Shown in pieces: positions 1 to 41,509 of a DNA stretch of 41,509 nt. The translations under genes and the position numbers were made by a program. This stretch comes from Planctomycetaceae bacterium (GTDB taxonomy: Bacteria > Planctomycetota > Planctomycetia > Planctomycetales > Planctomycetaceae), in the NCBI GenBank assembly GCA_020426325.1, contig JAGQQG010000054.1, positions 1 to 41,509 of the forward strand. Direction: 5' to 3'. A model generated the notes under the pieces. That model had not been told where the DNA came from, made no database searches, and was given only the letters and a program-made list of their open reading frames with translations. How positions within the stretch are numbered: the stretch's first letter is position 1; each line of letters starts with the position of its first letter.

Positions 1-434
1 GCTGCGATGTCACGTTCGACGAAAGTTCGATCACGGTCACAGGAGGGCCGCTTCAGGGGATCGATGTCGACATGAACGCAATCAGCGACACGGCTCAGAC
101 GCTCGCTGCCGTCGCTCCCTATGCCAATGGTCCAACACGGATTCGCAACGTAACTCACATGCGACACAAGGAGACGGACCGCGTGCATGCGGTCGTGACC
201 GAGTTGCGTAAACTCGGACTTCATGTCGAAGAGTTTGAGGACGGCATGTCGATCACGCCCGGAGCGATGCAGCCAGCGACGATCGCCACGTATGATGATC
301 ATCGAATGGCGATGAGCTTTGCCCTCATTGGCCTCAAGCAACCCGGCGTGAGTATCGAGGACCCGCAGTGTACCTCCAAGACGTATCCGCGATTCTTTGA
401 TGATCTGCGATCACTGTGCGAGGGGTGTGCATGA
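1..434 (+). CDS. aroA: 3-phosphoshikimate 1-carboxyvinyltransferase (EPSP synthase), C-terminal part
   Basis: The gene enters from the left edge; the reading frame is open from base 3 and ends with TGA at 432-434, so only about 143 C-terminal residues are visible. EPSP synthase joins phosphoenolpyruvate to shikimate 3-phosphate in the cytoplasmic shikimate pathway. Family signatures seen: [11 protein letters not shown], carrying the catalytic Asp region; HKETDR, the phosphoenolpyruvate-binding Lys-Glu segment; [11 protein letters not shown], with the conserved Arg; and [10 protein letters not shown], with the late conserved Lys. An internal ATG at 72 is not the true start, because the residues before it also match the family. 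The stop codon overlaps the start of the next gene in ATGA, so the two are probably translationally coupled. Confidence 0.95.
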
Positions 435-1849
435 CATCGCCTCGCGGACGTCGATCCCCTTCAAAGCAGACTCAATCTCAAAGTCGACGGCCACGCACAG
501 CCCGTCATCTCGCGTATGAGGCTGTGGCTGCCTGGCGGGACCGTGGAGTGTATGCCGGTCTTGTGATTGATGACATTTGTCGTGAACATGAAATCACACG
601 TTCCGACCGGGCAATGGCGATGGAGATCACTTATGGCGTGATACGTCGGCAGGCGACACTTGATGCCGTGATTTCTGCCTTCGTCGATCGGCCTCGCAGC
701 CACGTCGAAAACGGGCTCTGGACACTTCTACAGATTGGTGCTTATCAAGTCCTGATGATGGATGGTGTGCCCGCACACGCAGCAGTCGGGGAGACCGTGC
801 AGGTGGCGAAGAGTCTGAGACGACCGGAGTGGACCGGACTATTGAACGGTGTACTTCGTAAACTGTCGAAATCCGTCCGGGATGCTGACGTGGTTAACAT
901 GTCTGCTGATCGAGTCCCCATTGACGCCACACGGTCAAAGCAACTGGACCGATGTGTGTTCCCTGATCCGTCATCGTCAACCATCGAACACCTCGCCAAG
1001 GCATACAGCTATCCCCGGTGGCTCGTCCGAGACTGGAGCGAACGACTGGGGACGGATGAGACAGTCCGCCTCTGTCACTGGTTCAATTCACCACCGTTGA
1101 TAACAATCCGCGTCAATCTGCCGAGGCAATCGCCGGAAGTTGTACGAGAAGTCTTGAAAGCATCGGGAGTCGAGGTCGCACCGGGAGAATGGCAGGAGTC
1201 GTTGAGACTGATGAACTCCGCTCGAATTGGCGAACTGCCCGGCTTTGCTGAAGGCTGGTTCTCTGTTCAGGATGAATCCGCCATGTCAGCAGGACATCTT
1301 CTGGATCCGCAGCCTGGCGATCACATTCTTGACCTGTGTGCTGCCCCCGGGGGAAAGACAACTCATCTTGCCGAGTTGATGAGGGATGAAGGTGAGATCG
1401 TGGCTCTCGACACGGACGAAGTCAGGCTGTCTCGCATTGCAGAGAATGCCTCGCGACTGGGGCTGTCGTCGATTCGTTGTCAGCAGATCTCCCCAGACGG
1501 ACATGACATTCCGCCGGGGCCATTTGACCGCGTCCTTGTGGACGTGCCCTGTTCCAACACGGGGGTTCTCGGGAAACGCCCGGAGGCGCGATGGCGGATC
1601 ACCCCGGAGGACATTACAGAGTTGTCAGCCCTGCAACGCCGCCTTCTGCAACAGGCGCTGGATCGTGTCAAGCCGGGAGGGGGCGTCGTCTACTCCACCT
1701 GCAGTATCGATCCTCGTGAGAACCAGCAGGTTGTCTCCACGGTTCTTGGCCAGTATGAGGATGTGGAACTCATGAAAGAGATTGAGCATCAACCTGGACA
1801 ACCGAGTGACGGCGGTTATCAGGCGTTGCTTCGTCGAGCAAACGTCTGA
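431..1849 (+). CDS. rsmB: 16S rRNA (cytosine-967-C5)-methyltransferase RsmB
   Basis: Cytoplasmic RNA methyltransferase of 472 residues that methylates C5 of a cytosine in 16S rRNA using S-adenosylmethionine. An N-terminal NusB-like RNA-binding domain (about residues 20-150; [19 protein letters not shown]) precedes the Rossmann methyltransferase. Motif I is [11 protein letters not shown]. Motif [20 protein letters not shown], carries one key Cys, and motif [13 protein letters not shown], carries the second; these are the paired cysteines of the RsmB/RsmF/NOL1 family. I chose the ATG at 431, which overlaps the aroA stop as ATGA; an upstream in-frame start at 416 would overlap aroA by 19 bases and adds nothing conserved. 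Length fits RsmB, including the N-terminal domain absent from shorter relatives. Confidence 0.93.
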
Positions 1850-1872
1850 AGGACCGCAAAATATCTGAACCG

Positions 1873-1902
1873 TTGAGAACTCGCTCCCAGTCGGTCTACA
1901 CT
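1873..1902 (+). promoter_or_regulatory. possible sigma70-like promoter for the LRR protein gene
   Basis: TTGAGA (1873-1878) and TACACT (1897-1902) are separated by 18 bases in the gap before the leucine-rich repeat gene. The -35 matches consensus at five of six positions and the -10 at four. Planctomycete promoters are poorly characterised, so this is a suggestion from spacing and sequence only. Confidence 0.35.
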
Positions 1903-1983
1903 AGGGTCAGGGCAATTCCTTGCTGAATCCCTCGTCAACCACACGAATCACCGACCTACAGACCGAACAACGAGTTGGAGGAC

Positions 1984-2829
1984 ATGATGCGGATGTTTCG
2001 ACTGTCATGGAGTCTCGTCATGGCAGGGATGGTTTTGATGACCTGCCCGTCATGGGTGTTGGCCGATGAGATCTTTCCCGATGAACATCTGCGCGATGTG
2101 ATCAAGGCAATTCTCAAGCAGAAGCAGATCGACAAGCCCGAGATCGCAGAGGAAGACCTCAAAACAATCTTCTTCCTCAAGGCGGAAGGCAAGGAGATTC
2201 AGGACCTGGCCGGATTGGAGAAGTGCACAAATCTGGCGCAGGTCGAGTTGTCGGGAAACAAAATCGAGAACCTGCAACCACTGGCGAACCTGAAGAACAT
2301 CCAGTTCCTCGATATTGCGGAGAACCGGGTCCACGATCTGGCACCAGTCAGTACACTGGTCAAACTGCAATACCTGCAACTGGAGAACAACTTCATCGAG
2401 AGCCTTGCCGGTCTGGAGACGCTGGAAAACCTGCGATCATTGTACCTCAGTGGAAATAAGATCTCAGATCTGCAGCCCCTGTCCCAACTCGGCAAATTGC
2501 GATCGTTATATCTGGATGACAACAAGGTTCGCGATCTTTCGCCGTTGAGTGAGCTGAAGTGGCTGTCGACAATTGGGCTGAGAGCCAACGCCGTCACCGA
2601 TCTCTCGCCGCTGAAGAATTTGACCGAATTGAGGTTCACGTTTCTGGAAGGGAATCCGTTGACGGATCTGGGACCGCTTGTGCAGATGGCGATCGCTGAT
2701 GTGGAAGGTGAACAACGCTTTGCACCGTACTGGAATCTCTATCTCGATGTCGATTCCTTGAGTGATTCGGCCAAGCAACAAGTGGAGGAACTCAAGGAAC
2801 TCGGTGTTCGCATCAACCGCAAGGATTGA
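1984..2829 (+). CDS. secreted leucine-rich repeat protein
   Basis: A 281-residue exported protein. The N-terminus (MMRMFRLSWSLVMAG, then a hydrophobic stretch ending near VLADE) is a signal peptide. From about residue 60 to 235 there are seven or more tandem repeats of about 22 residues with the pattern LxxLxLxxNxIxDLxPL, as in LYLSGNKISDLQPL and LYLDDNKVRDLSPL. This is the internalin-like LRR type, which forms a curved solenoid used for protein binding. No catalytic domain or anchor is seen. GGAG at 1977-1980 is the likely ribosome-binding site; ATG at 1984 or 1987 fits better than the TTG at 1975, which overlaps that site. The partner is unknown; it stands alone between housekeeping and repair genes. 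Confidence 0.85.
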   Translation: MMRMFRLSWSLVMAGMVLMTCPSWVLADEIFPDEHLRDVIKAILKQKQIDKPEIAEEDLKTIFFLKAEGKEIQDLAGLEKCTNLAQVELSGNKIENLQPLANLKNIQFLDIAENRVHDLAPVSTLVKLQYLQLENNFIESLAGLETLENLRSLYLSGNKISDLQPLSQLGKLRSLYLDDNKVRDLSPLSELKWLSTIGLRANAVTDLSPLKNLTELRFTFLEGNPLTDLGPLVQMAIADVEGEQRFAPYWNLYLDVDSLSDSAKQQVEELKELGVRINRKD

Positions 2830-2877
2830 TTGCAAAGGCTCCCATCCTCTGGGGCAGTCGCCCGGTTTGAGGCTGTC

Positions 2878-3861
2878 ATGCAATCGCTTTTGGTGGATGT
2901 CCCGGATCTCCATCAGGAATTGAGTCAATTACTCAGGCTGATTCCACCAGGCAGAGTCTCGACTTACGGCAAACTCGCACGTGCATTAGGAGACGCAGGT
3001 GCAGCCCGGTGGGTTGGCGAGGCGCTCGTCGATCATCCCCACGACGAGACCTGTTGTTGCCATCGAGTGGTGCGAGTCGATGGTGATGTCGGTCTGTACA
3101 TCTCGCGGGATTCGCAAGAAAAGATCGATCGGTTGAAACGAGAAGGAGTGATCGTTGAGAACGGTCGCGTACGTCTCGCTGAAGGATTCTTCGATGATTT
3201 CGACTCTCCAGCCCCGTTGGCCGCGCTGCGTCAGCTTCAGGAGAATCTTCATCCCAGTGTCGAACCACTGAAGCATGTGCCAACCACGGTCGCAGGCGTT
3301 GATGTCTCGTATGTTTCGCCGCACGAAGCCGTTGCCGGTTATGTTCTGTTGGACTTGGCTACTTTGGAACAACTCTGGTCGACGACGGTTGTCTGTCCGG
3401 TGAGGTTTCCGTACATCACGGGATACCTCTCGTTCAGGGAGTTACCGATGTATGCTGCCCTGTTCGAGAAGGTCCGTGAGGCGGATCGTATTGCAGATGT
3501 GTTGTTCGTCGATGGGAACGGCATCCTGCATCCGCGTCGGGCCGGCAGTGCGAGTTGCGTCGGGATCATCTCCGGCGTCCCGACAATCGGCGTTGGCAAG
3601 AAACTCTTGTTGGGACAAGTGGACCTGCATGACATTCCCTCCGCAGCCCCTCGAGAAATTGTGCATAAAGGGGAAGTGCTGGGATATGCCATGACAGCGG
3701 GAAAGAGTAATCGCCCTTTCTTCGTTTCTCCCGGACACCTGACGAGTCTCGACGATTCCAAACAGCTGACGCAGCAGGTCTTGGGGAAAACACGTCTGCC
3801 ACTGCCGATCATGCTCGCAGACCGACTCAGCCGTGACATTGCAAAAGAGCAAAAGTCATGA
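2878..3861 (+). CDS. fusion: alkyltransferase-like (AGT/ATL) DNA-binding domain + endonuclease V
   Basis: A 327-residue two-domain DNA repair protein. Residues 1-100 match the DNA-binding domain of O6-alkylguanine-DNA alkyltransferase: VSTYGKLARALGDAGAARWVG has the recognition helix and the base-flipping Arg (R45), and CCHRVV replaces the usual PCHRVV, so the acceptor Cys (C61) is kept but the preceding Pro is Cys. Residues 115-327 are endonuclease V: AGVDVSY (catalytic D142), PYITGYLSFRE (wedge and E188), VDGNGILHPRRAG (D212), GVGKK (Lys) and SPGHLTSLDD (His), so the nuclease looks complete. It should cut near deaminated adenine (inosine). A related AGT-EndoV fusion has been described in the archaeon Ferroplasma acidarmanus. 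Start ATG 2878 follows a GAGG site; an upstream TTG at 2830 directly abuts the previous stop and is less likely. Whether the first domain transfers alkyl groups or only senses damage is unknown. Confidence 0.88.
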   Translation: MQSLLVDVPDLHQELSQLLRLIPPGRVSTYGKLARALGDAGAARWVGEALVDHPHDETCCCHRVVRVDGDVGLYISRDSQEKIDRLKREGVIVENGRVRLAEGFFDDFDSPAPLAALRQLQENLHPSVEPLKHVPTTVAGVDVSYVSPHEAVAGYVLLDLATLEQLWSTTVVCPVRFPYITGYLSFRELPMYAALFEKVREADRIADVLFVDGNGILHPRRAGSASCVGIISGVPTIGVGKKLLLGQVDLHDIPSAAPREIVHKGEVLGYAMTAGKSNRPFFVSPGHLTSLDDSKQLTQQVLGKTRLPLPIMLADRLSRDIAKEQKS

Positions 3862-3912
3862 CATCGAAATGAACTCTCAGACGCTTTGGTCGATCGAGTA
3901 ACTCGCTTCATT

Positions 3913-3936
3913 CGGTGATTCGCGAGCGATTCACCG
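3913..3936. terminator. hairpin downstream of the AGT-EndoV gene
   Basis: CGGTGA at 3913-3918 pairs with TCACCG at 3931-3936. After one T-T mismatch the stem continues with TCGC/GCGA around a tiny loop. It lies about 50 bases after the stop of the repair gene. No T-run follows, so it is at best a weak intrinsic terminator or a 3' end stabiliser. Confidence 0.35.
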
Positions 3937-3975
3937 ATTCGATGTGATCGCGTATAGAGAATCCCCTTTCGATGC

Positions 3976-4003
3976 TGGACGGAGCAGCCCAGACCGTTAT
4001 GAT
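3976..4003 (+). promoter_or_regulatory. possible sigma70-like promoter for the PurF-family gene
   Basis: TGGACG (3976-3981) and TATGAT (3998-4003) are separated by 16 bases, about 60 bases before the chosen start codon. The -10 matches consensus at five of six positions; the -35 is weaker. Confidence 0.35.
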
Positions 4004-4062
4004 CGGTGATGTGAGGTCATGCACGAGGAGTTGTGCGACCTGCTTTCGTCCCACGCTCACGA

Positions 4063-5667
4063 ATGGATGACTGGCTGATGGCCGAAATGTACCACGAGTG
4101 CGGAGTTGCCGCGATTTATCAGCTGCCTGGAGAAACCTCCGGCCGACTGTCTCCGCCGCAGGGAAACTCTGCCGTTTCGCGGTTGATGCCTCGACTCCTG
4201 TTGGATATCCAGAACCGGGGCCAACTTGCAGCCGGACTGACCTCGTTTCGCCCGGACAGAAATCAGCTGATCGACACGCACAAAGACGTCGGCTCGGTTT
4301 CAGAGGTCTTTCGCCTCAGTCATCCGGCTGCTGCTGATGAGTTGATGTACCGCTACGAAGGACCGGCGGCCATAGGACATACGCGGTATGCGACCTGTGG
4401 CAAGGATGATCGCAGTTACGCTCAGCCTTTCGAGCGACATCATATCGAGAAGCGCAAATGGTTCTCGTTCGCCTTCAACGGGCAACTGGCCAACTATCCT
4501 CAACTGCGGGATGAGATTCTCTCTCAGAATGACTTCCATCTGGCTCGTGAGACTGACACTGAGATTCTCATGCATCTCATCAGTCAGGAAATTTCACGAC
4601 AGGATCAGGGGAGCGACCTGCTGCTCATGTTGCAGCGTCTGAGCCGTAAACTCGATGGTGCCTACAACATTGTGTTTCTCAACGCCTTGGGAGACATGTT
4701 TGTCGCACGTGATCCGCTCGGCATTCATCCCCTGTGCTATGCCTTCGAAGACGGACTGTTTGCTGCAGCGAGTGAGAGCGTGGCGTTGGCTAATCTGGGG
4801 TTCCGCGAGGAAGAGATCATCAGTCTGAAGCCGGGTCATGCTGCGATCATTCAAAATGGAACGTTTTCTGTGCTCCCCTTTGCGGAAACGCAACGTCGTG
4901 CACATTGCTTCTTCGAGTGGATCTACTTCGCCAATGTTGCCAGCACGTTGGATGATCGGAGTGTCTATCTCTCCCGAAAGGCTCTGGGAGAGGAATTGGC
5001 AGCTCAGGAAACGATCGATATCGATGAAGACACGATTGTCATCCCCGTTCCCGACACGGCCAAAGCGGCAGCCGATGCGATGGCTTATGCTCTCAAAGTG
5101 CCCTGCCTCGAAGGGTTGATGCGGAATCGCTATGTCGGTCGTACTTTCATCGAGAGTACCAACCGGGCTGACAAGGCTCGCATGAAGTACACGCCTCTGC
5201 CCGAAGTCCTGCGTGGGAAACGGGTCATCGTGGTTGAAGACACCATTGTCCGGTCCACCACGATGAAGGCACTGGTCTCACAACTCCGGGAACGTGGCGG
5301 TGCACGAGAGGTGCATGTCCGCGTTGCCTGTCCTCCCATCATTGGCCCGTGCTTCTATGGGATCGACATGTCGAGCGTATCAGAGCTGTTTGCTCCAAAG
5401 TTTATGTCCCAAGCTGAGTTGACAGCCGAGGACGAGGCAAAAATGGCGGAAGCTCTTGATGCTGACACCCTTCGTTATCTGCCGCTGGATGCCATTCCCC
5501 GTTGCGTGGGCCTACCAAGCAGTTCTCTTTGCCAGGCATGCATCAACGGCAGCTATCCGACAGCAGCCGGACAGAAACTGTGCGAACTCGCCGTTCACGC
5601 GGATGAAGAGGGACTCCGCGAATCCCGGATGATCGATGTCGCTGCGTTCACACACGTCCGCACATGA
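4063..5667 (+). CDS. purF: amidophosphoribosyltransferase (PurF family), somewhat divergent
   Basis: About 534 residues. PurF makes phosphoribosylamine from PRPP and glutamine, the first committed step of purine synthesis, in the cytoplasm. The N-terminal Ntn-type glutaminase domain begins with CGVAAIY; Cys13 would become the nucleophile after removal of a short propeptide, as in the Bacillus enzyme. NRGQLAAG and GHTRYAT are family motifs. The C-terminal phosphoribosyltransferase domain carries the PRPP loop [13 protein letters not shown], where Ser replaces the usual Gly of RGTT. Cysteines matching the [4Fe-4S] ligands of Bacillus-type PurF are present ([21 protein letters not shown]). The start is uncertain: ATG 4063 gives a 12-residue propeptide; ATG 4078 and GTG 4033 are alternatives, the last with GAGGAG only 2 bases upstream. 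No other purine gene is adjacent, and a paralogue with a changed role is possible. Confidence 0.85.
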
Positions 5668-5695
5668 CGCTCAACGCATCAGCGACAACATCCGT

Positions 5696-6211
5696 TCAGC
5701 GGCGGAGTGTCCAAACATCATTACTGGTCGATGGCTCGAACGAAGTGTCGTCGAGTGGTTGCAGAAGTGGGATCACTTCTGAGTCCCCATTGGAATCGGG
5801 AATCTCGTCGAGAGCTTTCTCGACTTCCTCCTCATTCAACTGACCGTCCAGTTCGTTCAGCACACCCCGGTCAATGTCTTCCGTCTCGGTCGGTACGGGC
5901 CTGTCGTTATTCCACGGGCAATTCATGCCGACGTAGGCAGCAGCCGAAGTGTCGACGATGTGTGGAAGCGGCTTCCGGCTGTCACATCGGCAGTGACACA
6001 ACCAGTGGTTGAAGCCGCATTGGCACCAGTCGGGACGACCGATCCGAGTCAGATCAAGCCCCGGGTGGTAGAAAACATCGAGATGATGCTCATGGTCAGC
6101 AATGCAATCGACTGCACTTGCATAGTGATTCGTGAAAGGACAGCACTGGCAGCCAGTGAGCCCGCAGACCAGCAGTAAGGCCAACACGAGGTGTTGCCAA
6201 TGGCTCTGCAT
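5696..6211 (-). CDS. Cys/His-rich putative lipoprotein, unknown function
   Basis: A 171-residue protein with a lipoprotein signal peptide: a hydrophobic stretch (LVLALLLVCG) followed by the lipobox LTGC, lipid-acceptor Cys21. The next 80 residues hold nine more cysteines (23, 24, 36, 63, 65, 72, 74, 76, 98) and several histidines, including CQCC, DWCQCG and LCHCRC, which suggests metal binding or disulfides. The C-terminal 70 residues are acidic and look disordered. I recognise no domain family. It is transcribed toward the PurF-family gene; the two stop codons are about 30 bases apart. Confidence 0.75.
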   Translation of the reverse strand: MQSHWQHLVLALLLVCGLTGCQCCPFTNHYASAVDCIADHEHHLDVFYHPGLDLTRIGRPDWCQCGFNHWLCHCRCDSRKPLPHIVDTSAAAYVGMNCPWNNDRPVPTETEDIDRGVLNELDGQLNEEEVEKALDEIPDSNGDSEVIPLLQPLDDTSFEPSTSNDVWTLRR

Positions 6212-6706
6212 TTCCCCTCTCCGATCAACGATGCGAGGGAGTCGATCCCTGAGAGAAAAGTGGCCCCCCCGACCACACGACTCCGCTAATCGTCATCGAC
6301 TGAACGACCGACAAGTCTTGATCGATCTCGACGGAATTCGTCTCTGTATCGACCATGAAGTGCAGTTTTATCCTCACAGATTGCCACGTTACGTGGCTGA
6401 AAATCAACATCAGCAGTTCAGATGAGTTCTTAAGGGTAATGGAGGGGCACTGGCCTCGGAAGCCGTGTTGCGAACGGGAATCATCAGGATGTCGACGATC
6501 TCACGTTGATCTGGGGCAGCACCCAGCTCGTCGGAATCTTCAAGATCCTGGATCATCCGCCCCACAGTGTGGCCTAATGTTAAGCACGACGGTGATTCAT
6601 TCAGCACTCTCCAAGTGCAATCAAACGTAGACATTCATTCAAGAAACTTCACCAGAACTCGATTCTCTGCACAGCGTATCTGTAAGAAACACTTTTGAGG
6701 CGCACC
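6212..6706. other. gene-poor spacer between the lipoprotein and PilZ genes
   Basis: About 495 bases with no firmly supported gene. On the - strand there are two short open frames, 6410-6634 (listed separately) and 6225-6410 (61 codons, no recognisable content). The segment should hold the promoters of the lipoprotein (-) and PilZ (+) genes, but no clear consensus stands out. The PilZ ribosome-binding site TGAGG lies at 6696-6700. Confidence 0.5.
6410..6634 (-). CDS. possible small hypothetical protein
   Basis: A 74-codon open frame beginning at ATG 6634. The central part (about residues 20-55, containing GRMIQDLEDSDELG and REIVDILMIP) has acidic/hydrophobic alternation and C/G-ending codons like the real genes around it, while both ends look random. 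No domain is recognised and no good ribosome-binding site was found. It could be a genuine small gene upstream of the lipoprotein on the same strand, or chance. Confidence 0.3.
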   Translation of the reverse strand: MSTFDCTWRVLNESPSCLTLGHTVGRMIQDLEDSDELGAAPDQREIVDILMIPVRNTASEASAPPLPLRTHLNC

Positions 6707-7180
6707 ATGAATCCGTCGACGTCATCTCCCACTCAGATCTTTCAGATCGACTTGTCGAAAGATGCGATCGTCTGTGCCATCCAGTCAATCCGAGGCACCC
6801 ACGATGAAATCGATCCTCGATCTGTCGAGATCGAAGATTCCAAGACTCATGCTGACCGGAGATGTAATCGGCGGGTCCAGCTCCAGATCCCTGTGACCTT
6901 CACGTCCGTCGAAGAGGTAGACGGTCGAGATGATCTGGTCGAGATCTGTGGTCCCGTGCAGATCGCCGTCACTCGGGATATTTCAACCCAGGGGTTGGGA
7001 ATCGTTCACGATATGTCATTGTTGACGGATCTTGCTCTGATCCAGTTCGACATCCCGGGGGAATCGCCGATCACCATGCTGTTTGAGGTGCGCTGGACCG
7101 CACGAAAGACTCGCTATTCGTACGTGTCTGGAGGACGCTTGTCAGGGGTCGTGATCTCGGAATCATCCCACGACGAGTGA
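6707..7180 (+). CDS. PilZ-domain protein (putative c-di-GMP receptor)
   Basis: A 157-residue cytoplasmic protein. Residues about 50-150 fit a PilZ domain: RRCNRRVQLQIPV supplies the RxxxR loop that clasps cyclic di-GMP and TRDISTQGLGI supplies the (D/N)xSxxG strand. The following beta-rich part (ALIQFDIPG, LFEVRWTAR) matches the PilZ barrel. The N-terminal 45 residues have no recognised family. Start ATG 6707 follows TGAGG by six bases; an upstream in-frame TTG at 6695 overlaps that site and is rejected. The hybrid histidine kinase lies 364 bases downstream on the same strand, so a shared signalling role is possible but not shown. Confidence 0.75.
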   Translation: MNPSTSSPTQIFQIDLSKDAIVCAIQSIRGTHDEIDPRSVEIEDSKTHADRRCNRRVQLQIPVTFTSVEEVDGRDDLVEICGPVQIAVTRDISTQGLGIVHDMSLLTDLALIQFDIPGESPITMLFEVRWTARKTRYSYVSGGRLSGVVISESSHDE

Positions 7181-7544
7181 TGTTTGCTGACGCTGGCTGA
7201 GCGACTCAGTCCGGTCTCGAGAAAATTCTGTCTCCTCTTTGAAGAAGTGGTTGCCCGCTGATCTGCCGTTGCAGCCCGTTGCTGCGAATCGTCAATCACA
7301 GAGGGTGTGCGTCTCGAGTCTCATGATCGTCCAGACAGGCACGCCACGGACTGCTTGTGTTTCTGGCAGCGTTGCTGATTTTCGGATTCGCTTCGCTACA
7401 ATGTCTCTGCTCTCTTTCACGGAGGGCCTTCCGGCAGTTTGTTGATTGTGCTTGTCCTCAGTGACGTTATGCTGAGCTAATGTCAATGAGACGATTGTCA
7501 CCGTCGAGGTGACACAGATCCGCAGGCAGATGCGGGAGCCCATC
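7181..7544. other. spacer upstream of the hybrid kinase
   Basis: About 364 bases without a supported gene; the short open frames on both strands have no protein-like content. It should contain the kinase promoter. GGGAG at 7533-7537, seven bases before ATG 7545, is the likely kinase ribosome-binding site. I see no repeat or clear terminator. Confidence 0.5.
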
Positions 7545-10421
7545 ATGGTCGAACAGTCTGCAATGCCAACCGACAATCAACAACTCCAGGATCTTGTCCG
7601 ATCGCTGCGGAGCGAGCTTGATGCCGCTCGTTTGAAGGCCGATTCTGTCCGGCGAGAAAAGAAATGGGCTGATCGACAGTTGCGGGTTTTGGAAGCCGCC
7701 TACGACTCGCTGGTTCAGAATCTTCCTGTCGGGTTGATCCGCAAGGACCTCAATGGAGTGTTCGAGTTTGTTAATCGACCGGTTTGTAAAGAGTTTGGCT
7801 CAACACTCGAAGAGGTCGTGGGAAAAACAGACTACGATTTCTTTCCGAATGAGCTGGCAGAGAAGTATCGCGCTGACGATCAGGCTGTCATCAGTTCGCG
7901 AGAGGTCTTTGAAGACATCGAATCACATCGGACTCCCGAGGGCGATTGGCGGTACGTGCACGTCATCAAAGCTCCGGTGATTGACTCCGAAGGCGAGGTG
8001 ATTGGCGTTCAGTTGATCTTCTGGGATGAGACCGACCGAAAGCGGGCCGAAGAAGAACTGAAATCAAGCGAAGCCCGAAAGCGTGCGATCTTCGAAACCT
8101 CACTCGACTGTTTGATCATTTCCGATGAAAGCGGTCAGATCGTCGAATTCAACCGGGCTGCCGAGCAGACTCTGGGCTACCATCGAACTGATGCGCTCGG
8201 GAAAAACATGATCGAGTTGCTTTTTGCCGGCGCTTCACATGGCGTCGTGAGCCAGTTGAGCCTCTTCGGTGAAGAGGGCACACTGCTCGGCAAGCGACTC
8301 GAAGTTCCGCTGGTTCGTCGGGACGGTGAACAGTTCATTGCGGAAATGGCAATGCAACCGATTCCTCTCGAAGGGACCGTGCACTATGCGACGGTGCTGC
8401 ATGATATCACCAATCGCAAGCGGAACGAGGCAGCACTGAAAAAAGCCAAGGAAGCCGCAGAAGCTGCCAGTCGAGCGAAGAGTGCGTTTCTCGCGAACAT
8501 GAGTCACGAGATTCGTACCCCCATGAACGCCATCCTGGGAATGACAAGTCTGGTTCTCGATACAGAACTGCAACCGGACCAGCGGGAAAACTTGTTGATT
8601 GTGCAGGATTCGACGGAATCACTGCTTTCACTGATCAATGACATCCTGGACTTTTCAAAGATTGAGGCAGGGCGACTCGATCTCCACCCAGCGACGTTTT
8701 CGCTCAGGGACCGCATCGGCGATACGATGAAGTCGCTGGGTAATCGCGCCCACGACAAGGGGCTGGAACTGGCCTGTCACATTTCGTCAGATGTCCCTGA
8801 TAGGCTGATCGGTGACGTGGGACGTCTTCGGCAGGTGATCATCAATTTGATCGGGAATGCGATCAAGTTTACGGATGTGGGAGAAGTCGTCCTCGATATC
8901 GCCCTTGAGTCACGCGATCAGGACGTGGCAACCCTCCAGTTCACAGTGAGCGACACAGGGATTGGAATTCCTGCTGATCGTCAGGATGGGATCTTTGAGG
9001 TGTTCGAACAGGTCGATTCTTCAACGACCCGCCGTTTTGGGGGCACCGGACTAGGGCTGGCGATCTCCACCCGCCTCGTGCAACTCATGGGGGGGAGGAT
9101 TTGGGTTGAAAGTCAGGTTGGGACGGGAAGTACTTTCCGCTTCACTGCTCGACTGGGCGTCGCCGAACAGTTGTTGGGCAAGCCAGAAGAGCAAGCCTCA
9201 GAATCACTCCGCGAACTCTCTGTCCTACTCGTCGATGACAACTCAACAAACCTCCGAATCCTGCAGGAGATGCTCAAGAACTGGGGAATGCAGGTCGCGG
9301 TTGCCGGCAATGCCCAGGATGCACTGAGAATCGTTAGGGACTCTGAAGCGACCGATCATCAGATTCAATTGCTGCTGACGGATGCTCACATGCCGCACGC
9401 GGACGGCTTCTGGCTGACCGAACAGGTTCGCCAAGAATCGTCACTCAGTCACTTGAAGGTGATGATTCTGACGTCCGGGGATGCCGCTGGGGATTTTGAC
9501 CGTTCGAAAGAATTGCAGGTTTCTCGATTCATGACAAAGCCGGTCAAACAATCCGAACTCCTTGATGCGATCGGAGCAGCGTTTGGTATTTCCGCATTGC
9601 TGCGGGAAAGCGAGAGAGCGGAAGAAAGGCCGGTCATCCATGTGCGAGGGCTCAAAATTCTTCTGGCGGAGGACAGCCTGGCCAATCAAAAACTCGCCTT
9701 GGGTCTCTTGGCCAAACACGACCATCATGTGACAGTTGCTGCTGACGGAGTTGCCGCACTCGACCACTGGAAATCTCAACACTTCGATCTGATCCTGATG
9801 GATGTGCAGATGCCCCATATGGACGGTCTCGAGGCAACGCGTCTGATTCGCAAGCGGGAAGAAGCCAGCAGGCGACACATCCCCATCATTGCCATGACGG
9901 CTCATGCAATGCGGGGAGATCAGGAACTGTGTCTGGACTCAGGGATGGATGCCTATGTTGCCAAGCCTATTCGTCCTCATGACCTTTTCACCGCCATCGA
10001 TCGTTTTGCAGATGAGATTCTGCTGAACCGTCCTACTCCTCCTCCCCCAAGTGAACCTGCCATGACGACCACGAAGGAAATCGACTGGGCCTCTGCACTG
10101 GAGGTCGTTCAACAGGACAAGGATCTGTTGAAAGAAGTGGTCGATGCCGTTCTGGAGGAGGTTCCGCAACTGATGTCCACGCTCCACCAAGCGATCAAAG
10201 CACAGGACACCCAGACTGTTCAACGAATGGCACACACCGTGAAAGGCAACATGCGGACGTTCCAAACTCAAAGTGGCATTCAAGTCGCTGAGCAGTTAGA
10301 GAGAGAAGCCAGACAGGGGAGTCTGGAAAATGCAGAAGGGCTTGCCGAACAACTTTCAGAAAAGGTCGATGCTTTCGTCGCGGAACTGCGAGCCTCTCCG
10401 TATGCTTCAAGAAGTGTTTGA
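7545..10421 (+). CDS. soluble hybrid histidine kinase (PAS-PAS-HisKA-HATPase-REC-REC-Hpt)
   Basis: A 958-residue multi-step phosphorelay kinase. Order: N-terminal coiled coil (10-60), PAS (about 65-175), PAS (about 180-300, ending [10 protein letters not shown]), HisKA with [13 protein letters not shown] (phospho-acceptor His321), HATPase_c with [16 protein letters not shown] and GGTGLGLAI, receiver 1 (LLVDDN, acceptor Asp613 in LLTDAHMP), receiver 2 (LLAEDS, Asp753 in LMDVQMP) and a C-terminal Hpt domain with His897 in AHTVKGN. All phosphotransfer residues are present. No membrane segment or signal peptide is visible, so it senses a cytoplasmic cue, probably through its PAS domains. No separate output regulator lies nearby, so the final target is elsewhere. 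ATG 7545 has a good GGGAG site; GTG 7509 and ATG 7530 are alternatives. Confidence 0.93.
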
Positions 10422-10456
10422 GGTTCCGAGACGTCTCGCTACTTGAACGGACCCTG

Positions 10457-10945
10457 ATGTATACCGCTGAAGAATTCCTGACTCAACTTGAGTTGATCAA
10501 CGTCTCACATGTCGTGAGCGTACCGGACAGCACCTTGGGAGAATGGTATCCGGCCCTGCAGGCCTCAAATGACGTGTCGCTCATTCAGGTCTGTCGGGAA
10601 GGGGAAGCTTGGGCTGTCGCGGCAGGGTTGCATCTGGGTGGAGCATCTCCGGTAGTACTGATCCAGTGCACCGGACTTTTTGAATCTGGCGACGCCCTGC
10701 GAAATGCGATCCACGATTATGGACTCCCTTTATTCGGCATCATCGGGTATCGCAGTTATCTGAATCAGTCCTCCATTCCCGGCGATACGGCCCGGATCTT
10801 TACCGAACCCATCCTGTCGGCCTGGCAACTCGACACTCTGCTGATCGACACGCCGGAGAAGAAACACCGACTCGCTGAACACTATCATTCCTGCCGCACG
10901 GACGCACGCCCGGGAATCGCCCTCATCGCTGAAGGACGAGCTTAA
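10457..10945 (+). CDS. thiamine-diphosphate decarboxylase alpha subunit (sulfopyruvate/phosphonopyruvate type, ComD-like)
   Basis: A 162-residue protein matching the pyrimidine-binding (PYR) half of ThDP decarboxylases, as split in sulfopyruvate decarboxylase (ComD) and resembling phosphonopyruvate decarboxylase. Seen: HVVSVPDSTLGEWYPAL near the N-terminus and CREGEAWAVAAGLHLGG, which holds the conserved Glu that activates the cofactor, followed by VVLIQCTGLFESGDALRN. Start ATG 10457 lies 35 bases after the kinase stop. The partner subunit begins six bases downstream, so the two are co-translated. No coenzyme M or phosphonate genes are visible nearby, so the substrate is not established. Confidence 0.82.
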   Translation: MYTAEEFLTQLELINVSHVVSVPDSTLGEWYPALQASNDVSLIQVCREGEAWAVAAGLHLGGASPVVLIQCTGLFESGDALRNAIHDYGLPLFGIIGYRSYLNQSSIPGDTARIFTEPILSAWQLDTLLIDTPEKKHRLAEHYHSCRTDARPGIALIAEGRA

Positions 10946-10951
10946 TCCACT

Positions 10952-11560
10952 ATGAGTGACACCAATTCCCGTATGGATCTGGTCGCAGCGCTTCGCGTGC
11001 TTCACAAGGTTCGGACCGATGAAGTTATCATTACGTCCATGGGAAACGGGCGTGAATGGCAACAGTTCGCGCAACATCCGCTCGACTTCGTGCATGTTCC
11101 CTCAAGCATGGGACAGACGCAGTCATGGGGACTGGGGCTGGCCCTCGCTCAGCCGTCACGGCGCATCGTCGCCTGTTGTGGTGACGGATCGCTGCTGATG
11201 AATCTGGGGTCACTTGTGACGATTGCCAATGCGGCTCCGTCAAACTTCACGCTGCTCGTCTTTGACAATGGGGTCTATGAAGTGACCGGTGGACAACCCA
11301 CGCCCGCGTCAACAGCCCGTCGACTCGTCGGGCAAGGCGTGAACTTCGCGTCCATCGCGAATGAATGCGGATTCCGTCACACCGAACGGATTACGAACCT
11401 CGATGAATGGAAGAATCGGGTCGATACCTTGCTCAACCTGTTAGGGCCAGTGTGTGCAGTCCTGGAAGTTGCTCCTCAGACAGAAAACTATTCGGTAAGG
11501 TCTCCGGGACGACCGAAGGAGCGTGTCAAGGAACTCGCTGCCAGCCTGAAATCGAAATAG
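10952..11560 (+). CDS. thiamine-diphosphate decarboxylase beta subunit (ComE-like)
   Basis: A 202-residue partner carrying the ThDP pyrophosphate-binding (PP) domain. The cofactor motif begins at GDGSLLMNLGS and ends about 27 residues later at FDNGVYE, the standard GDG-x(~26)-N arrangement that binds Mg-ThDP. HVPSSMGQTQSWGLGLA is the glycine-rich segment typical of ComE-like and phosphonopyruvate decarboxylase C-terminal halves. With the upstream alpha subunit it should form a cytoplasmic enzyme that decarboxylates a 2-oxo acid bearing an anionic group. Its stop lies three bases from the stop of the convergent DUF1501 gene. Confidence 0.85.
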   Translation: MSDTNSRMDLVAALRVLHKVRTDEVIITSMGNGREWQQFAQHPLDFVHVPSSMGQTQSWGLGLALAQPSRRIVACCGDGSLLMNLGSLVTIANAAPSNFTLLVFDNGVYEVTGGQPTPASTARRLVGQGVNFASIANECGFRHTERITNLDEWKNRVDTLLNLLGPVCAVLEVAPQTENYSVRSPGRPKERVKELAASLKSK

Positions 11561-11563
11561 ACG

Positions 11564-12910
11564 TCACCCGGCGAGCAATTCCTCGATCGGCGTTGCGTCC
11601 GGATCGGCCACACGGATCGGACGGCCGACGTTTGAGATGTTCTGGTTCGCAGGATTGATGCCAAGGGCTCTGCAGACCGTCGCGAGAAAATCGTTCGTCG
11701 CCACTTTGCGGTCTTCGACACGCATGCCATCTTCGCTCGTTTTGCCGACGACCTGTCCTCCGCGAATTCCCCCTCCACACAGCACGGACGACCATGCTGC
11801 CGGGAAATGGTCACGTCCGTTCCGGTCAGCAGCAATCTGCGGCGTGCGACCGAATTCTCCCATCCAGATGATGAGCGTGGAATCGAGCAACCCGCGTTGC
11901 CGCAAATCCGTCATCAGCGTTGCCCATGCCGGGTCGAGTGTCTCACAAAGCGTTTGGACGCCGTTGAAGTTGTCCTGATGCGTATCCCAGCCGACTCCCT
12001 GGTTGTCGCCCGCCGAGTTCAATGACACTTCGACGAACGGCACCCCCCGCTCGACCAACCGTCGAGCCAGCAGACATCCTTGACCGAACGGATTCCGGCC
12101 ATAGGCGTCTCTCAGCAAATCGTCCTCTTCGTCGATGTTGAATGCCCCAACTGCCGCAGAACGCATCATGCGCACTGCCTTCTCGTAAGCCAGTCGATGA
12201 CTTTCAACAGTGACATCCGGACGGGTTGATGCAAAGCTCGTCTCCAGCGTATCGAGCAACCCGAGTCGACCATCTAGTTGTGGTGAGTCAACGCCGTTAG
12301 GCAGCTTAATGTTGCGAACCTGCAGAGAATCATCCTCTCCCATCTGAGCAGCCCCGCGAGAAGCATCACCGACAATCAGCGGTGCGTACTGTGGACCGAG
12401 GAACCCCGGACCGTATGCACCGGGACTGAGAATGCGATTCGGCGCGATGCTGACGAAGTTGGGCAAATCAGCCGTTTCGTGTCCCAGCTCCTTGCTGAAC
12501 AGCGACCCCATCGTCGGGTAGCGAATCGGCCCCTGAGGGAGATAACCCGTGCGAGCGAGGTACGTGGCCCGCGTATGGTCCCCCTCTTTCGTGCTCATCG
12601 AGCGAATGATCGCCATGTCCTGCATCTGTTGAGCGATCTTCGGCAGATGCTCACAGATCTGAATGCCCGGCACCGAAGTGTCGATTGGTTTGAACTCGCC
12701 CCCATTCTCATGCTCGGGCTTCGGGTCGAATGTGTCGAGCTGACTCGGGCCGCCACTCATCCACAGCAGAATGCACGACCGCTGCCGTGTCGGGTCTGTG
12801 GCTGCCTGATCCGCCAGAGCAGGAAACCAGGGAGACATGGCTCCGCCGAAAAATCCAGCGGCCGAAAGCCGCAACCAGTCACGACGATTCATTCGGTCAG
12901 CACAACTCAT
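11564..12910 (-). CDS. DUF1501 family protein, Tat-exported
   Basis: About 448 residues. The N-terminus MNRRDWLRLSAAGFFGG has the twin-arginine motif and hydrophobic stretch of Tat signal peptides. The body is a classic planctomycete DUF1501 protein, a sulfatase/alkaline-phosphatase-like fold: WMSGGPSQLDTFDPKP, STKEGDHTRATYLARTGY, GVGWDTHQDNF and IWMGEFGRTPQI are hallmarks. The biochemical role is unknown; family genes usually follow a DUF1549/DUF1553 gene in polysaccharide-degradation settings. The chosen ATG (12910) follows AAGGTG by six bases; ATG 12892, directly before the RR motif, is also possible. It is convergent with the decarboxylase pair, with three bases between stops. The expected DUF1549 partner is 2.3 kb away behind two sugar genes. 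Confidence 0.92.
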   Translation of the reverse strand: MSCADRMNRRDWLRLSAAGFFGGAMSPWFPALADQAATDPTRQRSCILLWMSGGPSQLDTFDPKPEHENGGEFKPIDTSVPGIQICEHLPKIAQQMQDMAIIRSMSTKEGDHTRATYLARTGYLPQGPIRYPTMGSLFSKELGHETADLPNFVSIAPNRILSPGAYGPGFLGPQYAPLIVGDASRGAAQMGEDDSLQVRNIKLPNGVDSPQLDGRLGLLDTLETSFASTRPDVTVESHRLAYEKAVRMMRSAAVGAFNIDEEDDLLRDAYGRNPFGQGCLLARRLVERGVPFVEVSLNSAGDNQGVGWDTHQDNFNGVQTLCETLDPAWATLMTDLRQRGLLDSTLIIWMGEFGRTPQIAADRNGRDHFPAAWSSVLCGGGIRGGQVVGKTSEDGMRVEDRKVATNDFLATVCRALGINPANQNISNVGRPIRVADPDATPIEELLAG

Positions 12911-13029
12911 GAGCATCACCTTAGGGAGTGTGTGAGGGTGCAATCGCGGAAGACACGACTATGCCACGGATTGTCTCAGATGAAAGTCACGATGTCGAGA
13001 AGATTGTCGGCCCGACCTTAAGAAGTCAC

Positions 13030-13045
13030 ATCAACACAAGTTGAT
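13030..13045 (-). terminator. weak hairpin after the glycosyltransferase gene
   Basis: ATCAAC at 13030-13035 and GTTGAT at 13040-13045 form a 6-bp stem with a 4-base loop, 15 bases beyond the glycosyltransferase stop. On the - strand it is followed by a short T-containing stretch (CTTCTT), so a weak intrinsic terminator is possible. Confidence 0.3.
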
Positions 13046-13060
13046 CCGTCCGTCTGCCAG

Positions 13061-14095
13061 TCACTCTGAACCTCTCAAAATACTCTCAAACCTGTCCAGA
13101 TTCCCCTCAATCGAAAACTGTTCTTCGACCAGTTTACGTCCGGCCTGTCCCAGTTGTTGGCGCAGAACCGGATCCATGAGCAATTCCCTCAGGGCGGTTT
13201 CCCACTGCTCATCGGTCGTTGCTGCACGTCCGACGCGACCTCCTTCGAGAATCTCAGCATTCACTCCGATCGGAGTCGCGATCCCCGGCGACCCCACTGC
13301 CAGATACTGCACGAGTTTGAGCCCGCATTTGTACTTCATCCAGGGTTCATCCTGTCGCAAGGGCATCAGGCCGATGTCCATCTCGTGCAGATCTGCGACT
13401 TCCCGATCGGGATCCCAGGCCCGGAATTCGACATTCACCCCTGAAAGGTCCACCTCGCCAAGGCGCTCATCAGTCGTCGCCACGACCAGCAGGCGAAAGG
13501 GAATGTCCCGGGCAACCCGCCGCAGTGCCGGCGCACACTCCTGCAGGAACATCACGTTATGGGTTGTGCCAATCCATCCCAGCGTGACGGGATGTTCGGC
13601 CGAAGGTTGAACTCGCAGCTGATAATCAGCCAGTGTGACACAGGTGGGGATCAGATGAACCTCCGGGCAACGAGGCTGAAAGTATTCCATGAGATACCGG
13701 TTCCCGACCACGACGGCATCGCACATCTCGCTGATGCGATTGAACTTCTCCACATTGTTAAGGAACACTCCATCGTCCACGTCTAGAATGAGTCGTCTCG
13801 CCGCTGCACGAAAGTGTGCTTCCCGCTCCCAGGTATTGTCGTGGTAGACCTCACGCTCGATCACGATGGCGTCGTAGTCACGCAGCCTCGCGAGCAGGGT
13901 GTGCCAACGGCGGATCGTGCGTTTGAGAAGCTGACTCCCACGCCACCCCAGCCAGCGAAACGAGTCGTACTTTTCCGGAAAGCTCATCGCCACATCGCAG
14001 TGGTGTCCATGCCGTCGAAGTTGCTCCGCAAACGGCAACACTCGAAAACGGGTTGATGGGACGCTCTTTCCAGATCCAATGAAGAGAATTCGCAA
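13061..14095 (-). CDS. glycosyltransferase, GT4/GT1-like (GT-B fold)
   Basis: A 344-residue cytoplasmic or membrane-associated glycosyltransferase. It opens directly with MRILFIGSGKSVPSTRFRV, the N-terminal Rossmann strand and loop of GT-B enzymes. The C-terminal half has VTLGWIGTTHNV, and the donor-binding segment KCGLKLVQYLAVGSPGIATPIG, broadly conserved in group 1 transferases. Donor and acceptor cannot be told. The start codon is TTG at 14095: AGGA lies seven bases upstream and no ATG gives the complete first strand. It is divergent from the sugar-nucleotide epimerase at 14201, so the pair likely serves exopolysaccharide or surface glycan synthesis. Confidence 0.85.
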   Translation of the reverse strand: MRILFIGSGKSVPSTRFRVLPFAEQLRRHGHHCDVAMSFPEKYDSFRWLGWRGSQLLKRTIRRWHTLLARLRDYDAIVIEREVYHDNTWEREAHFRAAARRLILDVDDGVFLNNVEKFNRISEMCDAVVVGNRYLMEYFQPRCPEVHLIPTCVTLADYQLRVQPSAEHPVTLGWIGTTHNVMFLQECAPALRRVARDIPFRLLVVATTDERLGEVDLSGVNVEFRAWDPDREVADLHEMDIGLMPLRQDEPWMKYKCGLKLVQYLAVGSPGIATPIGVNAEILEGGRVGRAATTDEQWETALRELLMDPVLRQQLGQAGRKLVEEQFSIEGNLDRFESILRGSE

Positions 14096-14200
14096 AGTTT
14101 AATCCTGACACAGAACGAGAAAGGGTGATTGTTGGTTCTTCATCGATCTGCGACAATGCTAGGCTCAGGTTTTTGATCACCCTCCAAGTCGTTATCGCAC

Positions 14201-15199
14201 ATGAAAGCCTTCGTCACCGGAATTGCCGGATTCATCGGTGCGCATGTTGCCCAGCACTTGCTGGATGCCGGCTGGGAAGTGTCGGGGATCGACGACCTGA
14301 GTGGCGGCCGGATCGAGAACGTGCCGACGGGAGCAGAGTTCCGCCAGATTGATTGCAACGACTCTCTGGACGAACTGCTGCAACCCATTGCTCCGACAGC
14401 CGTCTTCCATCTGGCAGCTTACGCAGCTGAGGGGTTGAGCCACCACATCCCGGTCTTCAACTATCAGAACAACGTGGTCGCGACCGCAAACGTGCTGGGG
14501 GCGGCCTGCCGGGCCAATGTCGAGCACTTCGTATTCACCTCGTCGATCGCTGCCTATGGGCATCCCAAGTCCGGCCAGCCATTCGATGAGAGGACCCCCT
14601 GCCATCCGTGCGACCCGTATGGTACCGCCAAACTCGCCTGCGAACACCACATTCAAAGCGTCAGCGAATACTTCGGAGGTCCCCGATACACGATCTTTCG
14701 CCCTCACAATGTGTTCGGACCCCAACAGAACATTGCAGATCCCTATCGAAATGTCGTCGGCATCTTCATCCGACGTGCTCTCGACGGGCAGCCATTCCCC
14801 GTCTTTGGTGACGGCAGTCAGACGCGAAGTTTTTCGTACATAGACTCAGTCGCGGCCTGTATTGCCGCTGCACCGACGACCGAGCAGGCGGTCAACCAGA
14901 CGTTTAACGTTGGCGGTGATCAACCGATGTCGGTCCGTGAACTCGGGGAGACGCTCGCAGAAGTCATGGCCATCGAACCCGCCTTTGAGTTCCTGCCTCC
15001 CCGTCAGGAAGTGCAGCACGCTCACGCCAGCCATGCGAAGGTGCGCAGCGTGTTCCCGGCTGCCTTCGAGAACGAAATCGACATCCGGACAGGTTTGGAA
15101 CGAATGGTTGCCTACGTGCGTCAGCACTCGGTGCCCGAACCAACCCCCTGTCCGTCAGCGATCGAAATTTCTGACAAACTCCCCCCCAGCTGGCGTTGA
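14201..15199 (+). CDS. NAD-dependent sugar-nucleotide epimerase/dehydratase (GalE-like extended SDR)
   Basis: A 332-residue extended short-chain dehydrogenase/reductase. TGIAGFIGAHV is the NAD-binding GxxGxxG loop, HLAAYAAEG the substrate/cofactor segment, FTSSIAAYG supplies the catalytic Ser, and DPYGTAKLACE holds the YxxxK catalytic pair. RPHNVFGPQQN and GDGSQTRSFSYIDS are typical of UDP-glucose 4-epimerase and related UDP-sugar enzymes. The product is most likely an epimerised UDP-hexose for the neighbouring divergent glycosyltransferase. The 105-base gap between them must hold both promoters. Its 3' end is convergent with the DUF1549 gene, 20 bases apart. Exact substrate is not determinable. 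Confidence 0.87.
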   Translation: MKAFVTGIAGFIGAHVAQHLLDAGWEVSGIDDLSGGRIENVPTGAEFRQIDCNDSLDELLQPIAPTAVFHLAAYAAEGLSHHIPVFNYQNNVVATANVLGAACRANVEHFVFTSSIAAYGHPKSGQPFDERTPCHPCDPYGTAKLACEHHIQSVSEYFGGPRYTIFRPHNVFGPQQNIADPYRNVVGIFIRRALDGQPFPVFGDGSQTRSFSYIDSVAACIAAAPTTEQAVNQTFNVGGDQPMSVRELGETLAEVMAIEPAFEFLPPRQEVQHAHASHAKVRSVFPAAFENEIDIRTGLERMVAYVRQHSVPEPTPCPSAIEISDKLPPSWR

Positions 15200-15219
15200 A
15201 CCCCGACGCTGATCGTTGG

Positions 15220-16854
15220 TCAGTGATTCATCAGAAACTCGCTGCTGTTGAGCAGTGCCCAGAAGACGTCGCCCAAGGCGGAGTTCCGTTTGGCTGGTGA
15301 GTCCGACTTCGACACATACTCAACGAATGTGGCTGCTTCGTTTTCTGTGGGCGGACGGTTCAGCGTTGCCAGGAACAATGCCTCGACTTTCTGCGAGCTG
15401 TCGAGGAATGGAGCTTCCGCGATGGCTGCAAGCGTCCGGCTCTCAGAGAGTTCCGTCGCATCTGCTACAAACTCGCCGTTCATCAGTGAAAGTGCCTGCA
15501 GAATAGTCGACTGCCGTTCGGTCGGCGATTCGCTGCTGTTGGCGAAGGTTTCGATGAACTCCTGTCGGCGTTGATCGTTATTGAAGTTGAGTGGCTGCTC
15601 GGGATTGAAGGGCTGCTGATATCCTGTCGCCTGCGCAATGCTGTCGAAAATCTGTTCGGGAGTCAGTCCCTTCACCGCCATTCGCGCGAACATGCCGGGC
15701 GTCTGCTGACTGTCATCGGTCTGTTCGCTTGTCAGTCCGTAAGCACGTGTGGCGGTGATCACTCGGATGATGAACTTGACATCGAAATCATGTGCAGCGA
15801 ATTCCTTGGCCAGCAGGTCGAGCACCTCAGGATGGCTGGGGGGATTGTTGTCAGAAATATCATCTACCGGGTCGACGAGACCGACGCCGAAGTGGTTCGA
15901 CCAGATGCGGTTGACCGCAGCCCGTGCAAAGTAGTGGTTCTCCGGCGACGTGACCCAGTTCGCCAGCACCTGTCGCGAGTCAGAATCCGAAGTCCACTGC
16001 GGGTCGCTTCCGTCGAGGAATCTCGCGGTCGCCGTCTGATCCGTGCCGGGAATCATGACGACGGGGGCCAGCGTCGAAACCAGAGACGTCTCATCATCGA
16101 CTTCTTCAGTCGTGGCGGATTCCGCTTGTGGAGCCTGCATCATCTGGTCCGGTTGCAGGGATGCGAAGAAGGCCGCGTAGCTCCAGAATTCGTCCCGTTT
16201 CCACTTGTCGAAGAAGTGATCGTGACACTGCGCACACTCCAGGCGAATGCCGAGGAAGATGCGTGCTGTCGCAGAAGCGAGGTTTTCCGGCTTGGCCTCC
16301 TTGGCACGGTAGAAGGCAGAAGGAGTCGGCGTGTCCGGCTGCTGCAACTGCTGCATGTCTGCCGCTTCGTACGGAAGCGTGAGGACTTCCTCGACGATCT
16401 CCGCATAGTTGCGGTTCTCTGCGATGCGTGAGCGAAGCCATGCTTCAAACCCTGGCAGGAACTGACGGATTTGCTGATCGGCATCCGCCTCCGGGATCAT
16501 GGCTGCCCGCCAGAGATTCGTGTAATGCACGATGTACGTCGCCGTGCCCAGCAGACGGTCGACGAGTTGACGCCGCTTGTCCGGCGACTCATCCGCCAGA
16601 AAGTCTCGAACTGCAGAGGCTGGAGGGATACGACCGCAGATGTCGAGGTACGCTCTGCGAATGAACTCTGCGTCGTCTGACTGAGGTGCCGGTGTGACGC
16701 TGTTTGCTTTCCACTCGGAATCGATGAGCTGATCGATCTCCGCAGCCACGCGAGTGACCTCGTCGGACAAGTCCTTCGCAAACGACAGGTTCGAGTTCCA
16801 GCAGATCGTTGCGATTACCGGAACGAACAGGCAGCAAAGCTGTTTAATTGTCAT
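15220..16854 (-). CDS. DUF1549/DUF1553 secreted protein
   Basis: A 544-residue exported protein. The signal peptide (MTIKQLCCLFVPVIATICW, cleavage near SFAKD) is followed by DUF1549 (about 30-230): AEFIRRAYLDICGRIPP is the hallmark, then LECAQCHDHFFDKW with CAQCH, a CxxCH haem-c-like motif typical of the family. DUF1553 fills about 300-540: VLANWVTSPENHYFARAAVNR, WSNHFGVGLVDPVDD and the closing LLNSSEFLMNH. The function is unproven; such proteins are hugely expanded in planctomycetes and usually form a pair with DUF1501 proteins. Start ATG 16854 is preceded by GGGAG; a longer frame to 16899 adds no signal-peptide-like sequence. Confidence 0.92.
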   Translation of the reverse strand: MTIKQLCCLFVPVIATICWNSNLSFAKDLSDEVTRVAAEIDQLIDSEWKANSVTPAPQSDDAEFIRRAYLDICGRIPPASAVRDFLADESPDKRRQLVDRLLGTATYIVHYTNLWRAAMIPEADADQQIRQFLPGFEAWLRSRIAENRNYAEIVEEVLTLPYEAADMQQLQQPDTPTPSAFYRAKEAKPENLASATARIFLGIRLECAQCHDHFFDKWKRDEFWSYAAFFASLQPDQMMQAPQAESATTEEVDDETSLVSTLAPVVMIPGTDQTATARFLDGSDPQWTSDSDSRQVLANWVTSPENHYFARAAVNRIWSNHFGVGLVDPVDDISDNNPPSHPEVLDLLAKEFAAHDFDVKFIIRVITATRAYGLTSEQTDDSQQTPGMFARMAVKGLTPEQIFDSIAQATGYQQPFNPEQPLNFNNDQRRQEFIETFANSSESPTERQSTILQALSLMNGEFVADATELSESRTLAAIAEAPFLDSSQKVEALFLATLNRPPTENEAATFVEYVSKSDSPAKRNSALGDVFWALLNSSEFLMNH

Positions 16855-16958
16855 CACTCCCTCACTGCGAAACGCGGACAGGGGAACTCCACTCAGCATA
16901 CGTCAAATCAATCGAAAGTGTGAGGTTGATTTCTACCCGTTCCTGAACAAGTCTTCTC

Positions 16959-17092
16959 GTTCCCAAACTCCAGTTTGGGAACGCCCTCCGAGAAACTCCG
17001 TTTCTGGTGCAGCTGTACAGGTCGAGTTGAGTCCGCCGGAGATGCGAAGCAGAGCTTCGGGGAAGAGTGTTCCCAAACTGGAGTTGGGGAAC
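16959..17092. repeat. inverted pair of REP-like palindromes (doublet element)
   Basis: At 16959-16982 GTTCCCAAACT and AGTTTGGGAAC form perfect 11-bp arms around CC. At 17069-17092 the same palindrome recurs with GG at its centre and one mismatch, so it is the inverse copy. Between them lie two smaller hairpins (GAAAC-TCC-GTTTC and CGAAGC-AGA-GCTTCG, 17045-17059). This looks like a mobile non-coding doublet similar in design to enterobacterial BIMEs. It fills the gap between the DUF1549 gene and the last gene of the big operon. Confidence 0.75.
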
Positions 17093-17118
17093 AATCGCTT
17101 TTCAAACATACCATAGAA

Positions 17119-18081
17119 TCAACTTCGTACTCCTTCCTGGGTCAAATGCATGAAGGCCTCATTGAGGTGACGCTGGTCCGGGCCGAATGAGACGAATTGA
17201 ACGTTGTGTTCCAGGATTCGCCGCAAGAGTGTGTTCGCATCGGGTGTGCTGGACTCGCAGACGATTCGCAATTCGCGAGGGTCGTCAAGCGAGGTGACAT
17301 CCACGATTCCTGCTGATGCTTTCAACGCGTCGATCAGCCCGTTTGCGGGGGACTCCAGTTTGAGTTTGTACGTCGGTTGTACGGAGTTGCGTTGAAGGAG
17401 TTCGTCCATCGGTCCGCTATAGCGTGTGGTCCCGCGATCGATAATGGTCACGCTGTCGCAGAGCTCAGCGAGTTCCGTGAGGATGTGACTGCTGATGAAG
17501 ATGGTCTTTCCCATCTGCTTGAGTGCCCGGAGAATCTCCATCAGTTCAATGCGCGCCCGGGGATCGAGGCCGGATGCCGGCTCATCGAGAAGCAAGAGAT
17601 CCGGGTCGTTGACCAAGACACGTGCAAGTGACACACGTTGTTGCAATCCGCGGGAAAGACCTTGAATGAGGTCATCCCGGCGACGTTCCATGTCTGTCAG
17701 GGCGAGCACGTCAGCAACAATGCGGTCCCTCTGTTGTTGTGAGAATCCGTAGGCGGCCCCGAAGAAGTCGAGATATTCATACACGGTCATCTGCCGGTAC
17801 AGGCTGAAGTGATCCGGCATGAAACCAAGTCGCCTTCGGACTGCAGGCATATCTTCACGCACATCATGACCAAACACAGTGATCCGCCCCAGTTGTGGTC
17901 GCAGTAGCGTACAGATGAGTTTGAGTGTGGTGGTCTTGCCTGCCCCGTTCGGCCCCACAAACCCATGTAGCGACCCCGGCCACACCTGGAACGTCACCCG
18001 CTCCAGCGCCCGATGCTCCTTGAAGGAGAACGTGACCTTCTCGACGTCTATAACTGGTTGGGATGTGTCGGATTTGGACAT
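17119..18081 (-). CDS. ABC-2 type transporter ATP-binding protein (second ATPase of the locus)
   Basis: A 320-residue cytoplasmic ABC ATPase. Walker A is GPNGAGKTT, the signature is LSRGLQQR, Walker B is LLLLDEPASGLD and the H-loop is ISSHILTE. The about 90-residue C-terminal extension after the core is typical of ATPases serving ABC-2 exporters (Gld, Nod, CcmA type). Start ATG 18081 is used; a longer frame begins with TTG at 18093. It closes the operon but is separated from the permease upstream by 301 bases containing a repeat, so it may have its own promoter or a reduced share of transcript. It is clearly homologous to the ATPase at 20194-21126, and either could pair with the 604-residue permease. 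Confidence 0.92.
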   Translation of the reverse strand: MSKSDTSQPVIDVEKVTFSFKEHRALERVTFQVWPGSLHGFVGPNGAGKTTTLKLICTLLRPQLGRITVFGHDVREDMPAVRRRLGFMPDHFSLYRQMTVYEYLDFFGAAYGFSQQQRDRIVADVLALTDMERRRDDLIQGLSRGLQQRVSLARVLVNDPDLLLLDEPASGLDPRARIELMEILRALKQMGKTIFISSHILTELAELCDSVTIIDRGTTRYSGPMDELLQRNSVQPTYKLKLESPANGLIDALKASAGIVDVTSLDDPRELRIVCESSTPDANTLLRRILEHNVQFVSFGPDQRHLNEAFMHLTQEGVRS

Positions 18082-18199
18082 AAAAACTCGCAAATCAAGT
18101 GAACGTGACTCAATGTTAGACGTCTTGAAAACCCTCGACTGAAGGGAACATTCGACCTACCATCCTCAACTCCTTCAACCGTCCAGGCAAGGATGATTG

Positions 18200-18364
18200 A
18201 CCACGGAGACACTGAGCCACTGAGACGCCAAGGAAAGTCGATTGGCGGATTTGAGATGTGTCATCATGTAAATTCTGGCCTGTTCAACTAGTCGAGTTCT
18301 CGTCCGTGTGCTTCTGACGGAATGGACAGGGAATTGGTTCTTCATGCCTCCGTGTCTCTGTGGT
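18200..18364. repeat. short inverted-repeat element, CACGGAGACAC family, copy 1
   Basis: ACCACGGAGACAC (18200-18212) and GTGTCTCTGTGGT (18352-18364) are near-perfect inverted ends (12 of 13), 165 bases in all, lying wholly in the gap between the permease and the last ATPase. A second copy with the same ends lies at 25172-25315. There is no coding sequence inside, so it resembles a non-autonomous mobile repeat. Confidence 0.7.
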
Positions 18365-18382
18365 GACCGTCCCTCATCAAAC

Positions 18383-20197
18383 CTAACGTGGCTCCGCTCG
18401 TCCCAGCAGTCGACTGGCGTCTCGCAGGCACTTGGCCCGGATCACGAGCGCGGCCATTCCAAAAAACACAAAGTTCAGCACGACCACCACCCAGGGAGCA
18501 TCCGCAATCTCCCGAAGAGCGGAGAATTCCGTGAAGGGGATGATCGTCGCCGGTCCTGCCAGGATCAAAAACAGAAGCTCGTCGTTCCGCCCTACTGTGA
18601 ATATCACTGCAAGGGGAATGAACATCAGGACCGGCCCCAGGCACCAGCCGACGATCGTCGCCAGCGACGCGAACAACGCTCGTGCCTGTGTCTGCATCCG
18701 CATCCCAAAGTACAGCGAAATCCACGCAGCCAGCGGCAGGTAGATCAACACGGCCAGCACCGAGGACAGAAAGTACAGTCCCGCGGACAATCGATGTCCC
18801 CATAGGCGAGTAACGATCCCCCGCAACCATGTTTCAAAGAGGATGATGGTGAGTAAGGGCACCGCGACCACAAACAGGAGTCGCCACAACCCACGGAGCT
18901 TCTGGGAGATCAACTCCTCCGTCGTCAGGGGAGTCGTCAGCAGAACATCCAGCGTTTCATGTGTTCTCTCACCCGCAATCAGGCTGGACGCCTTCACGAC
19001 AACCAGCAAGACCGACAGCATCCACATCAGAAAGAACAACAGCGATAGCTCATCGGGGATGGCTTGTGATGAGGTTCCGGCTCCCAGAATAACTATCGAC
19101 AGGCAAATGGTCAGCACCGGCGCTTCCAGGACGAGAAAGACCCGGATGAGATACCGCACGGTTCCCAGCGACTTCTTCCGTGTCTCCCGCCAGGCAATCG
19201 GTTGATCCTCAGGAAGCGTCGTTGCTTCATTGAACAGGACGCGGCCCTTCGTCAATCGGTTTTGATTCAACCGCACGAACAGACCATCCAGTTTCCGAAA
19301 CCACGACAACACCGCATTCCGGGGCGGCACGAAGGCCCGCTTCACCAGCCACACCCGGGCGAGGCACAGGAAGATCACGATGCTCAGCTGGGAAGGCAGA
19401 CTCTGGACGAACACCAGAGGCAGCGTCGCCGTCGACGATGATGTTTCGAACAGCATCACCGTGGGAATCCACAGCAGCACCAGTTGGTCTTGATGCTGAA
19501 AGACGTCGCTACCCACCAACGGCTCGAACAGCGTGTTGAGGCTCTCCCGCAGCAGCTCCACTGTAGACCAGTTCCTGTCCATCCCCGACCATTCATACAC
19601 AATGGCGGGTCCAAAGTAGAACAGGAACCCCAACAGGTACGTGCCGATGAATGCGCCCGTTGTCGTCCGGAACAGACACGAACACATCAGGGCGAAGGCC
19701 CCCACCTGCAGCGTCGTGAGCATCAGTATCCAGGACTTGATGAGGATGTCACCCGCGTTCACCCCTCCCATCGAGTAGGCGAACGCCATCATCGGCAGCG
19801 ACAACATCAGAAACGTCAGCATCGTGAAGCAGCGACCGAGGTACTTCTCCAGCACAATCGTCCAAGGCCCCAGCTTCGTGAGCAGCAGCAACCCCAGTGT
19901 CTTGCGTTCTTTTTCCGATGTAATGACCGTGCAGGTGATGGCCGGCATAAACAGGTAGATCCCCGCCACCTGCAGGCCAATCAGCATTTGAAACACGTCA
20001 CGTCCGCGTCCCAGCACTGACAGGGGATTCGTCATGCCATAACGAATCACCTCATAAAACATCATCAGCCCGCCTGCGAACAGCAGAAACGCATACACGG
20101 TCCGCAACACATAGGTCCGCTTCCGCGCAGACTGTTCTAATAGTTCCTTCGCCAGCAGCGGCAGACCAAGACGGAGACGACTCGAACCTGAGCTCAT
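18383..20197 (-). CDS. ABC-2 family permease, apparently two permease halves joined
   Basis: A 604-residue polytopic membrane protein with about 12 hydrophobic segments. Each half has the cytoplasmic ABC-2 coupling motif: TSEKERKTLGLLLLTKL at about residues 93-109 and AGERTHETLDVLLTTPL at about 405-421. That indicates an internal duplication or a fusion of two six-helix subunits into a single-chain dimer. ABC-2 proteins export lipids, polysaccharides, drugs or, in gliding bacteria (GldF), support surface machinery. Start ATG 20197 overlaps the stop of the preceding ATPase gene as ATGA, so they are coupled. The substrate is unknown. Confidence 0.88.
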   Translation of the reverse strand: MSSGSSRLRLGLPLLAKELLEQSARKRTYVLRTVYAFLLFAGGLMMFYEVIRYGMTNPLSVLGRGRDVFQMLIGLQVAGIYLFMPAITCTVITSEKERKTLGLLLLTKLGPWTIVLEKYLGRCFTMLTFLMLSLPMMAFAYSMGGVNAGDILIKSWILMLTTLQVGAFALMCSCLFRTTTGAFIGTYLLGFLFYFGPAIVYEWSGMDRNWSTVELLRESLNTLFEPLVGSDVFQHQDQLVLLWIPTVMLFETSSSTATLPLVFVQSLPSQLSIVIFLCLARVWLVKRAFVPPRNAVLSWFRKLDGLFVRLNQNRLTKGRVLFNEATTLPEDQPIAWRETRKKSLGTVRYLIRVFLVLEAPVLTICLSIVILGAGTSSQAIPDELSLLFFLMWMLSVLLVVVKASSLIAGERTHETLDVLLTTPLTTEELISQKLRGLWRLLFVVAVPLLTIILFETWLRGIVTRLWGHRLSAGLYFLSSVLAVLIYLPLAAWISLYFGMRMQTQARALFASLATIVGWCLGPVLMFIPLAVIFTVGRNDELLFLILAGPATIIPFTEFSALREIADAPWVVVVLNFVFFGMAALVIRAKCLRDASRLLGRAEPR

Positions 20198-21126
20198 GAC
20201 GTTTTGCCCTCCGTCAGCTTCATGAACGCTGTCTCCATGTCCATCGCTTCCGGTTGGAACATGCGGATGCGGCCGCCGAGGCGGACGATTTCGGTGTGGA
20301 GGTCTTCGATGGCTGTTTCGTGCTCGCTGAGGCGGATGGCGAGACGGTCGGCCTGTTGATCGACGGATTCGACGCCGGGGATGGAACTGATCTGTTCAAC
20401 AATGCCGTTGAGAGGACCGCTGAGTTGAACGTGTACGGTCCGTTTGAGCGAGAGTTGCTGAAAGATGTCATCGAGCGACCCTTCCGCAACGAGTTCACCC
20501 TGCTCGATGATCCCGATGCGCGTGCACAGTTGGGCCAGCTCGTGGAGGATGTGACTGGAGATGAGGATCGTTTTCCCCATCTCCTGCATCGCCTTGAGGA
20601 GTTCTCGAACCTCGATACGGGCCCGTGGGTCGAGTCCGGAGGCGGGTTCGTCCAGCAGAAGCACATCAGGGTCGTGGAGCAGTACCCGCGCGAGGGCCAG
20701 TCGTTGTTTCATGCCGCGTGAGAGAGAGTCGACGGGGGCATCGGCTTTGTGCGTAAGGTCGGTCAGTTCGAGCACGTCGTTTACGGTGCGTAGCCGTTCA
20801 TCGCGAGACAACCGGTAGGCAGCAGCAAAGAAGTGCAGGTACTCTGCTGCGGTCAGGTCCTCGTAGACGCCGAAGAAATCGGGCATGTAGCCGATCTTCT
20901 CACGAATCACGTCCGGATGCCGGGCGACGTCAATCCCGTTCACACTGACCGTCCCCGCAAACTCCCGTTGAAGCGTCGCGAGGACCCGAATGGTCGAGGA
21001 CTTCCCCGCACCGTTCGGGCCGATGAAGCCGAAGACTTCCCCTTTGGGGATCTCGAACGACACTCCCCGCACCGCGTGGACGTTGCCGTATCGCACGTGC
21101 AGGTCCTTTACCGTCACCATGCTCAT
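20194..21126 (-). CDS. ABC-2 type transporter ATP-binding protein (first ATPase of the locus)
   Basis: A 310-residue cytoplasmic ABC ATPase with Walker A GPNGAGKSS, signature LSRGMKQR, Walker B LLLLDEPASGLD, the H-loop in ISSHILHE, and an about 90-residue C-terminal extension as in CcmA/GldA-type ATPases. It starts at ATG 21126, overlapping the upstream gene's stop as ATGA, and its own stop overlaps the permease start as ATGA. This is the tightest-coupled stretch of the operon, so this ATPase is the primary partner of the 604-residue permease. Confidence 0.94.
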   Translation of the reverse strand: MSMVTVKDLHVRYGNVHAVRGVSFEIPKGEVFGFIGPNGAGKSSTIRVLATLQREFAGTVSVNGIDVARHPDVIREKIGYMPDFFGVYEDLTAAEYLHFFAAAYRLSRDERLRTVNDVLELTDLTHKADAPVDSLSRGMKQRLALARVLLHDPDVLLLDEPASGLDPRARIEVRELLKAMQEMGKTILISSHILHELAQLCTRIGIIEQGELVAEGSLDDIFQQLSLKRTVHVQLSGPLNGIVEQISSIPGVESVDQQADRLAIRLSEHETAIEDLHTEIVRLGGRIRMFQPEAMDMETAFMKLTEGKTS

Positions 21127-23237
21127 TGAACCGGCTCCTCACGATAGAGTTTGCGATACAACACGATGTCCTCTCCCTCTGCGAGCGCGATCACCAGCAG
21201 CCAGGCGTGCGGATCGCTGCGGTCGAGGATCGCCAAATCTTCCAGCATCGGTCCGCATCCCGGCGATGTCTGCGAGACAACGCCAAACCAGCCCGGCTGC
21301 GATCGCACGCATAGCTCTTTCAGGAAGTCGATCTTCCGCTGACTCCAGTACCCGGCCGCCATCCAGACCTGCTGCAGTTCATCTTCGTCTTGGAAGAATT
21401 GCTCCGGTCCGATCAGGACTCTTCGCTCCTTTTGATGATACAAGTATGCACTTGCCTGACTTCCAAACGATGTCCGGATTCGCTGCGTGAGTTGATCGAT
21501 CTGTTTCTGATCCGACCAATTGATATTTGTGCGCCAGTTGAAGGATTGTGCCTCGGCCTTTTGGTCGGGACTTTGTTCTTCCGGCAAGGGAATCGACAAC
21601 GAGCGATTGAGTTGGGGTGTCCACTGGGCAATCTGCTGTCGAACCTCGAAGCGTGAAGGCATCCGCCCCAGGATTGCCGGTGCCCCGGACATCCCCTGCT
21701 GTTCCGGTTCATAGGACTGGGTCGCAGGGTTGTACTGCCAGTTGCTGGCCATCATGTAGCTCCCATGATTCAACGGCATGAACAGTGACCGCTGATAGTC
21801 GCTCCTCATGGTCGTCGATCGGCCGGGGAACAGCAGTTCGATCCGGTTCTCCCTCAGCGGTCGCCCGTCGTCATCCATGTCTCGAATTACGAGCGTGTTT
21901 CGATCATCGTTGGACGACATGTACTGGTCGGACGTCCAGACGGCCAGGCCGGTGAAGGCCGCGGTCATCACGGGGAACAGGACCCAGGTCAGCTTGCGCT
22001 GCCGCAACTTTCCCAGAAACCAGTAGTCAAACGGGCCGATGGCCCCGAGGTACAAGAGCAACAGAAGAAACATCAAACTGATGGGGACAAGTCGCAACCC
22101 GGACGGCAGCAGTTGCTCCAGCATGCCCGACCCACCGGTGATCGTCTGTGGGTACAGTCGTGAAGCCATCACCTCCAGCATCGAGTCATCCGTATTGCCC
22201 GAACCGCCCCAGCGACCGTCGAGACCGTATTCAATTGCCGCCTGCTTCACGGCATCCAGGTCCCATTCTCCCTGCTCAGCCACGCTCTCAACGTGGGCCT
22301 GCTGAAATTTCCAGAGGAAGGCAGTCGTACGTCGCCACTGGGGCGTTTTCAGTTCGCCGGGCCGTGTGATCTCGGAACTCGCGATAACGACTCGCCCCAA
22401 TCCGGATCGAACTCGGATCACATCCTGCTCATCCGGAAGGATCAGATGCCCTTCGGAGTTGAGTACGAGGCTGACCTCCGGCTGATCACTAGCGTCGACC
22501 AGTGCATCGAGGAAAGCGAGTTGTGGCCCGCCGACAGGTCCTTCCGAAAGCACGAGCAGACTCCCCCCGGCAAGCGTCCAGGCTCGCAGGGCATCGAGCT
22601 GTTTTTGCTTGATCCGTGCCAGTTCACTCGACAAGACCACCACAAGATCGTACGTGCAGAACTGCAAGGGATCTTCAGCCAGCAGATCAGCAGCCATGTT
22701 GTTCGTGATCGTCGTGACCTGGCTCTGCTCGGAAAGTGGATTGAACGACTCTAAGTCGAGCGAATCGACAACCCGGTTGACGTTGGTTGAGGGGAGTGAG
22801 GCATCTCCCACCACCAGCACCGCGAGCCGACGCTGCTCAATCCGCGGGACCCGCAGCAGGAGCGAGGGCAACGTGTGTCGTTCGCCGTCGTAATCACAGC
22901 TCATTCGAAGTTCGAACTCGCCGAGCGCGTCTTCAGCATGAAATGCCGGGAACAACAGACGATAAACTTGTTCCTCCTCCATGAGGTACAGCGGATCGGT
23001 TTCCAGTTGCACCAACGTCCCCTCAATGGAGTCGCGAAGCGAGAGACGCAACGCTCCATCGAATACCCCGGGGCCATGCCAGCGAAGCCGCAACGAGACC
23101 GGAATTGGCCCGTCGCTGCGTGCCTGCGGCGTTGATGCATCCACCTCCACACTCAGCGGCAGCTCTGCGTGACAAGTGCTTGAGGCGAGACCAAGCATCA
23201 CGCAAGAGGCGAACATCAACCTAAGGAGTTCTCTCAC
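21123..23237 (-). CDS. large membrane protein of MoxR/ABC-2 loci (amidotransferase-like fold, GldG-like context)
   Basis: A 704-residue protein with an N-terminal signal sequence, a long extracytoplasmic part and two transmembrane segments (about LVPISLMFLLLLLYLGAIG and LTWVLFPVMTAAFTGLAVW) with GPFDYWFLGKLRQRK between them. The extracytoplasmic part includes a beta-rich region and a flavodoxin/glutamine-amidotransferase-like region (DLVVVLSSELARI, WTLAGGSLLVLSEG), as in GldG/DUF4350-type partners of ABC-2 exporters. No catalytic triad is recognised. The start is GTG 23237, overlapping the upstream stop as GTGA, with GGAGG nine bases before it. It probably links the VWA/MoxR module to the exporter; that role is inferred from position. 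Confidence 0.8.
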   Translation of the reverse strand: MRELLRLMFASCVMLGLASSTCHAELPLSVEVDASTPQARSDGPIPVSLRLRWHGPGVFDGALRLSLRDSIEGTLVQLETDPLYLMEEEQVYRLLFPAFHAEDALGEFELRMSCDYDGERHTLPSLLLRVPRIEQRRLAVLVVGDASLPSTNVNRVVDSLDLESFNPLSEQSQVTTITNNMAADLLAEDPLQFCTYDLVVVLSSELARIKQKQLDALRAWTLAGGSLLVLSEGPVGGPQLAFLDALVDASDQPEVSLVLNSEGHLILPDEQDVIRVRSGLGRVVIASSEITRPGELKTPQWRRTTAFLWKFQQAHVESVAEQGEWDLDAVKQAAIEYGLDGRWGGSGNTDDSMLEVMASRLYPQTITGGSGMLEQLLPSGLRLVPISLMFLLLLLYLGAIGPFDYWFLGKLRQRKLTWVLFPVMTAAFTGLAVWTSDQYMSSNDDRNTLVIRDMDDDGRPLRENRIELLFPGRSTTMRSDYQRSLFMPLNHGSYMMASNWQYNPATQSYEPEQQGMSGAPAILGRMPSRFEVRQQIAQWTPQLNRSLSIPLPEEQSPDQKAEAQSFNWRTNINWSDQKQIDQLTQRIRTSFGSQASAYLYHQKERRVLIGPEQFFQDEDELQQVWMAAGYWSQRKIDFLKELCVRSQPGWFGVVSQTSPGCGPMLEDLAILDRSDPHAWLLVIALAEGEDIVLYRKLYREEPVQ

Positions 23238-25147
23238 GCAGGAATTCCTCCCGGGCGACGTAAATAGAGCCACCACTCGCCAAGTAAGACGGCGAAGGCC
23301 CCCAACGCCAGCCACGGCCACAGGGGACGATCAGTCGTCGCGGGGGCCGTCGTCGCGTCGACGGTCAGTTCACGAAAATGAATTTCGTCCACGCCGTGCA
23401 GCGACGTCTCCGTGGCATTGAGCAGGCTCGCTCCCACCTGTCGTACGACGTCGCCTCCCTCGCTGACGTCGTACGTTCCCACCGCTCGGGCCGCGACACC
23501 CTTCAAGATTCCTTCCACATCACTCGACTGTGTAGTAGCGAATTCACCCGGCCCTGTGATGCGGTAGTCACGCTCGGGCTTCAATGCCAGTGGGGGCAAT
23601 ACGCCGGTCGATGCTCCCCGGACATCAGACAGATTGGCCTGTTCGCGAGCCAGCGACACGAGGTTCGAGATGAGCACCGGGAAGCCGACGCGATACGGCA
23701 GCGTTGATCGGTCTGTATGAAACAGCAGAAAGCATGACAGCACGGGACCCTCACGCCGCTCAAGAATCAGCGGACCGGTGTTGCCATTCGCCAGGATCTC
23801 ATACCCCAACTGTTCAAATTCCGCCTCCTCGGCACCGCTCGCCAGCATCGGGACATCGGTGACCTCCATATCTGCAAACTGCACGTGCTGAAGCAGACGA
23901 CTGTCACGCTGCCAATCGATCACCTCACCCAGTCCCTCCTCTACCGTGACCAGACTCTGCACGTCCTCCGGCACCAGCCCGGTGAAGAACCGCGTCGACG
24001 CTTCAAGCTCTACATCGGAAGCTTGATCGGAGATGACAAGGTCATACGCCGCTCTCTGTGGATCGCCCTCACCCTGCGGCAACAACTCGATGTCACTCAG
24101 CACCTCCAGCGAGTGACGATAAGAGACCAGTTCGGTCGGGCAGTACACGCTCAGCGGTCGACTGATCGGCAGCTCAAGGTAGGCGACGTTGTCAGCAGCG
24201 AGCGAGTCAGTCCCGTCCGGTTGCAAGCGGACCACAAGCGATGCTGCGTCTGAGCTGTCGTACCGAAACACGAATCGCTGCGACTGCCCGGCCTCAAGCA
24301 CGACCGACTCTGGACTTCCGACCGGCTCGCCATTCGCCGAGAGTTGAACTTTCGCCGCCGTCTGACCGGCTGCGGACCCTTCGATGCGCACAAACACATC
24401 CCAGCGGTTTTCGTCCGACTTCCGGGCATTCAAGGCTGTGATCCCGATGTTCGCAGCCGGCTCGTCCAGTTTGTGGAACTGCAAGTCAAACGGCAGATCA
24501 AAGTCGACCACCGCCATCGGCTTACCCGCTCCGTCCGGGCGTGTGGGTAGATTTCCATCCGAGTAGAATCGGACCGTGCTGATGTCAAAAGTCCGGGCAA
24601 GAGCCTGTGCGAGTTGCAATCCTTCTTCAGGCCGGCTCGGCACCTCGTCCACCTTGATCGAGTCGAGTGCATCGAGCAGGATTCGCCGGTTGTCGGTAAA
24701 CTCTGTCAGACGCTGGGCTGAGTCGCTGACGGTGATCAGCGTGACGCGCTGATCGGACAGCAGGTGTTCAACGATCTGCCTCACTTCCTCCTTGGCAAGG
24801 TCGAGTCGCGAACGACCCTTGTCGTCCGTGGCAGCCATGCTGGCCGAATTGTCGATGAGGACGGGCAGATACGTTGCCGTCTCCGCGCCGCCGCGCACGA
24901 AGGGCTGCATCGCCGCCAACACCAGCAGGCACAGGCAGGCCACCTGCAACAGCAGGAGCAGGTTTCGCTTGAACTTCTGAAACGGCGAGTTGACCCGCTG
25001 ATCCTCAATCACGCTCTGCCACAAGGCCAGCGAAGGAATCTCCCTCCGCGGCCGCCGCAGCTTCAAAAAATAAAACACGACCAACGGCACCAGCAGGGCA
25101 AAAAACCAAGCCGCAAACGGAGTCGTGATACCAGGAAGCCAACTCAT
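23234..25147 (-). CDS. BatA-like membrane protein with von Willebrand A domain
   Basis: A 637-residue membrane protein. Residues 1-80 are the BatA-type N-terminal region: two transmembrane helices with FYFLKLRRPRREIPSL between them. The VWA domain follows (about 85-270) with the metal-site motif DNSAS and the strand VRFYSDGN. A long extracytoplasmic middle resembles an amidotransferase-like fold, and a final helix (LWPWLALGAFAVLLGEWW) anchors the C-terminus. Such proteins accompany MoxR ATPases and DUF58 proteins and are thought to assemble or regulate envelope complexes by Mg-dependent contacts. ATG 25147 has a strong GGAGG site six bases upstream. The stop overlaps the next gene by GTGA. 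Confidence 0.88.
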   Translation of the reverse strand: MSWLPGITTPFAAWFFALLVPLVVFYFLKLRRPRREIPSLALWQSVIEDQRVNSPFQKFKRNLLLLLQVACLCLLVLAAMQPFVRGGAETATYLPVLIDNSASMAATDDKGRSRLDLAKEEVRQIVEHLLSDQRVTLITVSDSAQRLTEFTDNRRILLDALDSIKVDEVPSRPEEGLQLAQALARTFDISTVRFYSDGNLPTRPDGAGKPMAVVDFDLPFDLQFHKLDEPAANIGITALNARKSDENRWDVFVRIEGSAAGQTAAKVQLSANGEPVGSPESVVLEAGQSQRFVFRYDSSDAASLVVRLQPDGTDSLAADNVAYLELPISRPLSVYCPTELVSYRHSLEVLSDIELLPQGEGDPQRAAYDLVISDQASDVELEASTRFFTGLVPEDVQSLVTVEEGLGEVIDWQRDSRLLQHVQFADMEVTDVPMLASGAEEAEFEQLGYEILANGNTGPLILERREGPVLSCFLLFHTDRSTLPYRVGFPVLISNLVSLAREQANLSDVRGASTGVLPPLALKPERDYRITGPGEFATTQSSDVEGILKGVAARAVGTYDVSEGGDVVRQVGASLLNATETSLHGVDEIHFRELTVDATTAPATTDRPLWPWLALGAFAVLLGEWWLYLRRPGGIPA

Positions 25148-25171
25148 GCTCGACCTCCGAGGTCGTGGATG

Positions 25172-25315
25172 CACCACGGAGACACGGAGACAGGGAGAAG
25201 GATTTGCTGATATCGGAGATGGCTAAGCATCATTCGCAAAGAGATCGATATGATGGCTCGCAACTTTGTTCGATCCACACGAAGTTTTTCTCCGTGTCTC
25301 CGTGGCTCCGTGGTG
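25172..25315. repeat. short inverted-repeat element, CACGGAGACAC family, copy 2
   Basis: The ends CACCACGGAG (25172-25181) and CTCCGTGGTG (25306-25315) are a perfect 10-bp inverted pair; further inward ACACGGAG and CTCCGTGT pair again. The element is 144 bases, has no coding content and lies between the DUF58 and BatA-like genes. Its ends match the element at 18200-18364. Confidence 0.75.
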
Positions 25316-25325
25316 AGCAGACTTC

Positions 25326-26225
25326 TCATCGCACCCATCCTCTTCGCAGGAGTTGATCAAACAGCACGTTCTTGATGTCTTGTTCGGAACTGACCGTCAG
25401 GAACCGTCCCTGGCGTTTGCGGCAGAGGGAGGCGAGGTGGTTGGAGAGGGCTTCGCGGTGTTCGTGGTACAGGCCGAGCAGTTCGCCGACCGAGGAGACG
25501 TCGAGGGTTTGATGGGTCTCCGAGTCGATGAATCGCAGGTCGCCGGTCAGTTCCGGATCGAGTTCGGTCGGGCTGAGGATTTGAATGGCGAAGATCTCCA
25601 GCCCCGCACTGTGAAGCAGGTTGAACGAGCGGGTCATGTCGCCGAGCGTGAGGAAATCAGAAAGCAGCACGACCACTCCGCGACCGCGATGCCGTTTGAG
25701 GGCCTCCTCGATCGCCGCCTCGATGGGGAATTCGCCTCCGCCTGGTAAATCTTCGAGGAAGGAGAACAATCGCCGCAAACTCGCCCGACCGGTGCAGGGG
25801 GGCAGGATCACGGGAGCCGCTGACTGTTCTGAACAGGAGTAAGCACTGACCCGTTCGACGTTGAACAGCCCCATCACGCCGAACGCGGCTGCCAGTTGTC
25901 TCGCGAGGTCGAACTTCCCCTCAAATTGCATCGATTGTGATGCATCGACGAGCAGCATCACATGCATCTCTTCCTCGTGCTTGTACAGCTTGAGGAACGG
26001 ATGATTGGTCCGGGCGAAGATGTTCCAGTCGACGTACCGCACATCGTCGCCGGGCGAGTAGTCCCGGTAGTCGGCAAACTCCGTGCTCGTCCCCCCCTTG
26101 CCGGACAGATGCTCCCCCCGTGAATGGTTGGTCTTGCGCTTGAGCGGATTCAACCGCATCCGCTCGACTCGAGCGAGCACGTCGTTTGGGAGCAACGCAG
26201 TAAATTGTGAGGTCGTTTCGGCCAT
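25326..26225 (-). CDS. DUF58 protein (VWA-like partner of MoxR)
   Basis: A 299-residue cytoplasmic protein. It opens with the family hallmark FADYRDYSPGDDVRYVDW followed by NIFART and KLYKHEEEMHVMLLVDAS, then a VWA-like fold with an intact metal site DASQS. VVLLSDFLTLGDM is the second conserved strand. DUF58 proteins are the usual neighbours of MoxR AAA+ ATPases and are thought to be their adaptor or substrate. Start ATG 26225 is preferred because the preceding 11 codons run back toward a hairpin with no ribosome-binding site. Gene order moxR-DUF58-batA is the standard layout of these loci. Confidence 0.92.
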   Translation of the reverse strand: MAETTSQFTALLPNDVLARVERMRLNPLKRKTNHSRGEHLSGKGGTSTEFADYRDYSPGDDVRYVDWNIFARTNHPFLKLYKHEEEMHVMLLVDASQSMQFEGKFDLARQLAAAFGVMGLFNVERVSAYSCSEQSAAPVILPPCTGRASLRRLFSFLEDLPGGGEFPIEAAIEEALKRHRGRGVVVLLSDFLTLGDMTRSFNLLHSAGLEIFAIQILSPTELDPELTGDLRFIDSETHQTLDVSSVGELLGLYHEHREALSNHLASLCRKRQGRFLTVSSEQDIKNVLFDQLLRRGWVR

Positions 26226-26244
26226 GACGAATCTCGATCGATGG

Positions 26245-26281
26245 CCGTTTAGCCGCACAATTCAAATGTGCGGCTAAACGG
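26245..26281. repeat. perfect 15-bp inverted repeat between moxR and the DUF58 gene
   Basis: CCGTTTAGCCGCACA (26245-26259) and TGTGCGGCTAAACGG (26267-26281) form perfect 15-bp arms around a 7-base loop. It begins nine bases after the MoxR stop and ends 20 bases before the DUF58 start. No T-run follows on the - strand, so it is not a standard terminator. It may be a dispersed palindrome, or an RNA-processing or attenuating hairpin that sets the MoxR:DUF58 ratio. Confidence 0.8.
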
Positions 26282-26289
26282 TGAATGTG

Positions 26290-27300
26290 CTACGCGGCCT
26301 CTTCGGGCAATGAGATGACACAGTCCTGGATCAAACTCGTCACCATGATGTTTTCCGCCTGGCCGTCGTAGTTCAGCAGGGCGCGGTGGCCCAGGACTTC
26401 GTTGGCGAAATGCCGGACGTCATCGAAGGCAACGTGGGCTCTACCCTGACTCAACGCGCGGACGCGGGCGGCTTTGATGAGCGATTGAGCGGCGCGGGGG
26501 CTGGCTCCCCATTTGACGAACCGTTGCACATCCTGAGTGGCAAACTCCGATCCCGGATGCGTCGCGAGCACCAAACGACAGGCGAAATCGCGGATCGGGT
26601 CAGCGACGACAACCTTGCTCAGAACCTGCCGCAGCTTCAGGATGCGGGCCTCGTTCATCAGCGGGTGTACCTCCACGACCGGCTTGAGGATCGTCCGGCT
26701 GACGACCTCGTTCAAATCCGCTCGTGAGAGAAACGGCACATCGACCTTGAACAGAAAACGGTCCAGCTGCGCTTCCGGCAGTGGATAGGTGCCTTCCTGC
26801 TCCAGCGGGTTCTGCGTGGCGAGGACGAAGAACGGCTGATCGAGCGTGTGGATATATCCGCCGGTCGTCACGGTTCCTTCCTGCATCGTTTCCAGTAGGG
26901 CCGACTGAGTTTTGGGGGATGCCCGGTTGATCTCGTCAGCAAGGAGCAGCTGTGTGAAGATCGGCCCCTCACGGAACTCAAAGCGGTACCGGCCATGCTC
27001 GTCGGTCTGCATGATGTTGGTGCCGATGATGTCCGCAGGCATCAGGTCGGGAGTGAACTGGATGCGGCGGAACTTGAGGTCGAGTACGTGCGACATGGCC
27101 TTGACCAGTTCCGTCTTGCCGAGCCCCGGAACCCCTTCGAGCAGCACGTTGCCGCCACAAAACAGGGCCGTCAGCGTCGCTTCGACCACCCGATCCTGAC
27201 CGACAATGACCTTGCCGATCTCCTCACGTACTTGAGCAAACGTCTGCCGAAAATCATCCGCTTCCGCTTGCAGAGCTTCGATGTCGTTCTGTTGATTCAT
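26290..27300 (-). CDS. MoxR family AAA+ ATPase
   Basis: A 336-residue cytoplasmic AAA+ ATPase. GKVIVGQDRVVE is the MoxR N-terminal signature, GVPGLGKTELV the Walker A, LLLADEINRASPKTQSALLE the Walker B with the MoxR-specific continuation, LATQNPLEQEGTYPLPEAQ the sensor 1 region and DRFLFKV the arginine-finger region. MoxR proteins are chaperone-like and help insert cofactors or assemble protein complexes with VWA partners, of which this operon encodes several (DUF58, BatA-like, 994-residue protein). Start ATG 27300 has a GAGG site a few bases upstream. It lies 29 bases after the preceding gene. Confidence 0.95.
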   Translation of the reverse strand: MNQQNDIEALQAEADDFRQTFAQVREEIGKVIVGQDRVVEATLTALFCGGNVLLEGVPGLGKTELVKAMSHVLDLKFRRIQFTPDLMPADIIGTNIMQTDEHGRYRFEFREGPIFTQLLLADEINRASPKTQSALLETMQEGTVTTGGYIHTLDQPFFVLATQNPLEQEGTYPLPEAQLDRFLFKVDVPFLSRADLNEVVSRTILKPVVEVHPLMNEARILKLRQVLSKVVVADPIRDFACRLVLATHPGSEFATQDVQRFVKWGASPRAAQSLIKAARVRALSQGRAHVAFDDVRHFANEVLGHRALLNYDGQAENIMVTSLIQDCVISLPEEAA

Positions 27301-27329
27301 GGTCTACCTCATGTTGGTCGAATGGTTCA

Positions 27330-30314
27330 TCATTGATTCTCTTCCTTCCGGCGTCGTTTCATGTCCAGCAGTCGTGATGTCGTTGTTTCGGGGGTGTCCG
27401 TCGGACTCGCTTGCGGTTTCGCAGGCGTTCTGGTTGGTCGAGTCCGTGTTGGAGTCTCCTGTTTCTCGTAGGAAGGAGCACTGGCCGTCGTGGACCACGG
27501 AGTTGACGGTCGGCCTTTGTCGAGCTTCGTGTCGAGCGATTCCTTGCGACGCAACAGGGCCCCCATTGTCTCAGACGAATGTTCGCGTTTGCCGAAGCCG
27601 AGCCAGGTTTTGATGACCTGCCAGTCGAGTTGCACACGGCGGATGCCCACATCGATGGGCAACAGGCAGGCCAGCGCCATCAGGAACCAGTCAAAGATGG
27701 GCTGCGTGCTCTGTTTGGGCTGACGCCGGTTGAAGATCTCCTCGGGCTTCGACTCTCCATTAAGGATAATCCCCCCGGTTCGCTCGCGGATCTCGTCCAG
27801 CATAATCGGATCGGACCGGAACCGCAGGTATTCAGGCGAATACGGAACAATGAATCCCCCGAGCGTCCGGTCCTCACGCTCGCCAGCTGCTCCGACCGCC
27901 ATCACCTGATACCGTCCCGTTCCCCAAAGGGGAAACGTCGCCTGATACCGTCTAGGTCCGACCTGTTTGAGGTCGAGCGTTTGCTCCTGATCGCGAGGCC
28001 CTGCCACGGTCGCCTTCAGGTCGAGGAACGTCTCGTCCGGATGAAAATCCTCAACCATGATGATGCCGTCGCCGCCCGACATGTATGTCCACATCCGCAG
28101 ATCGCTGTCCTGCTTGACCCGGGAGACACGTGTGAGCAGCTGCGTGACGAATGCCCGGTACTGTTCCCAGTTGACCCAGTCTCTGCCCCATGCGGGTGAC
28201 AGGTCCGCGGTGAAGGCAGCCGTCGTGGCCAATCCATATCGCCAGATGGCCAGCACCGGATCAGTCTCTTCGATGTCCGCCAGATGATCGCGCGTGACGA
28301 GTATGGTCTCCGCCATCGGTTTCGATGTCGCGAGCACATAGCCGTGCAACGGCGGCAGTGCCTCAATACCGTCCAGTACCTGCGAAGGGAACTCGACCTC
28401 CGGCGTGAAGGTCTTTTCCTGCACCATGCTACGTTTGAGTGTCTTCGCTTCCTTGATGAAGATGCCCGGCAACTTGTTGGGATCGTCAGGAAAGTAGTAA
28501 CGTCCTCCGGTGGACGAAGCGATCGCTCGCATCTTCGAGATGTCCGATCCGCCGTGGGGAAAGATGGCGACCATGGAGACGCTGATCTGTTCCTTGACGA
28601 ACTCAGCAATGAGCTGAGGTGGCGGCGGAGTCGGATCTCCGTCGGAGATGATGATCATGTGCTTGGTGGCAGCATCGGATTCTTTGAGCCCATCCAACCC
28701 CTGCCTCATGGTCGGGCCGAATGCGGGCATGTCGCCTACGGCGAGGCCATTGATCTTCTTGACTAACTCGTCATATTCCCCGGCTGCCGTCAGTTCGAAG
28801 ACCCAGCCTTCCCCAGCCCCCGTGTAGGCCAGCAGCCCGACTTCATCCTGGGCGCTCAGCACCTTGATCGCCTGTTTGGTGATCCGCTGCCCCCAGGTGT
28901 TCCCTTCAGGAAACTCACACGTGTGCAGGATGATAGCAAGGGCCCCCTTGGGCAGGATCTTCTTCTGGGTGATGTCCATCGAGACCGGCAGTGCATCCTC
29001 GACGACCGTGCGGTGATAGCCGCCCGCTCCAAAGCTGTTCGGTCCGCCGACCATCAGAAAGCCGATCCCCTGGTTGTAGACGGCATCGTGCAGGGCCTGA
29101 AGTTGGACCGTATCGAAGGCCTCCTGCCCGACATTGACGAAGACCACGCAGTCATAAGGCATCAGAGAAAGTGGATCACGAGGCATGCCGTACGCTTCGA
29201 GCACCTGCACATCGCGTTCCCCCTCACGAATGGCCTGTGCCAGTGGTTCCCAGTCCGACGGATCGCCATCCTGGTCGTGGACGATGAGCACCTTCCCCTG
29301 CCCTTCGACATACAGGTAGTTGAGGACCGAGTTGTTCAGCGACAGATGGTCGCTTCCGTCCTCGGTCTCGATCGTCGCCTTGTACTCGTAATAGCCCGGC
29401 TCGCCCACTTTGATCGGGATCTCGATGCGAGTTTTTCCCGCATCCAGTTCAACCTCCTGCTCGGAGATGATCTGCGAGTTTTCGCGCAGCACCAGCTTTG
29501 CCTTGTCGGCGACAAGTGACGAGATCAACACCGATGCTTTGTAATTCTCACCCAGCTTGACGAACCGCGGCAGATCGACACGCTCAATCCAGATCTCGCG
29601 GTCGTACTGATACTCGATGGGGAGCACATCGACGCTGATGCCCCGCGAGGCGAGTTGATCGACGATGCTGTCGAGCGAGCCGGTCGTCTGTGTGCCGTCG
29701 CTGATGAGCACGATCCGCCCGCGCGTCTCCTCGGGGATCATGGCAGCTGAGAGAGTCAGAACTCGTTCCAGATCCGTCGCATCGGGAGTGATCTGAACAT
29801 TCTTGTTCTTCTCGAACGGAAACGACTGACGCGGCGGCAGCTCGACAGCCGCGTTCCGTCCGAAGAACACGACCCCGGCATTGTCCTTGTCCGGCTTTCC
29901 CGCACCGGCAGCCGCAACGAAATCCATGGCCCGTTCCACCGCACCATCACCCACCGAATCGGACGAGTCGACCGCGAACACGACCGTCAGCGTGTCACTT
30001 GTCCGCACCGATCGCGGCTCAGCCATCACCATCACAAACAGCCCGATCAACAGCAACCGGGTCATCAGGGCGACGAGTGCACGATTGCGACTGAGTCCGC
30101 TTGCTCCGTTGAGCCACATCCACCAGACCCACACGGACACGACCATCAGCCCGAACGCCGCACGTCGCGTGAACAGCAACGTCTGCGTCTGCTCGAGAGC
30201 AACGACGGTTGCTGCGTAGATCAGAAGATAGCACGCCAGCGGCAACACATCGCGCAGCGTCAACGCCCCACGCCGAGGCGGGAAGACGCTCCGCAATGAC
30301 CGCTTCCAGTTCAC
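27330..30314 (-). CDS. 994-residue membrane protein: VWA, amidotransferase-like and degenerate VWA regions
   Basis: About 994 residues. Two or three N-terminal transmembrane helices (LACYLLIYAATVVALEQ, MVVSVWVWWMWL, LLLIGLFVMVMA) precede a VWA domain with an intact metal site (VDSSDS). Then comes a Rossmann/glutamine-amidotransferase-like region (KVLIVHDQDGDPSDW, DCVVFVNVG, GFLMVGGPNSFGAGGYH). A second VWA-like region follows in which the metal-site strand reads ILHTCEF, lacking the DxSxS residues, though HMIIISDGDPTPP is conserved. A C-terminal membrane helix (FDWFLMALACLLPIDVG) leads to a basic, Thr/Pro-rich cytoplasmic tail. GTG 30314 overlaps the upstream stop as GTGA and has GGAG eight bases before. 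It probably scaffolds the MoxR/VWA assembly; no enzymatic triad is visible. Confidence 0.88.
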   Translation of the reverse strand: MNWKRSLRSVFPPRRGALTLRDVLPLACYLLIYAATVVALEQTQTLLFTRRAAFGLMVVSVWVWWMWLNGASGLSRNRALVALMTRLLLIGLFVMVMAEPRSVRTSDTLTVVFAVDSSDSVGDGAVERAMDFVAAAGAGKPDKDNAGVVFFGRNAAVELPPRQSFPFEKNKNVQITPDATDLERVLTLSAAMIPEETRGRIVLISDGTQTTGSLDSIVDQLASRGISVDVLPIEYQYDREIWIERVDLPRFVKLGENYKASVLISSLVADKAKLVLRENSQIISEQEVELDAGKTRIEIPIKVGEPGYYEYKATIETEDGSDHLSLNNSVLNYLYVEGQGKVLIVHDQDGDPSDWEPLAQAIREGERDVQVLEAYGMPRDPLSLMPYDCVVFVNVGQEAFDTVQLQALHDAVYNQGIGFLMVGGPNSFGAGGYHRTVVEDALPVSMDITQKKILPKGALAIILHTCEFPEGNTWGQRITKQAIKVLSAQDEVGLLAYTGAGEGWVFELTAAGEYDELVKKINGLAVGDMPAFGPTMRQGLDGLKESDAATKHMIIISDGDPTPPPPQLIAEFVKEQISVSMVAIFPHGGSDISKMRAIASSTGGRYYFPDDPNKLPGIFIKEAKTLKRSMVQEKTFTPEVEFPSQVLDGIEALPPLHGYVLATSKPMAETILVTRDHLADIEETDPVLAIWRYGLATTAAFTADLSPAWGRDWVNWEQYRAFVTQLLTRVSRVKQDSDLRMWTYMSGGDGIIMVEDFHPDETFLDLKATVAGPRDQEQTLDLKQVGPRRYQATFPLWGTGRYQVMAVGAAGEREDRTLGGFIVPYSPEYLRFRSDPIMLDEIRERTGGIILNGESKPEEIFNRRQPKQSTQPIFDWFLMALACLLPIDVGIRRVQLDWQVIKTWLGFGKREHSSETMGALLRRKESLDTKLDKGRPSTPWSTTASAPSYEKQETPTRTRPTRTPAKPQASPTDTPETTTSRLLDMKRRRKEENQ

Positions 30315-32155
30315 AACGACAACTCCACTGTGCGATGATTGCCCGTGTCGGCGACGAACACGCGTCCCTGCTGATCGACCGTGATCCCCCACGGCGTGTA
30401 GAACTGTCCTTCGTCGCGTCCGACGTTGCCGTAACGCCCGAGCAGTTTTCCCTGCAAATCGATCCGTGTAACTCGTCCGGCTCCATACTCGACGAGAAAC
30501 AGCGATGCATCCGGCCCCAGGGCGATGTCATACGGATAGTCCACATTCACCGAGCCGTCGCGTGCTGCATCGACAATCGTCTCCCGGTAATCGCCTTCAT
30601 CAGAGTAGACCTGCACACGGTTGTTGATCGCGTCAGCCACATACACCTGGCCGTCCAGCCAGACAACGCCGCTCGGACGTTGGAACTGTCCTTCATCAAT
30701 CCCGAAGCTGCCGAACGTCGTCACAAGGGTGCCGTCAACCTTGAACTTCTGAATGCGATCATTGCCGCCATACTCAGCCACATAGACATGCCCGGAGTCG
30801 TCCTTCGTGATCGCGACCGGATAGATGAACTGACCCGGTTCCTCCCCCAACTCGCCAAACATGCGGAGCACGTCACCCGTTTTGGTGAAGACCACGATCC
30901 GGTGATAGTGCGTGTCTGCAACTGCCACGGTGCCATCGTCGAGCACGCACACGCCTTCGGGCTTGCCGACGTCGTACTCAGGCATCCGCCACTGTCGATT
31001 CAGCTCGCCTTGCGCATCGTAGACGAGCACTCGCCCCGCGTTATCAAGAACGTACAACTCACCCTCGTCACTGACCGTCAGGCTTCGCGGTGCTGGGACG
31101 CTCGATCCGTCTGCGGGCATCTTGAGCGTTCGCGTGCCGGTCACGGGCAACTGCGGTCCCGCCTCCGACGACTGACAACCTGACCAGAGAAGACACATCA
31201 GCAGCACAACACAAAGTTGCAGAAGGACGCGAGTTCCTGCTGTGAGAGGAGCGTCTCCCTGCTGATGGACGATCGTGCGGCGATCCTGTGTCAGCTCATG
31301 TTCCAGCTCCGTCTCGACCAGTGAGCCAATGGTCCGACTCTCGTGTACCGTCAAACCTTCGTCACTGGCGGGAGTGAGACGGAGTCGCTCGGGCCTGATA
31401 CAGTGTCTCTGCATCGTTTCATGAGCTCCAGACAACCAGTGAGGAACGTCGCTCTCGTCGAACCAGTTCGCGGGCCCCAGCAGACGCGCCAGTTGCGGTG
31501 ACGGCGGTTCGGAATACAACGTCTGCACCGGCCCTTCATAACTCACGCGGCCTCGATCGAGACAGACCACTCGCGAGGCCTCGCGTAGCACAACATCCGG
31601 TGAATGAGTCGAGAAGACGAGGGACGTGGTCCGAGACCGGCAGTGATCGCGGATGAGCCGCCAGTAGTCGTCGAGAGAGGCCGAGTCGACATGCACCAGT
31701 GGTTCGTCCATCACCAGGACCAGCGGGTCGCTGCAAAGTGCCCTCGCCACCGCCAGACGCGATCGCTCGCCTTGCGACAATCGTCCGACATGAGCATCGG
31801 CGATCTGCGTCAGTTCGAACCCCTCCAATAGGGAGGACACCTCATACGTGCCGCTTCTGACCGGTTGAACGGTTTCCAGATGTTCACGGACCGTGAGATG
31901 AGGCCAAAGCCCAAAGTCGGGTGGTACCCAGGCGAGCGGAGGGCGAGCGCCATCCTGAGGGAAGCAGTCGTTGAATTGGCCTGCATCCGGTCTCTCAAAT
32001 TCGACCAAGAGATTCAGAAGTGACGTCTTGCCGGCGCCGGAAGGGCCCATCACAGCGGTCACGCCGGGCCGCACAACGAGCGAGACGTCGTCGACCCTTC
32101 GTGCCGACGAGCGACCGAGAGAGACGTGATTCAGTTCCCACAGAGTCTCAACCAT
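30311..32155 (-). CDS. fusion: importer-type ABC ATPase with TOBE domain + membrane segment + NHL-repeat beta-propeller
   Basis: A 614-residue chimera. Residues 1-230 are an importer-type ABC ATPase (Fbp/Thi/Pot class): Walker A GPSGAGKT (37-44), signature LSQGE (127-131), Walker B LVLVMDEP and switch His184 in STHS. The Q-loop Gln is absent: the position reads VPPDFGLWPHLTV. Residues about 250-313 look like the TOBE regulatory domain (CIRPERLRL, then APLTAGTRVLL). Directly after it, residues 311-327 form one hydrophobic helix ending LLWSGCQSS, which resembles a lipoprotein signal and lipobox (Cys327). Residues 345-614 are about six NHL repeats (GKPEGVCVLDDGTVAVADT, GHVYVAEYGGNDRIQKF, GRVFVADTGNHR). 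Topology implies a cytoplasmic ATPase and an extracytoplasmic propeller. It lies between its permease and the 994-residue VWA protein, overlapping the latter by GTGA. ATG 32155 has GGAG four bases upstream. Confidence 0.9.
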   Translation of the reverse strand: MVETLWELNHVSLGRSSARRVDDVSLVVRPGVTAVMGPSGAGKTSLLNLLVEFERPDAGQFNDCFPQDGARPPLAWVPPDFGLWPHLTVREHLETVQPVRSGTYEVSSLLEGFELTQIADAHVGRLSQGERSRLAVARALCSDPLVLVMDEPLVHVDSASLDDYWRLIRDHCRSRTTSLVFSTHSPDVVLREASRVVCLDRGRVSYEGPVQTLYSEPPSPQLARLLGPANWFDESDVPHWLSGAHETMQRHCIRPERLRLTPASDEGLTVHESRTIGSLVETELEHELTQDRRTIVHQQGDAPLTAGTRVLLQLCVVLLMCLLWSGCQSSEAGPQLPVTGTRTLKMPADGSSVPAPRSLTVSDEGELYVLDNAGRVLVYDAQGELNRQWRMPEYDVGKPEGVCVLDDGTVAVADTHYHRIVVFTKTGDVLRMFGELGEEPGQFIYPVAITKDDSGHVYVAEYGGNDRIQKFKVDGTLVTTFGSFGIDEGQFQRPSGVVWLDGQVYVADAINNRVQVYSDEGDYRETIVDAARDGSVNVDYPYDIALGPDASLFLVEYGAGRVTRIDLQGKLLGRYGNVGRDEGQFYTPWGITVDQQGRVFVADTGNHRTVELSL

Positions 32156-32231
32156 GCGGCTCCGTTTTTCGGAACTTGTTCAGGAGGAGGTAGTTGCAGT
32201 GAGCCGCCGCCGTTGAGTCAAAAATAGGAAC

Positions 32232-33671
32232 TCAGAATAACCGGTGAATGACGATACGAAATCCCCACCAACTCAATGCCATGAGTACGACGGGAGTGGT
32301 CATGGATGCGAACAACATTGCGGAAAGTCCGGAAATTTGTCCGTAATGCATGAGATTGTACAAAACCACAGGTGCGGGCGTCATGCCAGGCGGGGCCAGG
32401 AGCGAAGGGAGAGTCAGTTCGATGTACGCCCAGTAACAGAGGATCAACAGGCCCCCGATGCGTCCAGCGACATCCAGCCGCCAGAGCAGACTCGCAGACG
32501 CTTGCTGATGTATCGGACTCCCTGATCTGGCCAGCAATCTTGCGGCATAGACCGCTGACGAATCCCGGAGTTGGCCAACAAGCAAACGAATGAGCACAGC
32601 ACGCGGCAACAGGAACAGCACCTCAGCCACCACAACGGGGAGCGGGGTGTCGCGAAGTGTGACCAGTGGCGGCCTCTGCACCAGCCCTGTCACCCCCATT
32701 CCCATGGCTAGCGATCCCATCAGGCCCGGAAGCAGCACTGCCATAATTCCCATCCGTCCGAGACCTCCTAATCGGTGAATCACCAGTCCGCTCAAGACCC
32801 AAGTCAGACCTCCAGAAGTGATTGCAAACAAGACAGCAATGCCGATCTCTCGCAACAGGGTCGGGTGAGCACTCAGCACCGAGAAGCCCTGCCACGTTCC
32901 CCGCAACACGACCGTACCCGGCAATCCGGCCAAAGCAATGAGTGCCAATCCGACAAACGAAGCGACCGTCCATCGGTCTCCGCTGCTCGAACGCGCAGCG
33001 AGTTGTGCCACCTCACTTTTCTGATGAGTTCCCACGGTCACCAGCGACAATGTCGTCATGATCACGATGCCTTGGACGAGCACAGGAATAATCAGCACCT
33101 GCAGCGCCGTAGCCATCGTCAGCCCGCCCACATACCGGGTGAATAACCACTCGGTCCACCCGTCTGCCTGCATCAACGTCGCGACTTCTGATTCTTGGAA
33201 GGCCAGCAAAAACATCACCGCACCGGCTGGAAATAAGGAAAACAGATGATGCCGCAACCACTCGCTCACCAGACGCTGTCTGGCTTGTGACGTCCTTCTC
33301 CCCTCCAGGGGAGAGAGATGGAGCGCTGAGAGTCGTCTCACGTGCAAGGCGGATGCGCTGACCGGAGGCGAGGGAGAACAGACAAGCACCAGCACTCCGA
33401 TCGGGATTACCTGGAGCGTCACCAGCAGGGCGTAGAGCACTTCATTCCACATCGGGTGATGGACCAGTGATAACGCGAAATTGCGATACCCGTAGCCAAT
33501 CAACAGCCCCGGCACAAACACGGGCAGCAACGTCAATCCCCACCAGAACATTGCCCGCTGACCACTGAGCAACCGCAGCGATTGTTGAAGACGAACGGAG
33601 ACGATCAAACCTGCCATCGCGATGACCAGACTTCGCAACAGCGACCAGAGCAGCGCTGTTGAAAAAGTCAT
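32232..33671 (-). CDS. ABC importer permease (ThiP/FbpB-like, binding-protein-dependent)
   Basis: A 479-residue inner-membrane protein with 10-12 hydrophobic segments, about the size of the fused two-domain permeases of the iron(III)/thiamine/2-aminoethylphosphonate class. The pattern LLPVFVPGLLIGYGY and LFPAGAVMFLLAFQESEVATLMQ fits the first half, and LLPGLMGSLAMGMGVTGL with RAVLIRLL and YWAYIELTLPSLLAPPGM the second. A charged loop with the odd segment LSPLEGRRTS is encoded by a palindromic stretch (33297-33314). The start ATG 33671 overlaps the binding-protein stop as ATGA. With the genes on either side it forms a binding protein-permease-ATPase importer. Confidence 0.82.
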   Translation of the reverse strand: MTFSTALLWSLLRSLVIAMAGLIVSVRLQQSLRLLSGQRAMFWWGLTLLPVFVPGLLIGYGYRNFALSLVHHPMWNEVLYALLVTLQVIPIGVLVLVCSPSPPVSASALHVRRLSALHLSPLEGRRTSQARQRLVSEWLRHHLFSLFPAGAVMFLLAFQESEVATLMQADGWTEWLFTRYVGGLTMATALQVLIIPVLVQGIVIMTTLSLVTVGTHQKSEVAQLAARSSSGDRWTVASFVGLALIALAGLPGTVVLRGTWQGFSVLSAHPTLLREIGIAVLFAITSGGLTWVLSGLVIHRLGGLGRMGIMAVLLPGLMGSLAMGMGVTGLVQRPPLVTLRDTPLPVVVAEVLFLLPRAVLIRLLVGQLRDSSAVYAARLLARSGSPIHQQASASLLWRLDVAGRIGGLLILCYWAYIELTLPSLLAPPGMTPAPVVLYNLMHYGQISGLSAMLFASMTTPVVLMALSWWGFRIVIHRLF

Positions 33672-34708
33672 GGCGCCTGCTCGCTGGTGAGCCACTCAAG
33701 TGCTTCTCGTCGTACGTTTGCGAGGTGAGTTAACTCGACTGATTCCTTGGCCCACTCACTCAATCGGCGAACATCTTTAGATAAAGCCGACTCATCGACA
33801 GTACCGAGTGGAATCTGTCTCGCTTTCGAGGCAGCCAGTCTCAGTTCAACAGCCTCAGACAGCAGATAGTCGACCAACTGTTCAGCCTGCCGTCGCTTCT
33901 GCGTCCCGCGAATGATGGCCACGCTGTTTGGAATACAGATCGTCTCTCCCGAATCGATGCGGATCGGCAACATGGCTACCGGCGCTCCTTCATCCTGAGC
34001 GAGGAAGTAGTCGTCCGTGTCCGTCATGCCGAAGTCGCACACCCCGGCTGCCACCAGATCCTTGACAGTTGCGTTGCCCGGCACAACTTGCATCCCTCGC
34101 GACCGCATGTCCCGGAACCAAGACTGCACCTCATCGGCTCCCATGAACTGCCACAAGACCGCGAAGTGTGACAATGTGGTCCCAAACATCGGCTCCGCCA
34201 TCGCCATCCGCGAGAGATCACCGGAGAGTCGTTCGTCGATGGTCTCGACATCTGCGTGCATCTTGTCCGTATTGACGATCCAGACACGCAGTCGTCCTCC
34301 AAACCCGGACCACAACCCGGTCGGCTCTCGAAAACGATCAGGCATTCGCTGCCATCCCGGCCCCTGATACGGTTCCAGAACTCCCTGTTCAGCCAGTTCG
34401 ACCGTGCCGAGCAGTTGATTGTTCCAGAAGACGTCGCAAACCGGGTGCTCCTTTTCGCGAATGAGCCGTTGCACCAGCCCGAGTGACTTCGTTGCCTCGG
34501 TATCCGGCACAATGACGACCGGAACCCCCATCTGCTGCTCGAAGTCGCGGAGCACCTCTTCAGCATAGAGCAGATCGTGGGCGCAGTAGACGACCAATGC
34601 ATCGCGGGTTGTCGTCGAGACACGATACCAACCGGACGCGATGAGCAGTCCGATCACGATAACAACAGCACTCACTGCAACATGTCGACGGGAGTCACTT
34701 GCTGCCAT
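33668..34708 (-). CDS. extracytoplasmic solute-binding protein of the iron(III)-type class
   Basis: A 346-residue protein. An N-terminal hydrophobic segment (VAVSAVVIVIGLLIASGWY) acts as a signal or uncleaved anchor. The mature part matches the FbpA/FutA-like cluster of binding proteins: VVYCAHDLLYAEEVLRDFE, VVPDTEATKSLGLVQRLI, CDVFWNNQLLGTVELAEQG, FGGRLRVWIVNT and AIIRGTQKRRQAEQLVDYLLS. Ferric-binding relatives use paired Tyr residues near the C-terminus; I do not see such a YY pair, so iron is not assured and another ligand is possible. The start overlaps the coiled-coil gene by 14 bases and the stop overlaps the permease start. Confidence 0.85.
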   Translation of the reverse strand: MAASDSRRHVAVSAVVIVIGLLIASGWYRVSTTTRDALVVYCAHDLLYAEEVLRDFEQQMGVPVVIVPDTEATKSLGLVQRLIREKEHPVCDVFWNNQLLGTVELAEQGVLEPYQGPGWQRMPDRFREPTGLWSGFGGRLRVWIVNTDKMHADVETIDERLSGDLSRMAMAEPMFGTTLSHFAVLWQFMGADEVQSWFRDMRSRGMQVVPGNATVKDLVAAGVCDFGMTDTDDYFLAQDEGAPVAMLPIRIDSGETICIPNSVAIIRGTQKRRQAEQLVDYLLSEAVELRLAASKARQIPLGTVDESALSKDVRRLSEWAKESVELTHLANVRREALEWLTSEQAP

Positions 34709-36344
34709 TTGTGCCCGTCTTATCGAGGCTGTCGAAGTATTTTTTGATCCCGTCGTGATAGCCGGGGGGGATCTGCTCCTGGTCGATGGCTTCGCTCACA
34801 GACTGTTTGAGGTCGCTGACGATCGCACTGTATTCTAACTCAATCTCGTCCTCATCCCTCTCCGTCACGCCTTTCGTCTTGAGCGACAGCAGGATCTTGC
34901 CCTTCTTGATTGCTGACTTTGAGGTCTCGTCCTCAAAGTCCGTCTCGACCGAGTCGTCATGCTCCATCGCTTCGATTTCTCCCTGCCCACGCCCCTCGCC
35001 GTCGCCTGGCATGCCGTTCTCGTCGAGCATGGCGATGTCGTATCCGAGTTCAGCCATCATCTCTGCATACATTTCCATGTAGGCCTCCATCGACTCGCCC
35101 TTGGCCAATTCGGCCATCTCTTCGCCGTCCAGTTTCTCATCGTTGTTCAACCGCTTGGCCATCTGCATCGCTTCGAGGGCCTTCTCCAACTCAGCCAGAT
35201 CACGGGCAGACTGGGCAATCTGCTTGAGTTCCATTTCGGCGAGCTCCATGGCTTCGGACAAAGCTTCCATCTGTTCTTCTGAAAGACGTTCCCCTTTCCC
35301 GGCTTCCAACTCCTTCATCGCCCGCTCCAGCGCGGCTGCGAGCGGCTTCGAGTTCACATCCTCCTTAGCGAATTGATGAAGGTCTTCCAGCTTCTTCTGA
35401 AGTCGACGCATGGCCTCGGTTCGTTCGACCGGGTCCTGCATGTCGGCCAGTTCACTCATCTCTTTCTGCAGTTTATCCAACTCGTCCTTGAGTTCGTCAG
35501 CGTCACCTTCGCGAAGGTTCTTCGCCCATTGACGCGGCTTCGATTGCGACTGATCACCGAATCGTTGTTCCATCGGCTTCTGAGAAAGCAACTGCTTGAG
35601 TTGCTCGGCCCGTTCTCTCCACTGCTCGCCGATTGCCTTCTGATGCCCCGCAATAACGCGGGCATTCTCTGCCTGCTGCTTCGGCTGCATCTCACGCAGC
35701 GACGTTTTGAGGTCCTCCAGAGAACGTTCGATTTCCTCCGACGTCTCCGCATCCAAGTCGGCCTTCGTCAATGCACTCTTCCGCAGCTCTGTCTCCTTCC
35801 GCGCTTGGACGAGTTCCTCCTGTTGCAATTCCGCCTCTTTCGCAGCGGCAACTTTGCCAAACGGATCGAGCGTTGGCAGGAACAGACTTACCAGCATCAG
35901 CAACCCTAACGCTGCTGCAAGTTGCGAGGCCCCGCGTGCCCAATGCCAGGGAACGACCGACATTGGCTCAACACTTGGTGCCTTCGCCTCTGCATCACGA
36001 CCGACCAGCGGTTTGTAGTCTCCCGCTGCATTATCGATCATCGTCAGCGTGAGAAACAGGTCCTGCGTTCCCGCATACGTATCCACACGACGAGCCGCAT
36101 CGGAGAGCGTCGGTCGCCGCAGCACGATCGCCGTCCCCAACACAGCGATCAGCGGCAGCATCAGAATGGCTGGCAGCGAAAACCAGTCCGGAATCAACCC
36201 CGTGAACCGGCTGACCAGCAACAGGACCGCCACCACCCCCGCGAGCGCGAGACACGTCCAGGAACTCACCCGGCTCACACGAGCAGCGTGCAATCGCGTA
36301 AGGACACTTCGCAGCAAACTGTCTGACTTTGGAAACTCAATCAT
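34695..36344 (-). CDS. membrane-anchored long coiled-coil protein, first gene of the operon
   Basis: A 549-residue protein. Two N-terminal hydrophobic helices (LALAGVVAVLLLVS and ILMLPLIAVLGTAIVL) and a third near residue 155 (LAAALGLLMLVSLFLP) are followed by about 250 residues of Glu/Lys/Gln-rich coiled coil, then an acidic low-complexity stretch (GDGEGRGQGE, DFEDET) and a short basic end. This layout recalls DUF4175-type planctomycete proteins, a tentative match. It may scaffold the operon's membrane complex. Start ATG 36344 is chosen; a GTG at 36374 gives ten extra residues. It overlaps the binding-protein gene by 14 bases, so it belongs to the same transcript. Confidence 0.8.
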   Translation of the reverse strand: MIEFPKSDSLLRSVLTRLHAARVSRVSSWTCLALAGVVAVLLLVSRFTGLIPDWFSLPAILMLPLIAVLGTAIVLRRPTLSDAARRVDTYAGTQDLFLTLTMIDNAAGDYKPLVGRDAEAKAPSVEPMSVVPWHWARGASQLAAALGLLMLVSLFLPTLDPFGKVAAAKEAELQQEELVQARKETELRKSALTKADLDAETSEEIERSLEDLKTSLREMQPKQQAENARVIAGHQKAIGEQWRERAEQLKQLLSQKPMEQRFGDQSQSKPRQWAKNLREGDADELKDELDKLQKEMSELADMQDPVERTEAMRRLQKKLEDLHQFAKEDVNSKPLAAALERAMKELEAGKGERLSEEQMEALSEAMELAEMELKQIAQSARDLAELEKALEAMQMAKRLNNDEKLDGEEMAELAKGESMEAYMEMYAEMMAELGYDIAMLDENGMPGDGEGRGQGEIEAMEHDDSVETDFEDETSKSAIKKGKILLSLKTKGVTERDEDEIELEYSAIVSDLKQSVSEAIDQEQIPPGYHDGIKKYFDSLDKTGTNGSK

Positions 36345-36424
36345 AGGTCCATTTCCGAGTAGAACTGCGGTCACTACGTGTCACAGCAAGTGGTCGCTGT
36401 CAGATTATTATGCTGATTCAGTAT

Positions 36425-36853
36425 TCACACAACTTTTGGTTGGCGCTTGCGAATTGCTGGAGCGATTTTGATATCCATGACAAGGACGAAACCACTGGCG
36501 ACTAAAACGCTAAAGCCGATCATTTGAACAGGGTCTGGCCACCAGAGCACTCGGAGTGATTGCCCGAGTGAAAAAACTGATGCCCAGAATATGAATGCAA
36601 CACCAAAATACACGACGACACTTCGAAATATGGAGTCCGTGATTCTGAAGATTTGCAATTGAGGCCGTTCACCAAGTCTCAGAAACAAATCGTAATAGAT
36701 CGACGGGACGAGAAGTATGACATAGATCCAATTGGTTCCGAAACGTCTCAGAAACGTATCAACAATGTTGAGTGGAGATGGGATGTCTGAGAATGCATAT
36801 GCTACTGTAATGGTAAGAATGCCCCACATTATTCGATGAAAGATGGCTGACAT
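36425..36853 (-). CDS. small hypothetical membrane protein
   Basis: A 142-residue protein with about four hydrophobic helices (for example YVILLVPSIYYDLF, VVYFGVAFIFWASVFSLG and MIGFSVLVASGFVLVMDI). No family is recognised. The segment is visibly richer in A and T than the genes on either side, suggesting a recent arrival. It starts at ATG 36853, 17 bases after the EF-hand gene stop on the same strand, with a GAAGGG stretch a little upstream; it may be co-transcribed with that gene. About 80 bases separate it from the start of the large operon. Confidence 0.6.
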   Translation of the reverse strand: MSAIFHRIMWGILTITVAYAFSDIPSPLNIVDTFLRRFGTNWIYVILLVPSIYYDLFLRLGERPQLQIFRITDSIFRSVVVYFGVAFIFWASVFSLGQSLRVLWWPDPVQMIGFSVLVASGFVLVMDIKIAPAIRKRQPKVV

Positions 36854-36870
36854 GGACTCTCAACCCTTCG

Positions 36871-38502
36871 TTACTCGGCTTCGCTTGTGTCAATCCACCC
36901 GTTGCCGTCTTTGTCCAACTGATCGAATGATTCACGCGGCCCCAGGAACTCGCGCCAGGTGACGTCGCCGTCCTGGTTGCGATCCATTTTTTGGAACCAC
37001 TCGGGACCTGAGGCCTGTTGTCGCGTGATGGGCATCCGGCGTTCGGCTGTCATTTGGTTCTGTCGTTCGATGCGGACCGCAGGCGGGATGCCGAAGGAGA
37101 AGGAGACACGGTACTTGCGGAGTGCCTGTAACTCGTTGGCGTCGAGCAGTCCGTCGCCGTCGCTGTCGTAGGGCTGCATCCGCTCGATGCCCGCGTCGAA
37201 CTCCTTCTGCGTCAGCCGACGATCGACGTTCTCATCGAGGATCTGAAAAAGCGGTTTGTCGACCGCATCGATCGTCATCTCGGCATAACACTGAGCCAGA
37301 TAGGCATCGAGCCTCACGAAGCGATCGAGTTCATCGAGGTAGACCTGCCCGTCGCCGTTGAGGTCGACGTCCTCAAACGATGCTCCGTCGACCGCGAGCA
37401 TGCCGAACTCCTGCGGACCGAGATAGCCGTTCTTGTCGCCGTCCTGTCGGCGAAACTCGATCTTGAGCAGACTGATCTGGTCACTCGCCTGATAACGGTT
37501 GTCGCTCGCTGTGAATTCGATCGTTTCGTCTCCCACCTGAAGCGTGAGCCGCTGCTTTGATGTCGATGGCACCTCTCGCACTCGCTCAGACTCCCGCCTG
37601 ACCCGCTGAAGCGTGACCCGTCGTCTTCGCAGGTCGACCGTGATCTCCGCATCCGGCTGCGGGTGTTGCAGTAGCTGGACAAGTTCCGTCGCATCGAGCA
37701 GCGAGTTGTCATCCTTGTCGAACGATCGAAATGTTTCGTCCGACATCGCCATCTGTTGAGACGTCAGTCCGTCTGTGCCGAGAGTCGTGTATGATGCAAT
37801 CAATCGTTGAGCCAGCGCGGCCAGCGGTTCGCCCTCGTCGAGCACGACAAACTCGCGGTTGTCGTCGTTCGTGGTCGAGGTCATCTGTGCATCGATCATT
37901 GACTGAGGGAACGGCTGCAACTCTGCTGGGCTGAACGTCTCGTCGTCGTCGAAGTCATACTGCCTGAGCGTCTCAATCCCCTGTTCGATCTCGTCGCGGG
38001 AGATCTGGCGATCGCCGTTGCGATCGAGACGCGGGTGCAACTGCACTGACTGCACGAGCAGTGGCGGTCGCTTGCGGCTGGCGAATCGTTCTCCGAGTAA
38101 CGGGTCGAGATACGCGGACAGTTCATCCAGCGAGATCGCGCCGTCCGTAGGTGAGAGGTCGAGTTCCGTCCAATGGTCGCCGAGTTTCTCAGCCTCCGCT
38201 GCGAATCGTCCTTCGACCGGGATGAGCCTCGCCTCCGCCTCGCTGAGCCGCTCGTCTTTATCCAGATTGAGGGCCTCCAAGAGTACGGCTGCATATCGCT
38301 TTCGGACTGTCTGAATGCCGAGTGTGGACGAAGCCAGTTCGACCCGCAGGAAAGCGGGGCCGTCCGATGCGAAGAAAAGCAGATCATAGACGTCTTCGGA
38401 CACTTCCGCTGCCATGGCCGTCTGCGGGCAGACAGGCAACAGCACGATCAGTACCAGTGAGCGAATGATCACGTGCATCGGGAGAAGTTCTGAGTATCGC
38501 AT
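36871..38502 (-). CDS. secreted protein with about nine EF-hand calcium-binding loops
   Basis: A 543-residue exported protein; the N-terminus (HVIIRSLVLIVLLPVCPQTAMA) is a signal peptide. EF-hand-like 12-residue loops recur along the chain: DRNGDRQISRDE, DFDDDETFSPAE, DKDDNSLLDATE, DGDKNGYLGPQE, DLNGDGQVYLDE, DENVDRRLTQKE, DSDGDGLLDANE, DRNQDGDVTWRE and DKDGNGWIDTSE, each with the acidic positions 1, 3 and 12 largely kept. Planctomycetes have many such proteins; calcium binding is likely, but the partner is unknown. ATG 38502 is the longest start; ATG 38478 (MHVIIRS) gives a tidier signal peptide. It is divergent from the SGNH hydrolase, with a 122-base shared promoter gap. Confidence 0.86.
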   Translation of the reverse strand: MRYSELLPMHVIIRSLVLIVLLPVCPQTAMAAEVSEDVYDLLFFASDGPAFLRVELASSTLGIQTVRKRYAAVLLEALNLDKDERLSEAEARLIPVEGRFAAEAEKLGDHWTELDLSPTDGAISLDELSAYLDPLLGERFASRKRPPLLVQSVQLHPRLDRNGDRQISRDEIEQGIETLRQYDFDDDETFSPAELQPFPQSMIDAQMTSTTNDDNREFVVLDEGEPLAALAQRLIASYTTLGTDGLTSQQMAMSDETFRSFDKDDNSLLDATELVQLLQHPQPDAEITVDLRRRRVTLQRVRRESERVREVPSTSKQRLTLQVGDETIEFTASDNRYQASDQISLLKIEFRRQDGDKNGYLGPQEFGMLAVDGASFEDVDLNGDGQVYLDELDRFVRLDAYLAQCYAEMTIDAVDKPLFQILDENVDRRLTQKEFDAGIERMQPYDSDGDGLLDANELQALRKYRVSFSFGIPPAVRIERQNQMTAERRMPITRQQASGPEWFQKMDRNQDGDVTWREFLGPRESFDQLDKDGNGWIDTSEAE

Positions 38503-38624
38503 GCGTCAGCGGACCCTGTCTCCAGATTACCCGGCGACCTTTGACCGGTCCATCCGGAAGTACGCCATTGGAGTCGGTTCCGTTGGACAGTAAGCTGGAG
38601 AAAGACGTTTCCTTCCTGATTTCA

Positions 38625-39332
38625 ATGAACATGAAAAAAACAGTCTCACTTCGTACACTTCTGAGCGGACTCCTGCTCGGCGTTCTGACAGTCACCGTCC
38701 TGATTCGAGCGGTTCCCGGCAAAGATCAGCCGCAAGGACCCGCGGAGTGGGAGACGGACATCCGCCAGTTCGAGGAGCAGGATCGCAAGGCACCGCCCGC
38801 GAAGGGAGGGATTCTTTTCATTGGAAGTTCCAGCATCCGGCTGTGGGATCTCAGCCGAGACTTTCCAGACATCCAGCCAATCAATCGAGGCTTTGGAGGT
38901 TCTCAGATCGCGGACTCAATCCACTTCGCGGACCGCATCGTCCTGCCCTACGAACCGCGTACGGTCGTCATGTACGCGGGTGACAATGACATTGCAGCCG
39001 GGAAGACGCCGCAACAGGTCCACCAGGATTTCGTGACTTTCACTCAGGTTGTCCACAAGCAACTGCCAGACACACGCATTGTCTACATCGCGATCAAGCC
39101 CAGTCTGCAACGCTGGAAACTGGTCGAGGCCATGCGCGAGACCAACTCGCTGATACAGGCGAGTTGTCAGGAAGATGAACGGTTAGAGTTTGTCGACATT
39201 GACACACCCATGATCGGCGATGATGGCAAGCCCCGGCCCGAACTCTTCGCAAAGGACGGACTCCATCTCAGCGACGAAGGCTACAAGTTGTGGACGAGTC
39301 TGGTCCGCCCACATCTGATCGCGTCACCATAA
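38625..39332 (+). CDS. SGNH/GDSL-family hydrolase, secreted or membrane-anchored
   Basis: A 235-residue protein. An N-terminal hydrophobic helix (TLLSGLLLGVLTVTVLI) is a signal or anchor. The SGNH blocks are in order: block I FIGSSSIRLW (nucleophile Ser), block II NRGFGGSQI (Gly), block III AGDNDIA (Asn) and block V DGLHLSDEGY (Asp-x-x-His). It is therefore probably an active extracytoplasmic esterase, such as a carbohydrate deacetylase; the substrate is unknown. The start is ATG 38625 or ATG 38631; neither has a clear ribosome-binding site. Its 3' end touches the remnant transposase on the opposite strand. Confidence 0.87.
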   Translation: MNMKKTVSLRTLLSGLLLGVLTVTVLIRAVPGKDQPQGPAEWETDIRQFEEQDRKAPPAKGGILFIGSSSIRLWDLSRDFPDIQPINRGFGGSQIADSIHFADRIVLPYEPRTVVMYAGDNDIAAGKTPQQVHQDFVTFTQVVHKQLPDTRIVYIAIKPSLQRWKLVEAMRETNSLIQASCQEDERLEFVDIDTPMIGDDGKPRPELFAKDGLHLSDEGYKLWTSLVRPHLIASP

Positions 39333-39546
39333 CCGGACGCGGACTACGCCACACAAAACCCAGTTCATTCAGCTTGATACGGATTGTCTCCCAAGGGACA
39401 CATTCGGTCAAAAGCCACCACAGATGAACCCGTCGAGCAACCCTACCATCGCTGCCCGACCGATGCACGTTGAACATCCTCTTGCGTTCTCGATCCGTGA
39501 GTTGGATACTGCCTTTCGTGGCTTGGTCCCCCGGTTCGTAGTCCAT
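39328..39546 (-). pseudogene. IS630-type transposase remnant (N-terminal part, internally deleted)
   Basis: From ATG 39546 the - strand reads QLTDRERKRM, then GRVARRVHLWWLLTE and VPWETIRIKL, the helix-turn-helix start of IS630-family transposases, where RAHxxLLLxxGxPWxTI is typical. It then jumps directly to LGFVWRSPRPVM, which resembles the later winged-helix segment (LGxxWxRPRPV), so about 70 residues between are missing. The catalytic DDE domain is absent; the frame continues only into the opposite strand of the SGNH gene. It is a decayed insertion sequence; terminal inverted repeats were not found. Confidence 0.6.
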
Positions 39547-39692
39547 TCCAAAATCAAACGAACTTTCAAGTCAAGCCTCTCTCGTTCCCCACCCTCAATC
39601 CGATCCGAGTGTGGACCATATTTAGCTGTCGCAACAGTGGTGTGCCTCGGCTTGCCAAGTGCGGTTCTTTTGGATTTCAGGGTAAGTAACTG

Positions 39693-40505
39693 ATGAGACA
39701 TTTTCTCCAGTTAGAAGGTGAGCCGGTGTTGGTGACGGGGGTTGCCAACCGGAAGAGCGTGGCGTTTCATGTGGGCCGCGTGTTGCAAGAGGCGGGAGCC
39801 GATGTGCTCTACAGCGTCCGCAGTGAGCAACGGAAAGAGTCGATCCGCAAACTGGTGGGCGATGCACCCATCTATGTCTGTGACGTCGAAGAACAGTCGC
39901 AGATCGATCAGCTGCGAGACGATGTGGAACAAGATCGTGGACGACTGGCTGGTTTGTTGCACTCGATCGCCTTCGCGGACTTCTCCGCTGGCTGGTTGCC
40001 GTTTCATGAGACGCCTCGCAGTGCATTTCTGCAGGCGGTCGACATCTCGTGCTTCTCGCTGATTGCCATGTCAAACGCCTTCCGCGATCTGCTCGACAGG
40101 GAGATGGGGAGTGTTGTGACCATTTCCATCTCAACCACGCGGATGGCGGCTGAGAACTACGGATACATGGCGCCGGTCAAAGCGGCCCTCGACTCGTCGG
40201 TCTGCTTTCTGGCGAAGTCGTTCTCCGAATTCTCCAGGATACGGTTCAACGCCGTCTGCCCGGGGCTGTTGAAGACGTCGGCCTCAGCGGGGATCCCGGG
40301 GTATGTCGACAGTTACCTCTATGCAGAGGCAGCAACGCTGCGACACGAAGCCGTGCAGACGGAGGAGGTCGCCAATGCGGCCGCGTTCCTGCTCAGCCCG
40401 AGGTCATCAGGGATCAACGCTGGGAGCCTCGTGATCGACGCAGGCATGTCGGTGAACTACTTCGACAAACGGCTGATCGATCGCGGGGACATTCGGCAAG
40501 AATAG
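39693..40505 (+). CDS. fabI: enoyl-[acyl-carrier-protein] reductase (FabI-like SDR)
   Basis: A 270-residue cytoplasmic short-chain dehydrogenase/reductase that should reduce enoyl-ACP with NAD(P)H in fatty acid elongation. Family features: [16 protein letters not shown] (FabI-specific cofactor loop), LLHSIAFAD, and the catalytic Tyr-x6-Lys in [15 protein letters not shown], in register with Escherichia coli Tyr156 and Lys163. [13 protein letters not shown] aligns with the substrate loop and keeps the Thr. The second active-site Tyr (E. coli Tyr146) is Ile here in [11 protein letters not shown], so activity may be altered, or this may be a FabI-like paralogue. ATG 39693 is preceded by AGGG about 11 bases upstream. 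No other fatty acid gene is adjacent. Confidence 0.85.
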
Positions 40506-40814
40506 CCGGAATGATTGCTGGACTCAGGGGCAACACGCGAAATGCAATCTCCCCGACGTGTGTGATCGACTCCTGCATTTTCTGACCTGCCCCGAATATC
40601 TTGTGCAGGCATTGCGATCTGATGGAAGGCAGCGGCTCATCGGGGGACGCTCGCTTCAGCGGCGTATCCGCTTTGAGAATCCGCGATGTGTTCGTCGATA
40701 TGTCAGTCGTTGCATGAGGGCCAGCGTTGACCATTGTGCATCGAGACGATGACCGACCGGATGAACGTGATCGGTCAGCTGACGGGAACGGATGCTCGCT
40801 AAGGAACAGTCAGG
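40506..40814. other. spacer between the FabI-like and zinc-ribbon genes
   Basis: About 309 bases with no supported gene. A small hairpin AGCGG-CGTAT-CCGCT lies at 40658-40672. AAGGA at 40801-40805 is the ribosome-binding site of the next gene. Confidence 0.5.
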
Positions 40815-41012
40815 ATGGACGGAATTCGGTGCCCGGAGTGCTGCTCCGATCAGGTGTTTCGCAGCCAGAGTAAAGATAAACCCTGGCTACGAGCGATGCT
40901 GTGCACCCGCATGCGGTGCCACTGGTGCGGGCTGGCCTTTGTCGCCCCCCTCTGGCAGACCGCCGGCAAAGATGTCGAACCGCCGACAGCACAGCTTCGC
41001 CGCGCCGCATAG
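40815..41012 (+). CDS. small zinc-ribbon protein
   Basis: A 65-residue protein starting at ATG 40815, about nine bases after an AAGGA site. Two CxxC knuckles, CPEC near residue 6 and CHWC near residue 35, flank a basic segment (RSQSKDKPWLRAML), the layout of a zinc ribbon that could bind nucleic acid or protein. No larger family is recognised. The C-terminal 20 residues look unstructured. It is too short for a firm call, but cysteine spacing and the ribosome-binding site support a real gene. Confidence 0.65.
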   Translation: MDGIRCPECCSDQVFRSQSKDKPWLRAMLCTRMRCHWCGLAFVAPLWQTAGKDVEPPTAQLRRAA

Positions 41013-41200
41013 GTTTGCCGACGTGGAATATCAGATCCGCCTTCGAGTCATATTGCGGCCCAAGCATTTCCTGCTGGACCTCTGCCGAGACGATCAACCA
41101 TTGATTCTCCTGCTTCGTGTACACCAGCCGTTTTTCTCCTTTGACCACTGTGACGAAAGCCTGAACTAAGATCGCCTTGTGCAGAGCATTGATGGCGACC
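41013..41200 (-). pseudogene. possible gene remnant with protein-like sequence but no start codon
   Basis: After a TAA on the - strand the frame reads KQVAINALHKAILVQAF, then KGEKRLVYTKQENQWLIVSA and EVQQEMLGPQYDSKADL, which has balanced, protein-like composition. There is no ATG in frame near its beginning, only a GTG within VTVVKGE, and it runs into the antisense of the zinc-ribbon gene. No family is recognised. It may be a broken gene fragment or chance. Confidence 0.25.
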
Positions 41201-41509
41201 TGCTTTTAGACGAAAACCGGAATCTACTTCAACCCATGTCGAGAGTGAATCAATTTAAGGGGATGATGGTTAACCTCTACTTTTCAAAACACAACTTTCT
41301 TCAGCGGACGAGTACGACCACGCTGCTCGGTTGAACCTGATAGAACTTCGATGCGACGCCTTCCTCGGCACCCGAATCGCAAATGTCGTCAGGAGTGGGC
41401 TGGGATGTGTCGATAGCCCTTCGCCACTGGCCCAGGGCTTACGCACCGATTGGTCGACGTAAGTGCTGATGGGAGGGTATGTTCTTGCTGGCGCGAGGTC
41501 GAGAGTGAT
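41201..41509. other. right-edge non-coding stretch with an imperfect palindrome
   Basis: No gene is visible. CTTACG (41438-41443) and CGTAAG (41458-41463) are inverted, with ACC/GGT pairing inside, giving a hairpin of about 26 bases. Nothing else is recognised before the edge of the window. Confidence 0.4.

Follow-up and report, generated by a model that had tools for sequence, protein, structure and literature searches.

The gene at positions 30311 to 32155 of the window, i.e. of the whole 41,509-nucleotide stretch analysed (contig JAGQQG010000054.1 of the Planctomycetaceae assembly GCA_020426325.1), consists of two whole genes joined in frame. One encodes an FbpC-like ABC ATPase with nucleotide-binding domain (NBD) and TOBE domain, the other a six-bladed NHL propeller. 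This confirms the first-pass annotation, which had proposed the fusion from the DNA letters. From the sequence evidence presented below we regard it as probable that the product is a polyprotein: an internal signal would export the propeller, Lgt would lipidate Cys327 and LspA would cut the chain, leaving an ATPase and an NHL lipoprotein. While both halves belong to known families, a literature search, mostly without subscription journals, found no published record of an ATPase-propeller fusion and none of LspA cutting behind a cytoplasmic domain of 300 residues.

Architecture of the fused gene

A single open reading frame of 614 amino acids runs on the minus strand from an ATG at 32155 to a TGA at 30311 (Table 1). 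Pfam recognises ABC_tran at residues 22-153 of its product and NHL repeats up to residue 608. Within the NBD the Walker A, signature, Walker B (with its catalytic Glu) and H-loop motifs are all intact, and the motif positions tallied are conserved in 77-79 of 79 fused ATPases. The TOBE domain is barely visible to Pfam: TOBE_2 scores 19.4 bits at residues 252-313, below the cut-off of 21, and was detected (E 0.01) in just 14 of 52 alignment members. It is nevertheless recognisable from the strands at 251-314 of an AlphaFold2 model and from the alignment to 9j4r_B, which extends up to residue 314. Since the sequence alignment to 9j4r ends at query residue 314, corresponding to residue 331 of the 340 of FbpC, the ATPase half is whole.

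The input alignment of the AlphaFold2 model comprised 52 fused sequences, namely the window protein and 51 of 63 listed relatives; identity of fused relatives to the window protein goes down to 42%. With a mean pLDDT of 92.6 its pTM is merely 0.54, which is expected from two rigid parts without fixed mutual orientation. At the ATPase end, the NBD is followed by a TOBE fold whose final strand comprises residues 309-314. A nine-residue helix (316-324) and a stretch with pLDDT below 50 (325-331) form the junction. Beyond it, the strands between 340 and 613 group into six four-stranded blades, of which the last is closed by strand 340-345. Foldseek matched the propeller half to the NHL domains of Thin and TRIM71 (TMt 0.84-0.88 for single-domain NHL entries) and the ATPase half to MalK-like ATPases, among them the ferric importer FbpBC of Thermus (9j4r).

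Table 1. Features of the fused gene and its neighbours, in coordinates of the window.
Feature	Position	Strand	Basis
Fused gene (FbpC-like ABC ATPase, internal lipoprotein signal, NHL propeller)	30311..32155	-	ORF, Pfam, AlphaFold2 model
Nucleotide-binding domain, about residues 5-230	31466..32143	-	Pfam, motifs, FbpC alignment
TOBE-like domain, residues 252-313	31217..31402	-	Sub-cut-off Pfam match, model, FbpC alignment
Last TOBE strand merging into internal lipoprotein signal, residues 309-326	31178..31231	-	Junction alignment, model
Lipobox Cys327, predicted lipidation and LspA cleavage site	31175..31177	-	Cys in 80/80 fused genes
NHL six-bladed propeller, residues 340-613	30317..31138	-	Pfam, model, Foldseek
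Putative permease of the importer	32232..33695	-	Place between binding protein and ATPase, hydrophobic sequence (by eye)
Solute-binding protein	33668..34708	-	Nearest solved relatives ferric-iron-binding proteins (4r72, E 1.9e-14)
vWA / GATase1-like protein	27330..30314	-	Pfam; GTG start
MoxR-type AAA ATPase (AAA_3)	26290..27300	-	Pfam
DUF58 protein	25326..26222	-	
BatA/vWA protein	23234..25177	-	

The junction and its internal lipobox

It had been suggested that the junction marks the point where the ATPase family ends and a lipoprotein signal begins. The lipobox LWSGC, with its Cys at residue 327, follows shortly after the end of the FbpC alignment and puts the junction exactly there. In 67 aligned fused ORFs the last TOBE strand (approximately LxxGxRVxLR) leads into a leucine-rich core and this into Gly-Cys, with no linker between. 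G326-C327 is invariant in all 67, and when 13 further distinct loci are added, giving 80 fused genes from 30 coded genera and from named genomes, the Cys is kept in every one (78 GC, 2 SC). Such conservation places the lipobox beyond chance. Positive n-region, hydrophobic core and lipobox with conserved Cys are thus all found, yet the signal lies inside the chain, at residues 309-326 of 614, and not at its N-terminus as in ordinary lipoproteins.

Measured from the last charged residue to the Cys, the core of the fused forms spans 12-18 residues (median 13, n=80), compared with 9-27 (median 14, n=32) in the signals of stand-alone propeller lipoproteins. It is more hydrophobic in the fused forms (mean 2.39 versus 1.97, p 3e-5 by a statistic that ignores relatedness). 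Of the 80 fused junctions 49 conform to a strict lipobox pattern, that of the window gene among them, as do 26 of 32 separate lipoproteins, where one unscored propeller (AC) was entered as a miss. For 41/67 aligned fused forms against the same 26/32, Fisher's test gives p 0.065, which makes the internal sites, if anything, the looser ones.

LspA was detected in 40 of 40 genomes searched, and the window's genome, the sole one searched for Lgt, holds two matches to it. Given a short hydrophobic stretch led by positive residues, a lipobox Cys and both enzymes, export, lipidation and cutting should follow at this site. The following course can be envisioned. Residues 1-313 would form the ATPase of an FbpABC-like importer, and the last TOBE strand (RV.L.) would at the same time serve as n-region of the internal lipoprotein signal peptide. 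Once emerging from the ribosome, this signal would be inserted N-in/C-out, so that the propeller is exported; Lgt would then lipidate Cys327 and LspA would cut between residues 326 and 327. The first product would be a cytoplasmic ATPase with a short hydrophobic membrane tail derived from the signal peptide, the second an ordinary NHL lipoprotein, which may work with the products of the vWA/GATase-MoxR-DUF58-Bat genes downstream.

Distribution of the fusion

A search for the same architecture in other planctomycetes, as the first-pass annotation had recommended, was successful. At a threshold of 1e-45, 127 of 170 family genomes match, and in 75 of these one match spans residue 327; the 43 genomes without a match at this threshold include the single-contig assemblies G119 and G120. 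Seventeen of the 75 junction-crossing genomes are single-contig assemblies, and 74 were read (G129 was left out). In a phylum sample of 392 genomes (1e-70), 26 of 30 matching genomes cross the junction, and the fusion occurs in four further families, represented by G220, G333, G392 and G521. Within the window's genus, the frame is open over the junction in all five genomes. As the junction is crossed in many genomes, single-contig ones included, the fusion is not an assembly accident.

Among the fused relatives, L018 carries a TAA inside the NBD and L184 a frame change in the propeller. Three loci from genomes titled Verrucomicrobia (L040, L044, L046) hold fused or adjacent genes and are placed among planctomycete rows of the tree, which may reflect either transfer or mislabelled MAGs. 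Locus L047, a propeller with a weak ABC match in another frame, was excluded from every count, and duplicate loci of one contig or gene were dropped.

Separate forms and history

Close relatives with two genes and a stop near residue 313 had been named beforehand as the observation that would speak against a fusion. None occurs within the genus, where the fused state is uniform, and they are present in other genera of the family. By eye, most ATPases of these split loci stop close to the TOBE strand that forms the fused junction, and the propeller has a lipoprotein signal of its own at its start, which bears out the idea that two whole genes were joined. The signals of separate propellers end in Cys in 32 of 32 cases (one AC, not GC). 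Of eight loci tested, three split ones (L103, L106 and L133) show no detectable TOBE domain adjoining the NBD of the ATPase, which has a separate propeller gene beside it. Four genomes, G010, G034, G095 and G099, have the two halves on separate contigs: the ATPase is accompanied there by binding protein and permease, and the propeller has vWA/GATase beside it. A single frame, an internal signal and two products that stand alone elsewhere, features expected of a polyprotein gene resolved by a signal peptidase, are found together.

In a concatenated tree, whose 120 rows comprise 79 fused and 25 adjacent forms, 8 without a neighbouring ATPase seen and 8 of 15 outgroup rows (L184 left out), the fused and not-fused states require 11 changes, and starred branches force at least 3. 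A propeller-only tree (107 rows) needs 9 changes, with 3 forced. Both states even occur within one genus code, g28, where L017 is fused and L103 split. The halves were thus separated several times, with at least three changes forced, and this repeated separation fits products that work apart. Support is poor for many deep branches and the rows include several long ones; one tree places the unlinked clade at its base, the other inside. With the deep order weakly supported, the trees are compatible both with one early fusion followed by several losses and with several separate fusions.

Genomic neighbourhood

The fused gene stands between an importer module and a second set of genes (Table 1). 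As in FbpC-type operons, a binding protein and a permease accompany the ATPase. The permease is putative, with no Pfam match at E 0.1 and no NCBIfam match at 0.001, and in NCBIfam the binding protein shows sub-threshold matches alone, to 2-aminoethylphosphonate systems. A ferric-type substrate is our best guess, because the nearest solved relatives of the binding protein bind ferric iron and the ATPase matches FbpC. At its other end, the TGA stop of the fused gene overlaps a GTG start of the vWA/GATase gene as GTGA; another in-frame GTG lies further upstream. Two more observations concern the surroundings. A 559-aa protein with a sub-threshold Pfam match (34695-36374) precedes the binding protein, and its relatives take the same place in many loci. 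Beyond the Bat genes, positions 17119-21126 encode a GldA-like ABC ATPase, a GldF-like permease and a further ABC ATPase.

Neighbours were counted at E 1e-5 in loci with at least 1.4 kb on the respective side (2.4 kb for the binding protein), and misses may equal divergence. The broken L184 was filed as adjacent in these counts, so that 79 fused and 26 adjacent loci here equal 80 and 25 elsewhere. Upstream of fused genes a permease-like ORF was found in 63/71 loci and a binding protein in 35/39, downstream a vWA/GATase ORF in 74/75; the clearest exception is L139 (G005; fused, single-contig), with no vWA/GATase within 6 kb downstream. The corresponding values for adjacent split genes are 14/24, 6/10 and 22/24. 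For eight propellers without an ATPase beside them, the permease is absent (0/5) and the vWA/GATase ORF always present (7/7). In other families of the class, 13 of 15 propeller loci have this ORF downstream, two of the 13 about 3 kb further along, and none is seen in L146 and L154; no ATPase of the FbpC-like kind was seen upstream in these families, in loci other than L143, which begins at the propeller. Since the propeller keeps the vWA/GATase gene also without the ATPase, it seems to be primarily part of the vWA/GATase-MoxR-DUF58-Bat genes. The two modules are separable, and the importer module seems to have come to lie in front of the propeller and these genes.

Fate of the fused chain

The first-pass annotation had gone further and proposed that the propeller is tied through the membrane to the ATPase and controls the transporter physically. 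The chain would then stay uncut, or be lipidated without cutting, and the external propeller, permanently coupled to the ATPase, would modulate transport. A single continuous frame in so many genomes agrees with this, and the higher hydrophobicity of the fused cores, a point against cutting, could also suit an anchor. That fused loci keep importer and vWA genes together is a second such point, as a functional tether would explain it too. Another point in favour of the tether came from the Q-loop. Its Gln position, as aligned with the Gln of FbpC, is taken by Pro79 (31919-31921) in the window ATPase. Gln is present in only 9 of 79 fused compared with 24 of 31 unfused ATPases, and most fused forms have Pro, His, Ala or Ser instead, as if the coupling to the permease had altered with the fusion. 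However, this link was lost under phylogenetic control, where three independent pairs on starred branches gave a median p of 1 in the sign test. With so few independent contrasts the association, though strong in raw counts, does not count. Furthermore, a membrane span would usually be longer than this core, for which the model shows just a nine-residue helix followed by a low-confidence lipobox. The conserved Cys would lack an explanation unless Lgt or LspA acts on it, and LspA was found wherever it was searched. The halves separate repeatedly, and other families of the class pair the propeller with vWA/GATase, not with this ATPase. As the repeated separation is joined by a site that resembles a cleavable signal, we consider the tether less likely than the polyprotein and, taken by itself, rather unlikely.

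A more elaborate version keeps the intact chain lipid-anchored in its middle and supposes an importer ATPase with rewired coupling to the permease, in line with the Q-loop Gln missing from most fused forms, which would be held and gated across the membrane by an external propeller that docks on the vWA/MoxR proteins and thereby links nutrient import to them. We judge such an arrangement improbable.

Internal initiation offers another route to two products: a second start in the end of the TOBE domain would yield a separate lipoprotein and the full-length chain would be a by-product. A usable in-frame ATG, GTG or TTG is indeed available in 67 of 80 fused genes (ATG in 22/80), but no start position is common to all, and 13 of the 80 have no such codon that leaves a positive n-region. 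In the window gene itself, the stretch 14-45 codons ahead of the Cys is free of in-frame ATG, GTG and TTG; in this gene, the propeller signal can hardly be made except within the ATPase chain. Moreover, without a stop codon the ATPase frame would still be read through. Hence, this explanation appears very improbable.

Finally, an assembly or sequencing artefact, in which an error removed the stop between two genes, might be suspected from the 424 contigs of the window assembly and from the interrupted frames of L018 and L184, but can practically be dismissed, as the junction is also open in the 17 single-contig family genomes, in G521 and in all five genomes of the genus; the single-contig genomes with the same junction refute artefact or pseudogene as a general explanation.

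Comparison with known systems

Cleavage of the chain by LspA thus remains the reading we prefer, and a related principle is known from Bradyrhizobium, where signal peptidase I acts on the cytochrome b/c1 polyprotein FbcH after the polytopic cytochrome b. In FbcH, the nearest precedent, a bacterial polyprotein is likewise split at a signal peptide within the chain. In the window gene, by contrast, the site is a predicted LspA site and lies behind a soluble ATPase.

With FbpC/AfuC-type importer ATPases such as that of Thermus thermophilus FbpBC (PDB 9j4r), the window ATPase shares NBD and TOBE domain over residues 23-314 as well as the operon partners, an FbpA-like binding protein and a putative permease. 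It differs from them by the lipoprotein signal and the propeller added after the TOBE strand, and by Pro79 at the Q-loop position. Its propeller has the six-bladed fold of the NHL-repeat proteins Thin, TRIM71 and TRIM2; it stands in the context of a bacterial envelope lipoprotein, without the RING or RNA-binding context of those proteins.

A Pfam match to bpMoxR led us to consider the MoxR-vWA beta-propeller ternary conflict systems, which also combine MoxR, vWA and propeller in one neighbourhood. According to PMC7159879, the vWA protein of these systems carries the propeller at its C-terminus and MoxR often has a GXXXTAKS loop. Neither of the two vWA proteins of the window has a Pfam propeller match, its MoxR loop reads GVPGLGKT and AAA_3 far outscores bpMoxR. 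On this definition of the systems we rejected the assignment.

Significance

The fusion is a widespread natural case of a soluble cytoplasmic enzyme and a lipoprotein that share a chain with the lipoprotein signal at its centre, and its state changed several times inside one family. With it one could ask whether a signal placed behind a folded domain of 300 residues is still accepted by LspA and Lgt, and bacteria could use it to keep a cytoplasmic and an envelope protein at a fixed ratio. In addition, it connects an NHL lipoprotein with a vWA/MoxR/Bat operon that has been little studied and that the lipoprotein gene adjoins even beyond the range of the fusion.
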